In this document: positions 1 through 64,000 of the stretch, one piece after another
Position numbering within the stretch: position 1 is the first letter of the stretch
How the letters are laid out: each line of letters begins with the position of its first letter
DNA from: Oribacterium asaccharolyticum ACB7
Lineage (GTDB): Bacteria; Bacillota; Clostridia; Lachnospirales; Lachnospiraceae
Assembly (NCBI RefSeq): GCF_000238075.1
Contig: NZ_JH414504.1
Coordinates: 602,886 to 666,885 of the forward strand
Direction of reading: 5' to 3'
Length of the DNA: 64,000 nt
Made by a program: the position numbers and the translations under genes
Notes under the pieces: model-generated
The model's input: only the letters and a program-made list of their open reading frames with translations
What the model was told of the DNA's origin: nothing
The model's database searches: none

Positions 1-1432
1 TCTGTGTAAATTTAGGGTGTTCCTCTAAAATGCGTAATATTGAAATATCCTCTTTCGTAAGATTAGACTCTTCTCCCCTATCTTGGGTAGTATTCTTGAG
101 AGCTTGGGCTGTGTCTTGGGTAGCTTGGGTAGTATTCTTGAGAGCTTGGGCTGTGTCTTGGGTAGCTTGGGTAGTATCTTGGGTAGCTTGGGTAGTATTA
201 CCGCCAGTTTGGGGCGCATTCGTTTCTTTATCAGTCGCAGCTGTGACTAATAAATCGGTTGAACTACGATATAAATTGATACGAAGGGCATCTTCCCAGT
301 CAATAAACTCTGGCTCCTGCAATCCGTATTTTCTCATCTCCTCAAAAAGGCGAGGAATTCCAGTTCCCCATCCTTCAATCAATTTCATGTAAGAAAATGC
401 AGATGCCAACGCCTTATTCCGGATTTGAGAATATCCTTCTTTCATCTTAGAAATTGTTACGCCAGGCATTAAACCGCCAGGCGTCGTGATTTCCAGGCGA
501 TCATCAAACAGGTTGATCTGTACATTCGATGATTGTAAGAAACTGTAGTTCATTACTGCATTCACGATCAACTCTCGAATACTATCTGGCGGTAATTCAA
601 AGATATCCTGACGATAAACTCCTTTAATTTTTGCTCCAAGTCTTATATTTCTTAATACAAACTGATGTGCATCTTCTACCTGCTGCCAAAGAGGACCAGT
701 ATATTCTTTCTTATCCAGGAATATCGCCCTTGAAGTTCCCTTAAATACACCACACTGTATAACAGAGTGAAACACATCCTTCCCTAATAGATAGTTATAT
801 GCATTGGTTGGTTTGATCCGTCCTCTTCCATCCTCGGAGATAATTCCCCAGTTTAACAGATTATTCTTGCTAAGCTTCTTCACTTTTCTTCTTTGTGATT
901 CTGATATACAATTTGATATCGCAACTTTTTCCATCTGCTTGCATAGATCCGCAATTTCATCTTCTGTGATATCCTCTTCCGGAACCATCATGGTGTCATA
1001 AGATCTTCCCTCCGAGTCATAATACAGCTCTCTTGTGGTGTCCTGATCCGCGTGTCTTGTCGTACCCGCAACGCGAATATATACGCCATTTGTCAATCCA
1101 TCTGCTGTTAGGTAATATGGTCTCTTCTTCCCTGCGATGATTTCTATAACGATAACTGTCTTCCCTTCAAAGGTCTGTGGATAAATATCCGGAACTATCA
1201 TCGGTTTACACATGTCAGAGATGGCATTTGTAATGGCATCGATTTCTGAAAATAGTTTTTCTTCCGGTACGCCAATGATTTTTCTGGTTTCATCTTCTAC
1301 GCCAAACACAAGACGCCCGCCCTTACCATTGGCAAAGGCAACTATCGTCTTCATGTACTTTTTTGCTTCTGGTCTCGTTTCCTTAAACTCTACATATTGG
1401 TTCTCACCATGTAAAATTTCTTCAATCGTCAT
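1..1432 (-). CDS. AlbA_2 / HATPase_c_4 ATP-binding protein of the BREX operon (partial, runs off left edge)
   Basis: Reading the minus strand gives an uninterrupted frame from an ATG at 1432 (preceded by GGAGGCAGAGTA) to the window edge. The N-terminus (MTIEEILHGENQYVEFKETR) followed by KTIVAFANGKGGRLVFGVEDE is the Schlafen-like AlbA_2 putative DNA-binding domain. Further in, a block with DSIRELIVNAVMNYSF and DDRLEITTPGGLMPG is the HATPase_c_4 ATP-binding module usual in this family. The C-terminal linker carries a 14-residue tandem repeat, and an expected winged-helix end lies outside the window. The gene starts 21 bp after the pglX C-terminal part, so it is co-transcribed with BREX. AlbA_2 proteins occur as accessory genes in clostridial BREX loci; the exact role is unknown. 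Family assignment is firm, function is inferred from context. Confidence 0.85.
   Translation of the reverse strand, partial: MTIEEILHGENQYVEFKETRPEAKKYMKTIVAFANGKGGRLVFGVEDETRKIIGVPEEKLFSEIDAITNAISDMCKPMIVPDIYPQTFEGKTVIVIEIIAGKKRPYYLTADGLTNGVYIRVAGTTRHADQDTTRELYYDSEGRSYDTMMVPEEDITEDEIADLCKQMEKVAISNCISESQRRKVKKLSKNNLLNWGIISEDGRGRIKPTNAYNYLLGKDVFHSVIQCGVFKGTSRAIFLDKKEYTGPLWQQVEDAHQFVLRNIRLGAKIKGVYRQDIFELPPDSIRELIVNAVMNYSFLQSSNVQINLFDDRLEITTPGGLMPGVTISKMKEGYSQIRNKALASAFSYMKLIEGWGTGIPRLFEEMRKYGLQEPEFIDWEDALRINLYRSSTDLLVTAATDKETNAPQTGGNTTQATQDTTQATQDTAQALKNTTQATQDTAQALKNTTQDRGEESNLTKEDISILRILEEHPKFTQ
82..199 (-). repeat. 42-bp in-frame tandem repeat in the AlbA_2 gene
   Basis: Two perfect 42-bp copies (82-123 and 124-165) are followed by shortened 21-bp units. 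They are built from the 9-bp block CTTGGGTAG and encode TTQATQDTAQALKN-type repeats, a Thr/Gln/Ala/Asp-rich low-complexity linker. 42 is a multiple of three, so copy changes keep the reading frame and would alter only linker length. Confidence 0.9.
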
Positions 1433-1452
1433 TACTCTGCCTCCTCTCCGTC

Positions 1453-2460
1453 TTATTTTTCCTTTGCCATGATATTATTAGAATCTGCAAGGACCTCGTA
1501 GAACTTGCCATCACTTGCTGTCTGGACTTTTCGATAGTTTTTCTTCACTCCATCATCCAGATCCAATTCGATACGGCTCAGTGCTAAGTGTCCAATCTTC
1601 TCATCATATTCACGGCATTCTTTTAACTGCTTTTGGAGTTTTTCTTTTCGCTTGGTAGCGGCTGCTACTTCACGAGAATTTGTACTATGATCAATCATAT
1701 CCTGCATACGGTTGATTTCACTCTCATAGATACGCTGCATCTTATGAAGATAGTCTACACGCAGGTTACCGATAGTATCTGGCGTGTAGTGGTGCAGATA
1801 GACCAGTGCCTTGAAGCCATTCTGCTTGCCACTATCAAACAGCCAGTAGATCGGACGTTTGCCGGAGCCGGTGACAGAATAGGTCTGGCAGTGATCCTTA
1901 AAGAAATCGTTCAAAAAGTAGTTGCGGATGATCTCCCGGCTGGTGCTGCCCTTATTGCCAAGGGCTTTTGCGATATAATCGAAGTTTGCTTCCAGCGTAT
2001 CAGCACCATACACCACCTTCAGCCAGTCACACAGGCGCGATACGATATCATCGTCCAGATATTCTTCATCCGTGATGGGGATGACATTGTCGGCATCAGG
2101 GATAAAGCTCTGATATTTGCTACTATCCCACTCACCGCCTGCATAGGCCAATCCTTCCACATCCAGCGAGTATCGGCCAAACATACAGCCAACTGCATAG
2201 GAGATGAGGGAGACGATCTCGTCACGCATGGTGCGGACATAGTTGCTACCCTTCATAGACTCCGGCATATTTTCCTTACTGTCAAACACACGATGCACGG
2301 TGACGTCCTTATCCGCCACCTCCGGTGTTAGCTCGTTCTGCAAACCGTAAATGTCGATGAAGATACGGTTGAGTTCTTCTTCATTGGCTTTGAGCTGCTG
2401 GAAGCGGTCTTCGCATTCCTGCTTCCACGCTGCATATTTATTAGAAATTAGTTTCCCCAT
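1453..2460 (-). CDS. pglX: BREX methyltransferase PglX, C-terminal part (separate ORF)
   Basis: This 335-aa protein matches only the C-terminal third of PglX: it opens with a WKQECEDRFQQLKANEEELNR-like stretch, then DIYGLQNEL, the AVGCMFGRYSLD block, SREIIRNYFLNDFF and RPIYWLFDSGK, and a coiled segment at about residues 235-285. In ordinary PglX these follow the target recognition part in one chain of roughly 1200 aa. Here they form their own gene with an ATG and a good ribosome binding site (GGAGGAATAATTGAT), 78 bp after the TIGR02391 gene. It has no methyltransferase motifs of its own, so it could act only together with the 888-aa part. I infer a split enzyme assembled from two chains, though an inactivated gene is possible. 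Confidence 0.85.
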   Translation of the reverse strand: MGKLISNKYAAWKQECEDRFQQLKANEEELNRIFIDIYGLQNELTPEVADKDVTVHRVFDSKENMPESMKGSNYVRTMRDEIVSLISYAVGCMFGRYSLDVEGLAYAGGEWDSSKYQSFIPDADNVIPITDEEYLDDDIVSRLCDWLKVVYGADTLEANFDYIAKALGNKGSTSREIIRNYFLNDFFKDHCQTYSVTGSGKRPIYWLFDSGKQNGFKALVYLHHYTPDTIGNLRVDYLHKMQRIYESEINRMQDMIDHSTNSREVAAATKRKEKLQKQLKECREYDEKIGHLALSRIELDLDDGVKKNYRKVQTASDGKFYEVLADSNNIMAKEK

Positions 2461-2538
2461 ATCAATTATTCCTCCACCCGTTCAGTAAATACCTTGCTGA
2501 ATAGGTCACAAGTTATACACAAAATGAAATCTATAATT

Positions 2539-3345
2539 TCATGGTTCTCTTCTCACAACTTGGCAATTATCCAAGTTCTTATGCAAGAAAGAGATCATCA
2601 TTAGTATGTCTACTGCTTCATCTTCATCTATAATCCAATTGATTTTTGGAGTGTGAGCAGTGACATTCCGTACCATACTGTTTATTCCTTTCAACATCAT
2701 GCAAAACCCATTTTGCTGATTCTTCTCACTTGCAGTTTGAAGATTATTCAATATCAAATAGGGCGAGGACGTTGAAAATGTCTTTTCAAATAAAGAAGAG
2801 CCGTCCTCTTCGAGGTTTGTCATTTGCCTTATTTGCTCCGTAAGACTTTTCGTTGCTTCGAGGACTGCATGAAAATAATTTTCTTTCAGAAGTTCCTCAT
2901 TGCAGTATTGAATTACACGGCTATGGACACCTCGTTGACGCAGTTTGGGCAGAATTCTCTGCACCCTTTTTTGAGCATCGCTTATAGTCTTTGCCACTGA
3001 CACCTTTTCAAACTCTCCATCGTCCCGATACTGTATTCCACTAAAAGTAAGGATGCCATTAAGCTCGGAGCGGTAATCCTCAAATTCATCCTGCCGTTGG
3101 ACATAGTTTACGGGATCCAATACTTCTTTAATAAAACGCAAGATCACATTTCCTGAATGATCCTTATCCTGACAAGCAGTAAAAGTATACTCCAATCTGC
3201 GCCACTTTGTAGACTCGCCACTGTTATCAGGGACAGCAAGACGGGTAAGTACACGAGAAATCTCACTTCCTGTCATCACACGATCACCAAGCAAATGACT
3301 TATTTGTGTTATTTGACTGTTATTAAAGATAACTACGTCAGCCAT
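2539..3345 (-). CDS. TIGR02391-family protein inserted inside pglX
   Basis: A 268-aa protein whose C-terminal half (NEELLKENYFHAVLEATKSL, GSSLFEKTFS, NGFCMMLKGINSMVRNVTAH) is characteristic of the TIGR02391 (Ymh) family, often found near restriction and abortive-infection genes; biochemical function is unknown to me. The N-terminus (ISHLLGDRVMTGSEISRVL...) looks like a small helical DNA-binding or adaptor domain, an inference from helix pattern only. Its ribosome binding site (GGAGG) overlaps the stop codon of the upstream pglX part (TTTAGGAGGCAAGT then ATG), so it is translationally coupled. It sits exactly where the PglX chain is interrupted, which suggests either a recent gene insertion or an integral partner of a split PglX. 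Confidence 0.75.
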   Translation of the reverse strand: MADVVIFNNSQITQISHLLGDRVMTGSEISRVLTRLAVPDNSGESTKWRRLEYTFTACQDKDHSGNVILRFIKEVLDPVNYVQRQDEFEDYRSELNGILTFSGIQYRDDGEFEKVSVAKTISDAQKRVQRILPKLRQRGVHSRVIQYCNEELLKENYFHAVLEATKSLTEQIRQMTNLEEDGSSLFEKTFSTSSPYLILNNLQTASEKNQQNGFCMMLKGINSMVRNVTAHTPKINWIIDEDEAVDILMMISFLHKNLDNCQVVRREP

Positions 3346-3354
3346 ACTTGCCTC

Positions 3355-6021
3355 CTAAACCAGCGGGTTCCGCTTGAAATCCAACGAGGTTTCATAGGAA
3401 TCCCAATCGCTCTTAGAAATGGTTTCACAGCCTAATACACATTTATCAATTTGAGGTAATTGGTCATCCACAATATGTACAGGCAGACATCCAATATCTC
3501 CAAGTTCACAATTAAGAGTTGGAGACACTATTTTTAATATACTCTCAGCAACACATGAGTTACAGAACGAGAGAATATAGGCTTCATATTTCTGAGGGAC
3601 AATTATGGTCATTCCGGCTTCTGATGATATTTGCCCATGCGGTTTGAATCGAAAAGATATTTTTGCGCTGGTAATTTTGGACCATGTAATTACTTCCTTG
3701 AAATAGTGATCTACGCCCTGGGGACGAGATCTTAGTTTTCCTTCATCGTCTACAAAATGCTTAATTTCAAATCCGTCATTTGCCCAGTTAACAATATATT
3801 CATCATTTCCACGCCATTTTCGATATGCACCGCCCTTATTATATGGGACCCACTTTCTTTTAAGTTCAATAACATCAGATGTTTTAGTTGCAGAGCCAAT
3901 AAAAGATTGAATATTGACTTCATACCAAAACCGCGTGAATCGATTGACATCTCCTGTGATTAACCCCTGTGCCAATGTTCCAATTTGAGAAATAGTTTTT
4001 CCATCAAAACAATCAAACAGTTCTCTGGACACCCAATATGCCACCGGGCTGCTCGGAATTTTGGCAAAGTTAGACTGGATGGCTACATAGCGATTCTTCC
4101 CCGCAAGGAACATATCTTCTTTCCCTTGTTGAGAGGTCGGATCAATCAGACGGCAATAGGTGCCTTTGTAGCCGTCAATATGGTTTGCGCAACGTACAAA
4201 AGCGGTAGTCTGCACCACTTCGCCGCCAATTTCTTCAAAGGCTCTTGCGCCGAGATGTGCCATGTTGACGGTTTCGGTGAGCATCATCTTTTCCCGCAAC
4301 TTTTCAAAGCTGGACAGGAACATCCAACTATGCTGGGTAATCATTGCCTGATAGCCATTGTCAGCAGTCATCTGACGGCAACGCTCAATAAACACAGCAA
4401 ACAAATCAGCTTTGCTGTCCGGATAATTCTTCTTTACAAAATTGTTGACCTTTGCGCTCAGATTGCTGATTCGGGCATACGGCGGATTCGTAACAGTTAT
4501 CCAATACTTCCGCGCCATCATCTCGCCAATATCAATGAGCCGGTTCAGCTGTTCGGCGGTATCTTCTACGCCAACGCTATCCATACTGATCTGACCGGCA
4601 GTATCTTCCGCTGCCACAAATCGGCGCAACAAATCCCAGTTGTAGCTCTCCACATTCAGGATGGAGCCGTATTCCTTGGCATCAGTAAAGTTGTCCAGCA
4701 AGCCTTCCAGCTGCATCTTGGCGGCGTTCTTCTCGATATCATCCATCTCCGCACCGAAAAATTTTAGGTGCGCACGATTGATGCCGTTGCTCTCCTGAAT
4801 GGTATAGACATGGCAGCTGTTCTCACCGTTTAAGATACGGCGGTTGTACTGCCGCGCCTTCATCATCACGGCGAAGTACGCCAGCTGATAGGCGCGGTCG
4901 TCAATATCTAGACCGTAGATATTGTGTTCCAGTATGCTCTTTGTAGCATCACGCTGGCTGTAACCTGCACTCTCGTAAATCTGCATCAACACATCAAAGG
5001 CGTATACGAGGATATGGCCAGAACCCATACATAGGTCGATCATCTTGATATCTTCCGGGTTAAGGACAGAATATTCCCGTCTAATCTCCGCAAGCTTCTT
5101 CTGCACTTCCGGCTCCTGCTCTGCCTCTTCCAGATAGTATTTCCAGTTTTCTTTCAGGCCGCAGTCCGGGTGTCCTTCCAACCACAGGCGCCCCAAGCTG
5201 TTCTCCACCATGTAGCGAACAATCCAGTTCGGGGTGAACAGCTGAGTTACGGCAGGGATTTCCTCTTTGGTAATCTTGCCGTTTTTGGCAAAGGCAGCGG
5301 CTTTCGGTTCCGTGTTGTAGTACTGGTAAAGCCAACCGATGATCTCCACCTGGCCACCTTTTTCAATATTGAAGTCATCCTCGTCAATATCGTGAACAAG
5401 CTTGTAGACAACACCTTCCTGATCAATAACTGAGAGATTCAGAAGTATTTCTGTATAATCCTGTGTCTTTTCAAACAGCGCCGGCAACAACGCATTTAGC
5501 GAATTACACTGCTTGATGAAAAGCATACGGAAAAGATCATCCAGCTGATTATCATTTTTCAACTGCATGATGATATGCTCTTCGTCTCCTGTAAAATCCA
5601 ACTCAGCATCAAAAGGATTTGTGACAATATCCGGTTCCAATTTCCCTGTATCCGAAGAAAGAACACGCATGTGGGAAGGAAGATAATCATTTACTTCCAT
5701 GAAACGGATCGCAATCAGGCGGTTGAACCAGGTATAGGCAACCTCTTCAATGATATATTTATAAGCAGTCTGATAGTCGGTATCCTTTTCCTTTTGTCGG
5801 ATCACCTCTACCAGTTTTCTTCTCTGCTTCACCGCATCTCCACTGATGGAATAAGGTTCTGCGGTTCCAATATCATAAAATTCAGTTGTACCTATGGACT
5901 GAGGCAGAGCATTTTTAATACCATCTGCCGTAATACCTATCAATCCTGCACGGTAACTGATATCTGCAATGAGCTTATTTCTAGCCCAGATCGCAAAGTT
6001 TTTGATGGATGATTTATTCAT
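3355..6021 (-). CDS. pglX: BREX type 1 adenine-specific methyltransferase PglX, N-terminal and catalytic part
   Basis: PglX modifies an adenine in the BREX recognition sequence so that host DNA is spared. This 888-aa ORF holds the whole catalytic core: the SAM-binding motif I DLCMGSGHILVYAFD at about residues 329-343, the LDIDD acidic motif near 371, and the N6-adenine catalytic motif NPPY at 512-515. The target recognition region follows (about 650-870). It then stops after DFKRNPLV, where a full PglX would continue into the coiled C-terminal region; that region is encoded separately by the ORF starting at 2460. The start has AAGGAGAG upstream, 27 bp after brxC. Everything expected in the catalytic part is intact, so the protein may be active if the C-terminal chain is supplied in trans. 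Confidence 0.93.
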   Translation of the reverse strand: MNKSSIKNFAIWARNKLIADISYRAGLIGITADGIKNALPQSIGTTEFYDIGTAEPYSISGDAVKQRRKLVEVIRQKEKDTDYQTAYKYIIEEVAYTWFNRLIAIRFMEVNDYLPSHMRVLSSDTGKLEPDIVTNPFDAELDFTGDEEHIIMQLKNDNQLDDLFRMLFIKQCNSLNALLPALFEKTQDYTEILLNLSVIDQEGVVYKLVHDIDEDDFNIEKGGQVEIIGWLYQYYNTEPKAAAFAKNGKITKEEIPAVTQLFTPNWIVRYMVENSLGRLWLEGHPDCGLKENWKYYLEEAEQEPEVQKKLAEIRREYSVLNPEDIKMIDLCMGSGHILVYAFDVLMQIYESAGYSQRDATKSILEHNIYGLDIDDRAYQLAYFAVMMKARQYNRRILNGENSCHVYTIQESNGINRAHLKFFGAEMDDIEKNAAKMQLEGLLDNFTDAKEYGSILNVESYNWDLLRRFVAAEDTAGQISMDSVGVEDTAEQLNRLIDIGEMMARKYWITVTNPPYARISNLSAKVNNFVKKNYPDSKADLFAVFIERCRQMTADNGYQAMITQHSWMFLSSFEKLREKMMLTETVNMAHLGARAFEEIGGEVVQTTAFVRCANHIDGYKGTYCRLIDPTSQQGKEDMFLAGKNRYVAIQSNFAKIPSSPVAYWVSRELFDCFDGKTISQIGTLAQGLITGDVNRFTRFWYEVNIQSFIGSATKTSDVIELKRKWVPYNKGGAYRKWRGNDEYIVNWANDGFEIKHFVDDEGKLRSRPQGVDHYFKEVITWSKITSAKISFRFKPHGQISSEAGMTIIVPQKYEAYILSFCNSCVAESILKIVSPTLNCELGDIGCLPVHIVDDQLPQIDKCVLGCETISKSDWDSYETSLDFKRNPLV

Positions 6022-6048
6022 GCCTTTGCTCTCTCCTTTATCTCGTAA

Positions 6049-9000
6049 TTAGAACTCAATATTAACAATCGTATCCTCATCAAGTTGAGCTACGAGAGTC
6101 TTTCTCAGTTCTTCAATGTATCTATCTACATCCTGTGTATTTTCCAGTCTCCAAGAAGAAGTACCTGTCATCTTCTTAATAGAAACATTCTTTGTCTTGT
6201 GTACCTTAAACTGCGCTTTCTGTTCAGCGACCTTGTGAGCCACTTCCGTATCTGTCACATCAGCGCCCTGCTTTTTCGCCTCTTCTTCGATTCTACGAAT
6301 CTCCTCTGCCTGTTTTCTTTCAGCAATTTGGCGATCCAACAAGTCCATCTCATTCATGAGACGAATCTTCAATGCTTCAGCTTTATCTGCAAAGCTTCTG
6401 AGAGACGATACATTGTTGCAGTGCTCTGCACCCTGGCGAATCTCAACGAACTGATTTTGATAGTGTTCCTTCTTCTGATCTGCATATTCCTTTGTATTCA
6501 AAACTTCCAACACACGCTGTCTGGACTGATCTATAGAATCCAGTACCGGTGCTTCTTCAGCTTCCAGTACCTTTGTATAAGCGTTCATGAACTGCTCACG
6601 AAGTTCCGGAAGCTGAGGAATATTCTTATAAGGCTTATCTTGTTTTACAATCCCACGCATCTTCGCAACAACTGCTTCTATATCCGCATCCACGATATAA
6701 GTTTTGCTGTCATCATAAATGGCAAGCATATCCAGAGCGCGCATAAAAATTGTCTGCTGTTCTCCATTGAAGAATGCTTTTACTGGCTCATAATCCTCTG
6801 CCAGATCAAGGAAGGATTCTCGCATCTTTGACACATAACTAAAAAACTCCAGGGCACTAGTGATCTGAACCACAGACTGCATCAATCGTTTTCCGCTATC
6901 CAAGACCTTCTTTCCCGGATAATCGTATTGCTTATAATAGACTTCCAGCTTATCCATCTCATTTACCATGTTGGATGCATATCTCTGGAAAGTCTTCATG
7001 ATGGTATCTTCATCCTCTGCCGATACAGTGGTATGGAATACTTCTTTCATAACATCACGAACAGCTTTCTTATCCTTCTCACTGACACGAACGCGTTCTT
7101 CCATGAGAAGCTTTTCAACAAAGGCTTTCTTTGTGATATATCCTATAATTTCTTCTTCAGACTTATTGTTTAGATTTACAGACGCACCATTAACTGTAAA
7201 TGCAAGATCTCCTCTCTTAAAGAGACGTGCAACAAGCCAGTCTATGTCATCTTCCACGAAACCGTATGGAGCCTTCATGAATCGGTCCTTAACCGACTTC
7301 ATCGAGGTCTTCATATGGTTATGCGAATTCATCGCAATATAACCCTGCACATCATCCAACGCATGTGCATTTGCTTCTGTGCCACCTTCTAACTGTAGCG
7401 AAAGCTGATTGGTTGTGAGCATCATCTTTCTGATTTCTGCTTCACCCATGGCAGTATCGATATAAGACAGTTTATGATAAACCGTCTGAACCAAACGTCC
7501 GATAGCTTCATTGATTCTGGATGTGACATCCTTTGCAGCAACGCGGGCGACATCACCATTTACATAGATGGTTGCTTCCTTAAGTCCCTCTGTAAGATAA
7601 AGCTTTGCATTGGCATTGCGCTCTCTCATCTCCACACGCTTTGCTTCCTTAATAGTTTCATATTTTGCAAGCTGTGTGGAAGTATTCTTACGAAGGAAAC
7701 GTTCGATTTTTAAGTACACACGCATCTCTGTCAGGAACTCGTCATCATTCGGAAGGACAAGCAATACTTCCTTTCCCTGACCCGACATCATTCGAAGTGT
7801 AGCATCATCCATTCCACCGTCATACCAAGGTGTCAGGATACGAAGTCCGATATCAAAGTTCTGATTTGATTTGTAAGGACGGTCATCGACCACCTGATTG
7901 AAGGAAAAGGAATATCTGCCATTGAATGCAGGGTAACGATACTTCTTATCGGTAAAGATATCCTCAAAGATCATCTCAGCAATCTTTGTAATAACCTCCG
8001 GCATCTCCACGTTTTCTTTTTCAATTTCATTATTGATCTCCTGTTCCTCATCTGTCAGGAAGACATAGAGATTGCCGTTCTTCTGTACCAACATCTGGCG
8101 CATCAAAACCTTAAGAGCTTCTTCTACTCTATCCTTCAGTTCGATACGGTCATCTTCAATATTTTCAATCATCAGACTGGTGATGTTATCGATATTGGAT
8201 TCAATCTCAAGAACATACTTGATCATGAACAAGGTCTTTAAAACATTGATAGCAAATACATCTTCTTCCTTATTATCCGGATTAATATAGCTATTCTCAT
8301 ACGCCTTACTGATAACACCCTTGTGGCTGTGATCCAGAAAGTTCTCCAAAGCATCATAGAAACGATGGAACGGTACAATCACTCCCATCTCACAATTCTT
8401 TAGCTTTGCTGCAGACTCTTTGAAAAGAGCTAGCATGGAACGTTCACCTTCCGATAGATGCTTACCGGATGCTCCATGCGTACGAATCGATGTCAGAACA
8501 CTCGCTAGTAAGTTAAACTGGTATGGAACAAATGGATACACTTCTGCAAAATCATTTTCGTTTGCATACAACTTCTTCTCTACGCCATCATTAAATACAA
8601 TCAAATTTTTAATAATAGTAGCCTTCTGTTCATAAAGAAGACGAAGAGCCTGAGCTGCGGTTTCTGTCTTATCCAAAATTCTCTTTTTGATAACTGCATC
8701 TACGTTTGCAGATGACAAAGAAAGACGTGTATCAAAACGTCCCTGAATCTTAGAGAAGTCATTTCCCTTTACTTTTGTGATGGAGTCAATATCCTGCTGG
8801 GATGTAACAATCACCCAAGCTTTACCCATACATTCTTTTCCAAGTTCTTCTGTCACCGTCTGCAGGTTCAGCATCAACTTTGAATCATCACCAATATACT
8901 GGCCAATCTCATCTACAAGGAAAACAACATGACGATTCTTTCCCTGTCTGTCGATGTAAGCTTTTACTCTCTTTGCAAAATCTTCAATGCTGATTGTGTA

Positions 9001-9702
9001 AGGCGCCATTGCCTTCTCACACCAGTTTCTCGCAACTACTTCACTCATGAAGTCTATAGACACAAGTGCGTCAACTACACTGTCCTGAATAAAGTCAAAA
9101 TCCTGACGAGACTCTTCCCAAGGATCACCATATTCATCTTCAAAAGCAGCTTTGAACTCATCAAATATTCCCGCTTCTGCGAGTCTTCTTTCCAAGTCAG
9201 CAACGTGAGGCATGGAACCACAGAATCCCTGCATCTCATTGAACACTTTCAGGAATACATTAACAATAGCATCCTTGTTCTGCTTTCCATTGGATTCACT
9301 CTTGGAATCGATATTAAAAAGTACGACATCTGCAGGTGTTTCTGCCGCAAGTTTCATGTCAGCAAGAACCATAGGATCAATAATCTTTTTATCATCAATA
9401 AAATAATCCAGTGCTCTCTTATCTCCGACCTGCTTGTTATCCAAAAGGTAAGATAAAATCTTTAGGAAATGAGATTTACCACTTCCAAAGAAACCGGAAA
9501 TCCAGACACCCATCTTAGCTGTATTTCCATTAATTCCTTTTTTATATGAGGAGAAGAAATCAGCAAAATGCTTCTGCAATTCTCTTGTGACAACGTACTC
9601 TTCCAGCTCCTGTGCCACATTCGTTTCTTCCCCCTGACCAACAATGATGACTCCCTGAATCTCACGATCAATCTTCTTGGCAAACATATCTTTGATTTGC
9701 AT
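6049..9702 (-). CDS. brxC: BREX ATPase BrxC
   Basis: BrxC is the large P-loop ATPase required for BREX defence and methylation, thought to act on DNA with BrxB, PglX and PglZ. The 1217-aa length is normal for the family. Walker A is GFFGSGKS at residues 70-77 and Walker B is VVFLVDE at 259-265, in the known context MGVWISGFFGSGKSHFLKIL and VDEIGQYIGDD. The C-terminal third has long helices with a charged coiled segment (AERKQAEEIRRIEEEAKKQG). Start chosen at the ATG after AGGAGGAACGAAAA. It lies 92 bp downstream of brxB, with two hairpins in that gap. No frameshift is seen. Confidence 0.95.
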   Translation of the reverse strand: MQIKDMFAKKIDREIQGVIIVGQGEETNVAQELEEYVVTRELQKHFADFFSSYKKGINGNTAKMGVWISGFFGSGKSHFLKILSYLLDNKQVGDKRALDYFIDDKKIIDPMVLADMKLAAETPADVVLFNIDSKSESNGKQNKDAIVNVFLKVFNEMQGFCGSMPHVADLERRLAEAGIFDEFKAAFEDEYGDPWEESRQDFDFIQDSVVDALVSIDFMSEVVARNWCEKAMAPYTISIEDFAKRVKAYIDRQGKNRHVVFLVDEIGQYIGDDSKLMLNLQTVTEELGKECMGKAWVIVTSQQDIDSITKVKGNDFSKIQGRFDTRLSLSSANVDAVIKKRILDKTETAAQALRLLYEQKATIIKNLIVFNDGVEKKLYANENDFAEVYPFVPYQFNLLASVLTSIRTHGASGKHLSEGERSMLALFKESAAKLKNCEMGVIVPFHRFYDALENFLDHSHKGVISKAYENSYINPDNKEEDVFAINVLKTLFMIKYVLEIESNIDNITSLMIENIEDDRIELKDRVEEALKVLMRQMLVQKNGNLYVFLTDEEQEINNEIEKENVEMPEVITKIAEMIFEDIFTDKKYRYPAFNGRYSFSFNQVVDDRPYKSNQNFDIGLRILTPWYDGGMDDATLRMMSGQGKEVLLVLPNDDEFLTEMRVYLKIERFLRKNTSTQLAKYETIKEAKRVEMRERNANAKLYLTEGLKEATIYVNGDVARVAAKDVTSRINEAIGRLVQTVYHKLSYIDTAMGEAEIRKMMLTTNQLSLQLEGGTEANAHALDDVQGYIAMNSHNHMKTSMKSVKDRFMKAPYGFVEDDIDWLVARLFKRGDLAFTVNGASVNLNNKSEEEIIGYITKKAFVEKLLMEERVRVSEKDKKAVRDVMKEVFHTTVSAEDEDTIMKTFQRYASNMVNEMDKLEVYYKQYDYPGKKVLDSGKRLMQSVVQITSALEFFSYVSKMRESFLDLAEDYEPVKAFFNGEQQTIFMRALDMLAIYDDSKTYIVDADIEAVVAKMRGIVKQDKPYKNIPQLPELREQFMNAYTKVLEAEEAPVLDSIDQSRQRVLEVLNTKEYADQKKEHYQNQFVEIRQGAEHCNNVSSLRSFADKAEALKIRLMNEMDLLDRQIAERKQAEEIRRIEEEAKKQGADVTDTEVAHKVAEQKAQFKVHKTKNVSIKKMTGTSSWRLENTQDVDRYIEELRKTLVAQLDEDTIVNIEF

Positions 9703-9721
9703 TTTTCGTTCCTCCTATTTC

Positions 9722-9799
9722 CGCGGTAGCAACGAGCCAGATACGAATCTTGCTTTAGCATCTGGCGACTGCCGCGAGTAAAAATCTTTGATTTTTACT
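9722..9799 (-). promoter_or_regulatory. Double hairpin between brxB and brxC
   Basis: On the transcript sense strand two adjacent stem-loops fill the gap. The first (9777-9799) is a perfect 10-bp stem AGTAAAAATC/GATTTTTACT with a 3-nt loop that overlaps the brxB stop codon. The second (9722-9776) pairs CGCGGTAG-type outer arms and a perfect inner GCCAGAT/ATCTGGC stem, ending about 20 nt before the brxC start. No T-run follows either, so they are not ordinary terminators. They could tune relative expression of brxC, stabilise the mRNA, or be a small repeat element. Confidence 0.6.
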
Positions 9800-10373
9800 T
9801 CACGAGCTTAAACGCTCTGTAGTAGTTATCGTCTTTAATCTCATTAAAGAGAATCAGTTCCTGTTCGTTATATGTTCCCGGAAAGAACATGACCACCGGT
9901 GTCTTCACAAAAGCCTGATGTAAATTATTCAGTACTTTATGTGATCGTAGAATTGGATAGCACTTTCCAATTCCAGTTAAAAATACGATTGCATTATCTG
10001 GAGTATTATCTTTTATATACTGCATGATGATGCTGTCATCGTCATTAAACTTCATAGAATTACTTACCGCTTTTGTAATTCGTTCCAGTCCTTTTTTCTT
10101 CTCGAAATCAAAGCATTTCTCCATGTAATTCTTCTTTTCCAAGAAATCAATGATAATGTCATAAAGATCGAACACAACCAGTTCGAAATCATCTGAACTA
10201 TTCTTATTTTTATTTTTCAGATATTTGATTCGATCACGCACTTCCATTTCTTTTTCCGGCGGATAATCAAATACCCAGTAATTTACTTCATTTGCTCTTC
10301 CACTACTTTGTCGAAACTTTGGCTTTTTAATTTCTATCTCCATCTCATCAAGTCGTGCCGCTAAGTCTGCCAT
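9795..10373 (-). CDS. brxB: BREX protein BrxB (DUF1788)
   Basis: A 192-aa protein of the DUF1788/BrxB family, a core BREX component with no assigned enzymatic activity. Recognisable stretches are YWVFDYPPEKEMEVRDRI near the N-terminus, FELVVFDLYDIIIDFL in the middle, and AIVFLTGIGKCYPILRSHKVLNNL then VVMFFPGTYNEQELILF near the end. I place the start at the ATG at 10373 (MADLAARLDEME), which overlaps the brxA stop as TAATG and is preceded by AGGAGTG, rather than an upstream codon inside brxA. The overlap indicates translational coupling. Confidence 0.9.
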   Translation of the reverse strand: MADLAARLDEMEIEIKKPKFRQSSGRANEVNYWVFDYPPEKEMEVRDRIKYLKNKNKNSSDDFELVVFDLYDIIIDFLEKKNYMEKCFDFEKKKGLERITKAVSNSMKFNDDDSIIMQYIKDNTPDNAIVFLTGIGKCYPILRSHKVLNNLHQAFVKTPVVMFFPGTYNEQELILFNEIKDDNYYRAFKLVK

Positions 10374-10984
10374 TATCTCACTCCTATCAGTGCACTGACG
10401 CACGCTTCCATATCATGATCTTCAAGCCAGCGCTGCATCACCGGATCAAGAATTGGTTTCAATATTTTTCTTTCGTCCTTGCCCTTATCCGTTAGACCTG
10501 CTTCGAAAAGCATCGTCTTATAACAACGTCCCAAACGATTCAATGTTGCATCCGTCCATTTAGCAACTTTTTCGTCCTGAAGCTGTTTATCTTTGAAAAA
10601 AATGCGGATATCACTATCAGCAAAAGAATTGCTTCCAATGATCATTTTTTCTCGAACAACTTCATATACAAAATCAAAGAACAATGTGTCATACGCCATT
10701 GCCGCAACAAGAGCAAATAACTTCTGCGAAGCCACATCGCTCTCTAAAAATACCGAGCAAAAGCTTTCATCCAATGTACGAACTCTTCCTGCTACTGTGC
10801 TATAAATCTGTTCACTTCGAAGAGTTGTCGGTGCACCAAATATATTCTGTTCCTTGTTTAATTCTTTAATCTCATCTAAAGATTTCCCTTCTGCTAGGAG
10901 ACTCACCACCTTGCGAAACTCCATGAACCAGAAAGACATCTTCACGGCTCCTGCGCTGTAAGATTTTCTTTCCACACCTATCAC
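10373..10984 (-). CDS. brxA: BREX protein BrxA (DUF1819)
   Basis: A protein of about 200 aa matching the DUF1819/BrxA family, a small DNA-binding BREX component with an Nus-B like helical fold. Visible family features are the N-terminal SAGAVKMSFWFMEFRKVVSLL and the later RVRTLDESFCSVFLES and QKLFALVAAMAYDTLFFDFVYEVVREK. Start is ambiguous: a GTG at 10984 overlaps the Xre stop, and a second GTG at 10975 (MERKSYSAG) is better spaced from AGGAG (8 nt), so the true protein may be 200 rather than 203 aa. First structural gene of the operon after the regulator. Confidence 0.9.
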   Translation of the reverse strand: MIGVERKSYSAGAVKMSFWFMEFRKVVSLLAEGKSLDEIKELNKEQNIFGAPTTLRSEQIYSTVAGRVRTLDESFCSVFLESDVASQKLFALVAAMAYDTLFFDFVYEVVREKMIIGSNSFADSDIRIFFKDKQLQDEKVAKWTDATLNRLGRCYKTMLFEAGLTDKGKDERKILKPILDPVMQRWLEDHDMEACVSALIGVR

Positions 10985-11232
10985 TCTCCTTTTTGTTCTT
11001 CTGTTTGATCCTTATTATCATCTGGAATAGGATCTGGGATGATTTCCAATATATCTTCTACGTTACAGTGCATGTTAACACAAATTCTTTCAATCACATC
11101 CATTGTGACATTCTCACCATTAGCTAGCTTACTTACGGTAGCAGCACTAATTCCTGTGAGCTTTCGAAAATCCTTTTTCATCATGTCTTTGTCAATTAGT
11201 ATCTTAAATAATTTCTTGTAGGAAACAGCCAT
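10981..11232 (-). CDS. Xre-family regulator leading the BREX operon
   Basis: An 83-aa helix-turn-helix protein; the motif MMKKDFRKLTGISAATVSKL at about residues 17-36 with NGENVTMDVIERICVNMHCN after it is the Cro/CI fold. The acidic tail (PDPIPDDNKDQTEEQKGE) is disordered. It is the promoter-proximal gene and overlaps brxA by 4 bp, so it probably autoregulates the BREX operon. The upstream 210 bp is AT-rich and non-coding and contains TGCG/CGCA half sites at about 11253-11268 that could be an operator, which is speculative. Confidence 0.85.
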   Translation of the reverse strand: MAVSYKKLFKILIDKDMMKKDFRKLTGISAATVSKLANGENVTMDVIERICVNMHCNVEDILEIIPDPIPDDNKDQTEEQKGE

Positions 11233-11442
11233 TGTTTTTCACCTCTCTGGCACTACATTGCGTAGTTTTCGCATCGTAAAAAATAATACTATAAAATCGC
11301 TTATAAGAGAATCGTTTTTCGATAAATAATTATGCGCTCGCGATATTTGTTTTAGTAAAGAATATTTGCTCTATCATTTGTGATAATGGTTGAATTTTTG
11401 ATGGTACTTTACCATTTTTTGAAGCTTTTACACTCTTTTTCG

Positions 11443-12474
11443 CTACTTCGCAAGTAGAAAATCGCATAGGTAGCACCTATGCGATTTTCTACTTGTTGGG
11501 GCAATTCTCCAATCCGCCAGTTCATACGGGACAGCAGGAAGTTTGGCCAGTAATGGCAGTTCTTCGTCGCGGAAGATTTCATACCGGCTGAATTCTTCCA
11601 GTTTCTTCTTGATAGCAGCGTTTAATTCCGGTAGGGAAAAGAACTGCTCGTTCCTGAGTGCTACGGTTATCCATGTGGATATGTTGCCCACAATACCCTC
11701 AACATTGGGTTTATCCTTGGGTGAACGAATCCTTGCCGGGATGATTGCCGTATTATAATGCTCGGCCATCTCTTGGTACACAGCATTAATCCGCTGATCA
11801 TTCCAGTTTTTGTTGTATATGACGACGGTCTTGCAGTTATCAGGTACTAGGATTCGCGTGACACCGCCGAAACAGTCGTACACATGTATATGTGCAGTTA
11901 TCCACGAACCCTGTTTCTCGTCAAGGAATGCTTCAACATAAGGATAATGGCTGTACATAAGCACGCAGACAAAGATGAATACAGGTGTGATTTCGCCGGT
12001 ATCCGGGTCAATGATTGCTGCCGAATTCCCAATCCAGTCGACCTCTATCTGCTCACCGGGCTTGTGGCTTATATGCATGGTAGTGCGACGTTTCTGTTCA
12101 TCCTGTTGGATGTAATAGCAGAACTGAGAGTACATGAGAGGATTTTCACCATAAAGGCGTCATTCCTCCAGATATTCAGTCCAAAGTAGCTTCTTGTTTA
12201 CACCGTTTTTGAGCAATTCCTTACGAACATACTCATAATTCGGCATGCACCTCTTAGAGGCATCAACCTGTTCCCTCCTTTCTGGGAACAGGAGTCCTTC
12301 AAGAAAAGCGTCCGTATAAGACGCTGGAAACGGCCATGAGATATCTTTCACGCTGGCGGACTTAAAGACTTTGTTAACAGTTTTCTTTGAGACACCACAG
12401 CTAAATACAATCTTCTGCTGACTCAATTTCAGATCAGGTTGTGATAGCCGGATAATCTCACGGTACTTAGTCAT
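11443..12474 (-). pseudogene. IS21-family transposase IstA remnant (nonsense and truncation)
   Basis: Two ORFs on the same frame give one IstA. The 104-aa N-terminal piece (LKLSQQKIVFSCGVSKKTVNKVFK, a helix-turn-helix) ends at an in-frame TGA near 12151. The frame then continues as RLYGENPL, MYSQFCYYIQQDEQKR and the rve/DDE integrase core (KPGEQIEVDWIGN, FVCVLMYSHYPYVEAF, DNCKTVVIY, RSPKDKPNVEGIVGN). A typical protein has Cys at the stop position, so one base change explains the TGA. The C-terminus is lost: after LADWRI the frame reads through a 45-bp palindrome into unrelated sequence. No istB follows. The element is dead. Confidence 0.88.
11451..11495. repeat. 45-bp perfect palindrome (21-bp arms, 3-nt loop)
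   Basis: Left arm begins CAAGTAGAAAATCGCATAGG and the right arm is its exact reverse complement, separated by AGC. It lies exactly where the IstA frame loses homology. Neither strand has a T-run after it, so it is not a standard terminator. A repeat this perfect suggests a recent recombination product, an element end or a protein binding site. Confidence 0.9.
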
Positions 12475-12487
12475 GATAGTGACCTCC

Positions 12488-12528
12488 TATAATGAATTTA
12501 CGCTGTAAAAGCGCATGGATTCATTATA
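12488..12528 (-). promoter_or_regulatory. Hairpin before istA
   Basis: TATAATGAAT and ATTCATTATA form a perfect 10-bp stem around a 21-nt loop that holds a second small GCT/AGC pairing. It lies directly upstream of the istA ribosome binding site (GGAGGTCACT), so it may limit transposase translation, which is common for insertion sequences. It could also be the palindromic subterminal part of the IS end. Confidence 0.55.
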
Positions 12529-12555
12529 AGGTAGGAGATTCACGAGACGAAATGC

Positions 12556-12750
12556 CGGATTCCAGCTCTGGAATCACTGGTTCTGAGTTTCCGGAATGGC
12601 GGTTTCCATCATACCGGAATCGATGGTTTTCGTGACCGGACAGGCGGTGTAAAACCGTACGGAATACTCAGCATGGCTCCGCCACTCGGATTTGATGGCT
12701 CTGCGTATCGGATTCAGTGGCTCTCAAACGCCGGAATAATCAGGGCACAA
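12556..12750. repeat. Array of degenerate 22-23 bp repeats at the IS21 end
   Basis: About eight units begin CGGAAT or CGGATT and continue with a TGG-C/T-TCT-like core (examples CGGAATCGATGGTTTTCG, CGGATTTGATGGCTCTGC, CGGATTCAGTGGCTCTCA). Spacing is 22, 23 or 27 bp, about two helical turns. IS21-family ends are known to carry several transposase-binding repeats, so this is probably the end of the element. The array stops where IS66-like sequence begins. Confidence 0.7.
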
Positions 12751-12845
12751 TATTCATCTTCTTTTAGACCACTCTACTTACAATCTTTAATAATATCAGC
12801 CCATTGCCCTGTTCGCATCCTGCTTGTAGCAAGTTTTGTGTTCAT
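12736..12845 (-). pseudogene. IS66-family accessory TnpA remnant, interrupted by IS21
   Basis: After GGGGAGGAATTCAAG an ATG opens MNTKLATSRMRTGQWADIIK-DCK, then a TAG, then in the same frame SGLKEDEYCAL. This resembles the first residues of the small IS66 TnpA protein (MRTGQWA.II.DC..SGL...EYC). The similarity ends at the IS21 repeat array, so the IS21 appears to have inserted here. Short match, so moderate confidence. Confidence 0.55.
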
Positions 12846-12870
12846 CTTGAATTCCTCCCCGAGATAGTGT

Positions 12871-12904
12871 GCAAAGTGGAAAAAGTTTGTAAAGTGGAAA
12901 AAGT
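12871..12904. repeat. Two 16-bp direct repeats (period 18) with an adjoining inverted copy
   Basis: GCAAAGTGGAAAAAGT and GTAAAGTGGAAAAAGT lie 18 bp apart. A partial reverse complement (AACTTTTCACACTTT) follows at 12911-12925, so the second copy can fold back on it. It sits directly upstream of the IS66 TnpA start and may be its operator or end sequence. Confidence 0.6.
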
Positions 12905-13067
12905 GCATTCAACTTTTCACACTTTTCACGATTATCTTAATTTTTGTGGAGAGAAAAAAGATGACAGCTTATTTACTATTTACGTTCTAATGAAAGAGTA
13001 TTCTTCTACAAAATCCATTATGAACGAGCTTTATCAAATACGAAAGAACTATGGAATTTACATAGGT

Positions 13068-13108
13068 AAGGAGATGGAGAGATAGATAACCATCTCCTTA
13101 TTATTTTT
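13068..13108 (+). terminator. Rho-independent terminator-like hairpin (+ strand)
   Basis: AAGGAGATGG / CCATCTCCTT, 10-bp stem with a 12-nt loop, followed by ATTATTTTT. The T-rich side is on the plus strand, facing the end of the minus-strand TIR gene, so it would stop transcription entering the defence operon from the left. Confidence 0.7.
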
Positions 13109-13685
13109 AATGTCTTTCTAATGTAGCTCCATTTAACCAGTTCCTCAGAGATACATATCTACTACTATCGCCTTGATCTATAACCCAAAACTCATAAATA
13201 TTTTTATTTCTTACCTTTTCATATTCTATGAATGGATAAAGCCCTAAATATTCGAGACCTTTAAATGTAACCGTTTCTTCCATTACTGGTAATATACATG
13301 ATCTTCCATTTAGCATACCATCTGCTAATCCCAACTCCCATGGACACCATTTTGAATTAGTGATATTTCCAGTAGCGATATAAGATAAGCCTTTACAATC
13401 AGATATCCTATTTTTAATAACTTTAGCCGTTTTAGGAGATACATTATTTCTATCTAAAGTTTTATCATTTATCCAATCTACATAAACTGAATAATCTGCA
13501 TTATTAAATAAATCAATTAGAGTTAATATCAGTTTTTTATCAAAAAAACTATGCGATATAAACAAGTCATATGATTCTTTTTGGGAAAAAACTGCATAAT
13601 TTTCATTTAAAATCCTTGTTTCCGATGCATTACTAATATCTCTTTTTACAGATTCTCTGCTTAAAAATTCATTTGTTAAAATCAT
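13107..13685 (-). CDS. Second TIR-domain protein of the TIR/caspase operon
   Basis: 192 aa. A 38-residue N-terminal extension is followed by a TIR fold: SYDLFISHSFFDKKLILTLI (strand A) at 38-57, DYSVYVDW at 64-71, CKGLSYIATGNITNSKWCPW-ELGLADG at 97-123. The last block holds the conserved W-E pair (W116, E117) where the NADase glutamate of bacterial TIRs lies. Third gene of the operon, 11 bp after the caspase gene, with an AGGGG ribosome binding site. It may generate a signal nucleotide, sense infection, or be an effector; known TIR-caspase systems need only one TIR protein, so its role is open. Pfam family uncertain; the TIR call rests on motif order. Confidence 0.75.
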   Translation of the reverse strand: MILTNEFLSRESVKRDISNASETRILNENYAVFSQKESYDLFISHSFFDKKLILTLIDLFNNADYSVYVDWINDKTLDRNNVSPKTAKVIKNRISDCKGLSYIATGNITNSKWCPWELGLADGMLNGRSCILPVMEETVTFKGLEYLGLYPFIEYEKVRNKNIYEFWVIDQGDSSRYVSLRNWLNGATLERH

Positions 13686-13696
13686 ATATATATCCC

Positions 13697-14674
13697 CTAA
13701 AATCTTTTATCTTTTGACAATTTCCAATAATGCAATCCTAAAGGAGTCAACCTACATGACTTACTATTCATTGCTGCAAAATACATATGTTCCTCATCGA
13801 CTGGTTCAATCAAACCAACACTCTCATATAGTTGTAGTTCTTTAAACTTAGTAATATTTACATCTTTTGCATATGGTTCTTTAATTTCAATTTGATACTC
13901 CGGATTATTAGTAAATTCAAAAGATGGATCTAAAGGATATTCACTATCAGGATTTTGAAAATAATCACTTAACTTCCTTAAAACTTCAATAGGAACTTTA
14001 GGTTTTATTTTTCTAATTGGAAGAAATCTGGATATATTTGTTTTAAAAAGAGGTCGTTGTTCCCATGCTCCCAACGATTGATCAACAAACGAATATAAAC
14101 TTGCTGGTGTGATATTTCCGCCAACATCAGCGGCTCCACCCAACAATCCCTGAATTAACAATTCAGTAAATACTCCATGGCCAGTAATTCCATCTTCTAC
14201 AGCGTATTGATCTCTACTACTGGCAGTCATAATTGTCACACCTTCGCCTAATACTGTTTCATTTGATGAAATGACTCCCAACTCTCCAAATTTGCCAGAA
14301 AAACAGCAATCCAATATAACAACTTTGTTTTTACTTTTTGACTGTTTTAATAAAGCCAAGATATCCAACATTGATACTCCCATATCTCTGACTTTAAAAT
14401 CAGGTGTAACTATCTTCCCCGTAACTTCATCTGTTCCATGACCTGAAAAGTAAAACAATGAGATATCAGAATCACCTTCACAAAAAAGAGCATTTAGCAG
14501 ATCCAAAAGTTCATCCTTTGTCTGTATATTTGGAGCAAACTTAACTTCAAAATTCGGAGAGCCATCTCCGTTTGTTTCAAGTAAGTTTTTTATTTCTTCC
14601 GCATCATTTACACATCCATTTAAAGGGCAACCCGGATAATCATCAATACCAACAACAAGTGCTTTTCTACTCAT
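13697..14674 (-). CDS. Caspase-like cysteine protease (peptidase C14 fold)
   Basis: 325 aa. Residues 1-215 form a caspase/metacaspase domain: N-terminal KALVVGIDDYPGCPLNGCVNDA, catalytic histidine in FYFSGHG (H79), and catalytic cysteine in VVILDCCFSGKFG (C124 by alignment to DxCxSG). Both catalytic residues are present, so the enzyme should be active. A flexible linker (IRKIKPKVPIE) leads to an unassigned C-terminal domain at about 235-325, a likely ligand-sensing part. It lies between two TIR genes, 18 bp after the first. In type IV Thoeris a TIR protein makes a cyclic ADP-ribose isomer that switches on such a caspase, which then degrades cell proteins. That role is inferred here. Confidence 0.88.
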   Translation of the reverse strand: MSRKALVVGIDDYPGCPLNGCVNDAEEIKNLLETNGDGSPNFEVKFAPNIQTKDELLDLLNALFCEGDSDISLFYFSGHGTDEVTGKIVTPDFKVRDMGVSMLDILALLKQSKSKNKVVILDCCFSGKFGELGVISSNETVLGEGVTIMTASSRDQYAVEDGITGHGVFTELLIQGLLGGAADVGGNITPASLYSFVDQSLGAWEQRPLFKTNISRFLPIRKIKPKVPIEVLRKLSDYFQNPDSEYPLDPSFEFTNNPEYQIEIKEPYAKDVNITKFKELQLYESVGLIEPVDEEHMYFAAMNSKSCRLTPLGLHYWKLSKDKRF

Positions 14675-14692
14675 CCTAAAACCTCTCTTTCG

Positions 14693-15070
14693 TTATATAT
14701 TATCAATCCACTTTGAAATATTTGGCCATGTCCAGTCCATCAGTCTAATATATCCGCATTCACTTGGAATGGTAACTCCAGAGTGACTATCATTTCCGTA
14801 TATTCCAACTATTGGAATATTTTCATCTTTTGCACACTTCATTTCCCAAATTTGTCCATCTGCATTTTTTGTGTTCTTTGTGACTATTGATATCACACCA
14901 TCACAGCCTTTTATTCTTGTCCTACAATTTGTTTTCCACTGTGAATCCCATGGTTTTTTAACTGACATATCCACAAATTCAAAGGGGCTATTTTCATTTT
15001 TCGCTTGTCCTTTTAATAAATCTCTTAACCGTTCATCTTCAATTGCAAAGCTAATAAAAATTCTTTTCAT
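14693..15070 (-). CDS. thsB: ThsB-like TIR protein (MTH538/ThsB TIR family)
   Basis: 125 aa, a stand-alone short TIR of the ThsB type: RIFISFAIEDERLRDLLKGQ at 3-22, then KKPWDSQWKTNCRTRIKGCDGVISIVTKNT typical of ThsB proteins, and DGQIWEMKCAKDENIPIVGIY with the catalytic glutamate in the WE pair (E76). ThsB proteins sense phage and convert NAD+ into a cyclic ADP-ribose type signal. It is the first gene of the three-gene operon, with a strong AGGAGG ribosome binding site, and the gene order TIR then caspase fits type IV Thoeris. The family call is firm; the type assignment depends on the neighbour. Confidence 0.85.
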   Translation of the reverse strand: MKRIFISFAIEDERLRDLLKGQAKNENSPFEFVDMSVKKPWDSQWKTNCRTRIKGCDGVISIVTKNTKNADGQIWEMKCAKDENIPIVGIYGNDSHSGVTIPSECGYIRLMDWTWPNISKWIDNI

Positions 15071-15147
15071 ATTTATTCGACCTCCTTGTACTATTAAGTT
15101 GTAGCTGTTCTTTACCTGTTCTTGGTAATCAGCTACTATTGTTATCT

Positions 15148-15213
15148 GATGCTGTGGATTGGTTCCTATCTCCTACCGCGCGACGGTTTTTGTAAGGCTC
15201 CAACCACAGCATC
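15148..15213 (+). ncRNA. Structured element 5' of an IS110 transposase, candidate bridge RNA segment
   Basis: GATGCTGTGG pairs perfectly with CCACAGCATC, continued inward by TTGG/CCAA past one bulged A, enclosing a 37-nt internal loop that contains ACCG-CGCGA-CGGT. It lies about 120-190 bp upstream of an IS110-family ORF. IS110 elements encode their bridge RNA in the non-coding left end, as stem-loops with large internal loops. The transposase here is broken, so this is probably a relic. Confidence 0.45.
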
Positions 15214-15335
15214 TTTGTTACATTGTTAATCAGTTAGATACCGCATGAAGGTTTATGTAGAACGAGGATACAATCAGCAAAGAGCCCTGTGGGTCGATAA
15301 CAGCATCAAACACTTATTACAGGAGGATTTACTAA

Positions 15336-15922
15336 ATGATTTACGTTGGAATTGATGTTGCTAAGGATAAGCATGACTGTTGTATACTTGGCCCAGATAC
15401 CGAAGAACTTTTCCAAGTCTTTACGATACGGAACAATAGCGATGGCTATGGAGAATTATTCCACAAGATTGAGTCAGTCTCAAGGGACAAATCTCAAATA
15501 AAATAGGGCTCGAGGCTACCGGTCACTATTCCTACAACATTCTGGGATCACTTCTTGACCATGGCTACCACACCTTTGTCATCAATCCATTACATACAAA
15601 TCTTTACAGAAAAAGTCAAAGCCTTAGAAAGACGAAAATGGATAAAGTTGATGCCCGCTCCATTGCTGAAATGCTTGTGACTGATAAGACACTCAAGCCC
15701 TATACAGATACATCCTACCACAGCGAGGAGCTGAAGTCATTAACTCGTTATCGTTTTGAGCTTGTCAAAGAACGTGCGAAACTGAAAACTTCAGTATCTA
15801 GGCTTGTAAACATCCTGTTCCCGGAACTTGAGTCTCTTGTTCCGACTCTGCACATGAACTCGGTATACCGTCTTCTTCTAGAACTGCCAAGAGCATATTT
15901 TATGAATGTATACATAAATTGA
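15336..15922 (+). pseudogene. IS110-family transposase remnant (frameshifted and 3' truncated)
   Basis: Begins MIYVGIDVAKDKHDC after AGGAGGATTTACTAA, the DEDD RuvC-like start of IS110 transposases. A one-base frame change at about 15500 (AAATAAAATAGGG) puts a TAG in frame; the second frame continues IGLEATGHYSYNILGSLL, then NPLHTNLYRKSQSLRKTKMDKVDA and the helical segment to LLLELP. Homology ends near 15893, where the sequence joins unrelated DNA, so the C-terminal serine domain is missing. Non-functional. Confidence 0.88.
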
Positions 15923-16366
15923 AAAACTTTCCTTATGAACGTCCATTCCTACATAAATTGTGTTATGATTCATCTGATGACTCCCCCTTTGTATGCGATA
16001 ATTCCTGTTTTTGTTTTGCAGCTACATTGTATAATTAAATCTACGAAGTTTATAAAGTGGAGGTTATCATAAATAGTCTAGCATTTATCTTAAAGATACC
16101 CATTTTTAAGCCATTTAGTTTACAAAAAATATTCTACATTCTCTTAAAATAGATATTTACCTCTATTTGGGACTATTTACCAAGAAATTCACCCTATTTC
16201 AACACAATTACCCGAAATTCTCAAATCGTTATTTTCTACACTTTAGAACTTCTAGTACGAATTAATTATATGCTTTTTAATTATTTCGTACTGTCCATGA
16301 ACTACTCCCTCCAGCTATACTTATTCATACACACATACCACTATCACAGATAATTTTCAATGCTTT
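15923..16366. other. Intergenic region, no gene seen
   Basis: AT-rich spacer between the IS110 remnant and the end of the TIR-NTPase gene. An 11-bp repeat TACATAAATTG occurs at about 15911 and 15952, near the point where the transposase is cut. No coding pattern, RNA gene or clear terminator is visible. Confidence 0.5.
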
Positions 16367-18826
16367 TTAAGGCTTTAATATTGCATCTACCTTTTTTGAT
16401 AATACACTTGAGTTTAAACGTATGTTATTATCTTGTAGGCTATTTAACAGTGTGTCTACACTTGTTTTATCCCCCTCGTATGCAGCTAACAAAATTTGAA
16501 ATCTAATCTTTGCACGCTCTTTTACATAAGTATCTCGCATGTCTGTTGACTCAAGCATTCCTATAGTTTTTTTCATTTCGCCAATATCATGAGCTTTTTC
16601 ACATATATCGAATCTATCTTGGATTGCGTAAATTTTGTGATTACTCTCCGTTATTGCTGTATCTATTAGCGCCAATGCCATATCAATATCTCTTTCACAA
16701 TACATAGAAACCAATGCTTTGCATCTAGAATATAATTCTTTTCCCAAATCAGTTAACGACTTAGACATGCTTAAAAGTATTTCGTCTATCATATCTTTAC
16801 TATCTGAATTGCTTCCGCTTTTTAATATACACAATAAGTATGCATGCGCATGATATATATTTTTTCTATCATTCGTATAATTTTCTCTTGCTAGTATAAT
16901 CGCCTCATCATACTGCTCAAGATTAATCAGTAATTGCACCTTTTCCCTTTTTGCTTTTGAAAAATTCTTTCTTAATTTAAGACTCTGCTCTATTTTTTCA
17001 AGAGCTTTTTCATACTGTCCCTGTCTTCGATAATAAAATCCTAGAAGAAAATGATGATCTGCTCCATCTATTTCTTGCACTTCTTTCAAAAATCTTTTAT
17101 CTCGTTTTTGTGCTAATGACATGCATAAAAAGAACCTGATTTCAAATACAAGTTTATCTTCAATATTTTTGCAGCCTTTTAAGATTGTATCGGCAAATTC
17201 TATTACTCTCGCATAATCCCTATCTTTTTCATACAACTCAACCATCGTTTTTAAATACTGTGACGGAAGCATATACGCACTATTATACACTCCCCGCTTA
17301 ACCTGCTCTTTAATTTTAAATAGATAATCAGGCATATCCAGCTCAGCATATTCATATTTATCTAAAAAGTTAGTAATGTAGTAATTTAAAGCTTTTTTAT
17401 ACTTTACTCCCAATTTATAGCCTGCTCTTGTAATATATTCATGCACTGCATATGCAATTTTAATATATTCCCTGTTCACTCCATAAAACTCAATAATACC
17501 ATCGACATATAGCTTATTTATTATATTTGAAACAAAATCATCATCCTTTACTATACTTTGAATTGTTCGGTATGTAACCATATCCAGCTCCACTAAGAGC
17601 GTAATAAATTCCTTATATTCTTCATTATCTTCATACGGTTTCATTAATTGAAGTATTATTTCAGAATCATAGTTCTTTATTTCAGAGGCATAATCATATG
17701 TTTTTTCTGCACCATATTGTTGTATGAGAGAAGCAGCAAACTTAACCTGTGTAGGAAATCCATTCATTAAATTTACATAATTCTTAAAATCTTCTCTATT
17801 TAAACTCACTCCTTTTTGTTCAAGAAACTTTTGCAAAAGACCTGCAGATTCTGTTTTATCCATTGGCGATATCTTAATTATATACAATTCATCACAAGTT
17901 ACGGGTAATTTTATGTTGAATTTTGATGCCACACCAAGTACAGTCCTTGTCTTTTTTTGCATCTTTTTAAGTGCTTCAATAAACCATTCGCAAACAATTC
18001 CTTCGTGCGTTACAATACACCCCTTATCCTCAATCAGGACAACTTCTTTATTATCAGATATAGAATCTAAGATTTTTGACAATGCTTCTATTTTCTCATC
18101 TATAGATTGATTCATAAAATTTGAAATATCAATTTCATCGCTAAATCCTAAATCTCTTAAAAGTACAATAAGGTTTTCAATACCATCATACATTCCAACA
18201 TTAATTTTTGATGGGCACGTTTGTCCATCTATGATATTGGCCTTTGCAAAACAATGCTTAAGAAAGCTTTTCCGGCCAATTTGAATTATGCCCGAAGCAA
18301 AATATGCAACTACCGTATCTTTGTCATAATCATACTTCCGTTCTTCAAAATCTTGAATCTGAGTATTTCTTCCAACAAAAACTTCATCTCTGTAAACCAT
18401 TTCCGGTGTCTGTTCCCAAGTAATCTCAATTAATCTTTTTCTAATTAACTGAACAGCTTTGGACGGTTTAGATATATACCTTAAATTATATTCCTTAAGC
18501 CAATCTGGAATTTCTTCATCCTTACAATCTAAATTTACATCAATTACTATTGGATAAATACGTTTTATGATATGGCTTTCTCTAGCTAAGAATAATTCCT
18601 TTTGAACCCATTCCGAATTCAATGAAGCTCTAGACAAGAAAATCACAAACAAATCAGTTTTATTCAAACTTTTTTTGATTTCTTCTAGTGTTTTTATTCC
18701 CGCTTCGGATGTATGCTCATCATAATGAATACTATGCTCATCGAATTCTTTTTCCAATTTTTCTGCAACAATTCTTACATATCGCTCTTTATCTTTGCTG
18801 CTATGCGATAAAAAAATGTTAGCCAT
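16367..18826 (-). CDS. TIR - P-loop NTPase - TPR protein (bacterial NLR/STAND-like sensor)
   Basis: 819 aa with three parts. TIR domain at 1-130: ANIFLSHSSKDKERYVRIVAEKL, then LFVIFLSRASLNSEWVQKEL (glutamate E77). A nucleotide-binding domain begins at VFVGRNTQIQDFEE (about 149) with an unusual P-loop GIIQIGRKS at 179-187 (one residue longer than the standard GxxxxGKS) and an acidic VVLIED strand near 270. From about 560 to the end, helical TPR-like repeats (HHFLLGFYYRRQGQYEKALEKIEQSLKL and similar). This architecture is that of phage-sensing STAND/NLR-like proteins in which sensor repeats trigger a TIR NADase. It stands alone, with GGAGGAATAACTG before the start. Defence role inferred. Confidence 0.85.
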   Translation of the reverse strand: MANIFLSHSSKDKERYVRIVAEKLEKEFDEHSIHYDEHTSEAGIKTLEEIKKSLNKTDLFVIFLSRASLNSEWVQKELFLARESHIIKRIYPIVIDVNLDCKDEEIPDWLKEYNLRYISKPSKAVQLIRKRLIEITWEQTPEMVYRDEVFVGRNTQIQDFEERKYDYDKDTVVAYFASGIIQIGRKSFLKHCFAKANIIDGQTCPSKINVGMYDGIENLIVLLRDLGFSDEIDISNFMNQSIDEKIEALSKILDSISDNKEVVLIEDKGCIVTHEGIVCEWFIEALKKMQKKTRTVLGVASKFNIKLPVTCDELYIIKISPMDKTESAGLLQKFLEQKGVSLNREDFKNYVNLMNGFPTQVKFAASLIQQYGAEKTYDYASEIKNYDSEIILQLMKPYEDNEEYKEFITLLVELDMVTYRTIQSIVKDDDFVSNIINKLYVDGIIEFYGVNREYIKIAYAVHEYITRAGYKLGVKYKKALNYYITNFLDKYEYAELDMPDYLFKIKEQVKRGVYNSAYMLPSQYLKTMVELYEKDRDYARVIEFADTILKGCKNIEDKLVFEIRFFLCMSLAQKRDKRFLKEVQEIDGADHHFLLGFYYRRQGQYEKALEKIEQSLKLRKNFSKAKREKVQLLINLEQYDEAIILARENYTNDRKNIYHAHAYLLCILKSGSNSDSKDMIDEILLSMSKSLTDLGKELYSRCKALVSMYCERDIDMALALIDTAITESNHKIYAIQDRFDICEKAHDIGEMKKTIGMLESTDMRDTYVKERAKIRFQILLAAYEGDKTSVDTLLNSLQDNNIRLNSSVLSKKVDAILKP

Positions 18827-19449
18827 CAGTTATTCCTCCCATATACTATATTGTCCGCCTTACACTACCATATTTAATATAATCTGTTCTATAGCCTTTC
18901 AACCGCCCATCTGTATATTAAAATCCATAAATATCTTAATAACACGTCACAAATCCGTGAAAGGAGATAATGGGAGTATAGAGAACTTTCATCATGCTAT
19001 TATGAAAGATAAACTCGGCAATCTGATTCAAAAAGTTATCTATCGACTATCAAGGCAGGTACTCTCCGGATATTCTAAAATAACATCTTAGCTACATCCA
19101 TATCAAAACCAAAAGACTTCATACTTCCTTTTTTATCGTAAATACTTAGCGAAAAGAACCTTTTAATACCTCTATATCTTTCTAAAACAGAATAGTCTAG
19201 GACTTAGGATTCTTAATTACCTCATTATCCTGATCCTCACAGATATAGTATTCCTGTCTTTAGTTTATAATTCTATAGATAATATATTTAATTTATTTAA
19301 TAATTTTATTCCATCTCGATAATTACCATATCTAATTTGTTTCTCTTTTCCTATATCAGTATTTCTTTAGCTCCTATTTATAGTTGTTTTTATACCCATT
19401 TTTGGTAGTTTTTGAATTATTTAGTATCATATCAGTATCAAGAGTGATA
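18827..19449. other. Intergenic region holding the left end of the guaA element
   Basis: AT-rich. No convincing gene. A short open stretch at about 18960-19091 (plus strand, GSIENFHHAIMKDKLGNLIQ) looks like a fragment but I cannot assign it. The 12-bp attachment repeat lies at 19307. Confidence 0.5.
19307..19318 (+). repeat. Putative attachment repeat, left (TTATTCCATCTC)
   Basis: Exact 12-bp match, same orientation, to the last bases of guaA at 37757-37768. A given 12-mer is not expected by chance in 64 kb, and guaA 3' ends are known integration sites. Confidence 0.7.
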
Positions 19450-19779
19450 CTATAATTTTTTTAGAAGCGAGCCATTTTCAATCGTTTCAAATACATTGAT
19501 TGTACTCTCATCTTCATTTGAACACAATATAGTTGAAAGAATTGGTAATAATTCCGGCTTGTCTTTTACGCAATTATCAATTACTGCACAAACAGCAATA
19601 TATTGAATTGAGCTCATCTTATTCTTTTGCGTTTCAAGATTATTTATCGTTTGCCTTGTCAACCCAATTAAATCTCCGAATTCCTGCACACCAAATCCTA
19701 ACACTTGTCTTATTTGTTTTAAGGACGCTTGCATTGCATCAACCATCCTTTGTCTTAATTGATAATAGAAATCTATCAT
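19450..19779 (-). CDS. Small Xre-family transcriptional regulator
   Basis: 109 aa. A helix-turn-helix at about residues 18-50 (KQIRQVLGFGVQEFGDLIGLTRQTINNLE) is followed by a short helical tail and a Ser/Glu-rich end. First gene inside the left end of the guaA element, minus strand, with AGGTGGTGTAAGA before the ATG. Target unknown. It may control the neighbouring recombinase module or be a remnant regulator. Confidence 0.75.
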   Translation of the reverse strand: MIDFYYQLRQRMVDAMQASLKQIRQVLGFGVQEFGDLIGLTRQTINNLETQKNKMSSIQYIAVCAVIDNCVKDKPELLPILSTILCSNEDESTINVFETIENGSLLKKL

Positions 19780-19916
19780 TCTTACACCACCTTTCTTGCA
19801 ATTAGAATATCATGCTTTTTATGTCAATATTTTTTACACAAGTAAAATGAATAATGTTATTTTCAACAGAGTTGTATAAACTATCTATTATAATTTGTTT
19901 TTTTCTATCGAAATCC

Positions 19917-20501
19917 CTATAATTCCCCTCCCACTCCATTCTTGAATGTGACGATCATGTTTTTGTCCTTATCTATAATGATATAGACGTCCATGCTGCC
20001 CCACATCCCAGCATCGAATTCTGTGATAGACTCTCCGTATTTTTGAGGATGTCAATGAAAATGCCCAGCTTTTTACAATGAGCCCACTTTTTCTCAATAT
20101 CTTCCACTATGCATCGTACCCTGATTTGACCCTTTTGTATCGTTCCTCCAAGTCATCATAACATTTCGGATAATCCTCTTAATCTATACGATTCTCACAT
20201 TCTACACAACACAGCCTTGGATCACTTCCACCACACTTTTCATCTCGCTACGAAGTTTGTCGTGTTCTTCCTTAAAGGTTATGACATCAATAACTGTCTG
20301 CTGTATAAGCTGAATGTTTTCTATGATTTCATCTTTCTCGGTAATGAGGATATTCATTACCGAGATAAAAACAACGGTGATTTCTTCTTCCGTAACATGA
20401 GGAGTTTCACATTTTATGTTCTCATCAAATTTATAGTCGAAGTTGTAAATGCTCCTGCGGTACTTGTCATTGAAGTACCACAGGAAAAAATCATAAATCA
20501 C
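19917..20501 (-). pseudogene. C-terminal remnant of a second large serine recombinase
   Basis: The open part (99 aa, to 20202) shows NDKYRRSIYNFDYKF then KCETPHVTEEEITVVFISVMNILI, the zinc-ribbon/C-terminal part of large serine recombinases. Beyond its stop the homology resumes in other frames: VEDIEKKWAHCKKLGIFIDILK, then after a one-base shift SITEFDAGMW and NMIVTFKNGV to the TAG at 19917. At least two frame changes and no N-terminal catalytic domain, so it is dead. It lies beside the intact recombinase and may mark an older element at this site. Confidence 0.75.
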
Positions 20502-20539
20502 GCCCTCATACCTTGTAAATCATCTCACGAAACTTCGCC

Positions 20540-20582
20540 AAAAAGCAAATGCACATGACAAATTTTCATTCACCATGTGCAT
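20540..20582 (-). terminator. Terminator after the serine recombinase gene
   Basis: ATGCACATG / CATGTGCAT, 9-bp stem, then TTGCTTTTT in the minus-strand direction, overlapping the end of the recombinase ORF. Confidence 0.7.
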
Positions 20583-22458
20583 TACCCCTATCGTTCCATA
20601 TCAAGTCGGTCATTTTTTGCGGACAGTTCATACATGCTATCCTTTTCTGTTCTCTGCTCCTGCGTTTGCTCTCGTTTGATTTCTCCCTCCGTATCTTCTT
20701 GGCACAAGCAGGACAATACCTTGATGCACCAGAGCCCGGGACATATTCAACGCCGCACACCGTACAATTTTTAGCGGGCATTGCTGCCCACCGTTTTGTA
20801 GGTATGATATGTAATTCATCGACAAAGCCGATGAATTTATAGTAAATCTTGATTTCCTGCTTCACTGTTCCGTCTGCCATCTTCTCACGCTCCGAAACAA
20901 GTATCTTGTCTATGAGTGCGTTTATAACTGTTGCATCCAGTTCTTTTAAGCCTTGATAATTTCGGATAAGGGCGAGGAAGTCACGGATTCCCCGTGATTT
21001 CTCGTAGCTTTCATTAAGAGTTTCCGTCACCTCTTTCAGCCTTGCTTCAATTTCAAGCTGCTCTTTCTGGTATTTCCCCGACATCATCTCAAAATTCCGC
21101 TCGGTAATACGCTCCATGACCTTATCCTCGTAGAGAGAGGAAAACAGCCTGTCCAGTTCCGCAAGGCGTTTGTTCAGCTTCTTACGTTCTTTCTCTAATG
21201 CTTTCGCCCTGCTCTGGTCTGTTTCCGTGAGCCGCTTTTCTATGGCCCTGACCGCCTTTTCATCATTCACTGCCATATCCGCAAAACAGTTGATGTCGGC
21301 AAGAACGGCATTGAATAAATCCCTTGCTTCTATATTGTGGGCACTACACTCGCTTCTTCCGTTTCTTGCATAATTATTACATGAATACTGTACACAGTCG
21401 ATAATCTCTGGGCGTTTCCTCCTGTGTACGTTCATTGCCCGCAGAGCACATCCGCAGTCCACACACTTGATAACGCCTGCAAAAATATTTACAAATCCTC
21501 CCTTGTTCTGTGGAAGCCTACGACTTGTAATAAGCTGTTGGACAATATCAAATTCCTCCTGCGTGACTATTCCCTCATGGGTATTGGGTATCACTTCCCA
21601 TTCTTCGGGCAGCTTAGAGGGGCGTTTCTTGCTTTTCATATTGGCGGCAATCCGTTTGTAGCCTACAAGATTTCCCGCATATATCGGGCTTCTTAAAATG
21701 CTCCTCACGCTGTTCCCACTCCAAATATAGCGTTTGTCCTCGTTCCCCTCAAAATGACGTTCAAAGCCTGTTTCGCCACGCTCCGCCGCATAAGCGGCAG
21801 GGCGTAGGATATGCTGTTTATTAAGATGTCTGCAAATTTTGGCAACTCCATTCCCTTTTAATGCAAGGTCGAATATCTCTTTTACAACATGTGCCACTTT
21901 ATCATCTATCAGCAGATGGTTGTGGTCGGCAGGGTCTTTGATATAGCCATAAGGGGCGGTAGTTCCCATGAATTTCCCCTGTTGAAACCTCGCCCGATAT
22001 GCCGATTTTATCTTAACAGATATGTCAGCGGCATACATTTCGTTTAAAATGTTGCGGAAAGGCGTGATGTCCATAGCAGATTTATTCAAGGTATCTACGC
22101 CGTCATTGACCGCTATATACCTCACGTTATGCTCTGGGAAGAAAACTTCCAGATATAACCCACAATCAAGATAGTTTCTCCCCAGACGGGATAAATCTTT
22201 CGTAATCACGCAGTTTATCAGACCGCTTTCAATGTCTTTTATCATATTCTGGAAACTTGGTCTTTGGAAATTTGTACCAGAATAACCATCGTCCACATAC
22301 GTTTTTGCTATGTGCCATCCCTGCTTTTTCACATAATCCGTGAGGATGGATTTCTGTGTCGCAATGCTCGCACTCTCGTTATCCGTACCATCGTCTTTAG
22401 ATAAGCGGCAATAAATGCCGACTAAATAGATTTTCTTTTCTTCTTTGATTCCTGCCAT
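20566..22458 (-). CDS. Large serine recombinase (TnpX-like)
   Basis: 630 aa. Resolvase catalytic domain at the N-terminus: VGIYCRLSKDDG with the nucleophile S20, DDGYSGTNFQRPSFQNMI, VITKDLSRLGRNYL. The recombinase domain follows (GYIKDPADHNHLLIDDKVAHVVKEIFDLAL) and a zinc ribbon with C-x2-C (IKCVDCGCALRA) and YSCNNYARNGRSEC, a coiled coil at about 410-480, and an extra C-terminal zinc finger (KNCTVCGVEYVPG / YCPACAKK). Such enzymes cut and join circular element DNA at a two-base core. With TnpV and tet(O) in the same module it resembles Tn4451-type elements. ATG after GGAGGTTTTACAGT. Intact. Confidence 0.93.
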   Translation of the reverse strand: MAGIKEEKKIYLVGIYCRLSKDDGTDNESASIATQKSILTDYVKKQGWHIAKTYVDDGYSGTNFQRPSFQNMIKDIESGLINCVITKDLSRLGRNYLDCGLYLEVFFPEHNVRYIAVNDGVDTLNKSAMDITPFRNILNEMYAADISVKIKSAYRARFQQGKFMGTTAPYGYIKDPADHNHLLIDDKVAHVVKEIFDLALKGNGVAKICRHLNKQHILRPAAYAAERGETGFERHFEGNEDKRYIWSGNSVRSILRSPIYAGNLVGYKRIAANMKSKKRPSKLPEEWEVIPNTHEGIVTQEEFDIVQQLITSRRLPQNKGGFVNIFAGVIKCVDCGCALRAMNVHRRKRPEIIDCVQYSCNNYARNGRSECSAHNIEARDLFNAVLADINCFADMAVNDEKAVRAIEKRLTETDQSRAKALEKERKKLNKRLAELDRLFSSLYEDKVMERITERNFEMMSGKYQKEQLEIEARLKEVTETLNESYEKSRGIRDFLALIRNYQGLKELDATVINALIDKILVSEREKMADGTVKQEIKIYYKFIGFVDELHIIPTKRWAAMPAKNCTVCGVEYVPGSGASRYCPACAKKIRREKSNESKRRSREQKRIACMNCPQKMTDLIWNDRGNAHGE

Positions 22459-22512
22459 ACTGTAAAACCTCCGTATCTGTCCTATCTGTTTTCATGTCCC
22501 ATTGCATACATT

Positions 22513-22776
22513 CTAAGCGGACAGCCCCTCATTGTCGAAGGTGTCGCCCTCGGCAATCTTCTTCCGAATATCCTCGGAGATAATCGGGACAAACGCTTCT
22601 GTAACGGTCTGTGTGCCGACATATTCACGGCTGATTATCATCTGCACTGGTGCTTTTGGCACGATACGCTTTCTCTTTTTATCTGCTTTCTTATCCTCGC
22701 CCATACTTAAATCTTCCTTTCCAGACAGGGCAGGGAAGAGTTTGGAAATGTCCCCGCCCTGCCAATCAGATACCAT
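22513..22776 (-). CDS. Conserved hypothetical protein of the recombinase module
   Basis: 87 aa, not assigned to a function. Lys/Arg-rich centre (EDKKADKKRKRIVPKAPVQM) then ISREYVGTQTVTEAFVPIISEDIRKKI, a pattern that recurs in small proteins next to element recombinases. It overlaps the upstream gene stop by the TAATG junction and lies 54 bp before the recombinase, so it is probably in one operon with it and could be an excision accessory factor. Confidence 0.7.
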   Translation of the reverse strand: MVSDWQGGDISKLFPALSGKEDLSMGEDKKADKKRKRIVPKAPVQMIISREYVGTQTVTEAFVPIISEDIRKKIAEGDTFDNEGLSA

Positions 22777-23006
22777 TAATCCTCGCTGTTTAATTCTTTC
22801 TGTAATGCTTTAAGGAGTGCCGCCGCTTCATCAGCGTTCAGCGTGATTCCCTTGCCGCACTTTTCACGGTTCGGGGAAAAGCTGCGGATGTCATACTTCG
22901 GCTCTTTCCCATTCCATGAAATGAGATTGATTTCCTTTGTGTAGCCACTGTCGCCCGTAGACAATACTGCGATTTCCTTTACGATTTCATACTGGATTTC
23001 TCTCAT
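22776..23006 (-). CDS. YdbC/PC4-like single-stranded DNA-binding protein
   Basis: 76 aa with the PC4/YdbC fold signature KEIAVLSTGDSGYTKEINLI, SWNGKEPKYDIRSFSPNREK and KGITLNADEAAALLKAL. YdbC-type proteins bind single-stranded DNA and are common in conjugative and mobilizable elements, probably helping transfer or replication. Operon with the RepA-like ATPase 45 bp upstream. Confidence 0.85.
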   Translation of the reverse strand: MREIQYEIVKEIAVLSTGDSGYTKEINLISWNGKEPKYDIRSFSPNREKCGKGITLNADEAAALLKALQKELNSED

Positions 23007-23051
23007 TCTCCATACCTCAACTCTCTGTATTTACTTCCCGAAAAAAGAAGA

Positions 23052-24233
23052 TTAGCGGCTGTCACGGTTGCGTTTCCTCTGCAACTCACGCTCCAAAAGT
23101 TTGATGATGGTTTCCTCCATCTGCTTCGGCGTTGTGTTCTTCGGAAAGTATTTTTTCAGCTTGCTTGTGTTGATTTTCAAGGTTTCTTTCTGGTTGCCCT
23201 TTTCCTCCGTCATAATCGCAAATATCGTATCCATGTCAAGCCGCCCGCTCTGGCTTAACTGTTTCATCCGCTGTGCCTGTGAGAGTGAGGGCGTTGCTTC
23301 TTCGCTCTCCATCGTGGCAAAGAGGTTTTCCTGCTCGTCTTTCTTCAAGAAGGACAGTTCCACCGCAGGCGTGAGGGCGATTTTCCCCTCGTCCACCATC
23401 TGCAAAATCGGCGGTATCAGTTCCGTTGCCGTGCCTATCCATTCTTCCTTATCCCTCATAAAATCCACCAACCGAAAAAGGACATCTGGTATCGTTTCTT
23501 TCGCAAGCTGCTCCTGCGTTTTCCGCTCCACAAGCTCCCAACGGCAATCACGGAAACGCAGCGTGTATTCCTGATAAGGCGTGTCCCTGCCCGTCACATA
23601 CAGCTTGGCGGTGTCAGACGCACGTTTCTCCTTTTCCAGAACAAAGGTAGCGTCCGCACTCCCCGTTAATCCTGTCGTCCCAGACACCTTGTTGAACACG
23701 TCGCTGTCATTCTGCTTTCGGATGTGGTGTACGACAATGACCGCCAGAGAGTGCCTGTCGGCAAAGTCTTTGATGAGGGAGATGTCCCCATAGTCGCTTG
23801 CATAGGCATTGTCTTTTGAAGCTGTACGGACTTTCTGCAAGGTATCAATGACAATGAGCCTGCTGTCTGGGTAATCTTTCAGATAATCTTCAAGCTGCAC
23901 GATAAGACCGTCTGACAGCTTGCAGCTTGCCACGGCAAAGTGGAGCCGCCCGCTTGCTTCGTCCGTCAAACGAAATAACCTGTCCTGTATGCGGCAGAAC
24001 GTGTCCTCAAGGCAGAGGTAAAGCACATCGCCCTCCATTGTCGGCATATCCCATAAAGGGATTCCCTGCGACACGCATAAGCATAGCTTCAGCATGAGCC
24101 AGCTTTTGCCTATCTTCTGTGAGCCGCAGAACAGCGATAAGCCTGTCGGGATAAGGCTGTCCACCACAAAGGATGGTTTCTCAAGCGGTTCATAAAGGAG
24201 CGTTTCGGCGTTGACTGTCTGTAACTTCTGCAT
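23052..24233 (-). CDS. RepA-like AAA_25 ATPase/helicase
   Basis: 393 aa. Walker A GSQKIGKSW at 37-45 and Walker B SRLIVIDTLQ around 123-133 in a RecA/DnaB-like core, with VIVVHHIRKQN and SGTTGLTGSADATFVL as in plasmid RepA hexameric helicases (AAA_25). The C-terminal part (about 260-393) is helical with a KKYFPKNTTPKQMEETIIKLL end. Likely element replication or replicative transfer. ATG after GGAGGAAAGCC; the unnatural tail of the broken sigma gene overlaps its start by 124 bp. Confidence 0.85.
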   Translation of the reverse strand: MQKLQTVNAETLLYEPLEKPSFVVDSLIPTGLSLFCGSQKIGKSWLMLKLCLCVSQGIPLWDMPTMEGDVLYLCLEDTFCRIQDRLFRLTDEASGRLHFAVASCKLSDGLIVQLEDYLKDYPDSRLIVIDTLQKVRTASKDNAYASDYGDISLIKDFADRHSLAVIVVHHIRKQNDSDVFNKVSGTTGLTGSADATFVLEKEKRASDTAKLYVTGRDTPYQEYTLRFRDCRWELVERKTQEQLAKETIPDVLFRLVDFMRDKEEWIGTATELIPPILQMVDEGKIALTPAVELSFLKKDEQENLFATMESEEATPSLSQAQRMKQLSQSGRLDMDTIFAIMTEEKGNQKETLKINTSKLKKYFPKNTTPKQMEETIIKLLERELQRKRNRDSR

Positions 24234-24862
24234 GGCTTTCCTCCTTTCGGGCGGTGTCTTTGTTTTCGTTGCACATAGGCGTTGACCTCCTTAAAAATAG
24301 ATTTACTCCCACGGAAAAAAGTGAGAGTATGTAATGCCGCCAATCCCACACAAATAAAAAACAGATTTCTTTTTCGGGCGGTGTCGGTCACGGTTGGAGA
24401 TATTTCTTCAATTTCCGCCTTTACTTTCTCCTTTGCAATCGCAACAGATTTCTGTATTGCCGAAGCGGTGCAATGCTCCATAGCGGCGATTTGGTAAAAA
24501 TTGAACTCATACTCGTAGTAGAGCAGGAAACGCCGCCTTTGTATCTCTGGAAGGCTCCCAACCGCCTTATAGAGCGTTTCATTCCGTTCTTCCTCAACCA
24601 TGCGTTCATCAAGGCTCTTAGGCACACGCAACGCCCGTCTGTAAAGGGTTTCGTCCCATACCTCGTTAAACTCCCTGTGCCGCTCGTCCCATTAGAAAAG
24701 ATTCCTGTTCCTGCGCTCCATCTGCCGAAACTCCATAAAGAACTGTTCCGACACTTCCAACTCGTGGGATTTGCCCTGCCCGTCCTTAAAGCTGATAAAA
24801 TACCTTGTGCCGCTTTCCGTGGATTCCTCCCGAAGCGTGTATGCCTTAACCCTGTATGCCAT
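24110..24862 (-). pseudogene. Sigma-70-like factor broken by an in-frame TAA
   Basis: ATG at 24862 (AGGAGGACAACAGG before it) opens MAYRVKAYTLREESTESGTR and runs to a TAA at 24692; the same frame then continues WDERHREFNEVWDETLYRRAL, RVPKSLDERMVEEER and the sigma region 4 helix-turn-helix LPEIQRRRFLLYYEYEFNFYQIA. A glutamine codon changed to TAA by one base explains the stop. The 3' end also looks wrong: the frame continues through ARKRNLFFICVGLAALHTLTFF into the next gene out of frame, so a stop or frame was lost there. Probably inactive, unless re-initiated downstream. Confidence 0.75.
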
Positions 24863-24878
24863 CCTGTTGTCCTCCTGC

Positions 24879-24910
24879 AAAAAATGAGTGAGGGGATTTC
24901 CATCCCTCAC
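24879..24910 (-). terminator. Terminator between the 142-aa sigma-like gene and the broken sigma gene
   Basis: GTGAGGGAT / ATCCCCTCAC stem with a short loop, then TCATTTTTT on the minus strand. Confidence 0.75.
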
Positions 24911-24945
24911 CCAGTAGCCCGCAGGATGGCAGGCTGTTTTAGAAG

Positions 24946-25371
24946 CTATAAAATTTTCCGCAGCTTCTTCCGCAGATGGTCTAACCTCGCATAGATGGCA
25001 CCAGTCGTCAAATGCACAAGCGGGGCAATCTCCTTTGTGGAATACCCCTGCATTTTCAGCAGGACGATTTTCAAGGTACGCCCGTCCACCGTGACTAATA
25101 CTTGATAGAGATTTTCGCTCTCAATCTCTTCCAGTAACTCCGCAACCGTACCCACTTCCGCCTGCCGCTCCCTGCCTGCCATGTCCTCAAGATATTCCGC
25201 AACGTCATTCGTCCATCGGTAAAACCGCCTGTTGGAATTGAAGTCTGCCCTGTCCGCCATGCGTATCTGCTCAATGGTCGCTTCATCAACGCCGCACTCA
25301 CGCAGCAGCTTTTCCTCCGCTTCTTTCCAGATACGCCATTTCCTGTCCTCCCGTCCGTGGTTGTATGCCAT
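24946..25371 (-). CDS. Sigma-70 region 4-like regulator
   Basis: 141 aa from the ATG at 25371 (MAYNHGRED), chosen because GGAGGAAGTAAGA ends 1 base before it; an upstream TTG would lie inside that site. The C-terminus VDGRTLKIVLLKMQGYSTKEIAPLVHLTTGAIYARLDHLRKKL is a sigma-70 region 4-like helix-turn-helix. The N-terminus is charged and unassigned. Belongs to a set of three sigma-like genes in this module, each with its own terminator, typical of Firmicute integrative elements. Confidence 0.75.
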   Translation of the reverse strand: MAYNHGREDRKWRIWKEAEEKLLRECGVDEATIEQIRMADRADFNSNRRFYRWTNDVAEYLEDMAGRERQAEVGTVAELLEEIESENLYQVLVTVDGRTLKIVLLKMQGYSTKEIAPLVHLTTGAIYARLDHLRKKLRKIL

Positions 25372-25410
25372 TCTTACTTCCTCCAATCAGAATTGATTGA
25401 GAGGGCAGAG

Positions 25411-25451
25411 AAAAGCCCCCTCATCTTCCCAAAGGAAAAAACAAGGGGGCT
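25411..25451 (-). terminator. Terminator after the third sigma-like gene
   Basis: AGCCCCCT / AGGGGGCT, 8-bp GC-rich stem with a 22-nt loop, then TTTCT on the minus strand. Confidence 0.75.
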
Positions 25452-25465
25452 GAACGCCTTAAATT

Positions 25466-25978
25466 TTAATTTTCTATTATCTTTCTTAGTTTTATTAGGA
25501 TTCTGGCTTTGCGTTTGTTTACAACGCTCTGGGTTATGCCCAACCTCGCCCCGACTTCACGCTCGGAAAGTCCGTCAAAAAAGATTGCCTGTATCAGCTC
25601 CTGTTCACTATCCGACAGCAAAGGCAGGGCGGCTTTCAGCCTGTCCACCATGACCGCATTGACAACGGTTTCTGCAATGTCCACCGCTTCATCAGTGATA
25701 AAGTCCAGAGGATTCCCCTCGCTGTCCGTAAATCCGTCGAGAGATAGCAGTCTATTCTTTGTATCTAATTTTTGCAGATAACGCCACCGTTCCTTGTCAC
25801 GGTAGAAGTCTGTGTATTGCTCCCTCACGACTTCAAGCAGACAGCCTTGAATGGGGATAAACAGCTTGTCCATATAGGTCTGGTCGGATTCCCTGCAACG
25901 GCAGAACTCCGTGTAGGATAATTCCACATAGCCGCCACTTTCTCTGATATATACCTTTCTTGGTGCATATTTCACCAT
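25466..25978 (-). CDS. Sigma-70 family factor of the integrative element
   Basis: 170 aa from the ATG at 25978 (MVKYAPRKVYIRE), supported by TGGGAGGTATTT directly before it; a longer frame exists but has no ribosome binding site. The C-terminal LKAALPLLSDSEQELIQAIFFDGLSEREVGARLGITQSVVNKRK is a clear sigma region 4 helix-turn-helix. The N-terminal half (GGYVELSYTEFCRCRESDQTYMDKLFIPI) matches small sigma-like proteins of Tn916/Tn1549-type elements. Probably activates element genes. Confidence 0.82.
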   Translation of the reverse strand: MVKYAPRKVYIRESGGYVELSYTEFCRCRESDQTYMDKLFIPIQGCLLEVVREQYTDFYRDKERWRYLQKLDTKNRLLSLDGFTDSEGNPLDFITDEAVDIAETVVNAVMVDRLKAALPLLSDSEQELIQAIFFDGLSEREVGARLGITQSVVNKRKARILIKLRKIIEN

Positions 25979-26297
25979 AAATACCTCCCATCTGAATTTT
26001 TGAAATGTAAAAAATCCAGATGGAGAGGCGGAGAACGACACCGCATATCAGAAACAGCCCTACGGCACTTTCCAACAAAAATCGACAAAAGAAAAACCGC
26101 AAAGGCTCTGTGACCTTTACGGTTATAGGAAATAGTAATTCTATTGTATGGAGATTGTACTTCTACTTTCAAGGTGAGAAGTACCGTTGCACTGGCAGAA
26201 ATTTTTTTAACTGGTTTCCTGCCGTTCTCTGATATGCTATGTATTGATAAATTTTGCTTCGTATGAGCAGATAGATAACTGCCCGAAAAAAGGACAT

Positions 26298-26335
26298 AAA
26301 AAAATCCCTCCAAATTTAAAAACAAATTCAGAGGG
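26298..26335 (-). terminator. Terminator upstream of the sigma-like gene block
   Basis: CCCTC / GAGGG with an inner AATTTG/AAATTT pairing, followed by ATTTTTTT on the minus strand. It separates the tet(O) transcript from the sigma-factor block. Confidence 0.65.
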
Positions 26336-26413
26336 TAATTTAGGGTATAACAAAATAACCCACCCGAATATCGTTTTTTTTATTTGGTGAGTTTGTTCTT
26401 TCAAATACGAAAC

Positions 26414-26460
26414 AAAAAGAGCCGATGATTCGTGAATTGTTCCACAATTTCATCGGCTCT
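26414..26460 (-). terminator. Terminator after the Cys-rich KTR gene and tet(O)
   Basis: Perfect 11-bp stem AGAGCCGATGA / TCATCGGCTCT with an inner AATTGT/ACAATT, then TTTTTG on the minus strand, 5 bp after the KTR stop codon. Confidence 0.88.
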
Positions 26461-26465
26461 GCGTC

Positions 26466-26636
26466 TTAAGCGTCTGGCTCTTTGATGACAGTTATCTTCA
26501 AGTTGTCAACTTTAATCAATCTTTCTTGTCTGCATTTTGGACAATAAAGGGGATAATTCTCCAAAACAGTGTCCTTCCTAATTTTATTACGGGTTTTGCT
26601 CCCACAAACAGGACACAATATCCATTCGCATTTCAT
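26466..26636 (-). CDS. Cysteine-rich KTR-domain protein
   Basis: 56 aa, MKCEWILCPVCGSKTRNKIR then YPLYCPKCRQERLIKV: two C-x2-C pairs forming a zinc ribbon with the central KTR. This small protein is habitually found downstream of ribosomal-protection tet genes; its function is unknown. It starts 55 bp after the tet(O) stop and shares its terminator, so it is probably co-transcribed. Confidence 0.88.
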   Translation of the reverse strand: MKCEWILCPVCGSKTRNKIRKDTVLENYPLYCPKCRQERLIKVDNLKITVIKEPDA

Positions 26637-26690
26637 CATAATTAGTCTCTAATCCTTTCAAATCTCATTTTATATGACTTTTGCAAGCTG

Positions 26691-28610
26691 TTAAGCTAAC
26701 TTGTGGAACATATGCCGAACCTTATCTATACGGCTATTCGGGCGGCGGGGTTGGCAAATAAATTTACCAATAGCTGGCTGGTATCCTTTTAACTCTGTCA
26801 AGCAGACTCCCTGCCCATTTGTGAAATAAGTTAAATCGTTCCTGTATTCTTGAATACATCTAGCAGGGATTTCTCCTTTCAGAATGACCTCGTCATTCTT
26901 TATCTGAGTACTTACAATATCTGCACAATACCTTGGAGCATCATGATACGCCCGTGAGAGATATTCCTGCGGTGCATAAATTTCAAAGTGGAGATATGGC
27001 TCTAATAGTTCTGTCCCTGCTTTTTTTAAAGCCTGCTCCAATACGATAGGGGAAAGCAGCCGAAAGTCTGCGGGGGTACTTACAGGACTATAATACAATC
27101 CATATTCAAAACAGATTTTACAGTCTGTCACTTTCCATCCATACAGCCCCTGCTCGCAGCCATAAAGAACCCCCTCCATAACCGCATTTTGGAACGATTG
27201 ATTTAAATATCCAAGTGAAACTCTGCTTTCATACTGCACTCCGCTTCCAATAGGGAGCGGCTCTATGGACAACCCGACAGAAGCCCAGAAAGGATTTGGC
27301 GGGACTTCTATGTGGATGGTATATTCTGCTTTTCTAAGCGGTCTTTCCATATATATAACAGTAGGCTCTTTTATTTCTGCCTCCACATGATATTTTTCCT
27401 CAAGGATGGCACAAATGACTTCCATCTGCACATTCCCCAAAAAAGAAAGTATAATCTCATGCGTTGTAGTATCCACATAATATTTTAAAAGAGGGTCGCC
27501 ATCTGAAATTTCTGTAAGTGCCCCAAGCAATATTTCCCGCTGTTCAGATTTCTTTACTGCAATCGTTGTTTGGAGCATAGGGAGAGGATTTTCAATAAAT
27601 TTTCTCTGCGGCAACAGTATTTCGTTCCCCAAAATACTGTTTAGCTGCAAAACATCATTTGGTAAAATTACAATATCACCAGAGCAGGCTGTATCGGATG
27701 AATATAATTCACCGTTTGTCGGAACACACATCTCTGTGATTTTTATTTTCTCTTTTTCAGATATTCTAATAACATCCCTCAAATGCAATGTTCCGCTATA
27801 TATACGCACATAAACAAAACGCCGCCTTTTCTCTGAATATTCAATCTTAAAAACCTGCCCGCATAGTTCAGATTGACCTTCAGGCGTTGATGAATAAAAT
27901 TTACTGGCAATTACTTCTATAAGCTGCCGAATCCCCAGATTGTTTTTAGCGCTTCCGTGATAAACGGGAAATAACGTTCCGTTTTGGAATCTCCTGTTTT
28001 CTTCCTGTTCCAGTTCTGACATTTTAAACGGTTTCCCTGACATATATTTCTCTAATAGTTCATCGTTTCCCATAATTACCGCATCCCACTGTTCCATATC
28101 GTCATTGTCCGTTACATTTATATGGGGATGCTGCCCAACCTTTTGCTTCACTATAATTTCCGAAGAAAGCTTTGCTTTCATTTCCCGATATACCATTGGC
28201 AAATCAATCCCCTCTTGGTCAATTTTATTGATGAAAAAAATTGTCGGAATCTTCATTATCTGTAGTGCATGAAACAGTATACGGGTCTGTGCCTGTATGC
28301 CATCCTTTGCAGAAACTAATAATACTGCTCCGTCTAATACGGATAAAGAACGGTATACTTCCGCCAAAAAATCCATATGGCCTGGCGTATCTATAATGTT
28401 GACTTTTACATCCTCCCACTGAAAAGATGTCACTGCTGTCTGGATAGTGATTCCCCTTTGACGCTCCAAATTCATTGTATCTGTCCTTGTTGTGCCTTCA
28501 TCTACGCTCCCTAGTTCTGCAATTGCACCACTGGTATACAATAAACTTTCCGTTAATGTTGTCTTTCCTGCGTCAACGTGAGCCAGAATGCCTAAGTTAA
28601 TTATTTTCAT
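26691..28610 (-). CDS. tet(O): Tetracycline resistance ribosomal protection protein Tet(O)
   Basis: 639 aa, the exact family length. An EF-G-like GTPase that removes tetracycline from the ribosome. G1 AHVDAGKT at 10-17, DTPGHMDF for G3, NKID for G4. Sequence reads as tet(O) throughout ([20 protein letters not shown] at the start, [19 protein letters not shown] and RHMFHKLA at the end) rather than tet(W) or tet(M); I see no switch of allele type, though small mosaic segments cannot be excluded by eye. Preceded by a 270-nt leader with attenuator, and AGGAGGAAAATCAC before the ATG. It is the selectable cargo of the element. Confidence 0.97.
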
Positions 28611-28645
28611 GTGATTTTCCTCCTATCAACACCCAAAAAAGGGCA

Positions 28646-28682
28646 TAAAAATACCCAGTGATAAATACTCCTATCACTGGGT
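28646..28682 (-). terminator. Attenuator terminator in the tet(O) leader
   Basis: ACCCAGTGATA / TATCACTGGGT, perfect 11-bp stem with an 8-nt loop, then TATTTTTAT on the minus strand, 36 nt before the tet(O) start. Transcriptional attenuation is known for tet(M)/tet(O)-type genes. Confidence 0.88.
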
Positions 28683-28834
28683 AAATAACTCCAATAGCCC
28701 CAAAACACTTATATGTTTTCGGGCATATAAAATTACATGATAAAAGTATTCTTAAACTGGGTACAAAAAACTAAGCCCCATATTAAAAGTGAAACGGGAC
28801 TGCTACTTTTTGTTCCCACTATCAAATTGACAGT

Positions 28835-28858
28835 TTATTTAAGAATACCTTGCCGCAT
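28835..28858 (-). CDS. Leader peptide of the tet(O) attenuator (MRQGILK)
   Basis: Seven codons after AAGGAGTTAATAAAT, starting about 30 nt from the promoter. The codons GTATTCTTAAA are complementary to TTTAAGAATAC downstream at about 28743-28753, so ribosome position on the leader can decide whether that pairing forms. Tetracycline stalling would then favour read-through. Confidence 0.7.
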   Translation of the reverse strand: MRQGILK

Positions 28859-28890
28859 ATTTATTAACTCCTTGTATAATACTGAATCTA

Positions 28891-28919
28891 ATTATATTCC
28901 TTAACCCTTTATTTGTCAA
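28891..28919 (-). promoter_or_regulatory. tet(O) promoter
   Basis: TTGACA and TATAAT, both perfect consensus, separated by exactly 17 bp, ahead of the leader peptide. Confidence 0.92.
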
Positions 28920-28976
28920 GCTGACAAACTAAAGCAGAAAAAGCGGCAGGATTTCCCCCTGCCACTAATCATCTGT

Positions 28977-29351
28977 TTATGCAAAAATAATTTCCTTTTC
29001 CACAATCTCCCTCGCACAAGCCCTTATGTTATTGAGGCATCCTGTCCATTCTAAGGCGTTTTCTGCCTTTAGCTGTTCCGTTATGCCCTGTGCCTGTTTC
29101 ATACCCTCTATGAGCCTTTCAAAGCGTTCCTGTGCCTGTCTGTTGATGTCGGCAAGGTAGGCGTTTAGCCTGCCGCTTGTAAGAAGATTGGTGTATGTAA
29201 CTTTACGGTACTGTTTTAGATAATCTAAATGCCGTTGCCCCCAGATGCCTATTGCCTGTTCTTCTTCGGCGGGTACAGTTAAGCACGGTATCAAATAATC
29301 CCCTTGCCTTTCGTATTTGCCGCCCAGTTCCTCAAATAATGATTTTGCCAT
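28977..29351 (-). CDS. TnpV family transposon-encoded protein
   Basis: 124 aa. LFEELGGKYERQGDYLIPCLTVP and IGIWGQRHLDYLKQYRKVTYTNLLTSGRLNAYLADINRQAQERFE are the TnpV signature known from Tn4451. Function unknown. Its ATG lies inside the last codons of the relaxase gene (20-bp overlap), with GGAGGTAACAGACA before it that is also relaxase coding sequence. This is the probable right end of the tet(O)/serine-recombinase module. Confidence 0.9.
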   Translation of the reverse strand: MAKSLFEELGGKYERQGDYLIPCLTVPAEEEQAIGIWGQRHLDYLKQYRKVTYTNLLTSGRLNAYLADINRQAQERFERLIEGMKQAQGITEQLKAENALEWTGCLNNIRACAREIVEKEIIFA

Positions 29352-30843
29352 TGTCTGTTACCTCCACATTCTTTTTTATTTTGAATGTCCGCAAAATCCG
29401 TCCTACATCCTTTGTTCGAGAATGTGATTTTATTTCCCGACCTTTGTCAGATTCTCTTTTTATCTGCTGGAGAATGCTTTTCTTAGGCTCTTCCTTTCGT
29501 CCGAGATACTGATCGATATTTGTCTTAAGTAGCTCAAGTTCGCCACGCTTCTCCTGTAGCTTATCATGTTCTTCTGCAAGTTCTTTTTGTTTGTCGTGTA
29601 GACTCTTAGAATGCTGATTTAGTTTTTTAAAAATCGTCTTTCCATCGCCTCGTTTTAGTCCTTCCATTATTTCTTTCTTTAGATGCGGAAACTGTTTTAT
29701 AAAAATCTCAACTTCCGAATAAGCTTCCTTGTAAGCTTCTACATCCTTCTTATTCATCATCATATAGATTTTATCATTCGGATTTTTCCTATATCCATCG
29801 TAATGAGCTTTTTTATTGATGCAGATTTGAAGTTGTTTCGTAATTTCCTTGATTCGCTTCAATTCAAATTCCTTATCTCTAAACTCTTTCCTAAGTTGAT
29901 TCGCTCGGGATGGTAATCTCTTAATCTCAGATTCTAACTCCGTCATCGAATGAAAGCCCTTATCCCGAATTGCTATCATCGTACCGGCAGCGGTCGTCAT
30001 ATTATGTTTCGTAGCCCAACGCTCATATCCTCTGCTCTGTTTTGCTTTTTCGCTGTTCTTGATGTCGATGATATTGCCAAGCTCTTTCTCTTTATTCAGA
30101 ATCCTATCTTTAATCCGTTCTTCGGTATAATTGTCGCCAATCATCTTAGCTCTGGTAAATCTCTGTTGACCTTTCTTTCTAAAGGCAATGTGTTTACCGA
30201 ATTTTATCTCATATCCGTAGCTTTCCATCTTAGATAGAAAGTCTTGCCAGTTGACGGACTGCTTTATACTTCTGTCAATATCAAATTGAAGTCTCGACTT
30301 GTAGCTCCTACCTTTTTTATCCTCATTCCAATCATGCCAACTTACAAATTTTCTTCGCTTAATTTCGTTGATTTCCTTTTGTGTTTCCTGGTCGATGACA
30401 GATAAACCATGTTCCTTGCAAAGCTTGTCGCTCTGATTTCGAATATTCATATAAGAGCCATAGTAGGAATGATAAACCTTCCCCTCATCAACATCGATGG
30501 AATTAAAAATGATGTGATTATGGATATGGTCTTTATCGATATGCGTTGCCAAAACATACTCATATTTCCCGCCTAAAATCTTTTCACAAAGTTCGATTCC
30601 CACTTGATGTGCTTCTTCAAAGCTCACTTCTTCCGGCACGAAGGATTGGATCAGATGATGAGCCAAGGTCTTTGTTCTTGAGCCAAATTGCTTCTTTGTA
30701 AGTTCAAACTCTTTGTGAGCATTTTCTCTACTGCAAAGGTGGGTCGTAACATAGATTTCATGATCGGTTTTATCGCCATTGCAGATATAGTCTATCGCCT
30801 TTTTCAGCGTAGTCTTGATCGGATGTATCTTCGTAACCGCCAT
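29332..30843 (-). CDS. MOBP-type relaxase (mobilization nuclease)
   Basis: 503 aa. N-terminal relaxase domain: HPIKTTLKKAIDYICNGDKT with candidate nucleophile Y19, THLCS, and the metal-binding motif HIDKDHIHNH at 101-110, then QSDKLCKEHGLSVI. The C-terminal half is a long charged coiled coil (about 290-470). It nicks oriT and pilots the strand during transfer. ATG overlaps the MobC stop (TGATG), so the two are coupled. The last residues (EVTDNGKIII) coincide with the TnpV start, so the natural C-terminus may have been altered by insertion of the tet(O) module. Confidence 0.93.
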   Translation of the reverse strand: MAVTKIHPIKTTLKKAIDYICNGDKTDHEIYVTTHLCSRENAHKEFELTKKQFGSRTKTLAHHLIQSFVPEEVSFEEAHQVGIELCEKILGGKYEYVLATHIDKDHIHNHIIFNSIDVDEGKVYHSYYGSYMNIRNQSDKLCKEHGLSVIDQETQKEINEIKRRKFVSWHDWNEDKKGRSYKSRLQFDIDRSIKQSVNWQDFLSKMESYGYEIKFGKHIAFRKKGQQRFTRAKMIGDNYTEERIKDRILNKEKELGNIIDIKNSEKAKQSRGYERWATKHNMTTAAGTMIAIRDKGFHSMTELESEIKRLPSRANQLRKEFRDKEFELKRIKEITKQLQICINKKAHYDGYRKNPNDKIYMMMNKKDVEAYKEAYSEVEIFIKQFPHLKKEIMEGLKRGDGKTIFKKLNQHSKSLHDKQKELAEEHDKLQEKRGELELLKTNIDQYLGRKEEPKKSILQQIKRESDKGREIKSHSRTKDVGRILRTFKIKKNVEVTDNGKIII

Positions 30844-31223
30844 CAGCTGATTACCTCGTTGATGATATAATCCGAAACTTTTTCTCGAAATTCAGATAAA
30901 AATTGAAGCTCCCCTTGCAAGGCTTTCTTGATTCTCTCAATATCATCTTTGTAGATAATTCCTGTGCTGTTTAATGCCTTTGCTATCTGATTTAGGTTCG
31001 CTGAATTGCGACTGATAAGAGAAGAAAGCTCCCTCAGTTCTTTTCTAAACTCACCGGATATATCAATGCTGATGATTCTATTCTTGAAAATACTGTCTCG
31101 GTAAAACTCTCTCTTACTCTTAAAATTGGTCAATGCAAATCTTCGGTTAAGCTCATTCATATCTTCTTCATTCACCATAAAATGAACGGTGCAATTGTTT
31201 TTACGATTAACGCTCTTTGACAT
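30843..31223 (-). CDS. mobC: Mobilization protein MobC
   Basis: 126 aa. VHFMVNEEDMNELNRRFALTNFKSKREFYRDSI is a ribbon-helix-helix-like DNA-binding start, and LSSLISRNSANLNQIAKALNSTG is the MobC family signature. It binds near oriT and helps the relaxase melt the nic region. Upstream lies the candidate oriT, downstream the relaxase with stop/start overlap. AAAGGAGTGATGAAAC before the ATG. Confidence 0.9.
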   Translation of the reverse strand: MSKSVNRKNNCTVHFMVNEEDMNELNRRFALTNFKSKREFYRDSIFKNRIISIDISGEFRKELRELSSLISRNSANLNQIAKALNSTGIIYKDDIERIKKALQGELQFLSEFREKVSDYIINEVIS

Positions 31224-31275
31224 GTTTCATCACTCCTTTCTTTTTCGGGGTCTTAGGGTTCTCCCTAAAATTGGT

Positions 31276-31340
31276 TAAGCTGAATTCCCAGCTTACAAGC
31301 CTACTTTTTGGACTGTGGTCAAAAAGTATATGCTTGCTAT
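31276..31340. promoter_or_regulatory. Candidate oriT of the mobilizable element
   Basis: Upstream of mobC. TAAGCTG/CAGCTTA (31276-31295) is followed by a perfect 9-bp inverted repeat TACTTTTTG / CAAAAAGTA (31302-31328) and then TATGCTTGCTATC, the arrangement of inverted repeat plus nearby nic region seen in MOBP oriTs. The nic base cannot be fixed by eye. Confidence 0.55.
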
Positions 31341-31475
31341 CTCTCTGAACATACTCTTTCTATGAAAATAAGCTCTATTCTCTTATGACTATCACAGAAG
31401 AATAAGAGCATCCGTAGCCAAGAGGGAAAACGCTCATTCTGCCCAATTTCCGTTTTATAGAAGTTTGAAAGTTAT

Positions 31476-31526
31476 CGCTACCACTACCTCACTACCTTTG
31501 AAGTCGGTAGCAAAGTAGCGGTAGCG
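31476..31526. repeat. Nested CTACC/GGTAG inverted repeats
   Basis: Outer arms CGCTACCaCTAC and GTAGcGGTAGCG pair with one mismatch; an inner CTACC/GGTAG pairs within. The pentamer CTACC or GGTAG occurs six times within 51 bp. It lies just after the VapE gene and could be its replication origin (iterons) or a transcription stop without T-run. Confidence 0.6.
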
Positions 31527-31542
31527 GACTTTTCCAAAACTC

Positions 31543-32934
31543 TTAGAATGGTATCTCCGAGGCTTCTACTTCCACAAAGTCTGTGGTTATTGTCCTTTTG
31601 TAGAATTTTTTACTGACTCGAACCACTCCGTCAATCCTTACCTTCTTGCTCTTCACATTTGCTTCTAAGATCCATTCTCCTGCCATCTCATTTGCCATCA
31701 GTTCCGAAAAGACTTTTTCATTCGTTTCAGGGTACTTGCTTGTAAATTCTGCGGAACAAAGGAGATCCGGCGTATCGGATTCTGTCGTTTTCCATTCCAT
31801 AAAGTCCAGGAAGTTTTGGACATGTCTATTTTCACTTTTATGCGTTTGAATGACAAGGTTCAGATCATTTCTCAATTCTTTCGGTAAATAGAAATCGTGC
31901 AATTTGTTTTCGTAAAGATATACAGCTTCTGCAATGGCCCCTTCAAAGTCATTTCTTACCATTTCCGCATGTTCTTCTCTTGTGATAGTTTCCAAAACAG
32001 GAAATTTTTCAGGATCATACATGATCGGCACCTGTATTTTTTTCATATCCACTTTGACCGGCAAGTATCTTCGCTCTCCCGAAAAATCCCCAAGGAATGT
32101 CGCATCGTTTGTGGTCGCAATCAAGATACAAGTTCGTTTTACATCTCTTGAAAACCTCTCATACGGAAGTCTTACTGTGCTTGTCCTTGCAGAAATAAAG
32201 AGCTTCGCTTCATCGGCACTCTTTGCATTTCTAAGTGCCACAAATTCCTCCAGTTCTACTACGACTTTCCCCACCAAATTGCTGACTGCATCCTTGCCTT
32301 TGATGTTATTAAGCGAACAATACCATTCGGGGAACAGCGCCAGCTTTTCAATAAAGGATGTCTTTCCCACACCTTGACAACCTGTCAAAACCATTAGTTC
32401 ATCAAACTTACATCCCGGATGAAATACCCGTTTTACCATTCCGACCAAGATATGTTTCATTATCCAGGAATTCAGCTCGTTTTCTTCTGCTCCAAGATAT
32501 TTTGAAAGCAATTTTGAAATATGTTCCTTACCATCATAAGTCAAGGATTTCATATACATTGCAGGCAAATTTATGGTTCTTTTATGTGCAACAAAAGTGA
32601 TTGCATCTTCCATACGACTTTTGGAGTATTTGATGCCAAACTCTCTCTCGATTTCAACACCGAGGATATTCGTCATATGGTCATTCCATTTTCGAATTTC
32701 TAAATCCGAACTTTTTTCACCTCTCAGCCATCCATAAAACTGAATCGTCATGCTGCAAGTATCGAAAAATATATGACCGAATAAAATCTCTCTGCTCTTA
32801 CAAAGACAAGGATTTACTAACACAGTAATGAGATTGGTGGTTGTACTTTTGACTTGTCCTTTCTCCGTGATTTCAAGCTCACGATTCAAGTAGTCGTTAA
32901 GCTTCTCATCATCAAATGTAAGCCAGTTATTCAA
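31543..32934 (-). CDS. VapE-family helicase (element replication)
   Basis: 463 aa from a TTG start at 32934 (AGGAGGATATTCGC before it, start overlaps the primase stop); a longer ATG frame lies inside the primase gene. The VapE domain holds Walker A LTGCQGVGKTSFIEKL, Walker B VVELEEFVAL, and the sensor-like RTCILIATTNDATFL and GERRYLPVKVD. Such proteins replicate phage satellites and mobilizable elements together with a primase. Coupled directly to the primase gene. Confidence 0.9.
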   Translation of the reverse strand: MNNWLTFDDEKLNDYLNRELEITEKGQVKSTTTNLITVLVNPCLCKSREILFGHIFFDTCSMTIQFYGWLRGEKSSDLEIRKWNDHMTNILGVEIEREFGIKYSKSRMEDAITFVAHKRTINLPAMYMKSLTYDGKEHISKLLSKYLGAEENELNSWIMKHILVGMVKRVFHPGCKFDELMVLTGCQGVGKTSFIEKLALFPEWYCSLNNIKGKDAVSNLVGKVVVELEEFVALRNAKSADEAKLFISARTSTVRLPYERFSRDVKRTCILIATTNDATFLGDFSGERRYLPVKVDMKKIQVPIMYDPEKFPVLETITREEHAEMVRNDFEGAIAEAVYLYENKLHDFYLPKELRNDLNLVIQTHKSENRHVQNFLDFMEWKTTESDTPDLLCSAEFTSKYPETNEKVFSELMANEMAGEWILEANVKSKKVRIDGVVRVSKKFYKRTITTDFVEVEASEIPF

Positions 32935-33856
32935 GCGAATATCCTCCTTTTTTTCTGTGATAGTTATAATCCCAATATCTTTGATTGCCTCCTTGCAATG
33001 CTTTTCTAATACTTTCATCCAAATATCTAAGATAGCCCGCTTCTGTCCTTCTTTTGCTTTTATCTCTCATTCGATTCAGTGCAGATCTGAGGAAGATTTC
33101 TTTCATCATTTCTGCGTTTCCGTGCGTAAAGCTGTTTAGGAAAAGAAGAAGTGCAAAATCATCTTTGCTTGGATCGCCACTTGTATTTGAACCTTCAAAC
33201 AAAGCCTTTGCCCTAGCATTATGTCTGCACATTATTTCTATAACTTTGTTGCTATCCGGAACCCGGTCATCCATCACTTGATACTTTCTAATTGCTTCTT
33301 TGATACTGTCTTTCGGAGCAAATAATTTATAGTATTTATCCAGTTCTTTTTGTTTTTGCTCTACCGTTCTGACAGGCATACTCCCAAACCTTTGGATATT
33401 TCCTGTCATCGCAATGCACCTATTCTCCTGATACATCTCCACTTTTTCGATTTGATTATTGAAGTTTTTTGCAATCACACCTTTAGCAAAGATATGAACT
33501 CCTCTCCCGGATTGTGAGACTTCTCGATAGGGGTCATTGAAGTCATTTAGAAAATCTCCAAAGCTATCATCAACCCGATCTAAGTCAATACAAACAAATG
33601 GATCATCTTTGCTTAGTGCAAAAGACAATCCATCCGAGCCACTACTTTCTAAATTTTTAACCGCTGTTTCAAAATCCGTCCAATGCTTTCTATCGTTCCA
33701 ACCATCTGATTTTAATGTGATTGGGCTGATGGGTATTTTAGAAATTTTTTCTTTTCCCCACTTGTCTACTCTTACAATTCTCTTAAACCACAGCCATTGC
33801 TTATATTGCCTTAATTCAAGTGGAATATTTTGTAGATAGTTCTCCTTGTTTATCAT
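32927..33856 (-). CDS. PrimPol-type primase/polymerase domain protein
   Basis: 309 aa. QYKQWLWFKRIVR at the start, then KIPISPIT, the metal-binding FVCIDLDRVDD at about 91-101 and the VSQSGRGVHIFAKG motif, the pattern of archaeo-eukaryotic primase (NrS-1 polymerase-like) domains. The C-terminal helices (about 215-300) resemble the primase C-terminal domain. Synthesises primers for the adjacent VapE helicase. ATG after TAGGAGGTTACC. Confidence 0.85.
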   Translation of the reverse strand: MINKENYLQNIPLELRQYKQWLWFKRIVRVDKWGKEKISKIPISPITLKSDGWNDRKHWTDFETAVKNLESSGSDGLSFALSKDDPFVCIDLDRVDDSFGDFLNDFNDPYREVSQSGRGVHIFAKGVIAKNFNNQIEKVEMYQENRCIAMTGNIQRFGSMPVRTVEQKQKELDKYYKLFAPKDSIKEAIRKYQVMDDRVPDSNKVIEIMCRHNARAKALFEGSNTSGDPSKDDFALLLFLNSFTHGNAEMMKEIFLRSALNRMRDKSKRRTEAGYLRYLDESIRKALQGGNQRYWDYNYHRKKGGYSLE

Positions 33857-33963
33857 GGTAACCTCCTATAATTTTTATTGAGAACGGAAGTACAACCTGA
33901 TAAAATAATCTTGTCAGGGATGAAATACCAAGTTGTACTTTCATCTTGCCTTTGGTCTTTTGG

Positions 33964-34410
33964 CTAAAGGCTTTTTTTTAGTGCCGCTTCAATAATTTGA
34001 CTAATCATCACAAGTACATATTTGTCCTTTTCAGCCATATTCTCATAACCGTTTATCCTCCGAAGCTCCGCTAAAATGTTTTTCAGCTCCTTTTTACATT
34101 GATCGATCACATTCCTTGTTGCAACAACCTTTATCGGTGCATTCAATATTGCATCTGTCATATAGTCTTGTCTGTTTAACCCTGATAGTGCAATTTTACT
34201 GAATATGATTTCTCGATCCTTTTCGGTAGTTCTGAAAACTATTGTTGTCCGTCGCTTTCGGTTTTTATCAGACTTTACATGCTTATCTTTATCTTTTTGC
34301 TTTCTTTCTTCCTCAAGCTTTTCCCATTCCTCCTTCGTCATCAGCGTCTTGCCTTTTTTTGACTTGCGATTAACCGCTTCATCATAGCTTGGAAATTTCG
34401 GTGCTTTCAC
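33964..34410 (-). CDS. MobC-like DNA-binding accessory protein
   Basis: 148 aa. Very basic N-terminal half (EEERKQKDKDKHVKSDKNRKRR) then TTIVFRTTEKDREIIFSKIALSGLNRQDYMTDAIL, a ribbon-helix-helix/MobC-like arrangement, and helical IDQCKKELKNILAELRRING at the end. It overlaps the integrase end by 29 bp. Probably binds element DNA for transfer or replication control. Family less certain than the other MobC. Confidence 0.65.
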   Translation of the reverse strand: MKAPKFPSYDEAVNRKSKKGKTLMTKEEWEKLEEERKQKDKDKHVKSDKNRKRRTTIVFRTTEKDREIIFSKIALSGLNRQDYMTDAILNAPIKVVATRNVIDQCKKELKNILAELRRINGYENMAEKDKYVLVMISQIIEAALKKSL

Positions 34411-35485
34411 TGTATTCTCCCTCCTTATCCAACCTATTCGCCATATCCAACTGTTTATTTGGAAACATATGACTGTAATCCATCAACACATTTATGCTCT
34501 CATGTCCTGTTCGTGCTGCAATATCAACAGGTGTAAACCCCATTTCTATAAGCAGCGATATATGGCTGTGCCTCAGTGCATGAAGCTTGATTTTCCTGAC
34601 TTTCGACTTTTTAATTCCTCTCTCCATTTCCTTGTTGAAATATGTTTTGCATTTTGGAAAGATTTGTTCATCTTCCGAAAAATATTCAATCTTCAAGAAA
34701 TAGTCTTTAAGTTCTCTTATTAAAAAATCCGGAAGCATAATTGTTCTTTTGCTTTTCGGTGTTTTCGGATCGGTAATAACTTCTTCTCCGTTAATTCTCT
34801 GTGCTGATTTACTTATCCTCATTGTCTTTTTATCAAAGTCAAAATCAGCTTTTGTTAATGCTCTAAGTTCACCTAATCGAATACCTGTCCAATATAGAAT
34901 TTCAAAAGCATAAAATGAAATATCCTTATCCTTAACAGCTTCTATAAACTGTAGGTATTCCTCTTTTGTCCAAAATTCCACTTCCTCATCGCTTCTTTGC
35001 TTTCCTATTCGCCCTGTTACTTTGCACGGATTTTTCCTTAATCCATAATACTTGACTGCATGGTTGAACATACAACTAAGCTGTGCGTGAATGGATTTAA
35101 GATAGGTTGGCTTATAGGCTTCTCCTTCCGCATTTTCAATGTTTAAGAGTACATTATGCCACTTCTTTACTACAACAGGCTTAATTTCACTCATTTTCAT
35201 ACCGCTAAAAAACGGTAAAATCTTTGTTCTTATCATATGTTCTTTAGTCATCCAAGTATTTAACCTTATTGTTCCTATGACATCAGCCTTATAGAGTTCA
35301 AAATAGTCTACAAATAGCATATTGAGTGAACCGGACATCTTGACTGTAAAATTCCTCTCATAAGTAATTGCCTCTTTCTTCGTTTCAAAACCCCTTTTCA
35401 GCTTTTTTCTGCTCTGTCCGTCCCAATCCTTGTAATAGAATGATGCGAACCATTTCCCGCTTTTTTCGTCCTTATATGCAGGCAT
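34382..35485 (-). CDS. int: Tyrosine integrase
   Basis: 367 aa. AP2-like N-terminal arm binding domain (GKWFASFYYKDWDGQSRKK), SAM-like core-binding domain (about 55-150), and catalytic domain with R203 (TGIRLGELRAL), H302-x-x-R305 (HALRH), a TGHES histidine near 328 and nucleophile Y337 (DYSHMF). Catalyses integration at and excision from guaA. Immediately downstream of xis (shared base at 35485). All catalytic residues are present. Confidence 0.94.
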   Translation of the reverse strand: MPAYKDEKSGKWFASFYYKDWDGQSRKKLKRGFETKKEAITYERNFTVKMSGSLNMLFVDYFELYKADVIGTIRLNTWMTKEHMIRTKILPFFSGMKMSEIKPVVVKKWHNVLLNIENAEGEAYKPTYLKSIHAQLSCMFNHAVKYYGLRKNPCKVTGRIGKQRSDEEVEFWTKEEYLQFIEAVKDKDISFYAFEILYWTGIRLGELRALTKADFDFDKKTMRISKSAQRINGEEVITDPKTPKSKRTIMLPDFLIRELKDYFLKIEYFSEDEQIFPKCKTYFNKEMERGIKKSKVRKIKLHALRHSHISLLIEMGFTPVDIAARTGHESINVLMDYSHMFPNKQLDMANRLDKEGEYSESTEISKL

Positions 35486-35670
35486 TAGTCTCCCTCCTTC
35501 GCCTTGTAGATTTGTTCCATAAAATATTTCTTATTGATTCTTCCCCTAAGGACAAGAAAGCCGTTTTCAGCAAGCTGCTTATTCATATCTCGTATGATTT
35601 TATAGGCTTGTTGCTGCGATATATTTAGTAAATCGGCAACTTCATTTGAAGTAAGAAATAATTTCTCCAT
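35485..35670 (-). CDS. xis: Excisionase-like helix-turn-helix protein
   Basis: 61 aa, LFLTSNEVADLLNISQQQAYKIIRDMNKQL, a MerR/excisionase-type winged helix, then RGRINKKYFMEQIY. Located directly before int with stop and start overlapping, the standard xis-int arrangement. Divergent from the Xre regulator on the plus strand. Confidence 0.85.
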   Translation of the reverse strand: MEKLFLTSNEVADLLNISQQQAYKIIRDMNKQLAENGFLVLRGRINKKYFMEQIYKAKEGD

Positions 35671-35849
35671 CGTACTTTCCTCCTTTCCATTTCAGAAACA
35701 TATTTGTTTCTGTTTATATTTTAGATTATGAGTAGCTTTTTTATTTCTGTCAATACTTTTTTCTTAATTTTATTTTTCTATTGAATTTTTTCCTATTTTC
35801 GATTATATTATTAAAGAGAAACAAATTTGCTCCTAAGGAGGTGTTAAGA

Positions 35850-36386
35850 TTGAGTTTGGGTAAATTGATAAAGAAATTTCGTGAATTAAGAAGAATTACT
35901 CAAAAGGCATTAGGAGATAGAACCGGATTAGATGATGTGAGAATAAGGCAATACGAACTTGATATTCGCACTCCTAAAGATGATGTCTTAGAAAATATTT
36001 CCACTGCACTGCATGTAAACAAAGAGTATTTGAAAGAACCTGATTATCCCTATACGGAACATGATTTAATGCGATTTTTGTTTAAGCTGGATGACAGCAT
36101 TGAAGTCAATATAAGACCTGTTATTGTAAATGATGAAGATCCTGAATATACTACCACAGGTATTTATTTTGGTAGTGAAGCCATTCTAAGAATTAGAGGC
36201 ATGCTTGAACAATGGCAAAAAATGAAGGAAAAATACGAAAATAATGAGATCACAAGAGAAGCATATGAGGATTGGAAGGCAAACTACCCCGACAGTCTAA
36301 AAAAAGATTATGTTCCCTTTGAAGAAAGTAATCTCAAACGCTTTAATAACGGTATGTCAGTCAAAGTCCCACCGGAAATAAAATAG
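35850..36386 (+). CDS. Xre-family regulator divergent from xis-int
   Basis: 178 aa from a TTG start at 35850, chosen because AAGGAGGTGTTAAGA lies at correct spacing; upstream in-frame ATG has none. Helix-turn-helix at about 3-55 (LGKLIKKFRELRRITQKALGDRTGLDDVRIRQYE), then an unassigned regulatory part (IEVNIRPVIVNDEDPEYTTTGIYFG). Likely represses excision. It reads away from xis across a 180-bp shared control region. Confidence 0.85.
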   Translation: MSLGKLIKKFRELRRITQKALGDRTGLDDVRIRQYELDIRTPKDDVLENISTALHVNKEYLKEPDYPYTEHDLMRFLFKLDDSIEVNIRPVIVNDEDPEYTTTGIYFGSEAILRIRGMLEQWQKMKEKYENNEITREAYEDWKANYPDSLKKDYVPFEESNLKRFNNGMSVKVPPEIK

Positions 36387-36463
36387 GCACAGAAAAAACA
36401 CATAACTGAAAGATTTTTAGATTTTAAAGTCATGTGCTTTCACTGTATAATTTACTGAATTAG

Positions 36464-36477
36464 CCCGACAAATCGGG
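36464..36477. terminator. Small hairpin after the intact GNAT gene
   Basis: CCCGA-CAAA-TCGGG, between the convergent ends of the Xre and GNAT genes; ATTAATATTTTATT follows on the plus strand, so it may terminate the Xre transcript. A related hairpin lies at 37069-37086 after the GNAT pseudogene. Confidence 0.5.
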
Positions 36478-36486
36478 ATTAATATT

Positions 36487-37014
36487 TTATTGCCACTCTT
36501 GGCGAAGAATCCTCATCATGATAAAGTCACTGTACTCGTTATTATAGTAGTATCCTTGCTCTTGAATACCTTCTTGCTTAAATCCGATTTTTCTATAGAA
36601 ATTCAATGCATTGGTATTCAGCCCTACCACACCAATTGCCACTCGGTTCATTTCATAGTGATCAAAAGCAAGGCTCAGCATAAGTCTAATAGCTTCTGTT
36701 CCATATCCTCTCTGTTGTATTTTAGGGTCAGGAATGATAATCGAAAGATCCGTACAGTTCCAGTCAGGCCACATTCGTAACAATCCCGTTTCACCTATTA
36801 TATTCCCCTCTAAATCTGTAATCGTGTACCATACTGAGTCTTTCTGTTTATGACCAATTGTAATCCTCTCTTTCTCAGCTTCTTCATCAGTAAGTTTTGT
36901 AAAGCCACATTGAAACATGACTAATGGCTGATTGTACCAGTAGGTAAAGAATTTCACATCTTCGATTTTTTGCTCACGCAATATAATATTGTTACCCTTA
37001 ATTTCATTAATCAT
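36487..37014 (-). CDS. GNAT acetyltransferase (RimJ/RimL-like)
   Basis: 175 aa. IILREQKIEDVKFFTYWYN at the start, the acetyl-CoA binding signature IQQRGYGTEAIRLML (Q/RxxGxG/A) at about 115-130, and ALNFYRKIGFKQEG near the end. Complete and in frame, with GGAGGTATATGAAATAAT upstream. Substrate unknown: could be an antibiotic, a polyamine or a protein N-terminus. It lies inside the element between the Xre gene and guaA, so it is probably accessory cargo. Confidence 0.88.
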   Translation of the reverse strand: MINEIKGNNIILREQKIEDVKFFTYWYNQPLVMFQCGFTKLTDEEAEKERITIGHKQKDSVWYTITDLEGNIIGETGLLRMWPDWNCTDLSIIIPDPKIQQRGYGTEAIRLMLSLAFDHYEMNRVAIGVVGLNTNALNFYRKIGFKQEGIQEQGYYYNNEYSDFIMMRILRQEWQ

Positions 37015-37068
37015 ATTATTTCATATACCTCCAAATACTTCATTACACACATAGCTTCTAATTTACCT

Positions 37069-37086
37069 ATCCCGACAGACAGGGAT
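37069..37086. repeat. Hairpin after the GNAT pseudogene
   Basis: ATCCC-gacagaca-GGGAT, 7 bp beyond the pseudogene stop, similar in sequence and position to the hairpin after the intact GNAT gene. Confidence 0.4.
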
Positions 37087-37092
37087 TTACCT

Positions 37093-37527
37093 CTACAAAC
37101 GATATATCATCAGTCCATCGATAATACCACACTTTTGAAATCCATATTTTTCAGCTATCCGAATACTACTTTTTTGTTCAGGTACACATTCAATCACTAC
37201 CTGTTTGCCTGAGTTTCTAGCTTTTGCTATCATACCTGATGTCAAGCATGATGCAATCCCTAGCCCCCAAAAGGAAGGTTCTAAAACCCATCCAATCTCG
37301 ACACTCTCTGAATCATAATCATGATAAATCACATATCCGATGAAGTCGTTATCTTTTTCAACTGCGTATATCAATGGTGTCTCAGAAAGGCCGGATCGAA
37401 AGAGGAATTGCTCGGTCTGCTCTTTTGTTTAGGGTGCTTCGAGATATTGCATTACTTTCGAATTCGACAAAAGTTTGTAAAGCGGTTCCAAATCACTGAC
37501 TGTCATTTTTCTAATTCTTATATTCAT
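37093..37527 (-). pseudogene. GNAT acetyltransferase with in-frame stop
   Basis: ATG at 37527 gives MNIRIRKMTVSDLEPLYKLL and SNSKVMQYLEAP, then TAA, then in the same frame TKEQTEQFLFRSGLSETPLIYAVEKDNDFIGYVIYH, and the acetyl-CoA binding region EIGWVLEPSFWGLGIASCLT and IRIAEKYGFQKCG. A tyrosine codon changed to TAA would explain it. The distal part alone (93 aa) lacks the N-terminal strand, so it is probably inactive. Different subfamily from the neighbouring GNAT. Confidence 0.85.
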
Positions 37528-37756
37528 TCATACTCCACAACTTCTAATCTACCATTCTCTATTTTCCACAAAAGCCTCCCACCAAAACGATGGAAGGCTT
37601 TCTAAACAATTCACCTAAATTCAACAACTCCCTTTCAGACCTACTTTTTCTTACTTTTAGTATCAAAACAGTATCATTCAGGAGTTTTTTGCTCCTGCAA
37701 ATCGCTAAAATTCACTGTTTTCAACCGTTATATAACAAAAAACATATTTGTTACTG

Positions 37757-37768
37757 TTATTCCATCTC
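37757..37768 (+). repeat. Putative attachment repeat, right (end of guaA)
   Basis: TTATTCCATCTC: contains the guaA stop codon and encodes its last residues (EME-stop). Identical to 19307-19318. Confidence 0.7.
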
Positions 37769-39298
37769 AATCGTTCCTGGTGGCTTAGAAGTCAAATCAT
37801 AGAACACCCTGTTCACGCCCTTTACCTCATTCACTATTCGATTCATCACTCTCTGAAGTACGATGAAGGGGATATCCGCGCATTCTGCGGTCATAAAGTC
37901 ATCGGTAATCACTGCACGGAGAGCCACCGCATAGTCATAGGTACGGAAGTCTCCCATCACGCCCACGGAACGCATATTGGTGAGGGCAGCAAAATACTGG
38001 CTATAGGAACGGGAAAGTCCTGCCTTCTCGATTTCTTCACGGTAAATGAAATCCGCATCCTGTACCATGCGAACCTTCTCCGGAGTTACTTCTCCGATGA
38101 TTCTTACCCCAAGTCCCGGTCCCGGGAAGGGCTGACGATAAACCAAATGCTCCGGAAGTCCAAGCTCCAGTCCTACCTTACGCACCTCGTCCTTAAAGAG
38201 CAGGCGCAGAGGCTCTACGATTTCTTTGAAGGAAATGTTCTTGGGAAGTCCGCCCACATTGTGGTGGGACTTAATCACTGCTCCCTTACCAAGGCCGGAT
38301 TCCACCACGTCTGCGTAAATGGTTCCCTGGGCAAGGAAGTCCACTGCCCCGATTTTATTTGCCTCACGCTCAAAGATACGGATAAACTGCTCTCCGATAA
38401 TCTTTCTCTTCTTCTCCGGATCTTCCACCCCGGCTAATTTCTCAAAATACTCTTCTCCCGCATTGACACGGACGAAGTTTAACTCGAAATCTCCCTTTTC
38501 TCCGAAGATTTCCTCCACCTGATCTCCTTCATTTTTCCGAAGAAGGCCGTGGTCCACGAACACGCAGTACAGCTGCTTTCCGATAGCTCTGGAAAGAAGC
38601 CCTGCTGCAACAGAGCTGTCCACACCGCCGGAAAGGGCGAGAAGCACCTTGCCGGAACCTATTTTATTTTTCAAAAGGGAAACCTGCTCCTCCACGAAGG
38701 ACGCCATCTTCCAGTCTCCGGTACATTTGCAGACGTCATAGAGAAAATGATGAATCATCTTCTGCCCTTCCACGCTGTGCTGTACCTCCGGGTGGAACTG
38801 CACCGCATAAATCTGTCTCTTCCCATCTTCCATTCCCGCAACGGGGCAATGCTCGGTATGGGCGGTAATGGTAAAACCCTCCGGCACCTTGGCGATATAG
38901 TCGGTGTGGGACATGAAGACAGTAGTCTCTTCCGCTACATCGGAGAAAAGCACGGAGGACTTCTCCACATAAGTTTCCGTCTTTCCATATTCGCTGACAG
39001 GGGCGGTAGCCACCTCTCCTCCAAGCTCATAGGCAATCAGCTGTGCTCCGTAGCAGAAGCCGAAAATGGGGATACCCAGCTCAAAAATTTCCTTTCCGAT
39101 ATGCTGGCTTTCCTCTTTGTACACGGACTGAGGTCCCCCGGTAAAGATGATTCCCTTGGGACTTAACTCTTTAATCTTCTCTATGCCAATGTCGGAACTG
39201 TAAACCTCTGCATAAACCCCTTCGTCTCTTACTCTACGGGCAATCAACTGGTTGTACTGTCCACCAAAATCCAATACGAGAATCCGCTCATGATTCAT
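37757..39298 (-). CDS. guaA: GMP synthase (glutamine-hydrolysing)
   Basis: 513 aa, normal length. Converts XMP to GMP using glutamine and ATP. Glutaminase domain with C82 (GFCYGAQ), H169 and E171 (FHPEVQ); ATP pyrophosphatase P-loop SGGVDSS at 223-229; C-terminal dimerization domain ending [17 protein letters not shown]. The gene is intact: the mobile element joins exactly at its last codons and restores the stop. Its natural terminator is displaced, since element sequence follows directly. Confidence 0.98.
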
Positions 39299-39371
39299 TT
39301 TTCTTTCCCCTTTTCTTCAGTTCGTCCAACGGCAATCCAGTGGAAGCATTCACTTGCACAAAATCGTCTTC

Positions 39372-39401
39372 ATTATAGTTTATCTTTATTCCTTATAGCA
39401 A
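39372..39401 (-). promoter_or_regulatory. Probable guaA promoter
   Basis: TTGCTA and TATAAT with 18-bp spacing, about 75 bp before the guaA ATG. No purine riboswitch structure is visible between them. Confidence 0.6.
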
Positions 39402-39477
39402 GTGCTATCCGGAAGATATTTCTTGTCTCATTTCGTAATTGCAATACTTATTCCGAAGATAATTCCCATTCTCGGCA

Positions 39478-39521
39478 AGAAAAAAATCCATTTCCACCGC
39501 GATATTCGCAATAGAAATGGA
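39478..39521 (-). terminator. Terminator after the glycerol dehydrogenase gene
   Basis: TCCATTTC / GAAATGGA stem with a 19-nt loop, then TTTTTTT on the minus strand. Confidence 0.88.
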
Positions 39522-39545
39522 CTGATTATGATTGAATTTTTCTCC

Positions 39546-40643
39546 TTAGCAGCTTCCCTTTCTCTTTTTTCCCAGAGCGTCTGCGGCAATGATTGCATCA
39601 TAAAGCTCTGTTTCCGTAACATCCCCTGCCAGGTTATGAATGGTTTCTCCGGGAATGCAGGCATTTTTTGCAATGGTGTGTAAATCCTGATCAGAGAAAT
39701 TTCCAAGCTCTGCTAAGGTTATAGGTAGACCTACAGCAACACAGAAGTCCTGCACTTCTTCAAATTCCTCCTTCTTAACTCCTTCCAGACAGAGCTGCAC
39801 CAGCGTACCGAAGGCGACACAATTTCCGTGCGGAGCACTGTGTCCGCCGAGGGAGGTAAGACCGTTGTAGAAGGAATGTGCTGCGGCAACATTGACATTA
39901 TCCGCACCTACACCGGAGAGATAGACGCAAGCCTCAATGATATTGTCCAAAGCCTTGGTAACCACGTGATTTTCACAGGCTACAATGGCAGCTTCTCCGA
40001 ACTTCTTCAGATTCTCATAACAATACTTCGCCAGAACCATTCCTGCACCGGGAATACCGGCATTTTCCAAGCTGGGAGACTCGGTACGAAGAGAAGCTCT
40101 TCCCTCAAAATAAGTTCCAAGAGCATCTCCCATTCCGGCAATTAAGAAACGAACAGGAGCATGGGCAATCACGGTGCTGTCTACCAAAACACAGTCCGGA
40201 TTCGTCGGATAGAAAAGATATTCTTTGAAAGATCCGTCATCATGATAGATTACGGAAAGGCCGGTACAGGGAGCATCCGTAGCCACTACCGTCGGGATGA
40301 TGACAATCTGCTTTTTCTCATAAAAGGCTGTTGCTTTCGCCGTATCCACAGCGGAACCGCCTCCTACTCCGACAACGGTATCAACGTTGTTTTCCTGCAC
40401 AATTTTCCGCATTCTGGCAATCTCGGACTCACTGGAAATGCCACCGAAAATTTCATAGTAACGAGTCTTCTCCGTTCCTTCAAAGCTTTTTTCCAATTTG
40501 TCATGACAAGCTTCGTAGGCACTATGAGAACAGACAAAGAGATAATTTTTCCCCATATACTCTGTTTCCTTACAGAAAGAAAGCAGTGCATCTCTTCCCT
40601 GGACATATTTCAACGGATTTCTCATTTCTCTAAGCATTTTCAT
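39546..40643 (-). CDS. gldA: Glycerol dehydrogenase family protein
   Basis: About 365 aa, iron/zinc-dependent alcohol dehydrogenase fold. NAD-binding VVGVGGGSAVDTAKA at about 92-106; metal ligands in AGMGDALGTYFE (D), AAHSFYNGLTSLGGHSAPHGN (two H). Oxidises glycerol to dihydroxyacetone with NAD+. I prefer the ATG at 40643, seven bases after AAGGAG, over the ATG six bases earlier. Separate transcription unit with its own terminator; the upstream region is a long spacer before ssrA. Confidence 0.9.
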   Translation of the reverse strand: MKMLREMRNPLKYVQGRDALLSFCKETEYMGKNYLFVCSHSAYEACHDKLEKSFEGTEKTRYYEIFGGISSESEIARMRKIVQENNVDTVVGVGGGSAVDTAKATAFYEKKQIVIIPTVVATDAPCTGLSVIYHDDGSFKEYLFYPTNPDCVLVDSTVIAHAPVRFLIAGMGDALGTYFEGRASLRTESPSLENAGIPGAGMVLAKYCYENLKKFGEAAIVACENHVVTKALDNIIEACVYLSGVGADNVNVAAAHSFYNGLTSLGGHSAPHGNCVAFGTLVQLCLEGVKKEEFEEVQDFCVAVGLPITLAELGNFSDQDLHTIAKNACIPGETIHNLAGDVTETELYDAIIAADALGKKRKGSC

Positions 40644-40962
40644 TTTCATTCTCCTTAAAACTCTTTCCCAACTTGCAACATTCTTTTCCGCATCGTTTTT
40701 TCTAAAAAAAAGATGCAGAATATAATGGTTAGATATTTAACAATCTTTATTTTAACACGATTTTCCGGAAAAAGGAGGTGAAATTGCAGATTTGGTTATA
40801 ATAGAAATGTGATTCGACTATTCCTTAAGAGCGAGAGAAATATCCGCCAAAATCTCCCTCTCATTTGAACCATTTTCTTTCAAAATGATGAATTCTCTCT
40901 TTTAAAACAGCGTGCTTGAAAAAAGAAATGACGGATGGGTAATCAGAGAATGCACAAGCTTC
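40644..40962. other. Intergenic region between glycerol dehydrogenase and ssrA
   Basis: Divergent control region. Contains AAGGAGGTGAAATT and a TATAAT at about 40794 on the plus strand but no ORF behind them. No riboswitch recognised. Confidence 0.4.
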
Positions 40963-40991
40963 TTTACAAATCCTTCTTTTCCCCGTAAAAT
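40963..40991 (+). promoter_or_regulatory. ssrA promoter
   Basis: TTTACA and TAAAAT separated by 17 bp, about 13 bp before the mature 5' end of tmRNA. Confidence 0.75.
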
Positions 40992-41004
40992 AAAAGCTGT
41001 CTAA

Positions 41005-41344
41005 GGGCTTGTACCGGTTTCGACGGGGATGATGCAGCTTTAGAAGCTATCCGAAAGAAGTCGCGTTAAACTTCAAACCTAAAATTAAACGCTAACGATA
41101 ATAGTTACGCATTAGCAGCCTAAGCGCTGCTGGCCAGCCTTCTCTCACTCACAGGAGAAGAACCTGACCTCATCTATGTGAGAAACGACGTGTATGGTTC
41201 CTCCCATGCTCGGGCGTATGTAGAGGATACCGGCTCATAAAAGAAGTGCACAGCTTTTATGAGTGGGGAATCTTGAAGTGTACTATGATAGTAGAAGGAA
41301 AGGGAATTCGTTTTCGGACATGGGTTCGACTCCCATCAGGTCCA
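41005..41344 (+). ncRNA. ssrA: tmRNA
   Basis: One-piece tmRNA of about 340 nt. 5' end GGGCTTG pairs with CAGGTCC at the 3' end (acceptor stem with wobble pairs); the tRNA-like T loop GGGTTCGACTCCC precedes it, and ACCGGTTTCGACGGGGAT is the conserved 5' block. The tag frame starts at GCT 41091 and reads ANDNSYALAA then TAA at 41121. The 3' CCA is not encoded (CGA follows the discriminator), so it would be added after transcription. Rescues stalled ribosomes with SmpB. Confidence 0.97.
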
Positions 41345-41350
41345 CGATGA

Positions 41351-41399
41351 AAAAACGCTAGGAATTCAGCCAAGAACGGCTTGAAACCTAGCGTTTTTG
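41351..41399 (+). terminator. ssrA terminator
   Basis: AAAAACGCTAGG / CCTAGCGTTTTT, 12-bp stem, with an inner AGCC/GGCT hairpin and a T-run. Confidence 0.92.
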
Positions 41400-41732
41400 C
41401 TTGTTTTGAGGTGTCTATAGAAAGTCTTATTTTTTACAAAAGTAGTATGTTTTCGAATAAATTTGGTCATGAATTGGTTATGAACTGCCCACGAAAGTAA
41501 CCACACTTAAGCAGTTCCATGTATCCTCATCTACCGCGATATCGTACATTTTATAATCGATACTCGTTATGAATAAAAAATAGCACTGCCTGAGACAGTG
41601 GTATCTATTGACTAAAAATCTATCACTTGATATCAGCCTCTTGTCTATCTATAAAGATAAGACTCTCAATTTTCATTCTCTCAGTCTATTTATGCCATCC
41701 TCTTTGCATCCCGGTATCTTCATAGCATTCCT
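41400..41732. other. Region downstream of ssrA, no gene called
   Basis: AT-rich. A short minus-strand stretch at about 41490-41560 reads like a protein tail (YDIAVDEDTWNCLSVVTFVGSS then stop) but has no usable start. ssrA 3' ends often host elements, so it may be debris; I cannot support more. Confidence 0.35.
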
Positions 41733-41918
41733 CTATTTTTCACGATTTTCTTCTACAAATTGCTTCATGAGCTTAGAAATCTGTCCGGATTGAGTCACTC
41801 CAAGTCTCTGGCAGGTAGCTTTAAACTCATCAAATAAGGTCTGATACATCTTAAAGCTTTTCAGCACATAGCCGTTTTTCTTATCCCAGTTATCCTGCGG
41901 CCTACTTTTCTTTTCCAT
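41733..41918 (-). CDS. Small conserved hypothetical protein, plasmid-partner-like
   Basis: 61 aa from the ATG at 41918 (GGAGAAAGGT before it): NWDKKNGYVLKSFKMYQTLFDEFKATCQRLGVTQSGQISKLMKQFVEENREK. This pattern is seen in small proteins encoded after ParA-like ATPases on plasmids and elements. Just upstream, an overlapping frame (about 42015-41902) reads LNRLEIFIRGFLLSDFQEVEEFVKKIGERYGKEK then stop, and may be the C-terminal tail of a lost partner gene. Function unknown. Confidence 0.6.
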   Translation of the reverse strand: MEKKSRPQDNWDKKNGYVLKSFKMYQTLFDEFKATCQRLGVTQSGQISKLMKQFVEENREK

Positions 41919-42255
41919 ACCTTTCTCCAATCTTTTTTACAAATTCCTCCACTTCCTGAAAGTCAGACAATAAAAAACCTCTGATGAAAATCTCCAATCT
42001 ATTCAGGACGAGTGATTATTTTCATCACACAAGTCAAATTCTTTCTTGTATTAATTATTTTATTATTATACTATAAAAGAACATTGATGCGTTAATTTTG
42101 AACTTCCAAGATAGAATTTAATGTTATAATCTATTTTTATCGTAGCTTAAAAACAAGACTGAAAATTTATGTTTTTTATAACGTTTATTGCAATGATTAA
42201 GAAATGAAGCGGCTTTTTTTATTATTGTTAGGATTTTTCGATGAAAGGAGAAAAA
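41919..42255. other. Spacer with possible gene-tail remnant
   Basis: Apart from the tail fragment noted at about 41902-42015 (minus strand), nothing coding is seen. The rest is very AT-rich and probably holds the promoter of the small membrane protein, including TATAAT at about 42125. Confidence 0.4.
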
Positions 42256-42627
42256 ATGGAATTACCTTCTTTTGTTTTAGAACTTCTATCTTATCTGATT
42301 GGGATGCCGATCTTCTTTTTACCTGCGGTTGTTGTAAAAAAATTATTTTTGCCTAGAGTCAAAATCAGTACTAAAACAAAAATAATTACAACGATATTGT
42401 TGGGAATTTTCACTTTTACTTTATCTAGTATTCTAGTCTACTTATTTGTTGGAGAGTTTGTTTTTCCGATAAAATGGATTACATGGATGATTATTGACTT
42501 TTCTTATTTGTTTGGTATCAGGAGAAAAAATAAAAAAGATTTTAATTCACAATTATACGCTGACATTACTGCCTATGAAGAAAGTCAAAGCACTGAAAGC
42601 ATTCCTGAAAAAGAAAGCATAGATTGA
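42256..42627 (+). CDS. Small membrane protein, unknown function
   Basis: 123 aa from the ATG at 42256, five bases after AAAGGAG; an earlier ATG at 42241 lies at that site. Two to three hydrophobic segments: LLSYLIGMPIFFLPAVVV, TTILLGIFTFTLSSILVYLFV and a weaker WITWMIIDFSYLFGI. The C-terminal 40 residues are polar and charged. No family recognised. Isolated gene. Confidence 0.7.
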   Translation: MELPSFVLELLSYLIGMPIFFLPAVVVKKLFLPRVKISTKTKIITTILLGIFTFTLSSILVYLFVGEFVFPIKWITWMIIDFSYLFGIRRKNKKDFNSQLYADITAYEESQSTESIPEKESID

Positions 42628-42801
42628 GAAATAAAATTATATATTTTAGGAAAATAGTTACACCTACGAATACGATTTATAGCCATGACCTTAACAAGTT
42701 ATAACGATAAAACTATTTCTATTCCCTCACCTTACAAAATACTTCTCTTAAAAGACGAAGAAGCTAAACATTTTACCTATGATAAGAACAACAACAAAAA
42801 C

Positions 42802-42848
42802 AGCAGATTGAAGCCTATATTGGCCTAAAATCTGCTATTATTTTATTC
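42802..42848 (+). terminator. Terminator downstream of the small membrane protein gene
   Basis: AGCAGATT / AATCTGCT with inner GCC/GGC pairing, then ATTATTTTATT. 175 bp beyond the membrane protein gene. Confidence 0.7.
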
Positions 42849-42961
42849 TTTACAAATTTGTTTTACAGTATCTCACTGATAACGAATTTCGCTGCAGTAT
42901 ACGCAATATTTCATTTATAACATATATCAAAGATAAAGCTTGGCGTACTTGCTCTTCCCTA

Positions 42962-43516
42962 TTAAAACTCCACCGTCTTCAGCACTTCCCCGTCCAAGGT
43001 ATAGATGGTGAAGCCCTTCTCCGTAAGAACCCCGTAGCTGTTCGGGTTTCCTTCCTTCGGGAGGCTCACTGAACCCGGATTTAAGTGGAAATAATGCTTT
43101 CCGTCCCGCTCCTTCTTCTCCGCAACAGGAAGGTGGGTATGCCCCTGTAAGAAGACATCGCCGTTCTTTCTTAACGGAAAGCTTTCATGATTATACACAT
43201 GCCCGTGACTTAAGAAAATACTTCTGCCTCCCAAGTCTAAAAGGGCGTAATCCGCCATAACAGGGAAGTCCAGTACCATCTGATCCACTTCCGCCTCACA
43301 ATTTCCGCGAACGGCTAGGATTTCGTCTTTTAAGGGATTCAGCATTTTGATGACTTCTTTCGGAGCATAATCCTTCGGTAAATCATTTCGCGGGCCATGG
43401 TAGAGGACATCGCCCAGGAGGAGAATCTTCTCATACTCTCCCGCCCGATAGATATCCAATACCTTCTTCGTATAGTAAGAAGAGCCGTGTAAATCACTCA
43501 TAACAAAATACTTCAT
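42962..43516 (-). CDS. yfcE: YfcE-type metallophosphoesterase
   Basis: 184 aa from the ATG at 43516, immediately after the argS stop. Metal-binding motifs in order: MSDLHGS, LLGDVLYHGP, VRGNCEAEVD, LSHGH and GHTHLP, the full calcineurin-like set. Members hydrolyse phosphodiesters; physiological substrate unknown. Translationally linked to argS (GGAG within the last argS codons). Confidence 0.9.
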   Translation of the reverse strand: MKYFVMSDLHGSSYYTKKVLDIYRAGEYEKILLLGDVLYHGPRNDLPKDYAPKEVIKMLNPLKDEILAVRGNCEAEVDQMVLDFPVMADYALLDLGGRSIFLSHGHVYNHESFPLRKNGDVFLQGHTHLPVAEKKERDGKHYFHLNPGSVSLPKEGNPNSYGVLTEKGFTIYTLDGEVLKTVEF

Positions 43517-43517
43517 T

Positions 43518-45320
43518 TTACATCTTCTCCGGTGCAGAGAATCCGAGTACATGGATGGCATCGGTCAGAATTCTCCAAGTCAGTGCAAGGTGAGCAATAT
43601 AGTTCTTCTGCTTTTCCTTATCTTCTTCTCCAAGAATCTTTACATTGTGGTAGAAGGCATTGAAGCTGTTTGCCAGGGCATAAATGTATCCGCAGATTTT
43701 ATGCGGTGCCAGCTCCTTCCATGCATCCTTCATTTCATCGGAGAAAACAATAATCTGCTTCTCAAGAGCGAGTAAAGAAGGCTCATCCTCGGAATGAATC
43801 GCATAGTTCTTTCCGTAGTTTGCAATCCAAGTTGCGGTATCTGCAGAACTCTCTCCGTTTGCTTCGGCGTATTTCCGTAAAATGGAGGCAATACGCACGA
43901 TAGTATAAAGGATATAAGGACCGGTATTTCCTTCAAAAGCACTGAACTTCTCAAGGTCGAAAATATAATCCTTCGTAATCTGGTTGGAAAGATCCCCGTA
44001 CTTCAAGGCTGCAAGAGCAATAACCTTTGCCGTTTCCTGTCTTTCTTCACTCGTGAGTCCGGTATCCTTTCCTTCCTCCATACGAGAAAGTACGGAGTCC
44101 CGAATCTCGTCAATAAGCTTCTCTAAACGAAGCACGCCGCCATCTCTAGTCTTAAAGGGCTTTCCGTCCTTTCCGTTCATGGTACCAAAGCCCATAAAAG
44201 TGAGCTTCGTTTCTTTCGGAAGGATCTCCGCCTTTCTTCCTACGCGGAAGAAGGAAGTGTAGTGCAGCTCCTGACGGCTGTCCGCCACATAAAGATACCA
44301 GTTCTGCGGATAGCACTTTTCTCTATCCATAATGGTTCCTAGGTCGGAAGTCGCATAAAGGCTTGCTCCGTCGGACTTTAAAATCATGCAGGGAGGCAGT
44401 TCCTTCTTATCCTCCGGCTCTGCAATATCCACAACAAGAGCGCCGTTTGAGCGATAGGAAAGCCCCTTCTCTTCCAAAATTTCAATGAGTCTCGGGAAAT
44501 AAGGCTCCGCATCGGACTCGCCCTTCCAGATTTCAAAATGCACATCCAGCGCATCATAGTTCTTCTTTAAATCGGCAACGGAAACCTTCATAATCTTTTC
44601 CCAAGCCTTCTTGTACTTCTCTTCACCCTTCTGCAGTCTTACCGTGATATCCTTTGCACGGTTCGCATACTCTTCATTCTTTAAGCTGCCGTCGGCATTC
44701 TTCTCTTTGGCTTTTGCAGAAGCAAAGGGATAGATTTCTTCCAGTTCCCCTATGGTAAAATCCTTTTCCAGCTCTCCTCTTTCTTCCAGTTCTCCGATGA
44801 TAAGACCCATCTGCAGACCGAAGTCACCAAGGTGCACATCGCCCACAGCCTCATTTCCCATACGGATAGCCAGACGCTTTAGGGCTTCTCCGATGGACGC
44901 GGAACGGAGGTGTCCTACATGGAGGGGCTTTGCCACGTTCGCTCCGCCGTAGTCCACGAGCACCTTCTGACCTTCCTTCGGGTCTAAACCGAGCTTCTCA
45001 TCCTCAGCCATAAGACCACAGTATTTTGCAAGGAATGCAGGAGAAAGAGTCATGTTCAAAAATCCCGGCTTAACCACTTCCACCTTGGAGAATAAGGGTA
45101 CGGAAAGCGCCTTATCTCCCTCCAAATACTTCTGTACATCCTCAGCCAGCTCAATCGGATTCTTCTGATATTTCTTCGCTCCAATTAAAGCGCCGTTACT
45201 CTGGTATTCACAAAGGTCAGGACGATTGGAAATTGTAACCTTTCCCAATTCCTTTTCATATCCGGCAGACTCAAATGCAAGCTCTACGGCATTTTGTAAA
45301 ATCTTCTTTACGCTTTCCAT
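43518..45320 (-). CDS. argS: Arginyl-tRNA synthetase
   Basis: 600 aa, class I synthetase. N-terminal Add-1 domain, HIGH motif as HVGH at 134-137 (KPLHVGHLRS), the catalytic Rossmann fold, and the C-terminal anticodon-binding helical domain (FSAFEGNTGPYILYTIVRIASILRKY onward) ending IHVLGFSAPEKM. Charges tRNA-Arg. Lies between efp and yfcE; a terminator separates it from efp upstream. Confidence 0.97.
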   Translation of the reverse strand: MESVKKILQNAVELAFESAGYEKELGKVTISNRPDLCEYQSNGALIGAKKYQKNPIELAEDVQKYLEGDKALSVPLFSKVEVVKPGFLNMTLSPAFLAKYCGLMAEDEKLGLDPKEGQKVLVDYGGANVAKPLHVGHLRSASIGEALKRLAIRMGNEAVGDVHLGDFGLQMGLIIGELEERGELEKDFTIGELEEIYPFASAKAKEKNADGSLKNEEYANRAKDITVRLQKGEEKYKKAWEKIMKVSVADLKKNYDALDVHFEIWKGESDAEPYFPRLIEILEEKGLSYRSNGALVVDIAEPEDKKELPPCMILKSDGASLYATSDLGTIMDREKCYPQNWYLYVADSRQELHYTSFFRVGRKAEILPKETKLTFMGFGTMNGKDGKPFKTRDGGVLRLEKLIDEIRDSVLSRMEEGKDTGLTSEERQETAKVIALAALKYGDLSNQITKDYIFDLEKFSAFEGNTGPYILYTIVRIASILRKYAEANGESSADTATWIANYGKNYAIHSEDEPSLLALEKQIIVFSDEMKDAWKELAPHKICGYIYALANSFNAFYHNVKILGEEDKEKQKNYIAHLALTWRILTDAIHVLGFSAPEKM

Positions 45321-45352
45321 ACTTATCCTTTCTATTCTTTTCCCAATTATGG

Positions 45353-45378
45353 AAAAAGACTTCCTGAATCGGAAGTCT
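45353..45378 (-). terminator. Terminator after efp
   Basis: AGACTTCC / GGAAGTCT, 8-bp stem with a 6-nt loop, then TTTTCC on the minus strand, in the efp-argS gap. Confidence 0.75.
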
Positions 45379-45439
45379 ATTCCTTATCTAAACGAGACAT
45401 CGTACAGCCTTGCGCGACGCTCACTCCGCATAAAAAGAC

Positions 45440-45997
45440 TTATGCTCTGGACTCGTATTCTCCTGTCTGTGTAGAGATGATGATCTTGTCTCCAATATTC
45501 ACAAACAGAGGTACCTGAACCTCTACCCCTGTTTCCACGGTAGCTGGCTTGGTAGCACCGGTAGAAGTGTTTCCTTTGATACCCGGCTCGGTGTGTACCA
45601 CTTCGAGGGTAACCTTCAAAGGAGGCTCTACTGAGAATACATTTCCCTGATAAGAAACAACTTTAACGGTTTCATTTTCCTTTACAAACTTCATGGAATC
45701 GGCAATCTGGTCATGAGACAGAGCAATCTGCTCAAAGGTCTCGTTGTTCATGAAGTTATACATCTCTCCGTCATCATAGAGATACTGCATATCCACTCTG
45801 TCAATTCTGGCTGCCGGGAACTTCTCGGTCGGTCTGAATGTCTTATCTGTCACGCCGCCATTGATTACATTTCTTAACTTGGTTCGGACGAAAGCAGCCC
45901 CCTTACCGGGCTTAACGTGCTGGAATTCAATAATCTGAACTACCTGTCCATCCATCTCGATTGTTATACCATTTCTGAAATCACCTGCAGAAACCAT
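45440..45997 (-). CDS. efp: Elongation factor P
   Basis: 185 aa, standard length. KOW-like domain I with the tip lysine K32 in KPGKGAA, OB domains II and III ([25 protein letters not shown]). Relieves ribosome stalling at polyproline. The tip residue is lysine, the form modified by various pathways; no modification gene is in the window. Isolated gene with TTAGGAGGATTT before the start. Confidence 0.97.
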
Positions 45998-46208
45998 AAA
46001 TCCTCCTAAATATCTTTATATACGGGAAACAGCCACAAGGGCACAGTTCTACCCTAAACTCGCTGTCAATTCTAATATAAAATGAAAATGCACGCAAGCT
46101 TTTCTTGAAAAACGTACACTCTCCGCAGTTTTCATGTATAATTTGAAAAGATTGCAAGGATCTGTTTTGCAATCATACTATCTTGAACAGAAATATTTTT
46201 GAATGAAA

Positions 46209-46274
46209 AAATTCTCATGTAATAAATATTCATGTACAAAAATATTCTCATGTAAAAATATTCTTACATAAATG
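46209..46274. repeat. AT-rich short repeats upstream of tyrA
   Basis: Four degenerate copies of ATATTCTCATGTAA in 65 bp, in the tyrA leader 35 bp before the gene. Could be regulator binding sites or slippage-prone sequence. Confidence 0.5.
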
Positions 46275-46307
46275 ACTTGATTTTAAAGAAATCAGAGGGG
46301 TAAAAGT

Positions 46308-47393
46308 ATGGAGTGGAATCGTATCACCTTCTTCGGCTTAGGCTTAATCGGGGGTTCATTGGCAAAGGCCATCAAAAAAGTCTATCCCGATACGCATATT
46401 TCCGTTTTGGATAAGGACAAGTCTTCCGTGCAAATCGCCTTATCGGAAGGCATCGTGAATCAGGAATTGAAAAGTTTCGAAGAAATAGAGAGAGACTGTA
46501 ATCTTCTGTTTTTATGCGCTCCGGTAGAAGAAAATCGCTCCTGTTTAAAGAAACTGAAAAAACAACTCTCTCCTCATACCCTTTTAAGTGATGTAGGATC
46601 CACTAAGACCGCCATCATGGAGGAAGCGGAAAAGCTGGGACTTTCGGCGCAATTTTGCGGTGGGCATCCTATGGCCGGAGCGGAACTTTCCGGCTATAAG
46701 GCTTCCGATGCTCTTCTTTTGGAAAATGCCTATTATCTCTTGACACCGGGAAAAGATTTTTCCTCGGAAAATACGGAGAAAATGAAGACATTTCTTTCCT
46801 CTATCGGCAGTATTCCCTTTGTCATGAGTCCGGAGGAACATGACCGGTCCGTAGCTTGTGTAAGCCATCTTCCGCATTTGATTGCCGCAAGTCTGGTAAA
46901 GCTTTTAAAGCAAGAAGATGAAAAAGGCAGTATGAAAAAGCTGGCAGCGGGAGGCTTCAAAGACATCAGCCGTATCGCCTCGTCATCCCCCGTCATGTGG
47001 CAGCAGATTTGCCTCAGCAATAAAAAGCCGATTTTGGAAATGATAGAGGCTTACATGCAACAATTGGAAGAAATCCGGTCTTCCATAAAAAAAGAAGAGC
47101 CCCATGCAATCGAGGAGCTCTTCCAAGAATCCGGGGCCTATCGCAATTCCATGGACAGCAGCGCACAGGGTTTGATTCACAGTGACTATGCCCTCTCCAT
47201 CCGTGTTCAGGATCACCCCGGTGCCATTTCCATCATTTCCACGATACTTGCTTCCAACAGGGTCAGTATCCGTAACATCGGCATCAATCACAACCGAGAA
47301 AAGGGTGAAGGAGCCTTACAGCTTTCCTTCTACACGGGAGAGGACTGTGAAATGGCCAAAAAACTTTTACATAAATATGGCTTCGGCCTTTAG
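46308..47393 (+). CDS. tyrA: Prephenate dehydrogenase
   Basis: 361 aa. NAD-binding FGLGLIGGSLAKAIKK at 9-24, catalytic core with GGHPMAGAELSGY and HDRSVACVSHLPHLIA, and a C-terminal ACT domain at about 290-361 (SIRVQDHPGAISIISTIL) that suggests feedback inhibition by tyrosine. Converts prephenate to 4-hydroxyphenylpyruvate. The only plus-strand housekeeping gene here; converges on metF with overlapping stop codons. Confidence 0.95.
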   Translation: MEWNRITFFGLGLIGGSLAKAIKKVYPDTHISVLDKDKSSVQIALSEGIVNQELKSFEEIERDCNLLFLCAPVEENRSCLKKLKKQLSPHTLLSDVGSTKTAIMEEAEKLGLSAQFCGGHPMAGAELSGYKASDALLLENAYYLLTPGKDFSSENTEKMKTFLSSIGSIPFVMSPEEHDRSVACVSHLPHLIAASLVKLLKQEDEKGSMKKLAAGGFKDISRIASSSPVMWQQICLSNKKPILEMIEAYMQQLEEIRSSIKKEEPHAIEELFQESGAYRNSMDSSAQGLIHSDYALSIRVQDHPGAISIISTILASNRVSIRNIGINHNREKGEGALQLSFYTGEDCEMAKKLLHKYGFGL

Positions 47394-47400
47394 GCCGAAG
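47381..47400. terminator. Hairpin at the tyrA/metF convergent ends
   Basis: CTTCGGCC-TTTA-GGCCGAAG: perfect 8-bp stem whose 4-nt loop holds the stops of both genes. No T-run on either side, so its strength as a terminator is uncertain. Confidence 0.6.
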
Positions 47401-48292
47401 CACTTGTTCCCTCTTTCTCTCCCTTTTCACCGGAGTTGAAGAGGCTGTGTGTTGCCTTATATATTTCTCTGGCAATATAAGAATTGTTCATCGTATAAAG
47501 ATGTACCCCGTCTACCCCATGCGTCAGTAAATCAACAATTTGATCTACGGCATAGGCAATTCCGGCATCTCTCATGGCAACCGAATTATCCTCATATTTT
47601 TCCAGAATTCTCTGAAATTTCTTCGGAATATTGACGCCGCAAAGGCCTGCCATCCTTAAAACTTGGCGCCTATTGATGACCGGCATAATCCCGGCCTCAA
47701 TCGGCACCGAAATCCCCGCTAAATCACATTTTTCAAGGAAATCATAAAAGTATTCATTGTCGAAGAAAAGTTGGGAAATCAGATACTCCGCGCCGGCATC
47801 GACCTTCGTTTTCAAATTCCGAATGTCCGCTACCTTATCCGGGTTTTCAATATGTCCTTCCGGATAGCAGGCTGCAGAAATGCGAAAATCGCCGTTCTCT
47901 TTCAGAAAAGCCACTAAATCCGAAGCGTAACGGAAGTCTCCTCGATTTTCCATGCCTTCGGGAATATCGCCACGTAAGGCCAGAATATTTTGAATCCCGG
48001 CAGTCTTAAACTCCTCTATTTTTTCCAATATATCTTCTTTTGTTAAACCGATGCAGGGAAAATGCACCACGCTGGGTACATGACAGATATTTTTGATATG
48101 CTCTGCGATGGAGATCGTACTTTGCTTGTTCTCTCCTCCTCCCGCTCCGTAAGTCACCGAAATAAAATCGGGGCGCAAATCCTGCAGTTCGTATAAAGTT
48201 TCATAGATGGTCTCAATCGGGGCATTCCTTCGAGGCGGAAATACCTCGAAAGAAAAAACCGTTTTTTGGGAAAATAAATCAACAATACTCAT
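47390..48292 (-). CDS. metF: 5,10-methylenetetrahydrofolate reductase
   Basis: 300 aa TIM barrel. [21 protein letters not shown] at the start, [57 protein letters not shown]. Reduces methylene-THF to 5-methyl-THF, the methyl donor for MetE. Its ATG lies inside the last metE codons (14-bp overlap), so the two are translated together. Confidence 0.96.
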
Positions 48293-50546
48293 TTCTCAGT
48301 TCCTTTGCCGCCTGCACAAGATTTTTCAAGCTTGCCAAGGTTTCCTCTCTACCTCTGGTCTTTAAGCCGCAGTCCGGATTGACCCAGAGCTTTTCTTTTT
48401 CAATTTTCTTCAGCATCTTTCCGAGTGCTTCTTTGATTTCCTCTACGGAAGGTACTCTCGGAGAATGGATATCATATACCCCCGGGCCTACCTCGGTACG
48501 GAAATGGTTCTCCCGTAAAGAATCCAAAATCAGTAAGTCGGAACGGGAAGCCTCGAAAGAAATCACGTCCGCATCCATGTTGTCAATCGCTTTAATGATA
48601 TCAGTAAACTCACTGTAGCACATATGCGTATGAATCTGCGTGCCTGCCTGACATCCGCTGTGTACCAAACGGAAGGCGGGGATCGCCCAATCCAAATACT
48701 CACTGTACCAGTCGGACTTACGAAGAGGCAGCTTCTCTCTTAAAGCCGCTTCATCTACCTGAATCACTTTGATGCCGTTCTTCTCTAAATCCAAGACCTC
48801 ATCCCGAATTGCCAAAGCAATCTGCTTGGTGCTTTCCGCAATGCTGATATCCTCTCTCGGGAAGGACCAGTTCAAAATGGTCACCGGACCGGTGAGCATG
48901 CCCTTCATGGGGCGCTTGGTTAAGCTCTGTGCATAAGTGGACCATTCCACAGTCATAGCGGAAAGTCTTCGAACATCTCCCCAGATGATGGGCGGCTTTA
49001 CACAACGGGTTCCGTAAGACTGTACCCAAGCCTTCTCGGTAAACAAGAAGCCGCTTAAGAGCTCTCCGAAGTACTCCACCATGTCGTTTCTTTCGAACTC
49101 ACCGTGCACCAGGACATCCAAATCCAGCTCTTCCTGAATCTTTACCCACTCGGCTATCTTTGCTTTATTAAAGGCAACATACTCTTCCTTGGACTTCTCC
49201 CCCTTCTTAAAGGCATTTCTGTTCTCACGAACATCCGCAGACTGCGGGAAGGATCCGATGGTTGTGGTCGGGAAAAGCGGAAGCTTAAATTCTTCCTTCT
49301 GAAGCTTTTCTCTCTCGGAAAAGGCGGGAAGTCTGGTATAATCCGCATCGGTAATGGCCGCGCAACGTTCCTTAACCGCCTTATCTTCACTGTTCGGTCT
49401 TGCTGTGGCAAAGAGAGCCTTATTTTCCTCCAAGACTTCCGCCTCAGCCTTTCCGTCCAAGATATGCTTCAAATCCAAAAGCTCGGAAAGCTTCTCCACT
49501 GCAAAGCTGAAATGTCTCTTTACCTCTTCGGAAAGTTTATTTTCCCCTTCCAAAGTATAGGGAACATGCAGTAAGGAGCAAGAGGTGCCAAGCACTACGG
49601 AAACGCCCTTTTTCTCCAATTCCTTTACTGTTTCCACCGTCTTTTCATAGTGGTTCTTCCAAATGTTTTTTCCGTTAATCAAGCCGGCAAAAAGAAGCTT
49701 ATCCTTGGGGAAGCCCTTCGCAACAAGGTTACGAGTCTCTTTTCCTTCCAGAAAATCCAGACCTACACCGTCAAAGGGCAGTGCCAAAATGCTTTCATAA
49801 GCGTCTCTTACATCGCCGAAGTAAGTCTGTAACAATACCTTTGTCTCGCCCTTTACGGAAAGAATCTCTTTATATAAGGCAGTAAAAAGTGCAAGATCAT
49901 CCTGATCCAAATCTCTTACAAGATACGCTTCATCAAAGGCAATCCACTGTACACCGAGAGACGCAAACTTTTCCACATAGGCCTTGTAAGCGGAAATCGC
50001 CTCAGGAAGGAAATCCTTCTCTGTCTTCTTTTCGGTATAGCGGAGAAGCTTTAATAAGGTAAAGGGACCGATAAGCACGGGCTTCGTCTCAACGCCCAAA
50101 GCCTTTGCCTCCTCATACTCCTTAAAAGGCTTATCGCCTGCGAGACGAATCTCATCCTTATCGGAAATCTCCGCTACCATGTAGTGATAGTTTGTATTGA
50201 ACCACTTCTTCATCGCAAGCGCTTTCACATCTCCCGCCGGTCCCTTATAGCCTCTTGCCATTGCAAAATACTTCTCTAAAGGACTTAAAGACAGTTCTCT
50301 GTAACGCTCCGGAATGATATTAAAAAGCACTGCGGCATCCAAGAAATTATCGTAAAAAGAAAAATCGTTGGACGGAATAAAATCCACTTCCTTTTCCTGC
50401 ATTTTCAGCCACTGTTTTTTTCGGATATCCTTTGCAAGTGCCTCCAGCTCCTGCTCGGACACCAATCCTTTAAAAAACTTCTCTGTTGTAAACTTAAGTT
50501 CTCTTAATGCTCCCACTCTGGGAAATCCGATTACCGATGTTTGCAT
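48279..50546 (-). CDS. metE: Cobalamin-independent methionine synthase
   Basis: 755 aa, two TIM barrels. N-terminal [21 protein letters not shown] and C-terminal catalytic half with zinc ligands in [10 protein letters not shown] (H, C) and [11 protein letters not shown] (C), and the signature [19 protein letters not shown]. Transfers the methyl group from 5-methyl-THF polyglutamate to homocysteine. First gene of the metE-metF operon. AAGGAGAACAAAT before the ATG. Confidence 0.97.
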
Positions 50547-50618
50547 ATTTGTTCTCCTTACTTTTCTGTTTTTCCGTGTTTTCTCTTCCTGTATCTCTTT
50601 CTTTATGAACCATTCTCA

Positions 50619-50671
50619 AGATTAGTGAACAGTCGACTAAAATGCAAGTCTAAAGTAGGTATAGCATATAC
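50619..50671 (-). promoter_or_regulatory. metE promoter and possible regulator site
   Basis: TTGCAT and TAATCT with 17-bp spacing; 12 bp further upstream GTATA-GCA-TATAC forms a palindrome (50659-50671) placed like a LysR-type (MtaR/MetR) activator site. No S-box or T-box riboswitch is visible in the short leader. Confidence 0.45.
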
Positions 50672-50696
50672 TAAAGAACCTCTCTATGCTAAATAT

Positions 50697-50740
50697 AAAA
50701 AAACAGGATTTAGCTATAGTTTATTCCTATAGCTAAATCC
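50697..50740 (-). terminator. Terminator after the TPM-domain gene
   Basis: GGATTTAGCTATAG / CTATAGCTAAATCC, perfect 14-bp stem, 7-nt loop, then TGTTTTTTT on the minus strand. Confidence 0.92.
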
Positions 50741-50798
50741 CCGATTTTAAAATCGCACAGGGGAAGCCTGAGAAATCTTTTGCCACAAACTCCGAATC

Positions 50799-51623
50799 CT
50801 AAAAACGATGTCCGCCGCCTCCCGAAGAAAATCCGCCGGAATTTCCGCCGCCTGAGAATCCGCCTCCCGAAAATCCACCGCCGGAACGTCCTCCGCCAAT
50901 TCTTCCGCTTCCGCTGCCGGAGCTGATTCGCATCTTACTTTGGTTTGTCATCAGAACCTCTCGATCCTCCAGCATGATATCCGGTTGAAGTGCTCCAAGT
51001 ACAGCCCGGGAACCGGCTTTATTCTGTTTCCAGGATAGAAGAAGCATGGTAAAGTTAAAGAGAAGTCCCAAGAAAATTGCCAGGAAGAAATTACTGATCC
51101 AGCGCATCGGAGTCGCAATAAAGCGTCCTTCCATCTTTCCCTGCACTTGTCTGAAAGCAAGAGACGCAGTCTTATAAAAATCACCTTTACTTGCAAAAAC
51201 ATAGACATTGTCCGTAATGCTGTTTGCCACATCGCCGGTAATGGTTTTGTAGAAGTTTCCTCCGCTTTGAATGCGAATCTCTTTGTTTCCCATATCAATA
51301 AAGAAAATCAGACCGCTTTTTCCATAAAATACTTCCCTGTAAAAATCACGAATATTGGAAGCCGCATCGTTTTCCCCGCGCCCGGAAAGAAAGGCTACAT
51401 TGCCGTATTCCGTTAAAGGAATTAATTTTTGAGCAAGCTTCTCTTCTTCCGAACTGCTGAGTAAGTCCTCTTCATCATCAATATAAGCCGTATAGCCCGT
51501 TTTTTCATTTTCATAAACAGAAGAAGAAAGGAAGGAGCTTGCATCCAGGGCATAGACTTTTCCCATAGAGAAAAGTCCAAGAAAAAGAGCAAAAAGAAGG
51601 CTCTTAAAGATTGTCCTCATCAT
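50799..51623 (-). CDS. TPM-domain (YgcG-like) membrane protein
   Basis: 274 aa. Signal peptide at 1-25 (SLLFALFLGLFSMGKVYA), TPM domain at about 45-165 (YIDDEEDLLSSSEEEKLAQKL, KSGLIFFIDMGNKEIRIQSGG), one membrane segment near 175-195 (FFLAIFLGLLFNFTMLLLSW), and a Gly/Ser-rich tail ending GGGGHRF. TPM proteins are envelope proteins of unclear function. Its start overlaps the stop of the zinc-ribbon gene (TAATG), so the two are likely partners. Confidence 0.85.
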   Translation of the reverse strand: MMRTIFKSLLFALFLGLFSMGKVYALDASSFLSSSVYENEKTGYTAYIDDEEDLLSSSEEEKLAQKLIPLTEYGNVAFLSGRGENDAASNIRDFYREVFYGKSGLIFFIDMGNKEIRIQSGGNFYKTITGDVANSITDNVYVFASKGDFYKTASLAFRQVQGKMEGRFIATPMRWISNFFLAIFLGLLFNFTMLLLSWKQNKAGSRAVLGALQPDIMLEDREVLMTNQSKMRISSGSGSGRIGGGRSGGGFSGGGFSGGGNSGGFSSGGGGHRF

Positions 51624-52975
51624 TACTCCTCCTTCTTTTCAAAAAAATCGGGAACCGCACGCGTCGTCAAAACATTAAATTTCCGAATCATCATTCTCAG
51701 AGAAAGAATCGATGCTAAAGCGGATAAAGCAGCCGCAATATAGTAATACTCATCCCGAACCGGATGCCAGATTAAAATGGCTACGGAAAGGAAAAGGGCT
51801 AGTAAGGCAAACGAAGTTCCACTCTTTTTCCTGTCCGTTTCTTCTTGCTTCTTCTGCTCCTTACTGTATCGTAAAGCTTCTTTATCCCTCTCTTGAATTT
51901 TCTTCATTTGCAACTGAGATAAGAAAATCAAAAAGAAAGAAAGCGCTAAAGTATAGATGGGCAAGCTTTCCGCCGAAATCTGGATAAAGAGGTTTAAAAC
52001 AAGGAAAATGGGCACAGCCATCAGTAAAGAAGCCCGCTGAAACTTCTGTTCATCAATCGGGATATCACAATAGATTTTTCCGGTTTGTCCATTGACTACC
52101 GCATAAGCTATTCTGTCTCTCTTTTTATAGCTCAAAAACCAAATCGGAAACATTCCTCTTCCGACTGTCATTTCCCTGTCTAAAGAATAGGGATTTATTC
52201 CTCCATGAATTCTTATATCTTCCGTACCGAATCCATTGCTTCCTGCCACAAATCTTCCCAGTTCTTCTCCCAACATGGAAAAGGCTTCCTTCTCATACCC
52301 GGAAGATTCCGTATCCGCAATTTCACTGTAAAATCCCAAGAGATAGTTCGGCGTGAACTCTTTCATCTTTTCTCTGGAAAACGGGGCAATGACAGCGGAA
52401 ATATTGTCATCAAAACGTAGGGAGGCATCAAAGGGAATGCCTTCCACCTCTCCTTTCAACTTTCCTCTTAAGGAATAGTCTTCCATAATGACATAATTGC
52501 CTCTGACATATTTTCTGTCACCCTTTAAATTGATTTCTCCGCCGAAATGATAATTATAAAGCCAATAAGGCAGATAAAATCCTACAAAGCGATCCAAATA
52601 GGCCGGATCTTCCAAATCTCTTTGCCTGTAGTAGAAGGAGCGAATCTTCTTCAGATAAATCTCCTTACATTGCTCCTTTGTAATTTGAAAGGGGATAATT
52701 TTCTGCGGTTTTTTCTCCTGCTTGATACGACTCTCAAAGACTACCGCGGAGCCGCAGTAAGCACAAAAACCGGTTGCCGATAAGTCAGTACTCTCGATTT
52801 CCGCAGCACAGTTAGGGCAGGTAAATACCTTTGTTTCATAAACGTCCTGCTCCATACTTTCCGGGGTTCTGTTGTAAGTTACCGGGTCAAAATGGGTATG
52901 ACAGTTCTGACATGCCAGGTCCTGACTGTCGATGGAGAACCGTACCTCTCCCCCACAATTCGGACAATGCGCCAT
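51623..52975 (-). CDS. Zinc-ribbon membrane protein
   Basis: 450 aa. Two N-terminal zinc ribbons: CPNCG...CQNCH at 4-25 and CPNCA...CAYCG at 53-75. A soluble middle part (PFQITKEQCKEIYLKKIRSFYYRQR, VGFYLPYWLYNYHF) and four hydrophobic segments at the end (about 320-430). Often found beside TPM-domain genes. No enzymatic function recognised. Start beside the purA end, AAGGAAGGCCT upstream. Confidence 0.8.
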   Translation of the reverse strand: MAHCPNCGGEVRFSIDSQDLACQNCHTHFDPVTYNRTPESMEQDVYETKVFTCPNCAAEIESTDLSATGFCAYCGSAVVFESRIKQEKKPQKIIPFQITKEQCKEIYLKKIRSFYYRQRDLEDPAYLDRFVGFYLPYWLYNYHFGGEINLKGDRKYVRGNYVIMEDYSLRGKLKGEVEGIPFDASLRFDDNISAVIAPFSREKMKEFTPNYLLGFYSEIADTESSGYEKEAFSMLGEELGRFVAGSNGFGTEDIRIHGGINPYSLDREMTVGRGMFPIWFLSYKKRDRIAYAVVNGQTGKIYCDIPIDEQKFQRASLLMAVPIFLVLNLFIQISAESLPIYTLALSFFLIFLSQLQMKKIQERDKEALRYSKEQKKQEETDRKKSGTSFALLALFLSVAILIWHPVRDEYYYIAAALSALASILSLRMMIRKFNVLTTRAVPDFFEKKEE

Positions 52976-52987
52976 AGGCCTTCCTTT

Positions 52988-54274
52988 CTATATTTTCGGT
53001 CTTCTCATCAGCATTTCATGTCTTTCCGGTCCGTTGGATACCATGGTAATCGGAACCTCCAACTCCTTTTCAATAAAGTCGATATAATCCCGACACGCCT
53101 CAGGCAATTCTTCGTACTTTCGAATTCCGCGAATGTCGCAGTGCCAGCCTTTCAGCACGGTATATACCGGCTTTGCCTTTCGAAGCAGGGGCGTAACCGG
53201 GAAGTCCTTAACTTCTTTTCCGTCAATCTCATATGCTGTACATACCGGGATTTCCTCTAAATATCCCAAAGGATCCAATACCGTTAAGGCTACTTCCGTC
53301 GCCCCCTGTAAAGCACAGCCGTAGCGGGAAGCCACTGCATCATACCAGCCGACTCTTCTCGGGCGACCTGTCGTTGCCCCGTACTCACCCTTATCTCCGC
53401 CGCGCTTTCTGAGTTCCTCCGCTTCCTCTCCGAAGATTTCAGAAACGAATTCACCGGCTCCGACTGCAGAAGAATATGCCTTTGTAACACAAACCACACT
53501 GTTGATAGAGTATGGCGGAATTCCGGCCCCTACTGCGCCGAAGGAGGCCAGGGTATGGCTGGAAGTCACCATCGGATAAATTCCGTGGTCGGTATCCTTC
53601 ATCGTTCCAAGCTGTCCTTCTAAAAGAATCTTTTTTCCATCCTTAATCGCCTTTCTCAGGAAAAGAGAGGTATCACAAAGATACGGACGAATCTCCTCTC
53701 TCTGCTTCTTCAGCTCTTTTAGGACCGTCGCGTAATCCAGGCCTTTCTTTCCGTAAAGACTCTCAAACAATGCATTTTTAATTTCCAAAATCTTCTGTAA
53801 CTGCTCTTCCAGAATGTCATCATAATAGAGCTCATTGACCTGCAGACCGATTTTCGCATACTTATCGGAGAAGAAGGGTGCTATTCCGGACTTTGTGGAG
53901 CCGTAGCTCTTCTTCCCGAGTCTTTCCTCCTCATACTCATCCTGTAAAACGTGGTAAGGCATCAAAACCTGTACGCGGTCTGAAATATAAATCTTCGGTG
54001 TCGGTACGCCGGCTTCTTCCAAAGCATGAAGCTCTGTTAAAAACTTGGGAATGTCCAAGGCCACTCCGTTTCCCAAAACGGAAGTCACATTCGGATTGAA
54101 TACACCGCTTGGAAGCAGATGCAGGGAAAACCTGCCGTAGTTGTTAATGATGGTATGCCCTGCATTGGCCCCTCCCTGGAAACGTACTACCACATCTGCA
54201 TTCTCTGCAAGATAGTCCGTAATTTTCCCCTTTCCTTCATCTCCCCAGTTTGCACCGACGATTGCCTGAACCAT
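52988..54274 (-). CDS. purA: Adenylosuccinate synthetase
   Basis: 428 aa. P-loop GDEGKGK at 11-17, catalytic H40 in NAGHT, and QLGTMKDTDHGIYPMVTSS and TTGRPRRVGWYDAV motifs. Forms adenylosuccinate from IMP and aspartate with GTP. purB lies 340 bp upstream on the same strand, so the two AMP-branch enzymes are neighbours. Confidence 0.97.
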   Translation of the reverse strand: MVQAIVGANWGDEGKGKITDYLAENADVVVRFQGGANAGHTIINNYGRFSLHLLPSGVFNPNVTSVLGNGVALDIPKFLTELHALEEAGVPTPKIYISDRVQVLMPYHVLQDEYEEERLGKKSYGSTKSGIAPFFSDKYAKIGLQVNELYYDDILEEQLQKILEIKNALFESLYGKKGLDYATVLKELKKQREEIRPYLCDTSLFLRKAIKDGKKILLEGQLGTMKDTDHGIYPMVTSSHTLASFGAVGAGIPPYSINSVVCVTKAYSSAVGAGEFVSEIFGEEAEELRKRGGDKGEYGATTGRPRRVGWYDAVASRYGCALQGATEVALTVLDPLGYLEEIPVCTAYEIDGKEVKDFPVTPLLRKAKPVYTVLKGWHCDIRGIRKYEELPEACRDYIDFIEKELEVPITMVSNGPERHEMLMRRPKI

Positions 54275-54352
54275 AATTTTCCCCTTTCCAAATCATTTAC
54301 TGAAAATAGTATTGTAGAACTATTCCGGCTTTTACAAAATACAGCCCCGATT

Positions 54353-54553
54353 TTATTCTTCACTCTCCGATGAATCCTTCCGTATCAACTTCGTTACCCA
54401 TTGCAATACATAAAATACGGTTGGCACAATCATCAGAAGGAAGAGATGGGCAAGCAGCGACTCCTTGCTTCCTCCCGTAAACGCGGTATAAAGAAAATGA
54501 AGCAAAGTCAGCAAAATAAAAGCCAAAGCCAGAATTGCAAAAATTCGTTTCAT
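54353..54553 (-). CDS. Small two-helix membrane protein
   Basis: 66 aa with two hydrophobic helices (IFAILALAFILLTLLHFLYT and LLAHLFLLMIVPTVFYVLQW) and a charged C-terminus. Good GGAGGGAAG ribosome binding site. Function unknown; lies between purB and purA. Confidence 0.6.
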   Translation of the reverse strand: MKRIFAILALAFILLTLLHFLYTAFTGGSKESLLAHLFLLMIVPTVFYVLQWVTKLIRKDSSESEE

Positions 54554-54613
54554 CTTCCCTCCAAATCCTTTGCAATCTTAAGAATGATCCGATTTGCATT
54601 ATAGCACAAATTC

Positions 54614-56050
54614 TTAGAGCTTAATCTCTACCGATAAATCGAGCTCTTCTTGATTTTCCTCTAAAATCGGCTGAATGTACTCCGAAACAAATTCTTCCAC
54701 CTGTTCCTTTGCGCGTCCGATATAGAGCTCTCCTCGCATGAGTCCGTGTATATCTTCTTCCGTAAGCGGGAAGGCATCATCCTGCACGATTCTTTCCAAA
54801 AGATCGTTATCCAGCCCTTCTTCCTTGACTCTCTTTCCCGCTTCCATAGCGTGCATGCGGATTCGCTCATGAAGTTCCTGCCGGTCTCCCCCTTTTTTCA
54901 CCGCATCCATCAGGATATTTTCCGTTGCCATAAAGGGCAACTCCTGGTTCAAATGCTTTGCAATCATCTTGGGATAGACCACCAGATTCTTCGCAACATT
55001 GTAATACAAATCCAGTAAGCCGTCACAGGCGAGGAACGCCTCCGGAACGGAAAGTCTCTTGTTTGCGGAGTCGTCCAATGTTCTTTCAAACCACTGGGTG
55101 GAAGCCGTAATGCTCGGATTCATGATTCCCGAGGAAATGAAGTTCGAAAGTGCCGCCATTCGTTCAGAGCGCATGGGATTCCTTTTATAGGCCATCGCAC
55201 TGGATCCGATCTGCTGCTTCTCAAAAGGCTCTTCCACTTCTTTTAAATGCTGTAAAAGTCGAAGATCATTGGAGAACTTGTGTGCAGACTGCGCAATTGC
55301 CGAAAGGACGGAAAGAACCCGAAAATCCACCTTCCGGGAATAGGTCTGTCCTGATACCGGATACACTTCGGAAAATCCCATCTTCTCTGCAATTCTTCTA
55401 TCCAGCTCCTTACATTTTTCATGGTCTCCTTCAAAGAGTTCCAGGAAAGAAGCTTGCGTTCCCGTGGTTCCCTTACAACCCAATAGCTTTATCGATGCAA
55501 TGCACTCATCTATCTCACAAAAATCAAGATATAAGTCATGAAGCCAGAGGCTCGCTCTCTTTCCGAGCGTCACGGTCTGCGCCGCCTGAAAATGCGTATA
55601 GCCAAGCATGGGGAGCGCCCTGTATTCCATTGCAAAGTCGGAAAGGACCTTCATACAGTTTAAAAGCTTTTTTCGAATCAGTTTTAAACCTTCCCGCATA
55701 GTAATTAAGTCGGTATTATCCCCCACATAGCAGGAAGTCGCCCCAAGATGAATGATGCCCTTTGCGTTGGGGCACTGCAGGCCATAGGCGTAGACATGAC
55801 TCATTACATCATGTCGAACCTCTTTTTCCCTTTGTTTTGCCACATCGTAATTGATGTTTTCCGCATTCTCCCGAAGCTCCCGAACTTGCTCTTCCGTAAT
55901 TGGAAGTCCCAGTTCCTTTTCGGTTTCCGCAAGAGCAATCCAGAGCTTCCGCCAAGTCTTGAACTTAAAACTCGGTGAAAAAATCTTCTGCATCTCGGGA
56001 GAGGCATATCTCCCGGACAACGGACTTTCGTAGCTTGAAAATGCTTCCAT
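54614..56050 (-). CDS. purB: Adenylosuccinate lyase
   Basis: 478 aa from the ATG at 56050 (AAAGGGATGGGAA before it); an upstream ATG would add 14 residues without a site. Fumarase-superfamily signature GSSAMAYKRNPMRSERM near 280, and HDVMSHVYAYG and GATSCYVGDN motifs. Cleaves adenylosuccinate and SAICAR in purine synthesis. Confidence 0.96.
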   Translation of the reverse strand: MEAFSSYESPLSGRYASPEMQKIFSPSFKFKTWRKLWIALAETEKELGLPITEEQVRELRENAENINYDVAKQREKEVRHDVMSHVYAYGLQCPNAKGIIHLGATSCYVGDNTDLITMREGLKLIRKKLLNCMKVLSDFAMEYRALPMLGYTHFQAAQTVTLGKRASLWLHDLYLDFCEIDECIASIKLLGCKGTTGTQASFLELFEGDHEKCKELDRRIAEKMGFSEVYPVSGQTYSRKVDFRVLSVLSAIAQSAHKFSNDLRLLQHLKEVEEPFEKQQIGSSAMAYKRNPMRSERMAALSNFISSGIMNPSITASTQWFERTLDDSANKRLSVPEAFLACDGLLDLYYNVAKNLVVYPKMIAKHLNQELPFMATENILMDAVKKGGDRQELHERIRMHAMEAGKRVKEEGLDNDLLERIVQDDAFPLTEEDIHGLMRGELYIGRAKEQVEEFVSEYIQPILEENQEELDLSVEIKL

Positions 56051-56106
56051 TTCCCATCCCTTTCTATTCTTCAAAAACTTGAACTCCTTCAATGCAATCC
56101 GGGATT

Positions 56107-56862
56107 TTATCGTAAAACCGCAGTCATGTCATATTTTCCCGGTGCTTTTTGAAGAAGGAAAAACGCCGCCGTAATGGCTCCCTTGGCAAAGATTTTCCGG
56201 CTGTAGGCGGTGTGCTCCAATTTTACAATTTCGTCTTCTCCGGCAAAAATGATCTCATGCACTCCCGGAATTGTACCACCTCTAAGGGAGAGCATGCCGA
56301 TTTCTTGTCTTTCTCTTGCCTGATGCCTTTCCTCCCGGTCATATACCTTATTGAGTGCCTCTCCGACACCCTCTTCAACCGCTTTTTCAAGCATTAAAGC
56401 CGTGCCGCTCGGCGCATCCTTTTTTCTCCGATGATGGGCTTCCACAATTTCTATGTCAAAACCTTCCTTATAGAGCTTTGCCGCGGCAAGTCGAACCAAT
56501 TCCTGAAGAATGTTTACACCAAGAGACATATTGCCGGACTGTAAAATAGGGATACTTTTTGCCGCCTCTACAATCTTCTTTTCCTGTTCCTCGGAAAGCC
56601 CCGTTGTACATAAGACAAGAGCCTTCTTCTTTTCAACTGCAAAATCCAAGAGCCTGTCCACAGCTTCTCTTACTGAAAAATCAACAATCACATCAAAATC
56701 TTCTTTTACCTTGAAAATATCTTCATAAACCGGAAAGCCTAAGTCTGCGCCTTCCGCATGGGCATCTACTCCGCAGTTTATCTCACAGTCCTCCGTGTTT
56801 TTTGCAACATCAATCACGTTTCTTCCCATTACCCCTCGCGCACCATGTAAAAGTATTTTCAT
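56107..56862 (-). CDS. dapB: 4-hydroxy-tetrahydrodipicolinate reductase
   Basis: 251 aa. NAD(P)-binding GARGVMGRN at 7-15, catalytic H143/H144 and K148 in EAHHRRKKDAPSGTA. Second step from aspartate semialdehyde to diaminopimelate and lysine. 98 bp after dapA. GGAGGGGAA before the ATG. Confidence 0.97.
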   Translation of the reverse strand: MKILLHGARGVMGRNVIDVAKNTEDCEINCGVDAHAEGADLGFPVYEDIFKVKEDFDVIVDFSVREAVDRLLDFAVEKKKALVLCTTGLSEEQEKKIVEAAKSIPILQSGNMSLGVNILQELVRLAAAKLYKEGFDIEIVEAHHRRKKDAPSGTALMLEKAVEEGVGEALNKVYDREERHQARERQEIGMLSLRGGTIPGVHEIIFAGEDEIVKLEHTAYSRKIFAKGAITAAFFLLQKAPGKYDMTAVLR

Positions 56863-56960
56863 TTCCCCTCCTTTACTCTACAAAAGAAAAAAGCCGTAAA
56901 AAAGAAAATCCGCTCGGAAACACCCGGAGCCTCTCTTCTTTTTCACAAGCCTTTTCTTCT

Positions 56961-57848
56961 CTATTTTAAAATACCGTAACGAATCATTTCCTCTTTTAAA
57001 CTATCCAAATGCTCTTTTTCCATCTCTGTCAGAGGCAGGCGAAGCGGACCCACCTTCTTTCCCTGCAGATTCATTGCCGCTTTAACGGGTATGGGGTTCA
57101 CTTCACTGAATAAGGCCCGAATAAGAGGCATAGCTCGAAGCTGCTCTTTTCTTGAGCCTTCCACGTCTCCGGCAAACCATTTTGCACAGATATCATGCGT
57201 TTCTTTCGGCGCCACATTCGATAAAACGGAAATAACACCCAGACTACCTGCTGCGAGGAGGGGCAGAATCAAACCGTCCTCTCCGGAATAAAGGCAAAAG
57301 TCCTCATCCACGAGACGCATCAAATCCAAGGTTTTGCCAACATCTCCACTAGCATCCTTCACACCTATAATATTCTTCACATCATGATACAGAGCCGCCA
57401 TCGTTTTCGCCTCGATACTCATTCCCGTTCTTCCGGGAACATTATAGAGAATGGAAGGAATGGAAACGGATTCCGCAATGGTCTTAAAGTGCTGATAGAG
57501 CCCCTTCTGGGTAGCCTTATTGTAATAGGGAGTTACCAAAAGAAGGCCGTCCGCACCGGCTTCCTCCGCACACTTGGAAGTATACAAAGCAGATCTGGTA
57601 CAATTGGAACCTGTGCCCGCAATGACCGGAATGCGATGATTTACCGCCTTAATCGTATGACGAATCACTTCAAGATGCTCCTCAACAGTCAGTGTCGCCG
57701 CTTCTCCCGTGGTTCCCACAGAGATAATGGCATCCGTACCGCCCGCAATTTGATCTTCAATAATTGCCTCCAGTACCTCGAAGTTTACCGTCCCGTCTTC
57801 ATGCATGGGAGTAACCAGTGCCACTCCCGCTCCCTTAAATAAAGCCAT
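56961..57848 (-). CDS. dapA: 4-hydroxy-tetrahydrodipicolinate synthase
   Basis: 295 aa TIM barrel. SVGTTGE at 43-49, Y135 in LYNVPGRTG, Schiff-base K164 in GVKDASGD. Condenses pyruvate and aspartate semialdehyde. Transcribed with dapB, to feed cell-wall diaminopimelate. No lysine riboswitch seen in the 46-bp gap after typA. Confidence 0.97.
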   Translation of the reverse strand: MALFKGAGVALVTPMHEDGTVNFEVLEAIIEDQIAGGTDAIISVGTTGEAATLTVEEHLEVIRHTIKAVNHRIPVIAGTGSNCTRSALYTSKCAEEAGADGLLLVTPYYNKATQKGLYQHFKTIAESVSIPSILYNVPGRTGMSIEAKTMAALYHDVKNIIGVKDASGDVGKTLDLMRLVDEDFCLYSGEDGLILPLLAAGSLGVISVLSNVAPKETHDICAKWFAGDVEGSRKEQLRAMPLIRALFSEVNPIPVKAAMNLQGKKVGPLRLPLTEMEKEHLDSLKEEMIRYGILK

Positions 57849-57894
57849 AACTCACCTCGCTAGATTTTGCTCGTCCTGTTTTACTCTTCTTGTC

Positions 57895-59727
57895 TTACTT
57901 TCTGTTAAAGCCGGCACGTTTTCTTGCCGTGGGATCCAGAATTTTCTTACGGATTCGCAAGTTCTCAGGCGTCACTTCCAAAAGCTCATCCGTATCAATA
58001 AAGTCAATACACTGCTCTAAAGACATAATTTTCTTCGGTACCAATTTTAACGCCTCATCGGAACTGGAGGTTCTCGTGTTACTTAAGTGCTTGGTCTTAC
58101 AAACATTCAGCTCTATGTCTTCCGACTTCGGACTCTGTCCGATAACCATACCGCTATAGACCTTTTCTCCCGGTCCGATAAAGAGTACTCCTCTGTTCTG
58201 TGCCTGGAAAAGACCGTAGGTTACCGCCTCACCCTGCTCAAAGGCAATGAGGGATCCCTGATGACGGTAGTTCAAGTCTCCTCTATATTCCCCGTAGCCT
58301 TCAAATTCCGTATTTAAGATTCCGTTCCCCTTGGTATCGGTTAAGAACTCTCCTCGATAACCGATGAGTCCGCGGGAAGGAATTTCAAACTCCAGTCTTG
58401 TATAGCCGGATGCCAAAGGACTCATGCCGTTTAAAGTTCCCTTTCTCTGGGTTAGTTTCTGGATAACGGCACCGGTTGCCTCCTCCGGAACATCGATATA
58501 CGCTATCTCCATCGGCTCCAACTGTTTACCGGATTCATCCGTTTTATAAATAACCTCCGCTTTGGAAACCGCAAATTCAAAGCCTTCTCTACGCATGGTC
58601 TCGACCAGCACGGAAAGGTGCAACTCTCCTCGTCCGGAAACCTTGAAACAGTCTGCTGAATCGGTTTCTTCTACGCGAAGAGAAACGTCCGTATTTAATT
58701 CCCTGAAAAGTCTGTCACGGATATGACGGGAAGTCACAAACTTCCCCTCTGTTCCGGCAAGCGGAGAATCATTGACCATAAAGTCCATGGAAATGGTCGG
58801 CTCGGAAATCTTCTGGAAGGGAAGCGGTGCCGGGTTTTTCTCCGTACATATGGTATCTCCTACATGAAGATCCTCAATACCGGATACCGCAACGATATCT
58901 CCGAAAGAAGCCTCATCCACATCCACTCTCTTTAATCCGTCAAAGGAATAGAGTTTTGTAATCCGCACCTTCTTTCGTTTGTCCGGATTGTGATGGTTTA
59001 CAACCAGTGCATCCTGATTGACCTTGATTTTTCCGTTTTCCACCTTACCGATTCCGATTCTTCCTACAAACTCATTGTAGTCAATCGTAGAAACAAGAAG
59101 TTGCGTCTCCTCATCGGGGTCTCCCTCCGGTGCCGGAATAAAATCAATAATGCTCTCAAAGAGCGGTTTCATGTCCACATCGGGATCTTCCAGATTTTTC
59201 TTCGCAAAGCCGTTTTTCGAGGAAGCAAAGAGGAAGGGGCAGTCCAGCTGCTCATCGGATGCATTTAAGTCGAGCATCAGCTCCAAAACTTCATCCACAA
59301 CATCAGTCGGACGAGCCTGCGGCTTATCAATTTTATTGACTACGACAAGAACAGGAAGGCGAAGCTCTAAGGCTCTCTGCAAAACGAAACGAGTCTGCGG
59401 CATCGGTCCCTCAAAGGCGTCAACAAGTAAAATGGCGCCGTCCACCATTTTTAAAATACGCTCAACCTCACCGCCGAAATCCGCGTGTCCCGGTGTATCG
59501 ACAATGTTAATCTTTACTCCGTTATAGCTTACAGCAGTATTTTTCGCTAAAATCGTAATGCCTCTCTCCCGCTCAATGGGATTCGAGTCCATGACACGAA
59601 CACCGATATCCTGATTGTCGCGAAATACACCGGACTGCTTTAAAAGCTCATCCACTAAGGTTGTTTTCCCGTGGTCTACATGGGCAATAATGGCTACATT
59701 ACGAACATCTTCTCTCTTTTTTAACAT
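57895..59727 (-). CDS. typA: Ribosome-associated GTPase TypA/BipA
   Basis: 610 aa translational GTPase. G1 AHVDHGKT at 15-22, [26 protein letters not shown], and the BipA C-terminal domain ([44 protein letters not shown]). Assists 50S assembly under stress. Possible promoter TTAAAG-16-TATAAA at 59776-59803. Confidence 0.96.
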
Positions 59728-59804
59728 GAATTTTCACTTCCTGAACGAAATCGAACAAACTTAAACTTCAACAAATTTATACAATATTTATTTATTACTT
59801 TAAC

Positions 59805-60434
59805 TTATCGAGTATACCACCGGCATTTTTTGATTGCAAGGAAAACCACCTGCGGTCCATATTCCCGGATTTGCTTTTCAAAACCGGAATATTGTTCTTC
59901 TTTAACGCGAATCCTAAGAATCACGTTTTCTGTAAAAGCCTTATCCAAAATAGAAATATTCTGTTCCGTAAAGCTGTACTCCAGCTTTCCGAGTAAGGAA
60001 TACGGAATTTGCAGTTGCAGTTCCCACCCCTCAATTCTCTCCAGAAAAACCGCCTTCTCCAGTACCGCCTTTGCCGCATCGGAATAGGCTCGTGAAAGAC
60101 CTCCGGTTCCAAGAAGCGTACCGCCAAAAATTCTGCTTACCACAAGAAGGGCATTTTTCAGTTCCAGACTTTCCATCCTTTGCAAAATAGGCATACCTGC
60201 GGTCTTTGCCGGTTCTCCGTCATCGCTCTGCTTCTTGTGCTCCTGCAGAATTCCCTCTCCCTCTTCCAGAAAAATATAGGCATAGCAGTGATGTCTTGCA
60301 TCTCTGTATTTCTTTCTGCATGCTTCAAGGAGTCCTTCCACATCCGCTTCTCTTTCAAGCGGAAAAAGCCCGGCGTAAAACTTGGACTTTTTCTCTTCAA
60401 TCTCTCCGTAAAAGCACTCCTTAATAAATTTCAT
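59805..60434 (-). CDS. YigZ/IMPACT family protein
   Basis: 209 aa. FYGEIEEKKSKFYAGLFPL, then KKYRDARHHCYAYI, QKSDDGEPAKTAGMPILQRM and VVSRIFGGTLLGTGGLSRAYSDAA, the UPF0029 (IMPACT N-terminal) signature, and a smaller C-terminal DUF1949 domain. Function in bacteria unclear. Starts 3 bp after the PBP gene. Confidence 0.92.
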   Translation of the reverse strand: MKFIKECFYGEIEEKKSKFYAGLFPLEREADVEGLLEACRKKYRDARHHCYAYIFLEEGEGILQEHKKQSDDGEPAKTAGMPILQRMESLELKNALLVVSRIFGGTLLGTGGLSRAYSDAAKAVLEKAVFLERIEGWELQLQIPYSLLGKLEYSFTEQNISILDKAFTENVILRIRVKEEQYSGFEKQIREYGPQVVFLAIKKCRWYTR

Positions 60435-60437
60435 TCC

Positions 60438-63047
60438 TTAATCCTCGGCACTTTTCTTTTTACTCGGTCCCTGTTCGGAAATCGTAATCTTATTTTTTGT
60501 ATTTTTCTCCGAACTGTCGGAATCTCTGTCGGAATCTCTGTCAGAATCCTCGTCTTCTTCCTCCGGTTCCTTATAGCTGTAATAATGATCGTCCGTATCC
60601 AAGTCCCGTAGATTTTCAGGAACGAGCATAGCTCCCCAGGAAGTGTGATACGTACATTTTTCCGTAGGCACCGTTCCCTTGGCGAAAAGTTCCGTAATGA
60701 CGGCACTTCCCCTGTAATCCTGATAACATCCGGAAGTCGGAAGCTTTCCGGACTTTCGGCATACCTGAGCTTCCACGATATCTTCCGGCTTACTGAAGCC
60801 CGGATCCGTCTTTCCTTCGTGAATCTTCGTCATGATTTTTCGCCATATATCCTTGTGGAATCCGGTTCCGCCGTTGTATTCCCCGGTTTTCGCATCTTTT
60901 AGAACCTGATTATCATCACAGCCGCCCCAAACTCCGCCGATATAATAGGGTGTATAGCCGATGAACCAAATATCTCTGTTATTACTGGTTGTTCCGGACT
61001 TTCCCGCCTGGCTCATCCCGTCAAAATGCGCCCTTGTAGATGTAGAACTTACCCGTACATCGGATGCAAAGGCACGGTTCGATTCCATGGATTCCTTCAT
61101 GGCATCCGTAAGGAGATAGGCTGTGCTGGCCTTCATAACCTGTGTAGGCTTATCCTCCGTTGTGTCAATGAGTACTTTTCCGTCTTGATCTACTATCTTG
61201 GAGAAAAACTTGGCCTTTTCCAGTTCTCCCCCATTTGCGATAGCGGAAAATGCCTGGGTGAGCTCCAGGTTCGATACACCGCGGGTTAATCCCCCCAGAG
61301 CCAAAGCCGGATTTTCATCATCCTTTACCAAGGATGTAATTCCCAAAGACTCCGCATATTGGTACCCTCGTTCCGGCTTAACCGTCTCCATAAGACAGCG
61401 AACCGCCACAATATTTAAAGAATAGACTATTCCGTCTCGAATACTCTGAAATCCCAAATATCCTCCGGAATACCAGTTCTTAAAGGTCTTATTTCCTAAG
61501 GTATATTCCGAGTCATAGTAGGTAGAGGCAAGCGTTGCTCCGTATAAATCGATGGCCGGCGCAAAGGAAGTAATGATTTTGAAGGTGGAACCGGGCTGAC
61601 GCAGAACATTACTGGCACGATTCAAGGTTTTGCTCTGTTTTTTCTCGCCTCTTCCTCCCGTAAGAGCCAATACTTCGCCTGTATGCGGGTCCATCAGGAC
61701 AAAGGATGCCTGGGGCTCCAATACATAATCTACCGTTTCCCCCAAGATACGATCGGAATCCACGGTAACCTTCTCTTTAAATTCCTCTATCCGTTTATTA
61801 GCCTGATCCTTCGAGGTATACAGGCCGTTAAAAGAGATTCCCTTTCCCTCTTTTAAATACTTCTCTATATCCTTTTCACTGAAATTAACAATGGTACCGT
61901 CTTCATGTTGCAAAGTATATCTCCAGGAAATGGAATATTTTGCCGTATCATAATTCTCCGGGTTATTGATTTCCTGATCTACGATTGCTTGCAAATCCGG
62001 ATCCTGGTTTGCATAAATCGTCAAACCGCCGGAATATAGCAACTTTGTGGCATCTTCCTTCTTATAATCGAGCCTTTCCACAAGAGCATCAACTACCTGC
62101 TCCGTAAGTTCATCCGTATAATAAGAATAGGGCTTATCCTCTCCCTGCGTAACTAAATTAACATTTTGAATTCGCTCATACACAGGATCATTTAATGCTT
62201 CTTGATAGCGACTTTCATCAATATAGCCCTGACTGAGCATATTACGCAGAACCTGTTTTCTTCTGACTGCATTGTTCTCGGGATGGGTTATCGGATTTAA
62301 CTTGGAAGGATTTTTCGTAATTGCAGCGATAACGGTTGATTCGGAGAGACTCAATTCCGAAACCTCTTTATTAAAATAACGACGTGCTGCAACCTTTACG
62401 CCCAAAGTATTGGCTCCAAGGTTAATCGTATTTAAGTACTCGGTCAAAATACTTTTTTTAATTTCCTTTTTATCGAGACCCGGCTGGTCCTCCAATTCCA
62501 AGGCCAAATATTGTTCCTGTATCTTTCGTACGTATTTCTCAAATTTTCCCTCATGCAGACCGCCGCCGAAAACATTGTTTTTCAGGAGCTGTTGCGTAAT
62601 CGTTGAACCGCCTCCGGCAGAACTGTCATCGGAGACCACTCCTCTTACTGCACGCAAAATAGAGCGAAAATCGATGCCGTTATGTCTCCAGAAACGTTCA
62701 TCCTCTATCGCCACAAAGGCATTGATCATGTCTTTCGGCAGCTCCTCGTAGCTGACCCTTTCTCTGTTTGATCCCTCCGTAACGAGGGTGGACATCAGAT
62801 TTCCCTTCTTGTCATAAATTTTTGTGGCGTAAGAAGTCGGCCCTACATGAATTTTATGAATATCGGGAGCGGAATCCAAAACTCCTCTGAACAAACCATA
62901 GCCGAAAGATGCACCCAAAAAAAGCGAAGCAACGAAACAGAACAGGATTACAGTCTTCAAAATTCCTGTAAACCTGTGCCATATTCGTGCTCGCTTACTT
63001 TTCATTTCATATAAACGATTCTCTATACTATGTCGTGTGAACTTCAT
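60438..63047 (-). CDS. Class A penicillin-binding protein (PBP1A-like)
   Basis: 869 aa. One membrane anchor at about 30-55, glycosyltransferase family 51 domain with catalytic E115 (VAIEDERFWRHNGID) and GGSTITQQL, then a transpeptidase domain with S487 (PGSTFK), SLN at 543-545 and KSGT at 683-686. Builds and cross-links peptidoglycan outside the membrane. C-terminal tail is acidic and repetitive (DSDRDSDRDSDS, encoded by a 12-bp repeat). Operon with the YigZ gene. Confidence 0.95.
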   Translation of the reverse strand: MKFTRHSIENRLYEMKSKRARIWHRFTGILKTVILFCFVASLFLGASFGYGLFRGVLDSAPDIHKIHVGPTSYATKIYDKKGNLMSTLVTEGSNRERVSYEELPKDMINAFVAIEDERFWRHNGIDFRSILRAVRGVVSDDSSAGGGSTITQQLLKNNVFGGGLHEGKFEKYVRKIQEQYLALELEDQPGLDKKEIKKSILTEYLNTINLGANTLGVKVAARRYFNKEVSELSLSESTVIAAITKNPSKLNPITHPENNAVRRKQVLRNMLSQGYIDESRYQEALNDPVYERIQNVNLVTQGEDKPYSYYTDELTEQVVDALVERLDYKKEDATKLLYSGGLTIYANQDPDLQAIVDQEINNPENYDTAKYSISWRYTLQHEDGTIVNFSEKDIEKYLKEGKGISFNGLYTSKDQANKRIEEFKEKVTVDSDRILGETVDYVLEPQASFVLMDPHTGEVLALTGGRGEKKQSKTLNRASNVLRQPGSTFKIITSFAPAIDLYGATLASTYYDSEYTLGNKTFKNWYSGGYLGFQSIRDGIVYSLNIVAVRCLMETVKPERGYQYAESLGITSLVKDDENPALALGGLTRGVSNLELTQAFSAIANGGELEKAKFFSKIVDQDGKVLIDTTEDKPTQVMKASTAYLLTDAMKESMESNRAFASDVRVSSTSTRAHFDGMSQAGKSGTTSNNRDIWFIGYTPYYIGGVWGGCDDNQVLKDAKTGEYNGGTGFHKDIWRKIMTKIHEGKTDPGFSKPEDIVEAQVCRKSGKLPTSGCYQDYRGSAVITELFAKGTVPTEKCTYHTSWGAMLVPENLRDLDTDDHYYSYKEPEEEDEDSDRDSDRDSDSSEKNTKNKITISEQGPSKKKSAED

Positions 63048-63097
63048 TTTTCGCCCTTAAAAAGCCTACTTGCAACATAGCCTATTCTATCACAGCT

Positions 63098-64000
63098 TTA
63101 GCTTTCCTGCCAAATGCTCTTTGGGATAATAAACTGACTTTCTCCCATATACATCGGTGCCACTTCCCCCTGTGGAAAAACCAAAACCAGCTGTCCATCG
63201 GCATTGATATAGAAGCTTTGCTCGTCCGTTACCTCTCTGAAGCCCTCTTCATCCTCACCGTCCTGCAGAAAATATTTATCTTTAGAGTTTTGGTTGTGTG
63301 CCTTTATTTGTCTGACAACTTCTTCGGATAAAATTTCCTTGTAATCCGGTCTGCCCGGAAAAAGCTTTGCCAACTGTAAAAGTTCCCCACTATGCTTATC
63401 CACAGTATAGTAATGATGAATGGTCTGCGTATCACCCTCCTGCTTCAACACGGAAAGCGCAAGAACGTAATAATCCTCCGAATTTAAAATTACACTATAG
63501 GATACATCCAAATTCTTATATTCCGTTTTAGAAAGTTCTTCTTTAAATTCACGAATCAACTCTTCCGTTTTCGCATTGATATCCAAATTAATTTGCTCCG
63601 CAGAGGCTAATTTTCCATCTTCTTTTTCTTTAAACGCCGACTTTGCGGCCTCTTCCCCCGAAATTCCGTCCTGAACTTCATCTTGAGAAGCTCCCGCAAC
63701 GCTTCTCTCTCCGTATGCTTCCACAACTTCTTTCGGCGCCTCTACGGCAAGAAGCGGGGTATCCACTTCCGCACTATGCTGTCCGTCATCAAAAGAATAG
63801 TTTCGAAGAGTAATTAACTGGAAATATCTTCCAAGGCCCGGAATGGCTTGCAAGGCATAGGCACTCTTTTCAGAAACATTCGGGAGAACAACCGAAAGAA
63901 TCAGGCAGGCCGCAACTGCCGTTTTTACAAAAGAAGATTTTATCCATTTTTTCCCTTTGACAAAGGAGAAAATCTTTGCCTTTTCAAGCGACATTTCTTC
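63098..64000 (-). CDS. RsiV-like membrane protein (DUF3298), partial at right edge
   Basis: At least 298 aa. One transmembrane segment at about residues 24-48 of the visible part (TAVAACLILSVVLPNVS), a linker, then an extracellular domain ending with the RsiV-type pattern HHYYTVDKHSGELLQLAKLF, SFYINADGQLVLVFPQGEVAP and SQFIIP. RsiV is an anti-sigma factor cleaved after binding lysozyme. The N-terminal part here is short and the frame stays open to the window edge, so the true start is probably outside; no sigma factor gene is visible. Confidence 0.75.
   Translation of the reverse strand, partial: EEMSLEKAKIFSFVKGKKWIKSSFVKTAVAACLILSVVLPNVSEKSAYALQAIPGLGRYFQLITLRNYSFDDGQHSAEVDTPLLAVEAPKEVVEAYGERSVAGASQDEVQDGISGEEAAKSAFKEKEDGKLASAEQINLDINAKTEELIREFKEELSKTEYKNLDVSYSVILNSEDYYVLALSVLKQEGDTQTIHHYYTVDKHSGELLQLAKLFPGRPDYKEILSEEVVRQIKAHNQNSKDKYFLQDGEDEEGFREVTDEQSFYINADGQLVLVFPQGEVAPMYMGESQFIIPKSIWQES

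Follow-up and report, generated by a model that had tools for sequence, protein, structure and literature searches.

A compact three-gene operon of Oribacterium asaccharolyticum ACB7, found within a 64,000-nucleotide stretch of DNA (the window), encodes a TIR protein (TIR1), a caspase-like protease and a second TIR protein (TIR2). We put at about one in two the probability that it represents a mobile anti-phage Thoeris system with a caspase as its effector and a two-TIR sensor module, in which TIR2 serves as a swappable co-sensor of the ThsB1 type for the TIR1 cyclase. The arguments for a co-sensor are the recurrence of TIR2, the constant company of another TIR, kinship with a ThsB1-like protein from a Mammaliicoccus plasmid, the fast change of TIR2 and the modularity of its family. 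Were TIR2 such a co-sensor, the sensor, the cyclase and the effector could be read as separate modules, with the triggers of a system predictable from its sensor and not from its effector. The compactness of the cassette leaves the co-sensor role open to single-gene removal.

In this model, TIR2 would recognize a phage component during infection and would then engage TIR1, which would convert NAD+ to a cyclic ADP-ribose-type signal, probably N7-cADPR if the published type IV systems are a guide. The caspase would bind this signal, with the conserved domain at its C-terminus as the likeliest binding site, and the protease would cut proteins of the cell, bringing phage growth to a stop. We infer what triggers the system, which signal it makes, that a complex forms and that the protease is thereby activated.

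The first-pass annotation had described a TIR/caspase/TIR operon whose genes are spaced 18 and 11 bp apart, a description borne out by the open reading frame (ORF) coordinates and by matches to Pfam and PADLOC families. Three intact minus-strand ORFs follow one another in the order TIR1, caspase, TIR2 (Table 1). The trio is not a chance arrangement, as it recurs in two other genomes with 94% identity at the DNA level.

Table 1. Features of the operon and its surroundings (positions in the window)
Feature	Position	Strand	Remarks
TIR1	14693..15070	-	First gene; 125-aa ThsB-type TIR; predicted NADase/cyclase Glu E76
Caspase-like protease	13697..14674	-	325 aa; caspase fold over residues 1-222 (H79, C124); conserved C-terminal domain over residues 226-325
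TIR2	13107..13685	-	192-aa ThsB1-family TIR; Glu E117; proposed co-sensor
Cassette common to window and L001	12987..15087	-	blastn matches >200 bp
Cassette common to window and L002	13020-15087	-	blastn matches >200 bp
10-bp inverted repeat	13068..13099 (arms 13068-13077 / 13090-13099)		Just 3' of TIR2
Broken IS110-type element	15088..15922	+	Two separate pieces match DEDD_Tnp_IS110 (PF01548)
IS21-type transposase pieces	11443..12474	-	Downstream of operon

The first gene product, TIR1, matches the Pfam family ThsB_TIR (PF08937; 30 bits, cut-off 21.2). Comparison with Thoeris families, a check proposed in the first-pass annotation, yielded a weaker match of TIR1 to the PADLOC ThsB profile (6e-08) and a match of TIR2 to the ThsB1 profile PDLC00422 (1e-49) that spans residues 14-188, near its full length. 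TIR2 also aligns over residues 3-185 with the solved TIR protein 8btn_B (2e-37), which we take to be a Thoeris ThsB, and scores 25.5 bits against Pfam TIR_2 (PF13676), just below the cut-off of 28. Together, the Pfam, ThsB1 and 8btn_B matches rule out a non-TIR protein. The 'different fold pattern' once attributed to TIR2 is not upheld if taken to mean a fold other than TIR: judged by sequence it is a TIR, and a member of the catalogued ThsB1 family, though sequence comparison finds only a remote likeness between it and TIR1. The catalytic Glu of each protein (E76 of TIR1; E117 of TIR2, noted earlier as a predicted NADase residue of its own) is kept in 120 of 121 sequences, a set made up of the query and its 120 top-ranking listed relatives.

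The caspase-like protease belongs to Peptidase_C14 (PF00656; 78 bits, cut-off 21.4, 1.2e-21), and a profile of the caspases finds metacaspases and MALT1 among solved structures. H79 and C124, previously reported as intact, are kept in 121/121 sequences of the corresponding set for the caspase. As had been remarked, the C-terminal domain (residues 226-325) has no recognized family: none was found in the profile libraries searched, and no solved structure matched by the profile covers this part. An AlphaFold2 model made from close relatives is poor in the C-terminal domain, and one from a wider alignment is confident. We claim no new fold for the domain, since the VIA-align list for the model covered residues 1-224 only and the Foldseek lists were headed by caspases. 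The order of helices and strands, read by eye, gives it a winged-helix look, and we regard it as a possible signal sensor. Its conserved residues include M297, Y298, K305, Y316 and W317, which are candidates for touching the signal.

Rousset and colleagues reportedly described type IV Thoeris in 2025 as the combination of a TIR protein with a caspase-like protease. In the published model, as cited in PMC12847820, N7-cADPR activates the caspase. The window resembles that system in that the genes for a ThsB-type TIR and a caspase-like protease are neighbours and the catalytic residues are kept, namely the Glu of TIR1 and the His/Cys pair within a predicted caspase fold. It differs in adding a third gene, the ThsB1-family TIR, and the likeness is one of layout. 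The earlier assignment of a type IV-like core therefore agrees with the finding of a ThsB-type TIR1 beside a Peptidase_C14 caspase, and the whole is probably a caspase-based Thoeris.

Thoeris systems are known to carry either a single ThsB gene or several, according to PMC11204291, PMC7272460 and PMC12578639. According to PMC12578639, the ThsB1 of S. aureus binds the phage's major capsid protein and brings in ThsB2, the cyclase; the working Glu is that of ThsB2, and that of ThsB1 is dispensable. The same paper describes S. equinis ThsB1 as a cyclase that requires its Glu and that sufficed by itself against one phage. These type I systems share with the window the use of two dissimilar TIR proteins with one effector, and they are likely to bracket the roles of TIR1 and TIR2. 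They differ in the effector, a caspase in the window and SIR2-SLOG (ThsA) in type I; profile searches found no SIR2 in the three-gene operon, which is flanked by IS21 and IS110 pieces.

As a proxy for the ThsB1/ThsB2 type we used L090, a locus on a Mammaliicoccus lentus plasmid that encodes TIR proteins of 364 and 202 aa and a SIR2 protein. It was so classed by the residue numbers given in PMC12578639: F6/E81 in S. aureus ThsB2, F242/E318 in S. aureus ThsB1 and F260/E336 in S. equinis ThsB1. The 202-aa protein has F6/E81, and the 364-aa protein has F260/E336 and not F242/E318. TIR2 is homologous to the TIR domain of the latter (42% identity over 81 aa, 3e-15). Two differences count against a co-sensor: TIR2 is without the long N-terminal part of the ThsB1-like protein (the aligned TIR stretch begins with residue 39 of TIR2 and residue 257 of the L090 protein), and TIR1, shorter than the ThsB2-like protein, has only the Pfam family PF08937 in common with it and no significant BLASTP match to it.

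The main rival to the co-sensor, and one that we regard as possible if less probable, is that TIR1 and TIR2 are parallel, independent sensors, detecting different phage cues and each making a signal that activates the caspase, so that the range of phages is widened. A catalytic Glu is kept in both proteins, and would be needless in a pure receptor, yet S. aureus ThsB1 has a dispensable one. Independent action is the published view for the multiple ThsB proteins of Bacillus in PMC11204291; in PMC7272460, the second ThsB of B. cereus is dispensable. These reports and the S. equinis cyclase speak for parallel sensors; the Bacillus view and the S. equinis cyclase also speak against a co-sensor.

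The distribution of the genes bears on this choice. Species genomes, scanned with a caspase alignment and led by two short peptide patterns, gave a biased sample of 67 loci, and a scan of viral contigs, likewise led by short peptide patterns, gave one viral locus. We used 66 of the 67, having dropped L066, a partial match with no caspase ORF model. TIR genes were called with TIR profiles, with Pfam-checked additions and with one targeted addition. Within 2.3 kb and on the same strand, one TIR gene accompanies the caspase in 36 loci and two or three in 25; none was found at this distance and strand in the other five (L036, L057, L058, L062, L065), of which L057 and L062 hold partial caspases only. 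Plain TIR-caspase pairs also occur on plasmids of Listeria, Enterococcus, Proteus, Pseudomonas, Bacillus, Providencia and Citrobacter, as seen in a set of 98 caspase-matching plasmid records, seven of which were examined beyond those matching TIR2. Gammaproteobacterial caspases that adjoin a TIR are 42-52% identical to that of the window.

TIR2-family genes (at least 100 bits) adjoin the caspase in eight of the 66 loci, spanning two phyla, Bacillota (L001, L002, L045) and Bacteroidota (L037, L043, L050, L053, L063), and six gene orders. An Enterococcus faecalis plasmid adds TIR2 with a caspase in an order identical to that of the window. The third gene, a TIR by sequence, is thus found beside TIR-caspase pairs elsewhere, and the notion of a second TIR as a variant stands insofar as this gene is real and recurrent. 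It does not stand as a new principle, because TIR2 falls in the catalogued ThsB1 family and Thoeris with several ThsB genes, type I included, is known; a two-TIR caspase Thoeris is a variant on a known theme. Our literature search, which covered titles and the beginnings of abstracts, turned up no description of such a system, which may be in print already, and no account of the way in which Thoeris of the caspase type senses phage. PMC13232231 cites a 2026 paper about a phage sponge acting against TIR-caspase signalling.

To judge how unusual the association is, TIR2 relatives were counted in two draws of whole genomes from two phyla, yielding 1 of 398 (E 1e-25) and, with the genome holding L002 excluded, 2 of 391 (E 1e-18). 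The resulting Fisher p of 1e-7 (8/66 against 3/789) should be read as indicative, since it sets neighbourhoods within 2.3 kb of a caspase against whole genomes under two E-value limits. When 72 caspases are placed on a quick tree (six loci omitted: three duplicates, one truncated and two near-copies), the TIR2 label changes eight times, six of them forced, and is weakly clustered, 24 of 500 shuffles being as low.

Another TIR is present in all eight loci in which TIR2 stands beside a caspase, a count that rests on uneven scrutiny because the second TIR of L050 was found by a targeted Pfam check only; that of L045 is a ThsB_TIR. Of 39 loci with a TIR1-type gene, 21 show no further TIR, as against none of the eight with TIR2 (Fisher p 0.006, kinship ignored). 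Pfam searches of one neighbour in each of ten single-TIR1 loci found no TIR, and five of the ten proteins matched no family. The frequency of TIR1-caspase pairs without TIR2 favours parallel sensors over a co-sensor. Parallel sensors would, on the other hand, lead one to expect solitary TIR2 genes more often than they occur: never beside a caspase, and once among 19 other loci.

Those 19 loci, in which TIR2 occurs without a caspase, come from 13 of 84 plasmid records, from viral contigs and from the drawn genomes (L072, a copy of L071, was omitted). Several kinds of gene, putative effectors in our view, lie beside TIR2 there. SIR2-SLOG neighbours were recognized by profile in L071, L077/L100, L083 and L089 and by annotation in L087 and L090; TPR-S neighbours by Pfam in L070, L079 and L088 and by annotation in L081 and L086. 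Patatin-like genes lie further upstream, by Pfam in L073 and L085 and by annotation in L080 and L084, L080 having a SLOG gene as well. Small membrane proteins were identified by eye in L069, L082, L098/L101 and L099/L102; in Pfam searches, L069 and L082 gave nothing and L098 a weak match. Eighteen of the 19 loci have another TIR gene, counting L086 and L088 by record annotation with a weak profile match, L073 by a Pfam match just below the cut-off, and L083 and part of the others by PADLOC. The sole exception, L082, where no other TIR was found within about 4 kb, is a point against a co-sensor.

A tree built from 26 TIR2 proteins, 10 of them caspase-linked, requires three changes of label; at least two of the changes are forced by well-supported branches, and several branches of the tree are long or open. 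From these associations we tentatively suggest a wider reading, in which TIRs of the ThsB1 type serve as plug-in receptors for phage in general and have moved among Thoeris-like systems, detection (by TIR2) and signal making (by TIR1) being separable and exchangeable. As the effectors differ (SIR2, caspase, TPR-S, patatin, small membrane proteins), the signals presumably differ too. If true, the arrangement would resemble that of receptors and signalling enzymes in animal immunity. The effectors beside which the family stands are believed to depend on differing ADP-ribose signals, and the family can therefore reveal which of the two, sensor or partner TIR, sets the signal.

The same loci bear on two further proposals for TIR2. 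As a second effector, it would be an NADase draining NAD+ while the caspase cuts proteins, an idea raised in the first-pass annotation for which we found nothing beyond the kept Glu; we consider it very unlikely, given that a family accompanying several kinds of dedicated effectors belongs on the sensor side. TIR2 could instead modify, convert or remove the TIR1 signal and so tune or end the response. The near-constant presence of another TIR would suit this role, for which the literature examined offered no precedent and without which single-TIR operons evidently manage; we judge it more improbable still.

The cassette itself is shared with Negativicoccus massiliensis (L001; 93.9% identity over 2101 bp) and Bulleidia extructa (L002; 94.2% over 2068 bp), and no flanking sequence beyond it is shared with the window among blastn matches longer than 200 bp. 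These comparisons argue that the cassette is mobile and has been transferred between genomes. The TIR2 end has a history of its own. Among sites at which two of the three copies agree, those in TIR2 place the window with L001 by 42 to 8, and those in TIR1 and the caspase place it with L002 by 54 to 17 (p 2.6e-10 for the contrast); a patch inside the 3' part of the caspase also follows L001. On the E. faecalis plasmid, TIR2 is 57.5% and the caspase 41.1% identical to the window. This grouping of sites and these identities suggest that the TIR2 end was swapped independently of the rest.

Since the genes of the operon differ in history, identities were compared as well as dN/dS. Between the window and L001, dN and dS are 0.047 and 0.083 for TIR2, 0.009 and 0.277 for the caspase and 0.010 and 0.252 for TIR1. 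The ratio of nonsynonymous to synonymous changes in this pair is 21:9 for TIR2 against 10:62 (p 6e-8); the excess in TIR2 recurs between L001 and L002 (p 0.03) and is not significant between the window and L002 (p 0.21). In a wider set of eight overlapping pairs, the accessory gene shows lower identity than the caspase every time and lower identity than TIR1 in all but one. This accessory gene is TIR2 in four pairs, another TIR in two and, in the remaining two, a streptococcal upstream gene (187-190 aa) that iterated phmmer, and not Pfam, links to TIRs and that we did not count as one. In the pair L005-L007 its identity exceeds that of TIR1, and in the pair L004-L007 the dN/dS of the accessory gene, not proven to be a TIR, is below that of the caspase. 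Judged from these comparisons, the faster change of the TIR2 protein fits a part that faces the phage, and would also fit relaxed constraint.

Directly upstream of TIR1 the window has a broken IS110-type element, beginning where L001 and L002 carry a small gene that stops just before TIR1 (a helix-turn-helix gene, by Pfam in L001). The native control of the operon may accordingly have been lost, and its expression is uncertain because the upstream sequence seen in L001 and L002 has been replaced. The IS110 pieces, together with promoter-like sites that number 11 around the operon against a mean of 16.1 in shuffles, and so show no excess, would fit a decayed or passenger cassette that is perhaps silent. 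An Rfam search of positions 9500-20500 gave no match, and the inverted repeat 3' of TIR2 was not among the reports of a terminator scan; sequence reading and alignment show it to be similar in L001 and L002. We think a decayed or passenger cassette very unlikely, in view of the three intact frames, the kept ribosome-binding site and catalytic residues, and a dN/dS below 1 in TIR1, the caspase and TIR2 alike.

Besides the second TIR protein, one further gene is a candidate for an additional component in caspase (type IV-like) Thoeris, and other genes of note lie near this and related systems (Table). At L004-L008 and L046, loci from other genomes, the gene upstream of the caspase encodes a protein of 156-190 aa with the motif FLSRP close to its N-terminal start, for which Pfam gave no family of note. 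It is a possible third component of the system, its connection to TIR proteins coming from iterated phmmer only. Small hypothetical genes lie directly downstream of the TIR-caspase pair on three plasmids, and a Pfam search with the B. subtilis example gave no family. A Spirochaetaceae contig (L047 632-3326) carries two adjoining caspases of the operon's family together with one TIR1-type gene.

The TIR2 family also occurs beside small membrane proteins, on which Pfam is mostly silent, and at L069, L102 and L101/L098 a further TIR gene is present; this arrangement resembles Thoeris, apparently with an effector that has yet to be named. Elsewhere, on Pediococcus and Acinetobacter plasmids and one viral contig (L079, L081, L086, L088, L070), a TPR-S protein is found together with TIR2 and TIR genes, a multi-TIR layout like that of the window operon but with an effector other than a caspase.

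Within the window, a TIR-NLR-type gene stands close to the operon, on the far side of the IS110 remnant, whose non-coding end, possibly a bridge-RNA region, matched nothing in Rfam. The TIR-NLR-type gene and BREX constitute a defence island. The BREX pglX is in two pieces (1453-6021), with a PD-Lambda-3_B-like gene between them and BrxA, BrxB and BrxC upstream.

Table. Positions of accessory genes and elements in the window and at comparison loci
Feature	Locus	Positions	Strand	Remarks
FLSRP protein gene, upstream of caspase	L004	6993-7556		also in L005-L008
FLSRP protein gene, upstream of caspase	L046	7480-7950		
Small hypothetical gene	L095	4957-5445		B. subtilis plasmid
Small hypothetical gene	L094	4999-5280		P. 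aeruginosa plasmid
Small hypothetical gene	L097	4991-5260		C. braakii plasmid
TIR2-family gene + small membrane protein	L069	5992-7641		
TIR2-family gene + small membrane protein	L082	3935-4941		
TIR2-family gene + small membrane protein	L101	3272-4910		
TIR2-family gene + small membrane protein	L102	4071-6116		
TIR-NLR-type defence gene	window	16367-18826		819 aa; PADLOC match 4.5e-141
Broken IS110-type element, non-coding end	window	15088-15336		inverted repeat
pglX N part	window	3355-6021	minus	model 1-869 of 1174
PD-Lambda-3_B-like gene	window	2539-3345	minus	between pglX parts
pglX C part	window	1453-2460	minus	model 877-1165 of 1174
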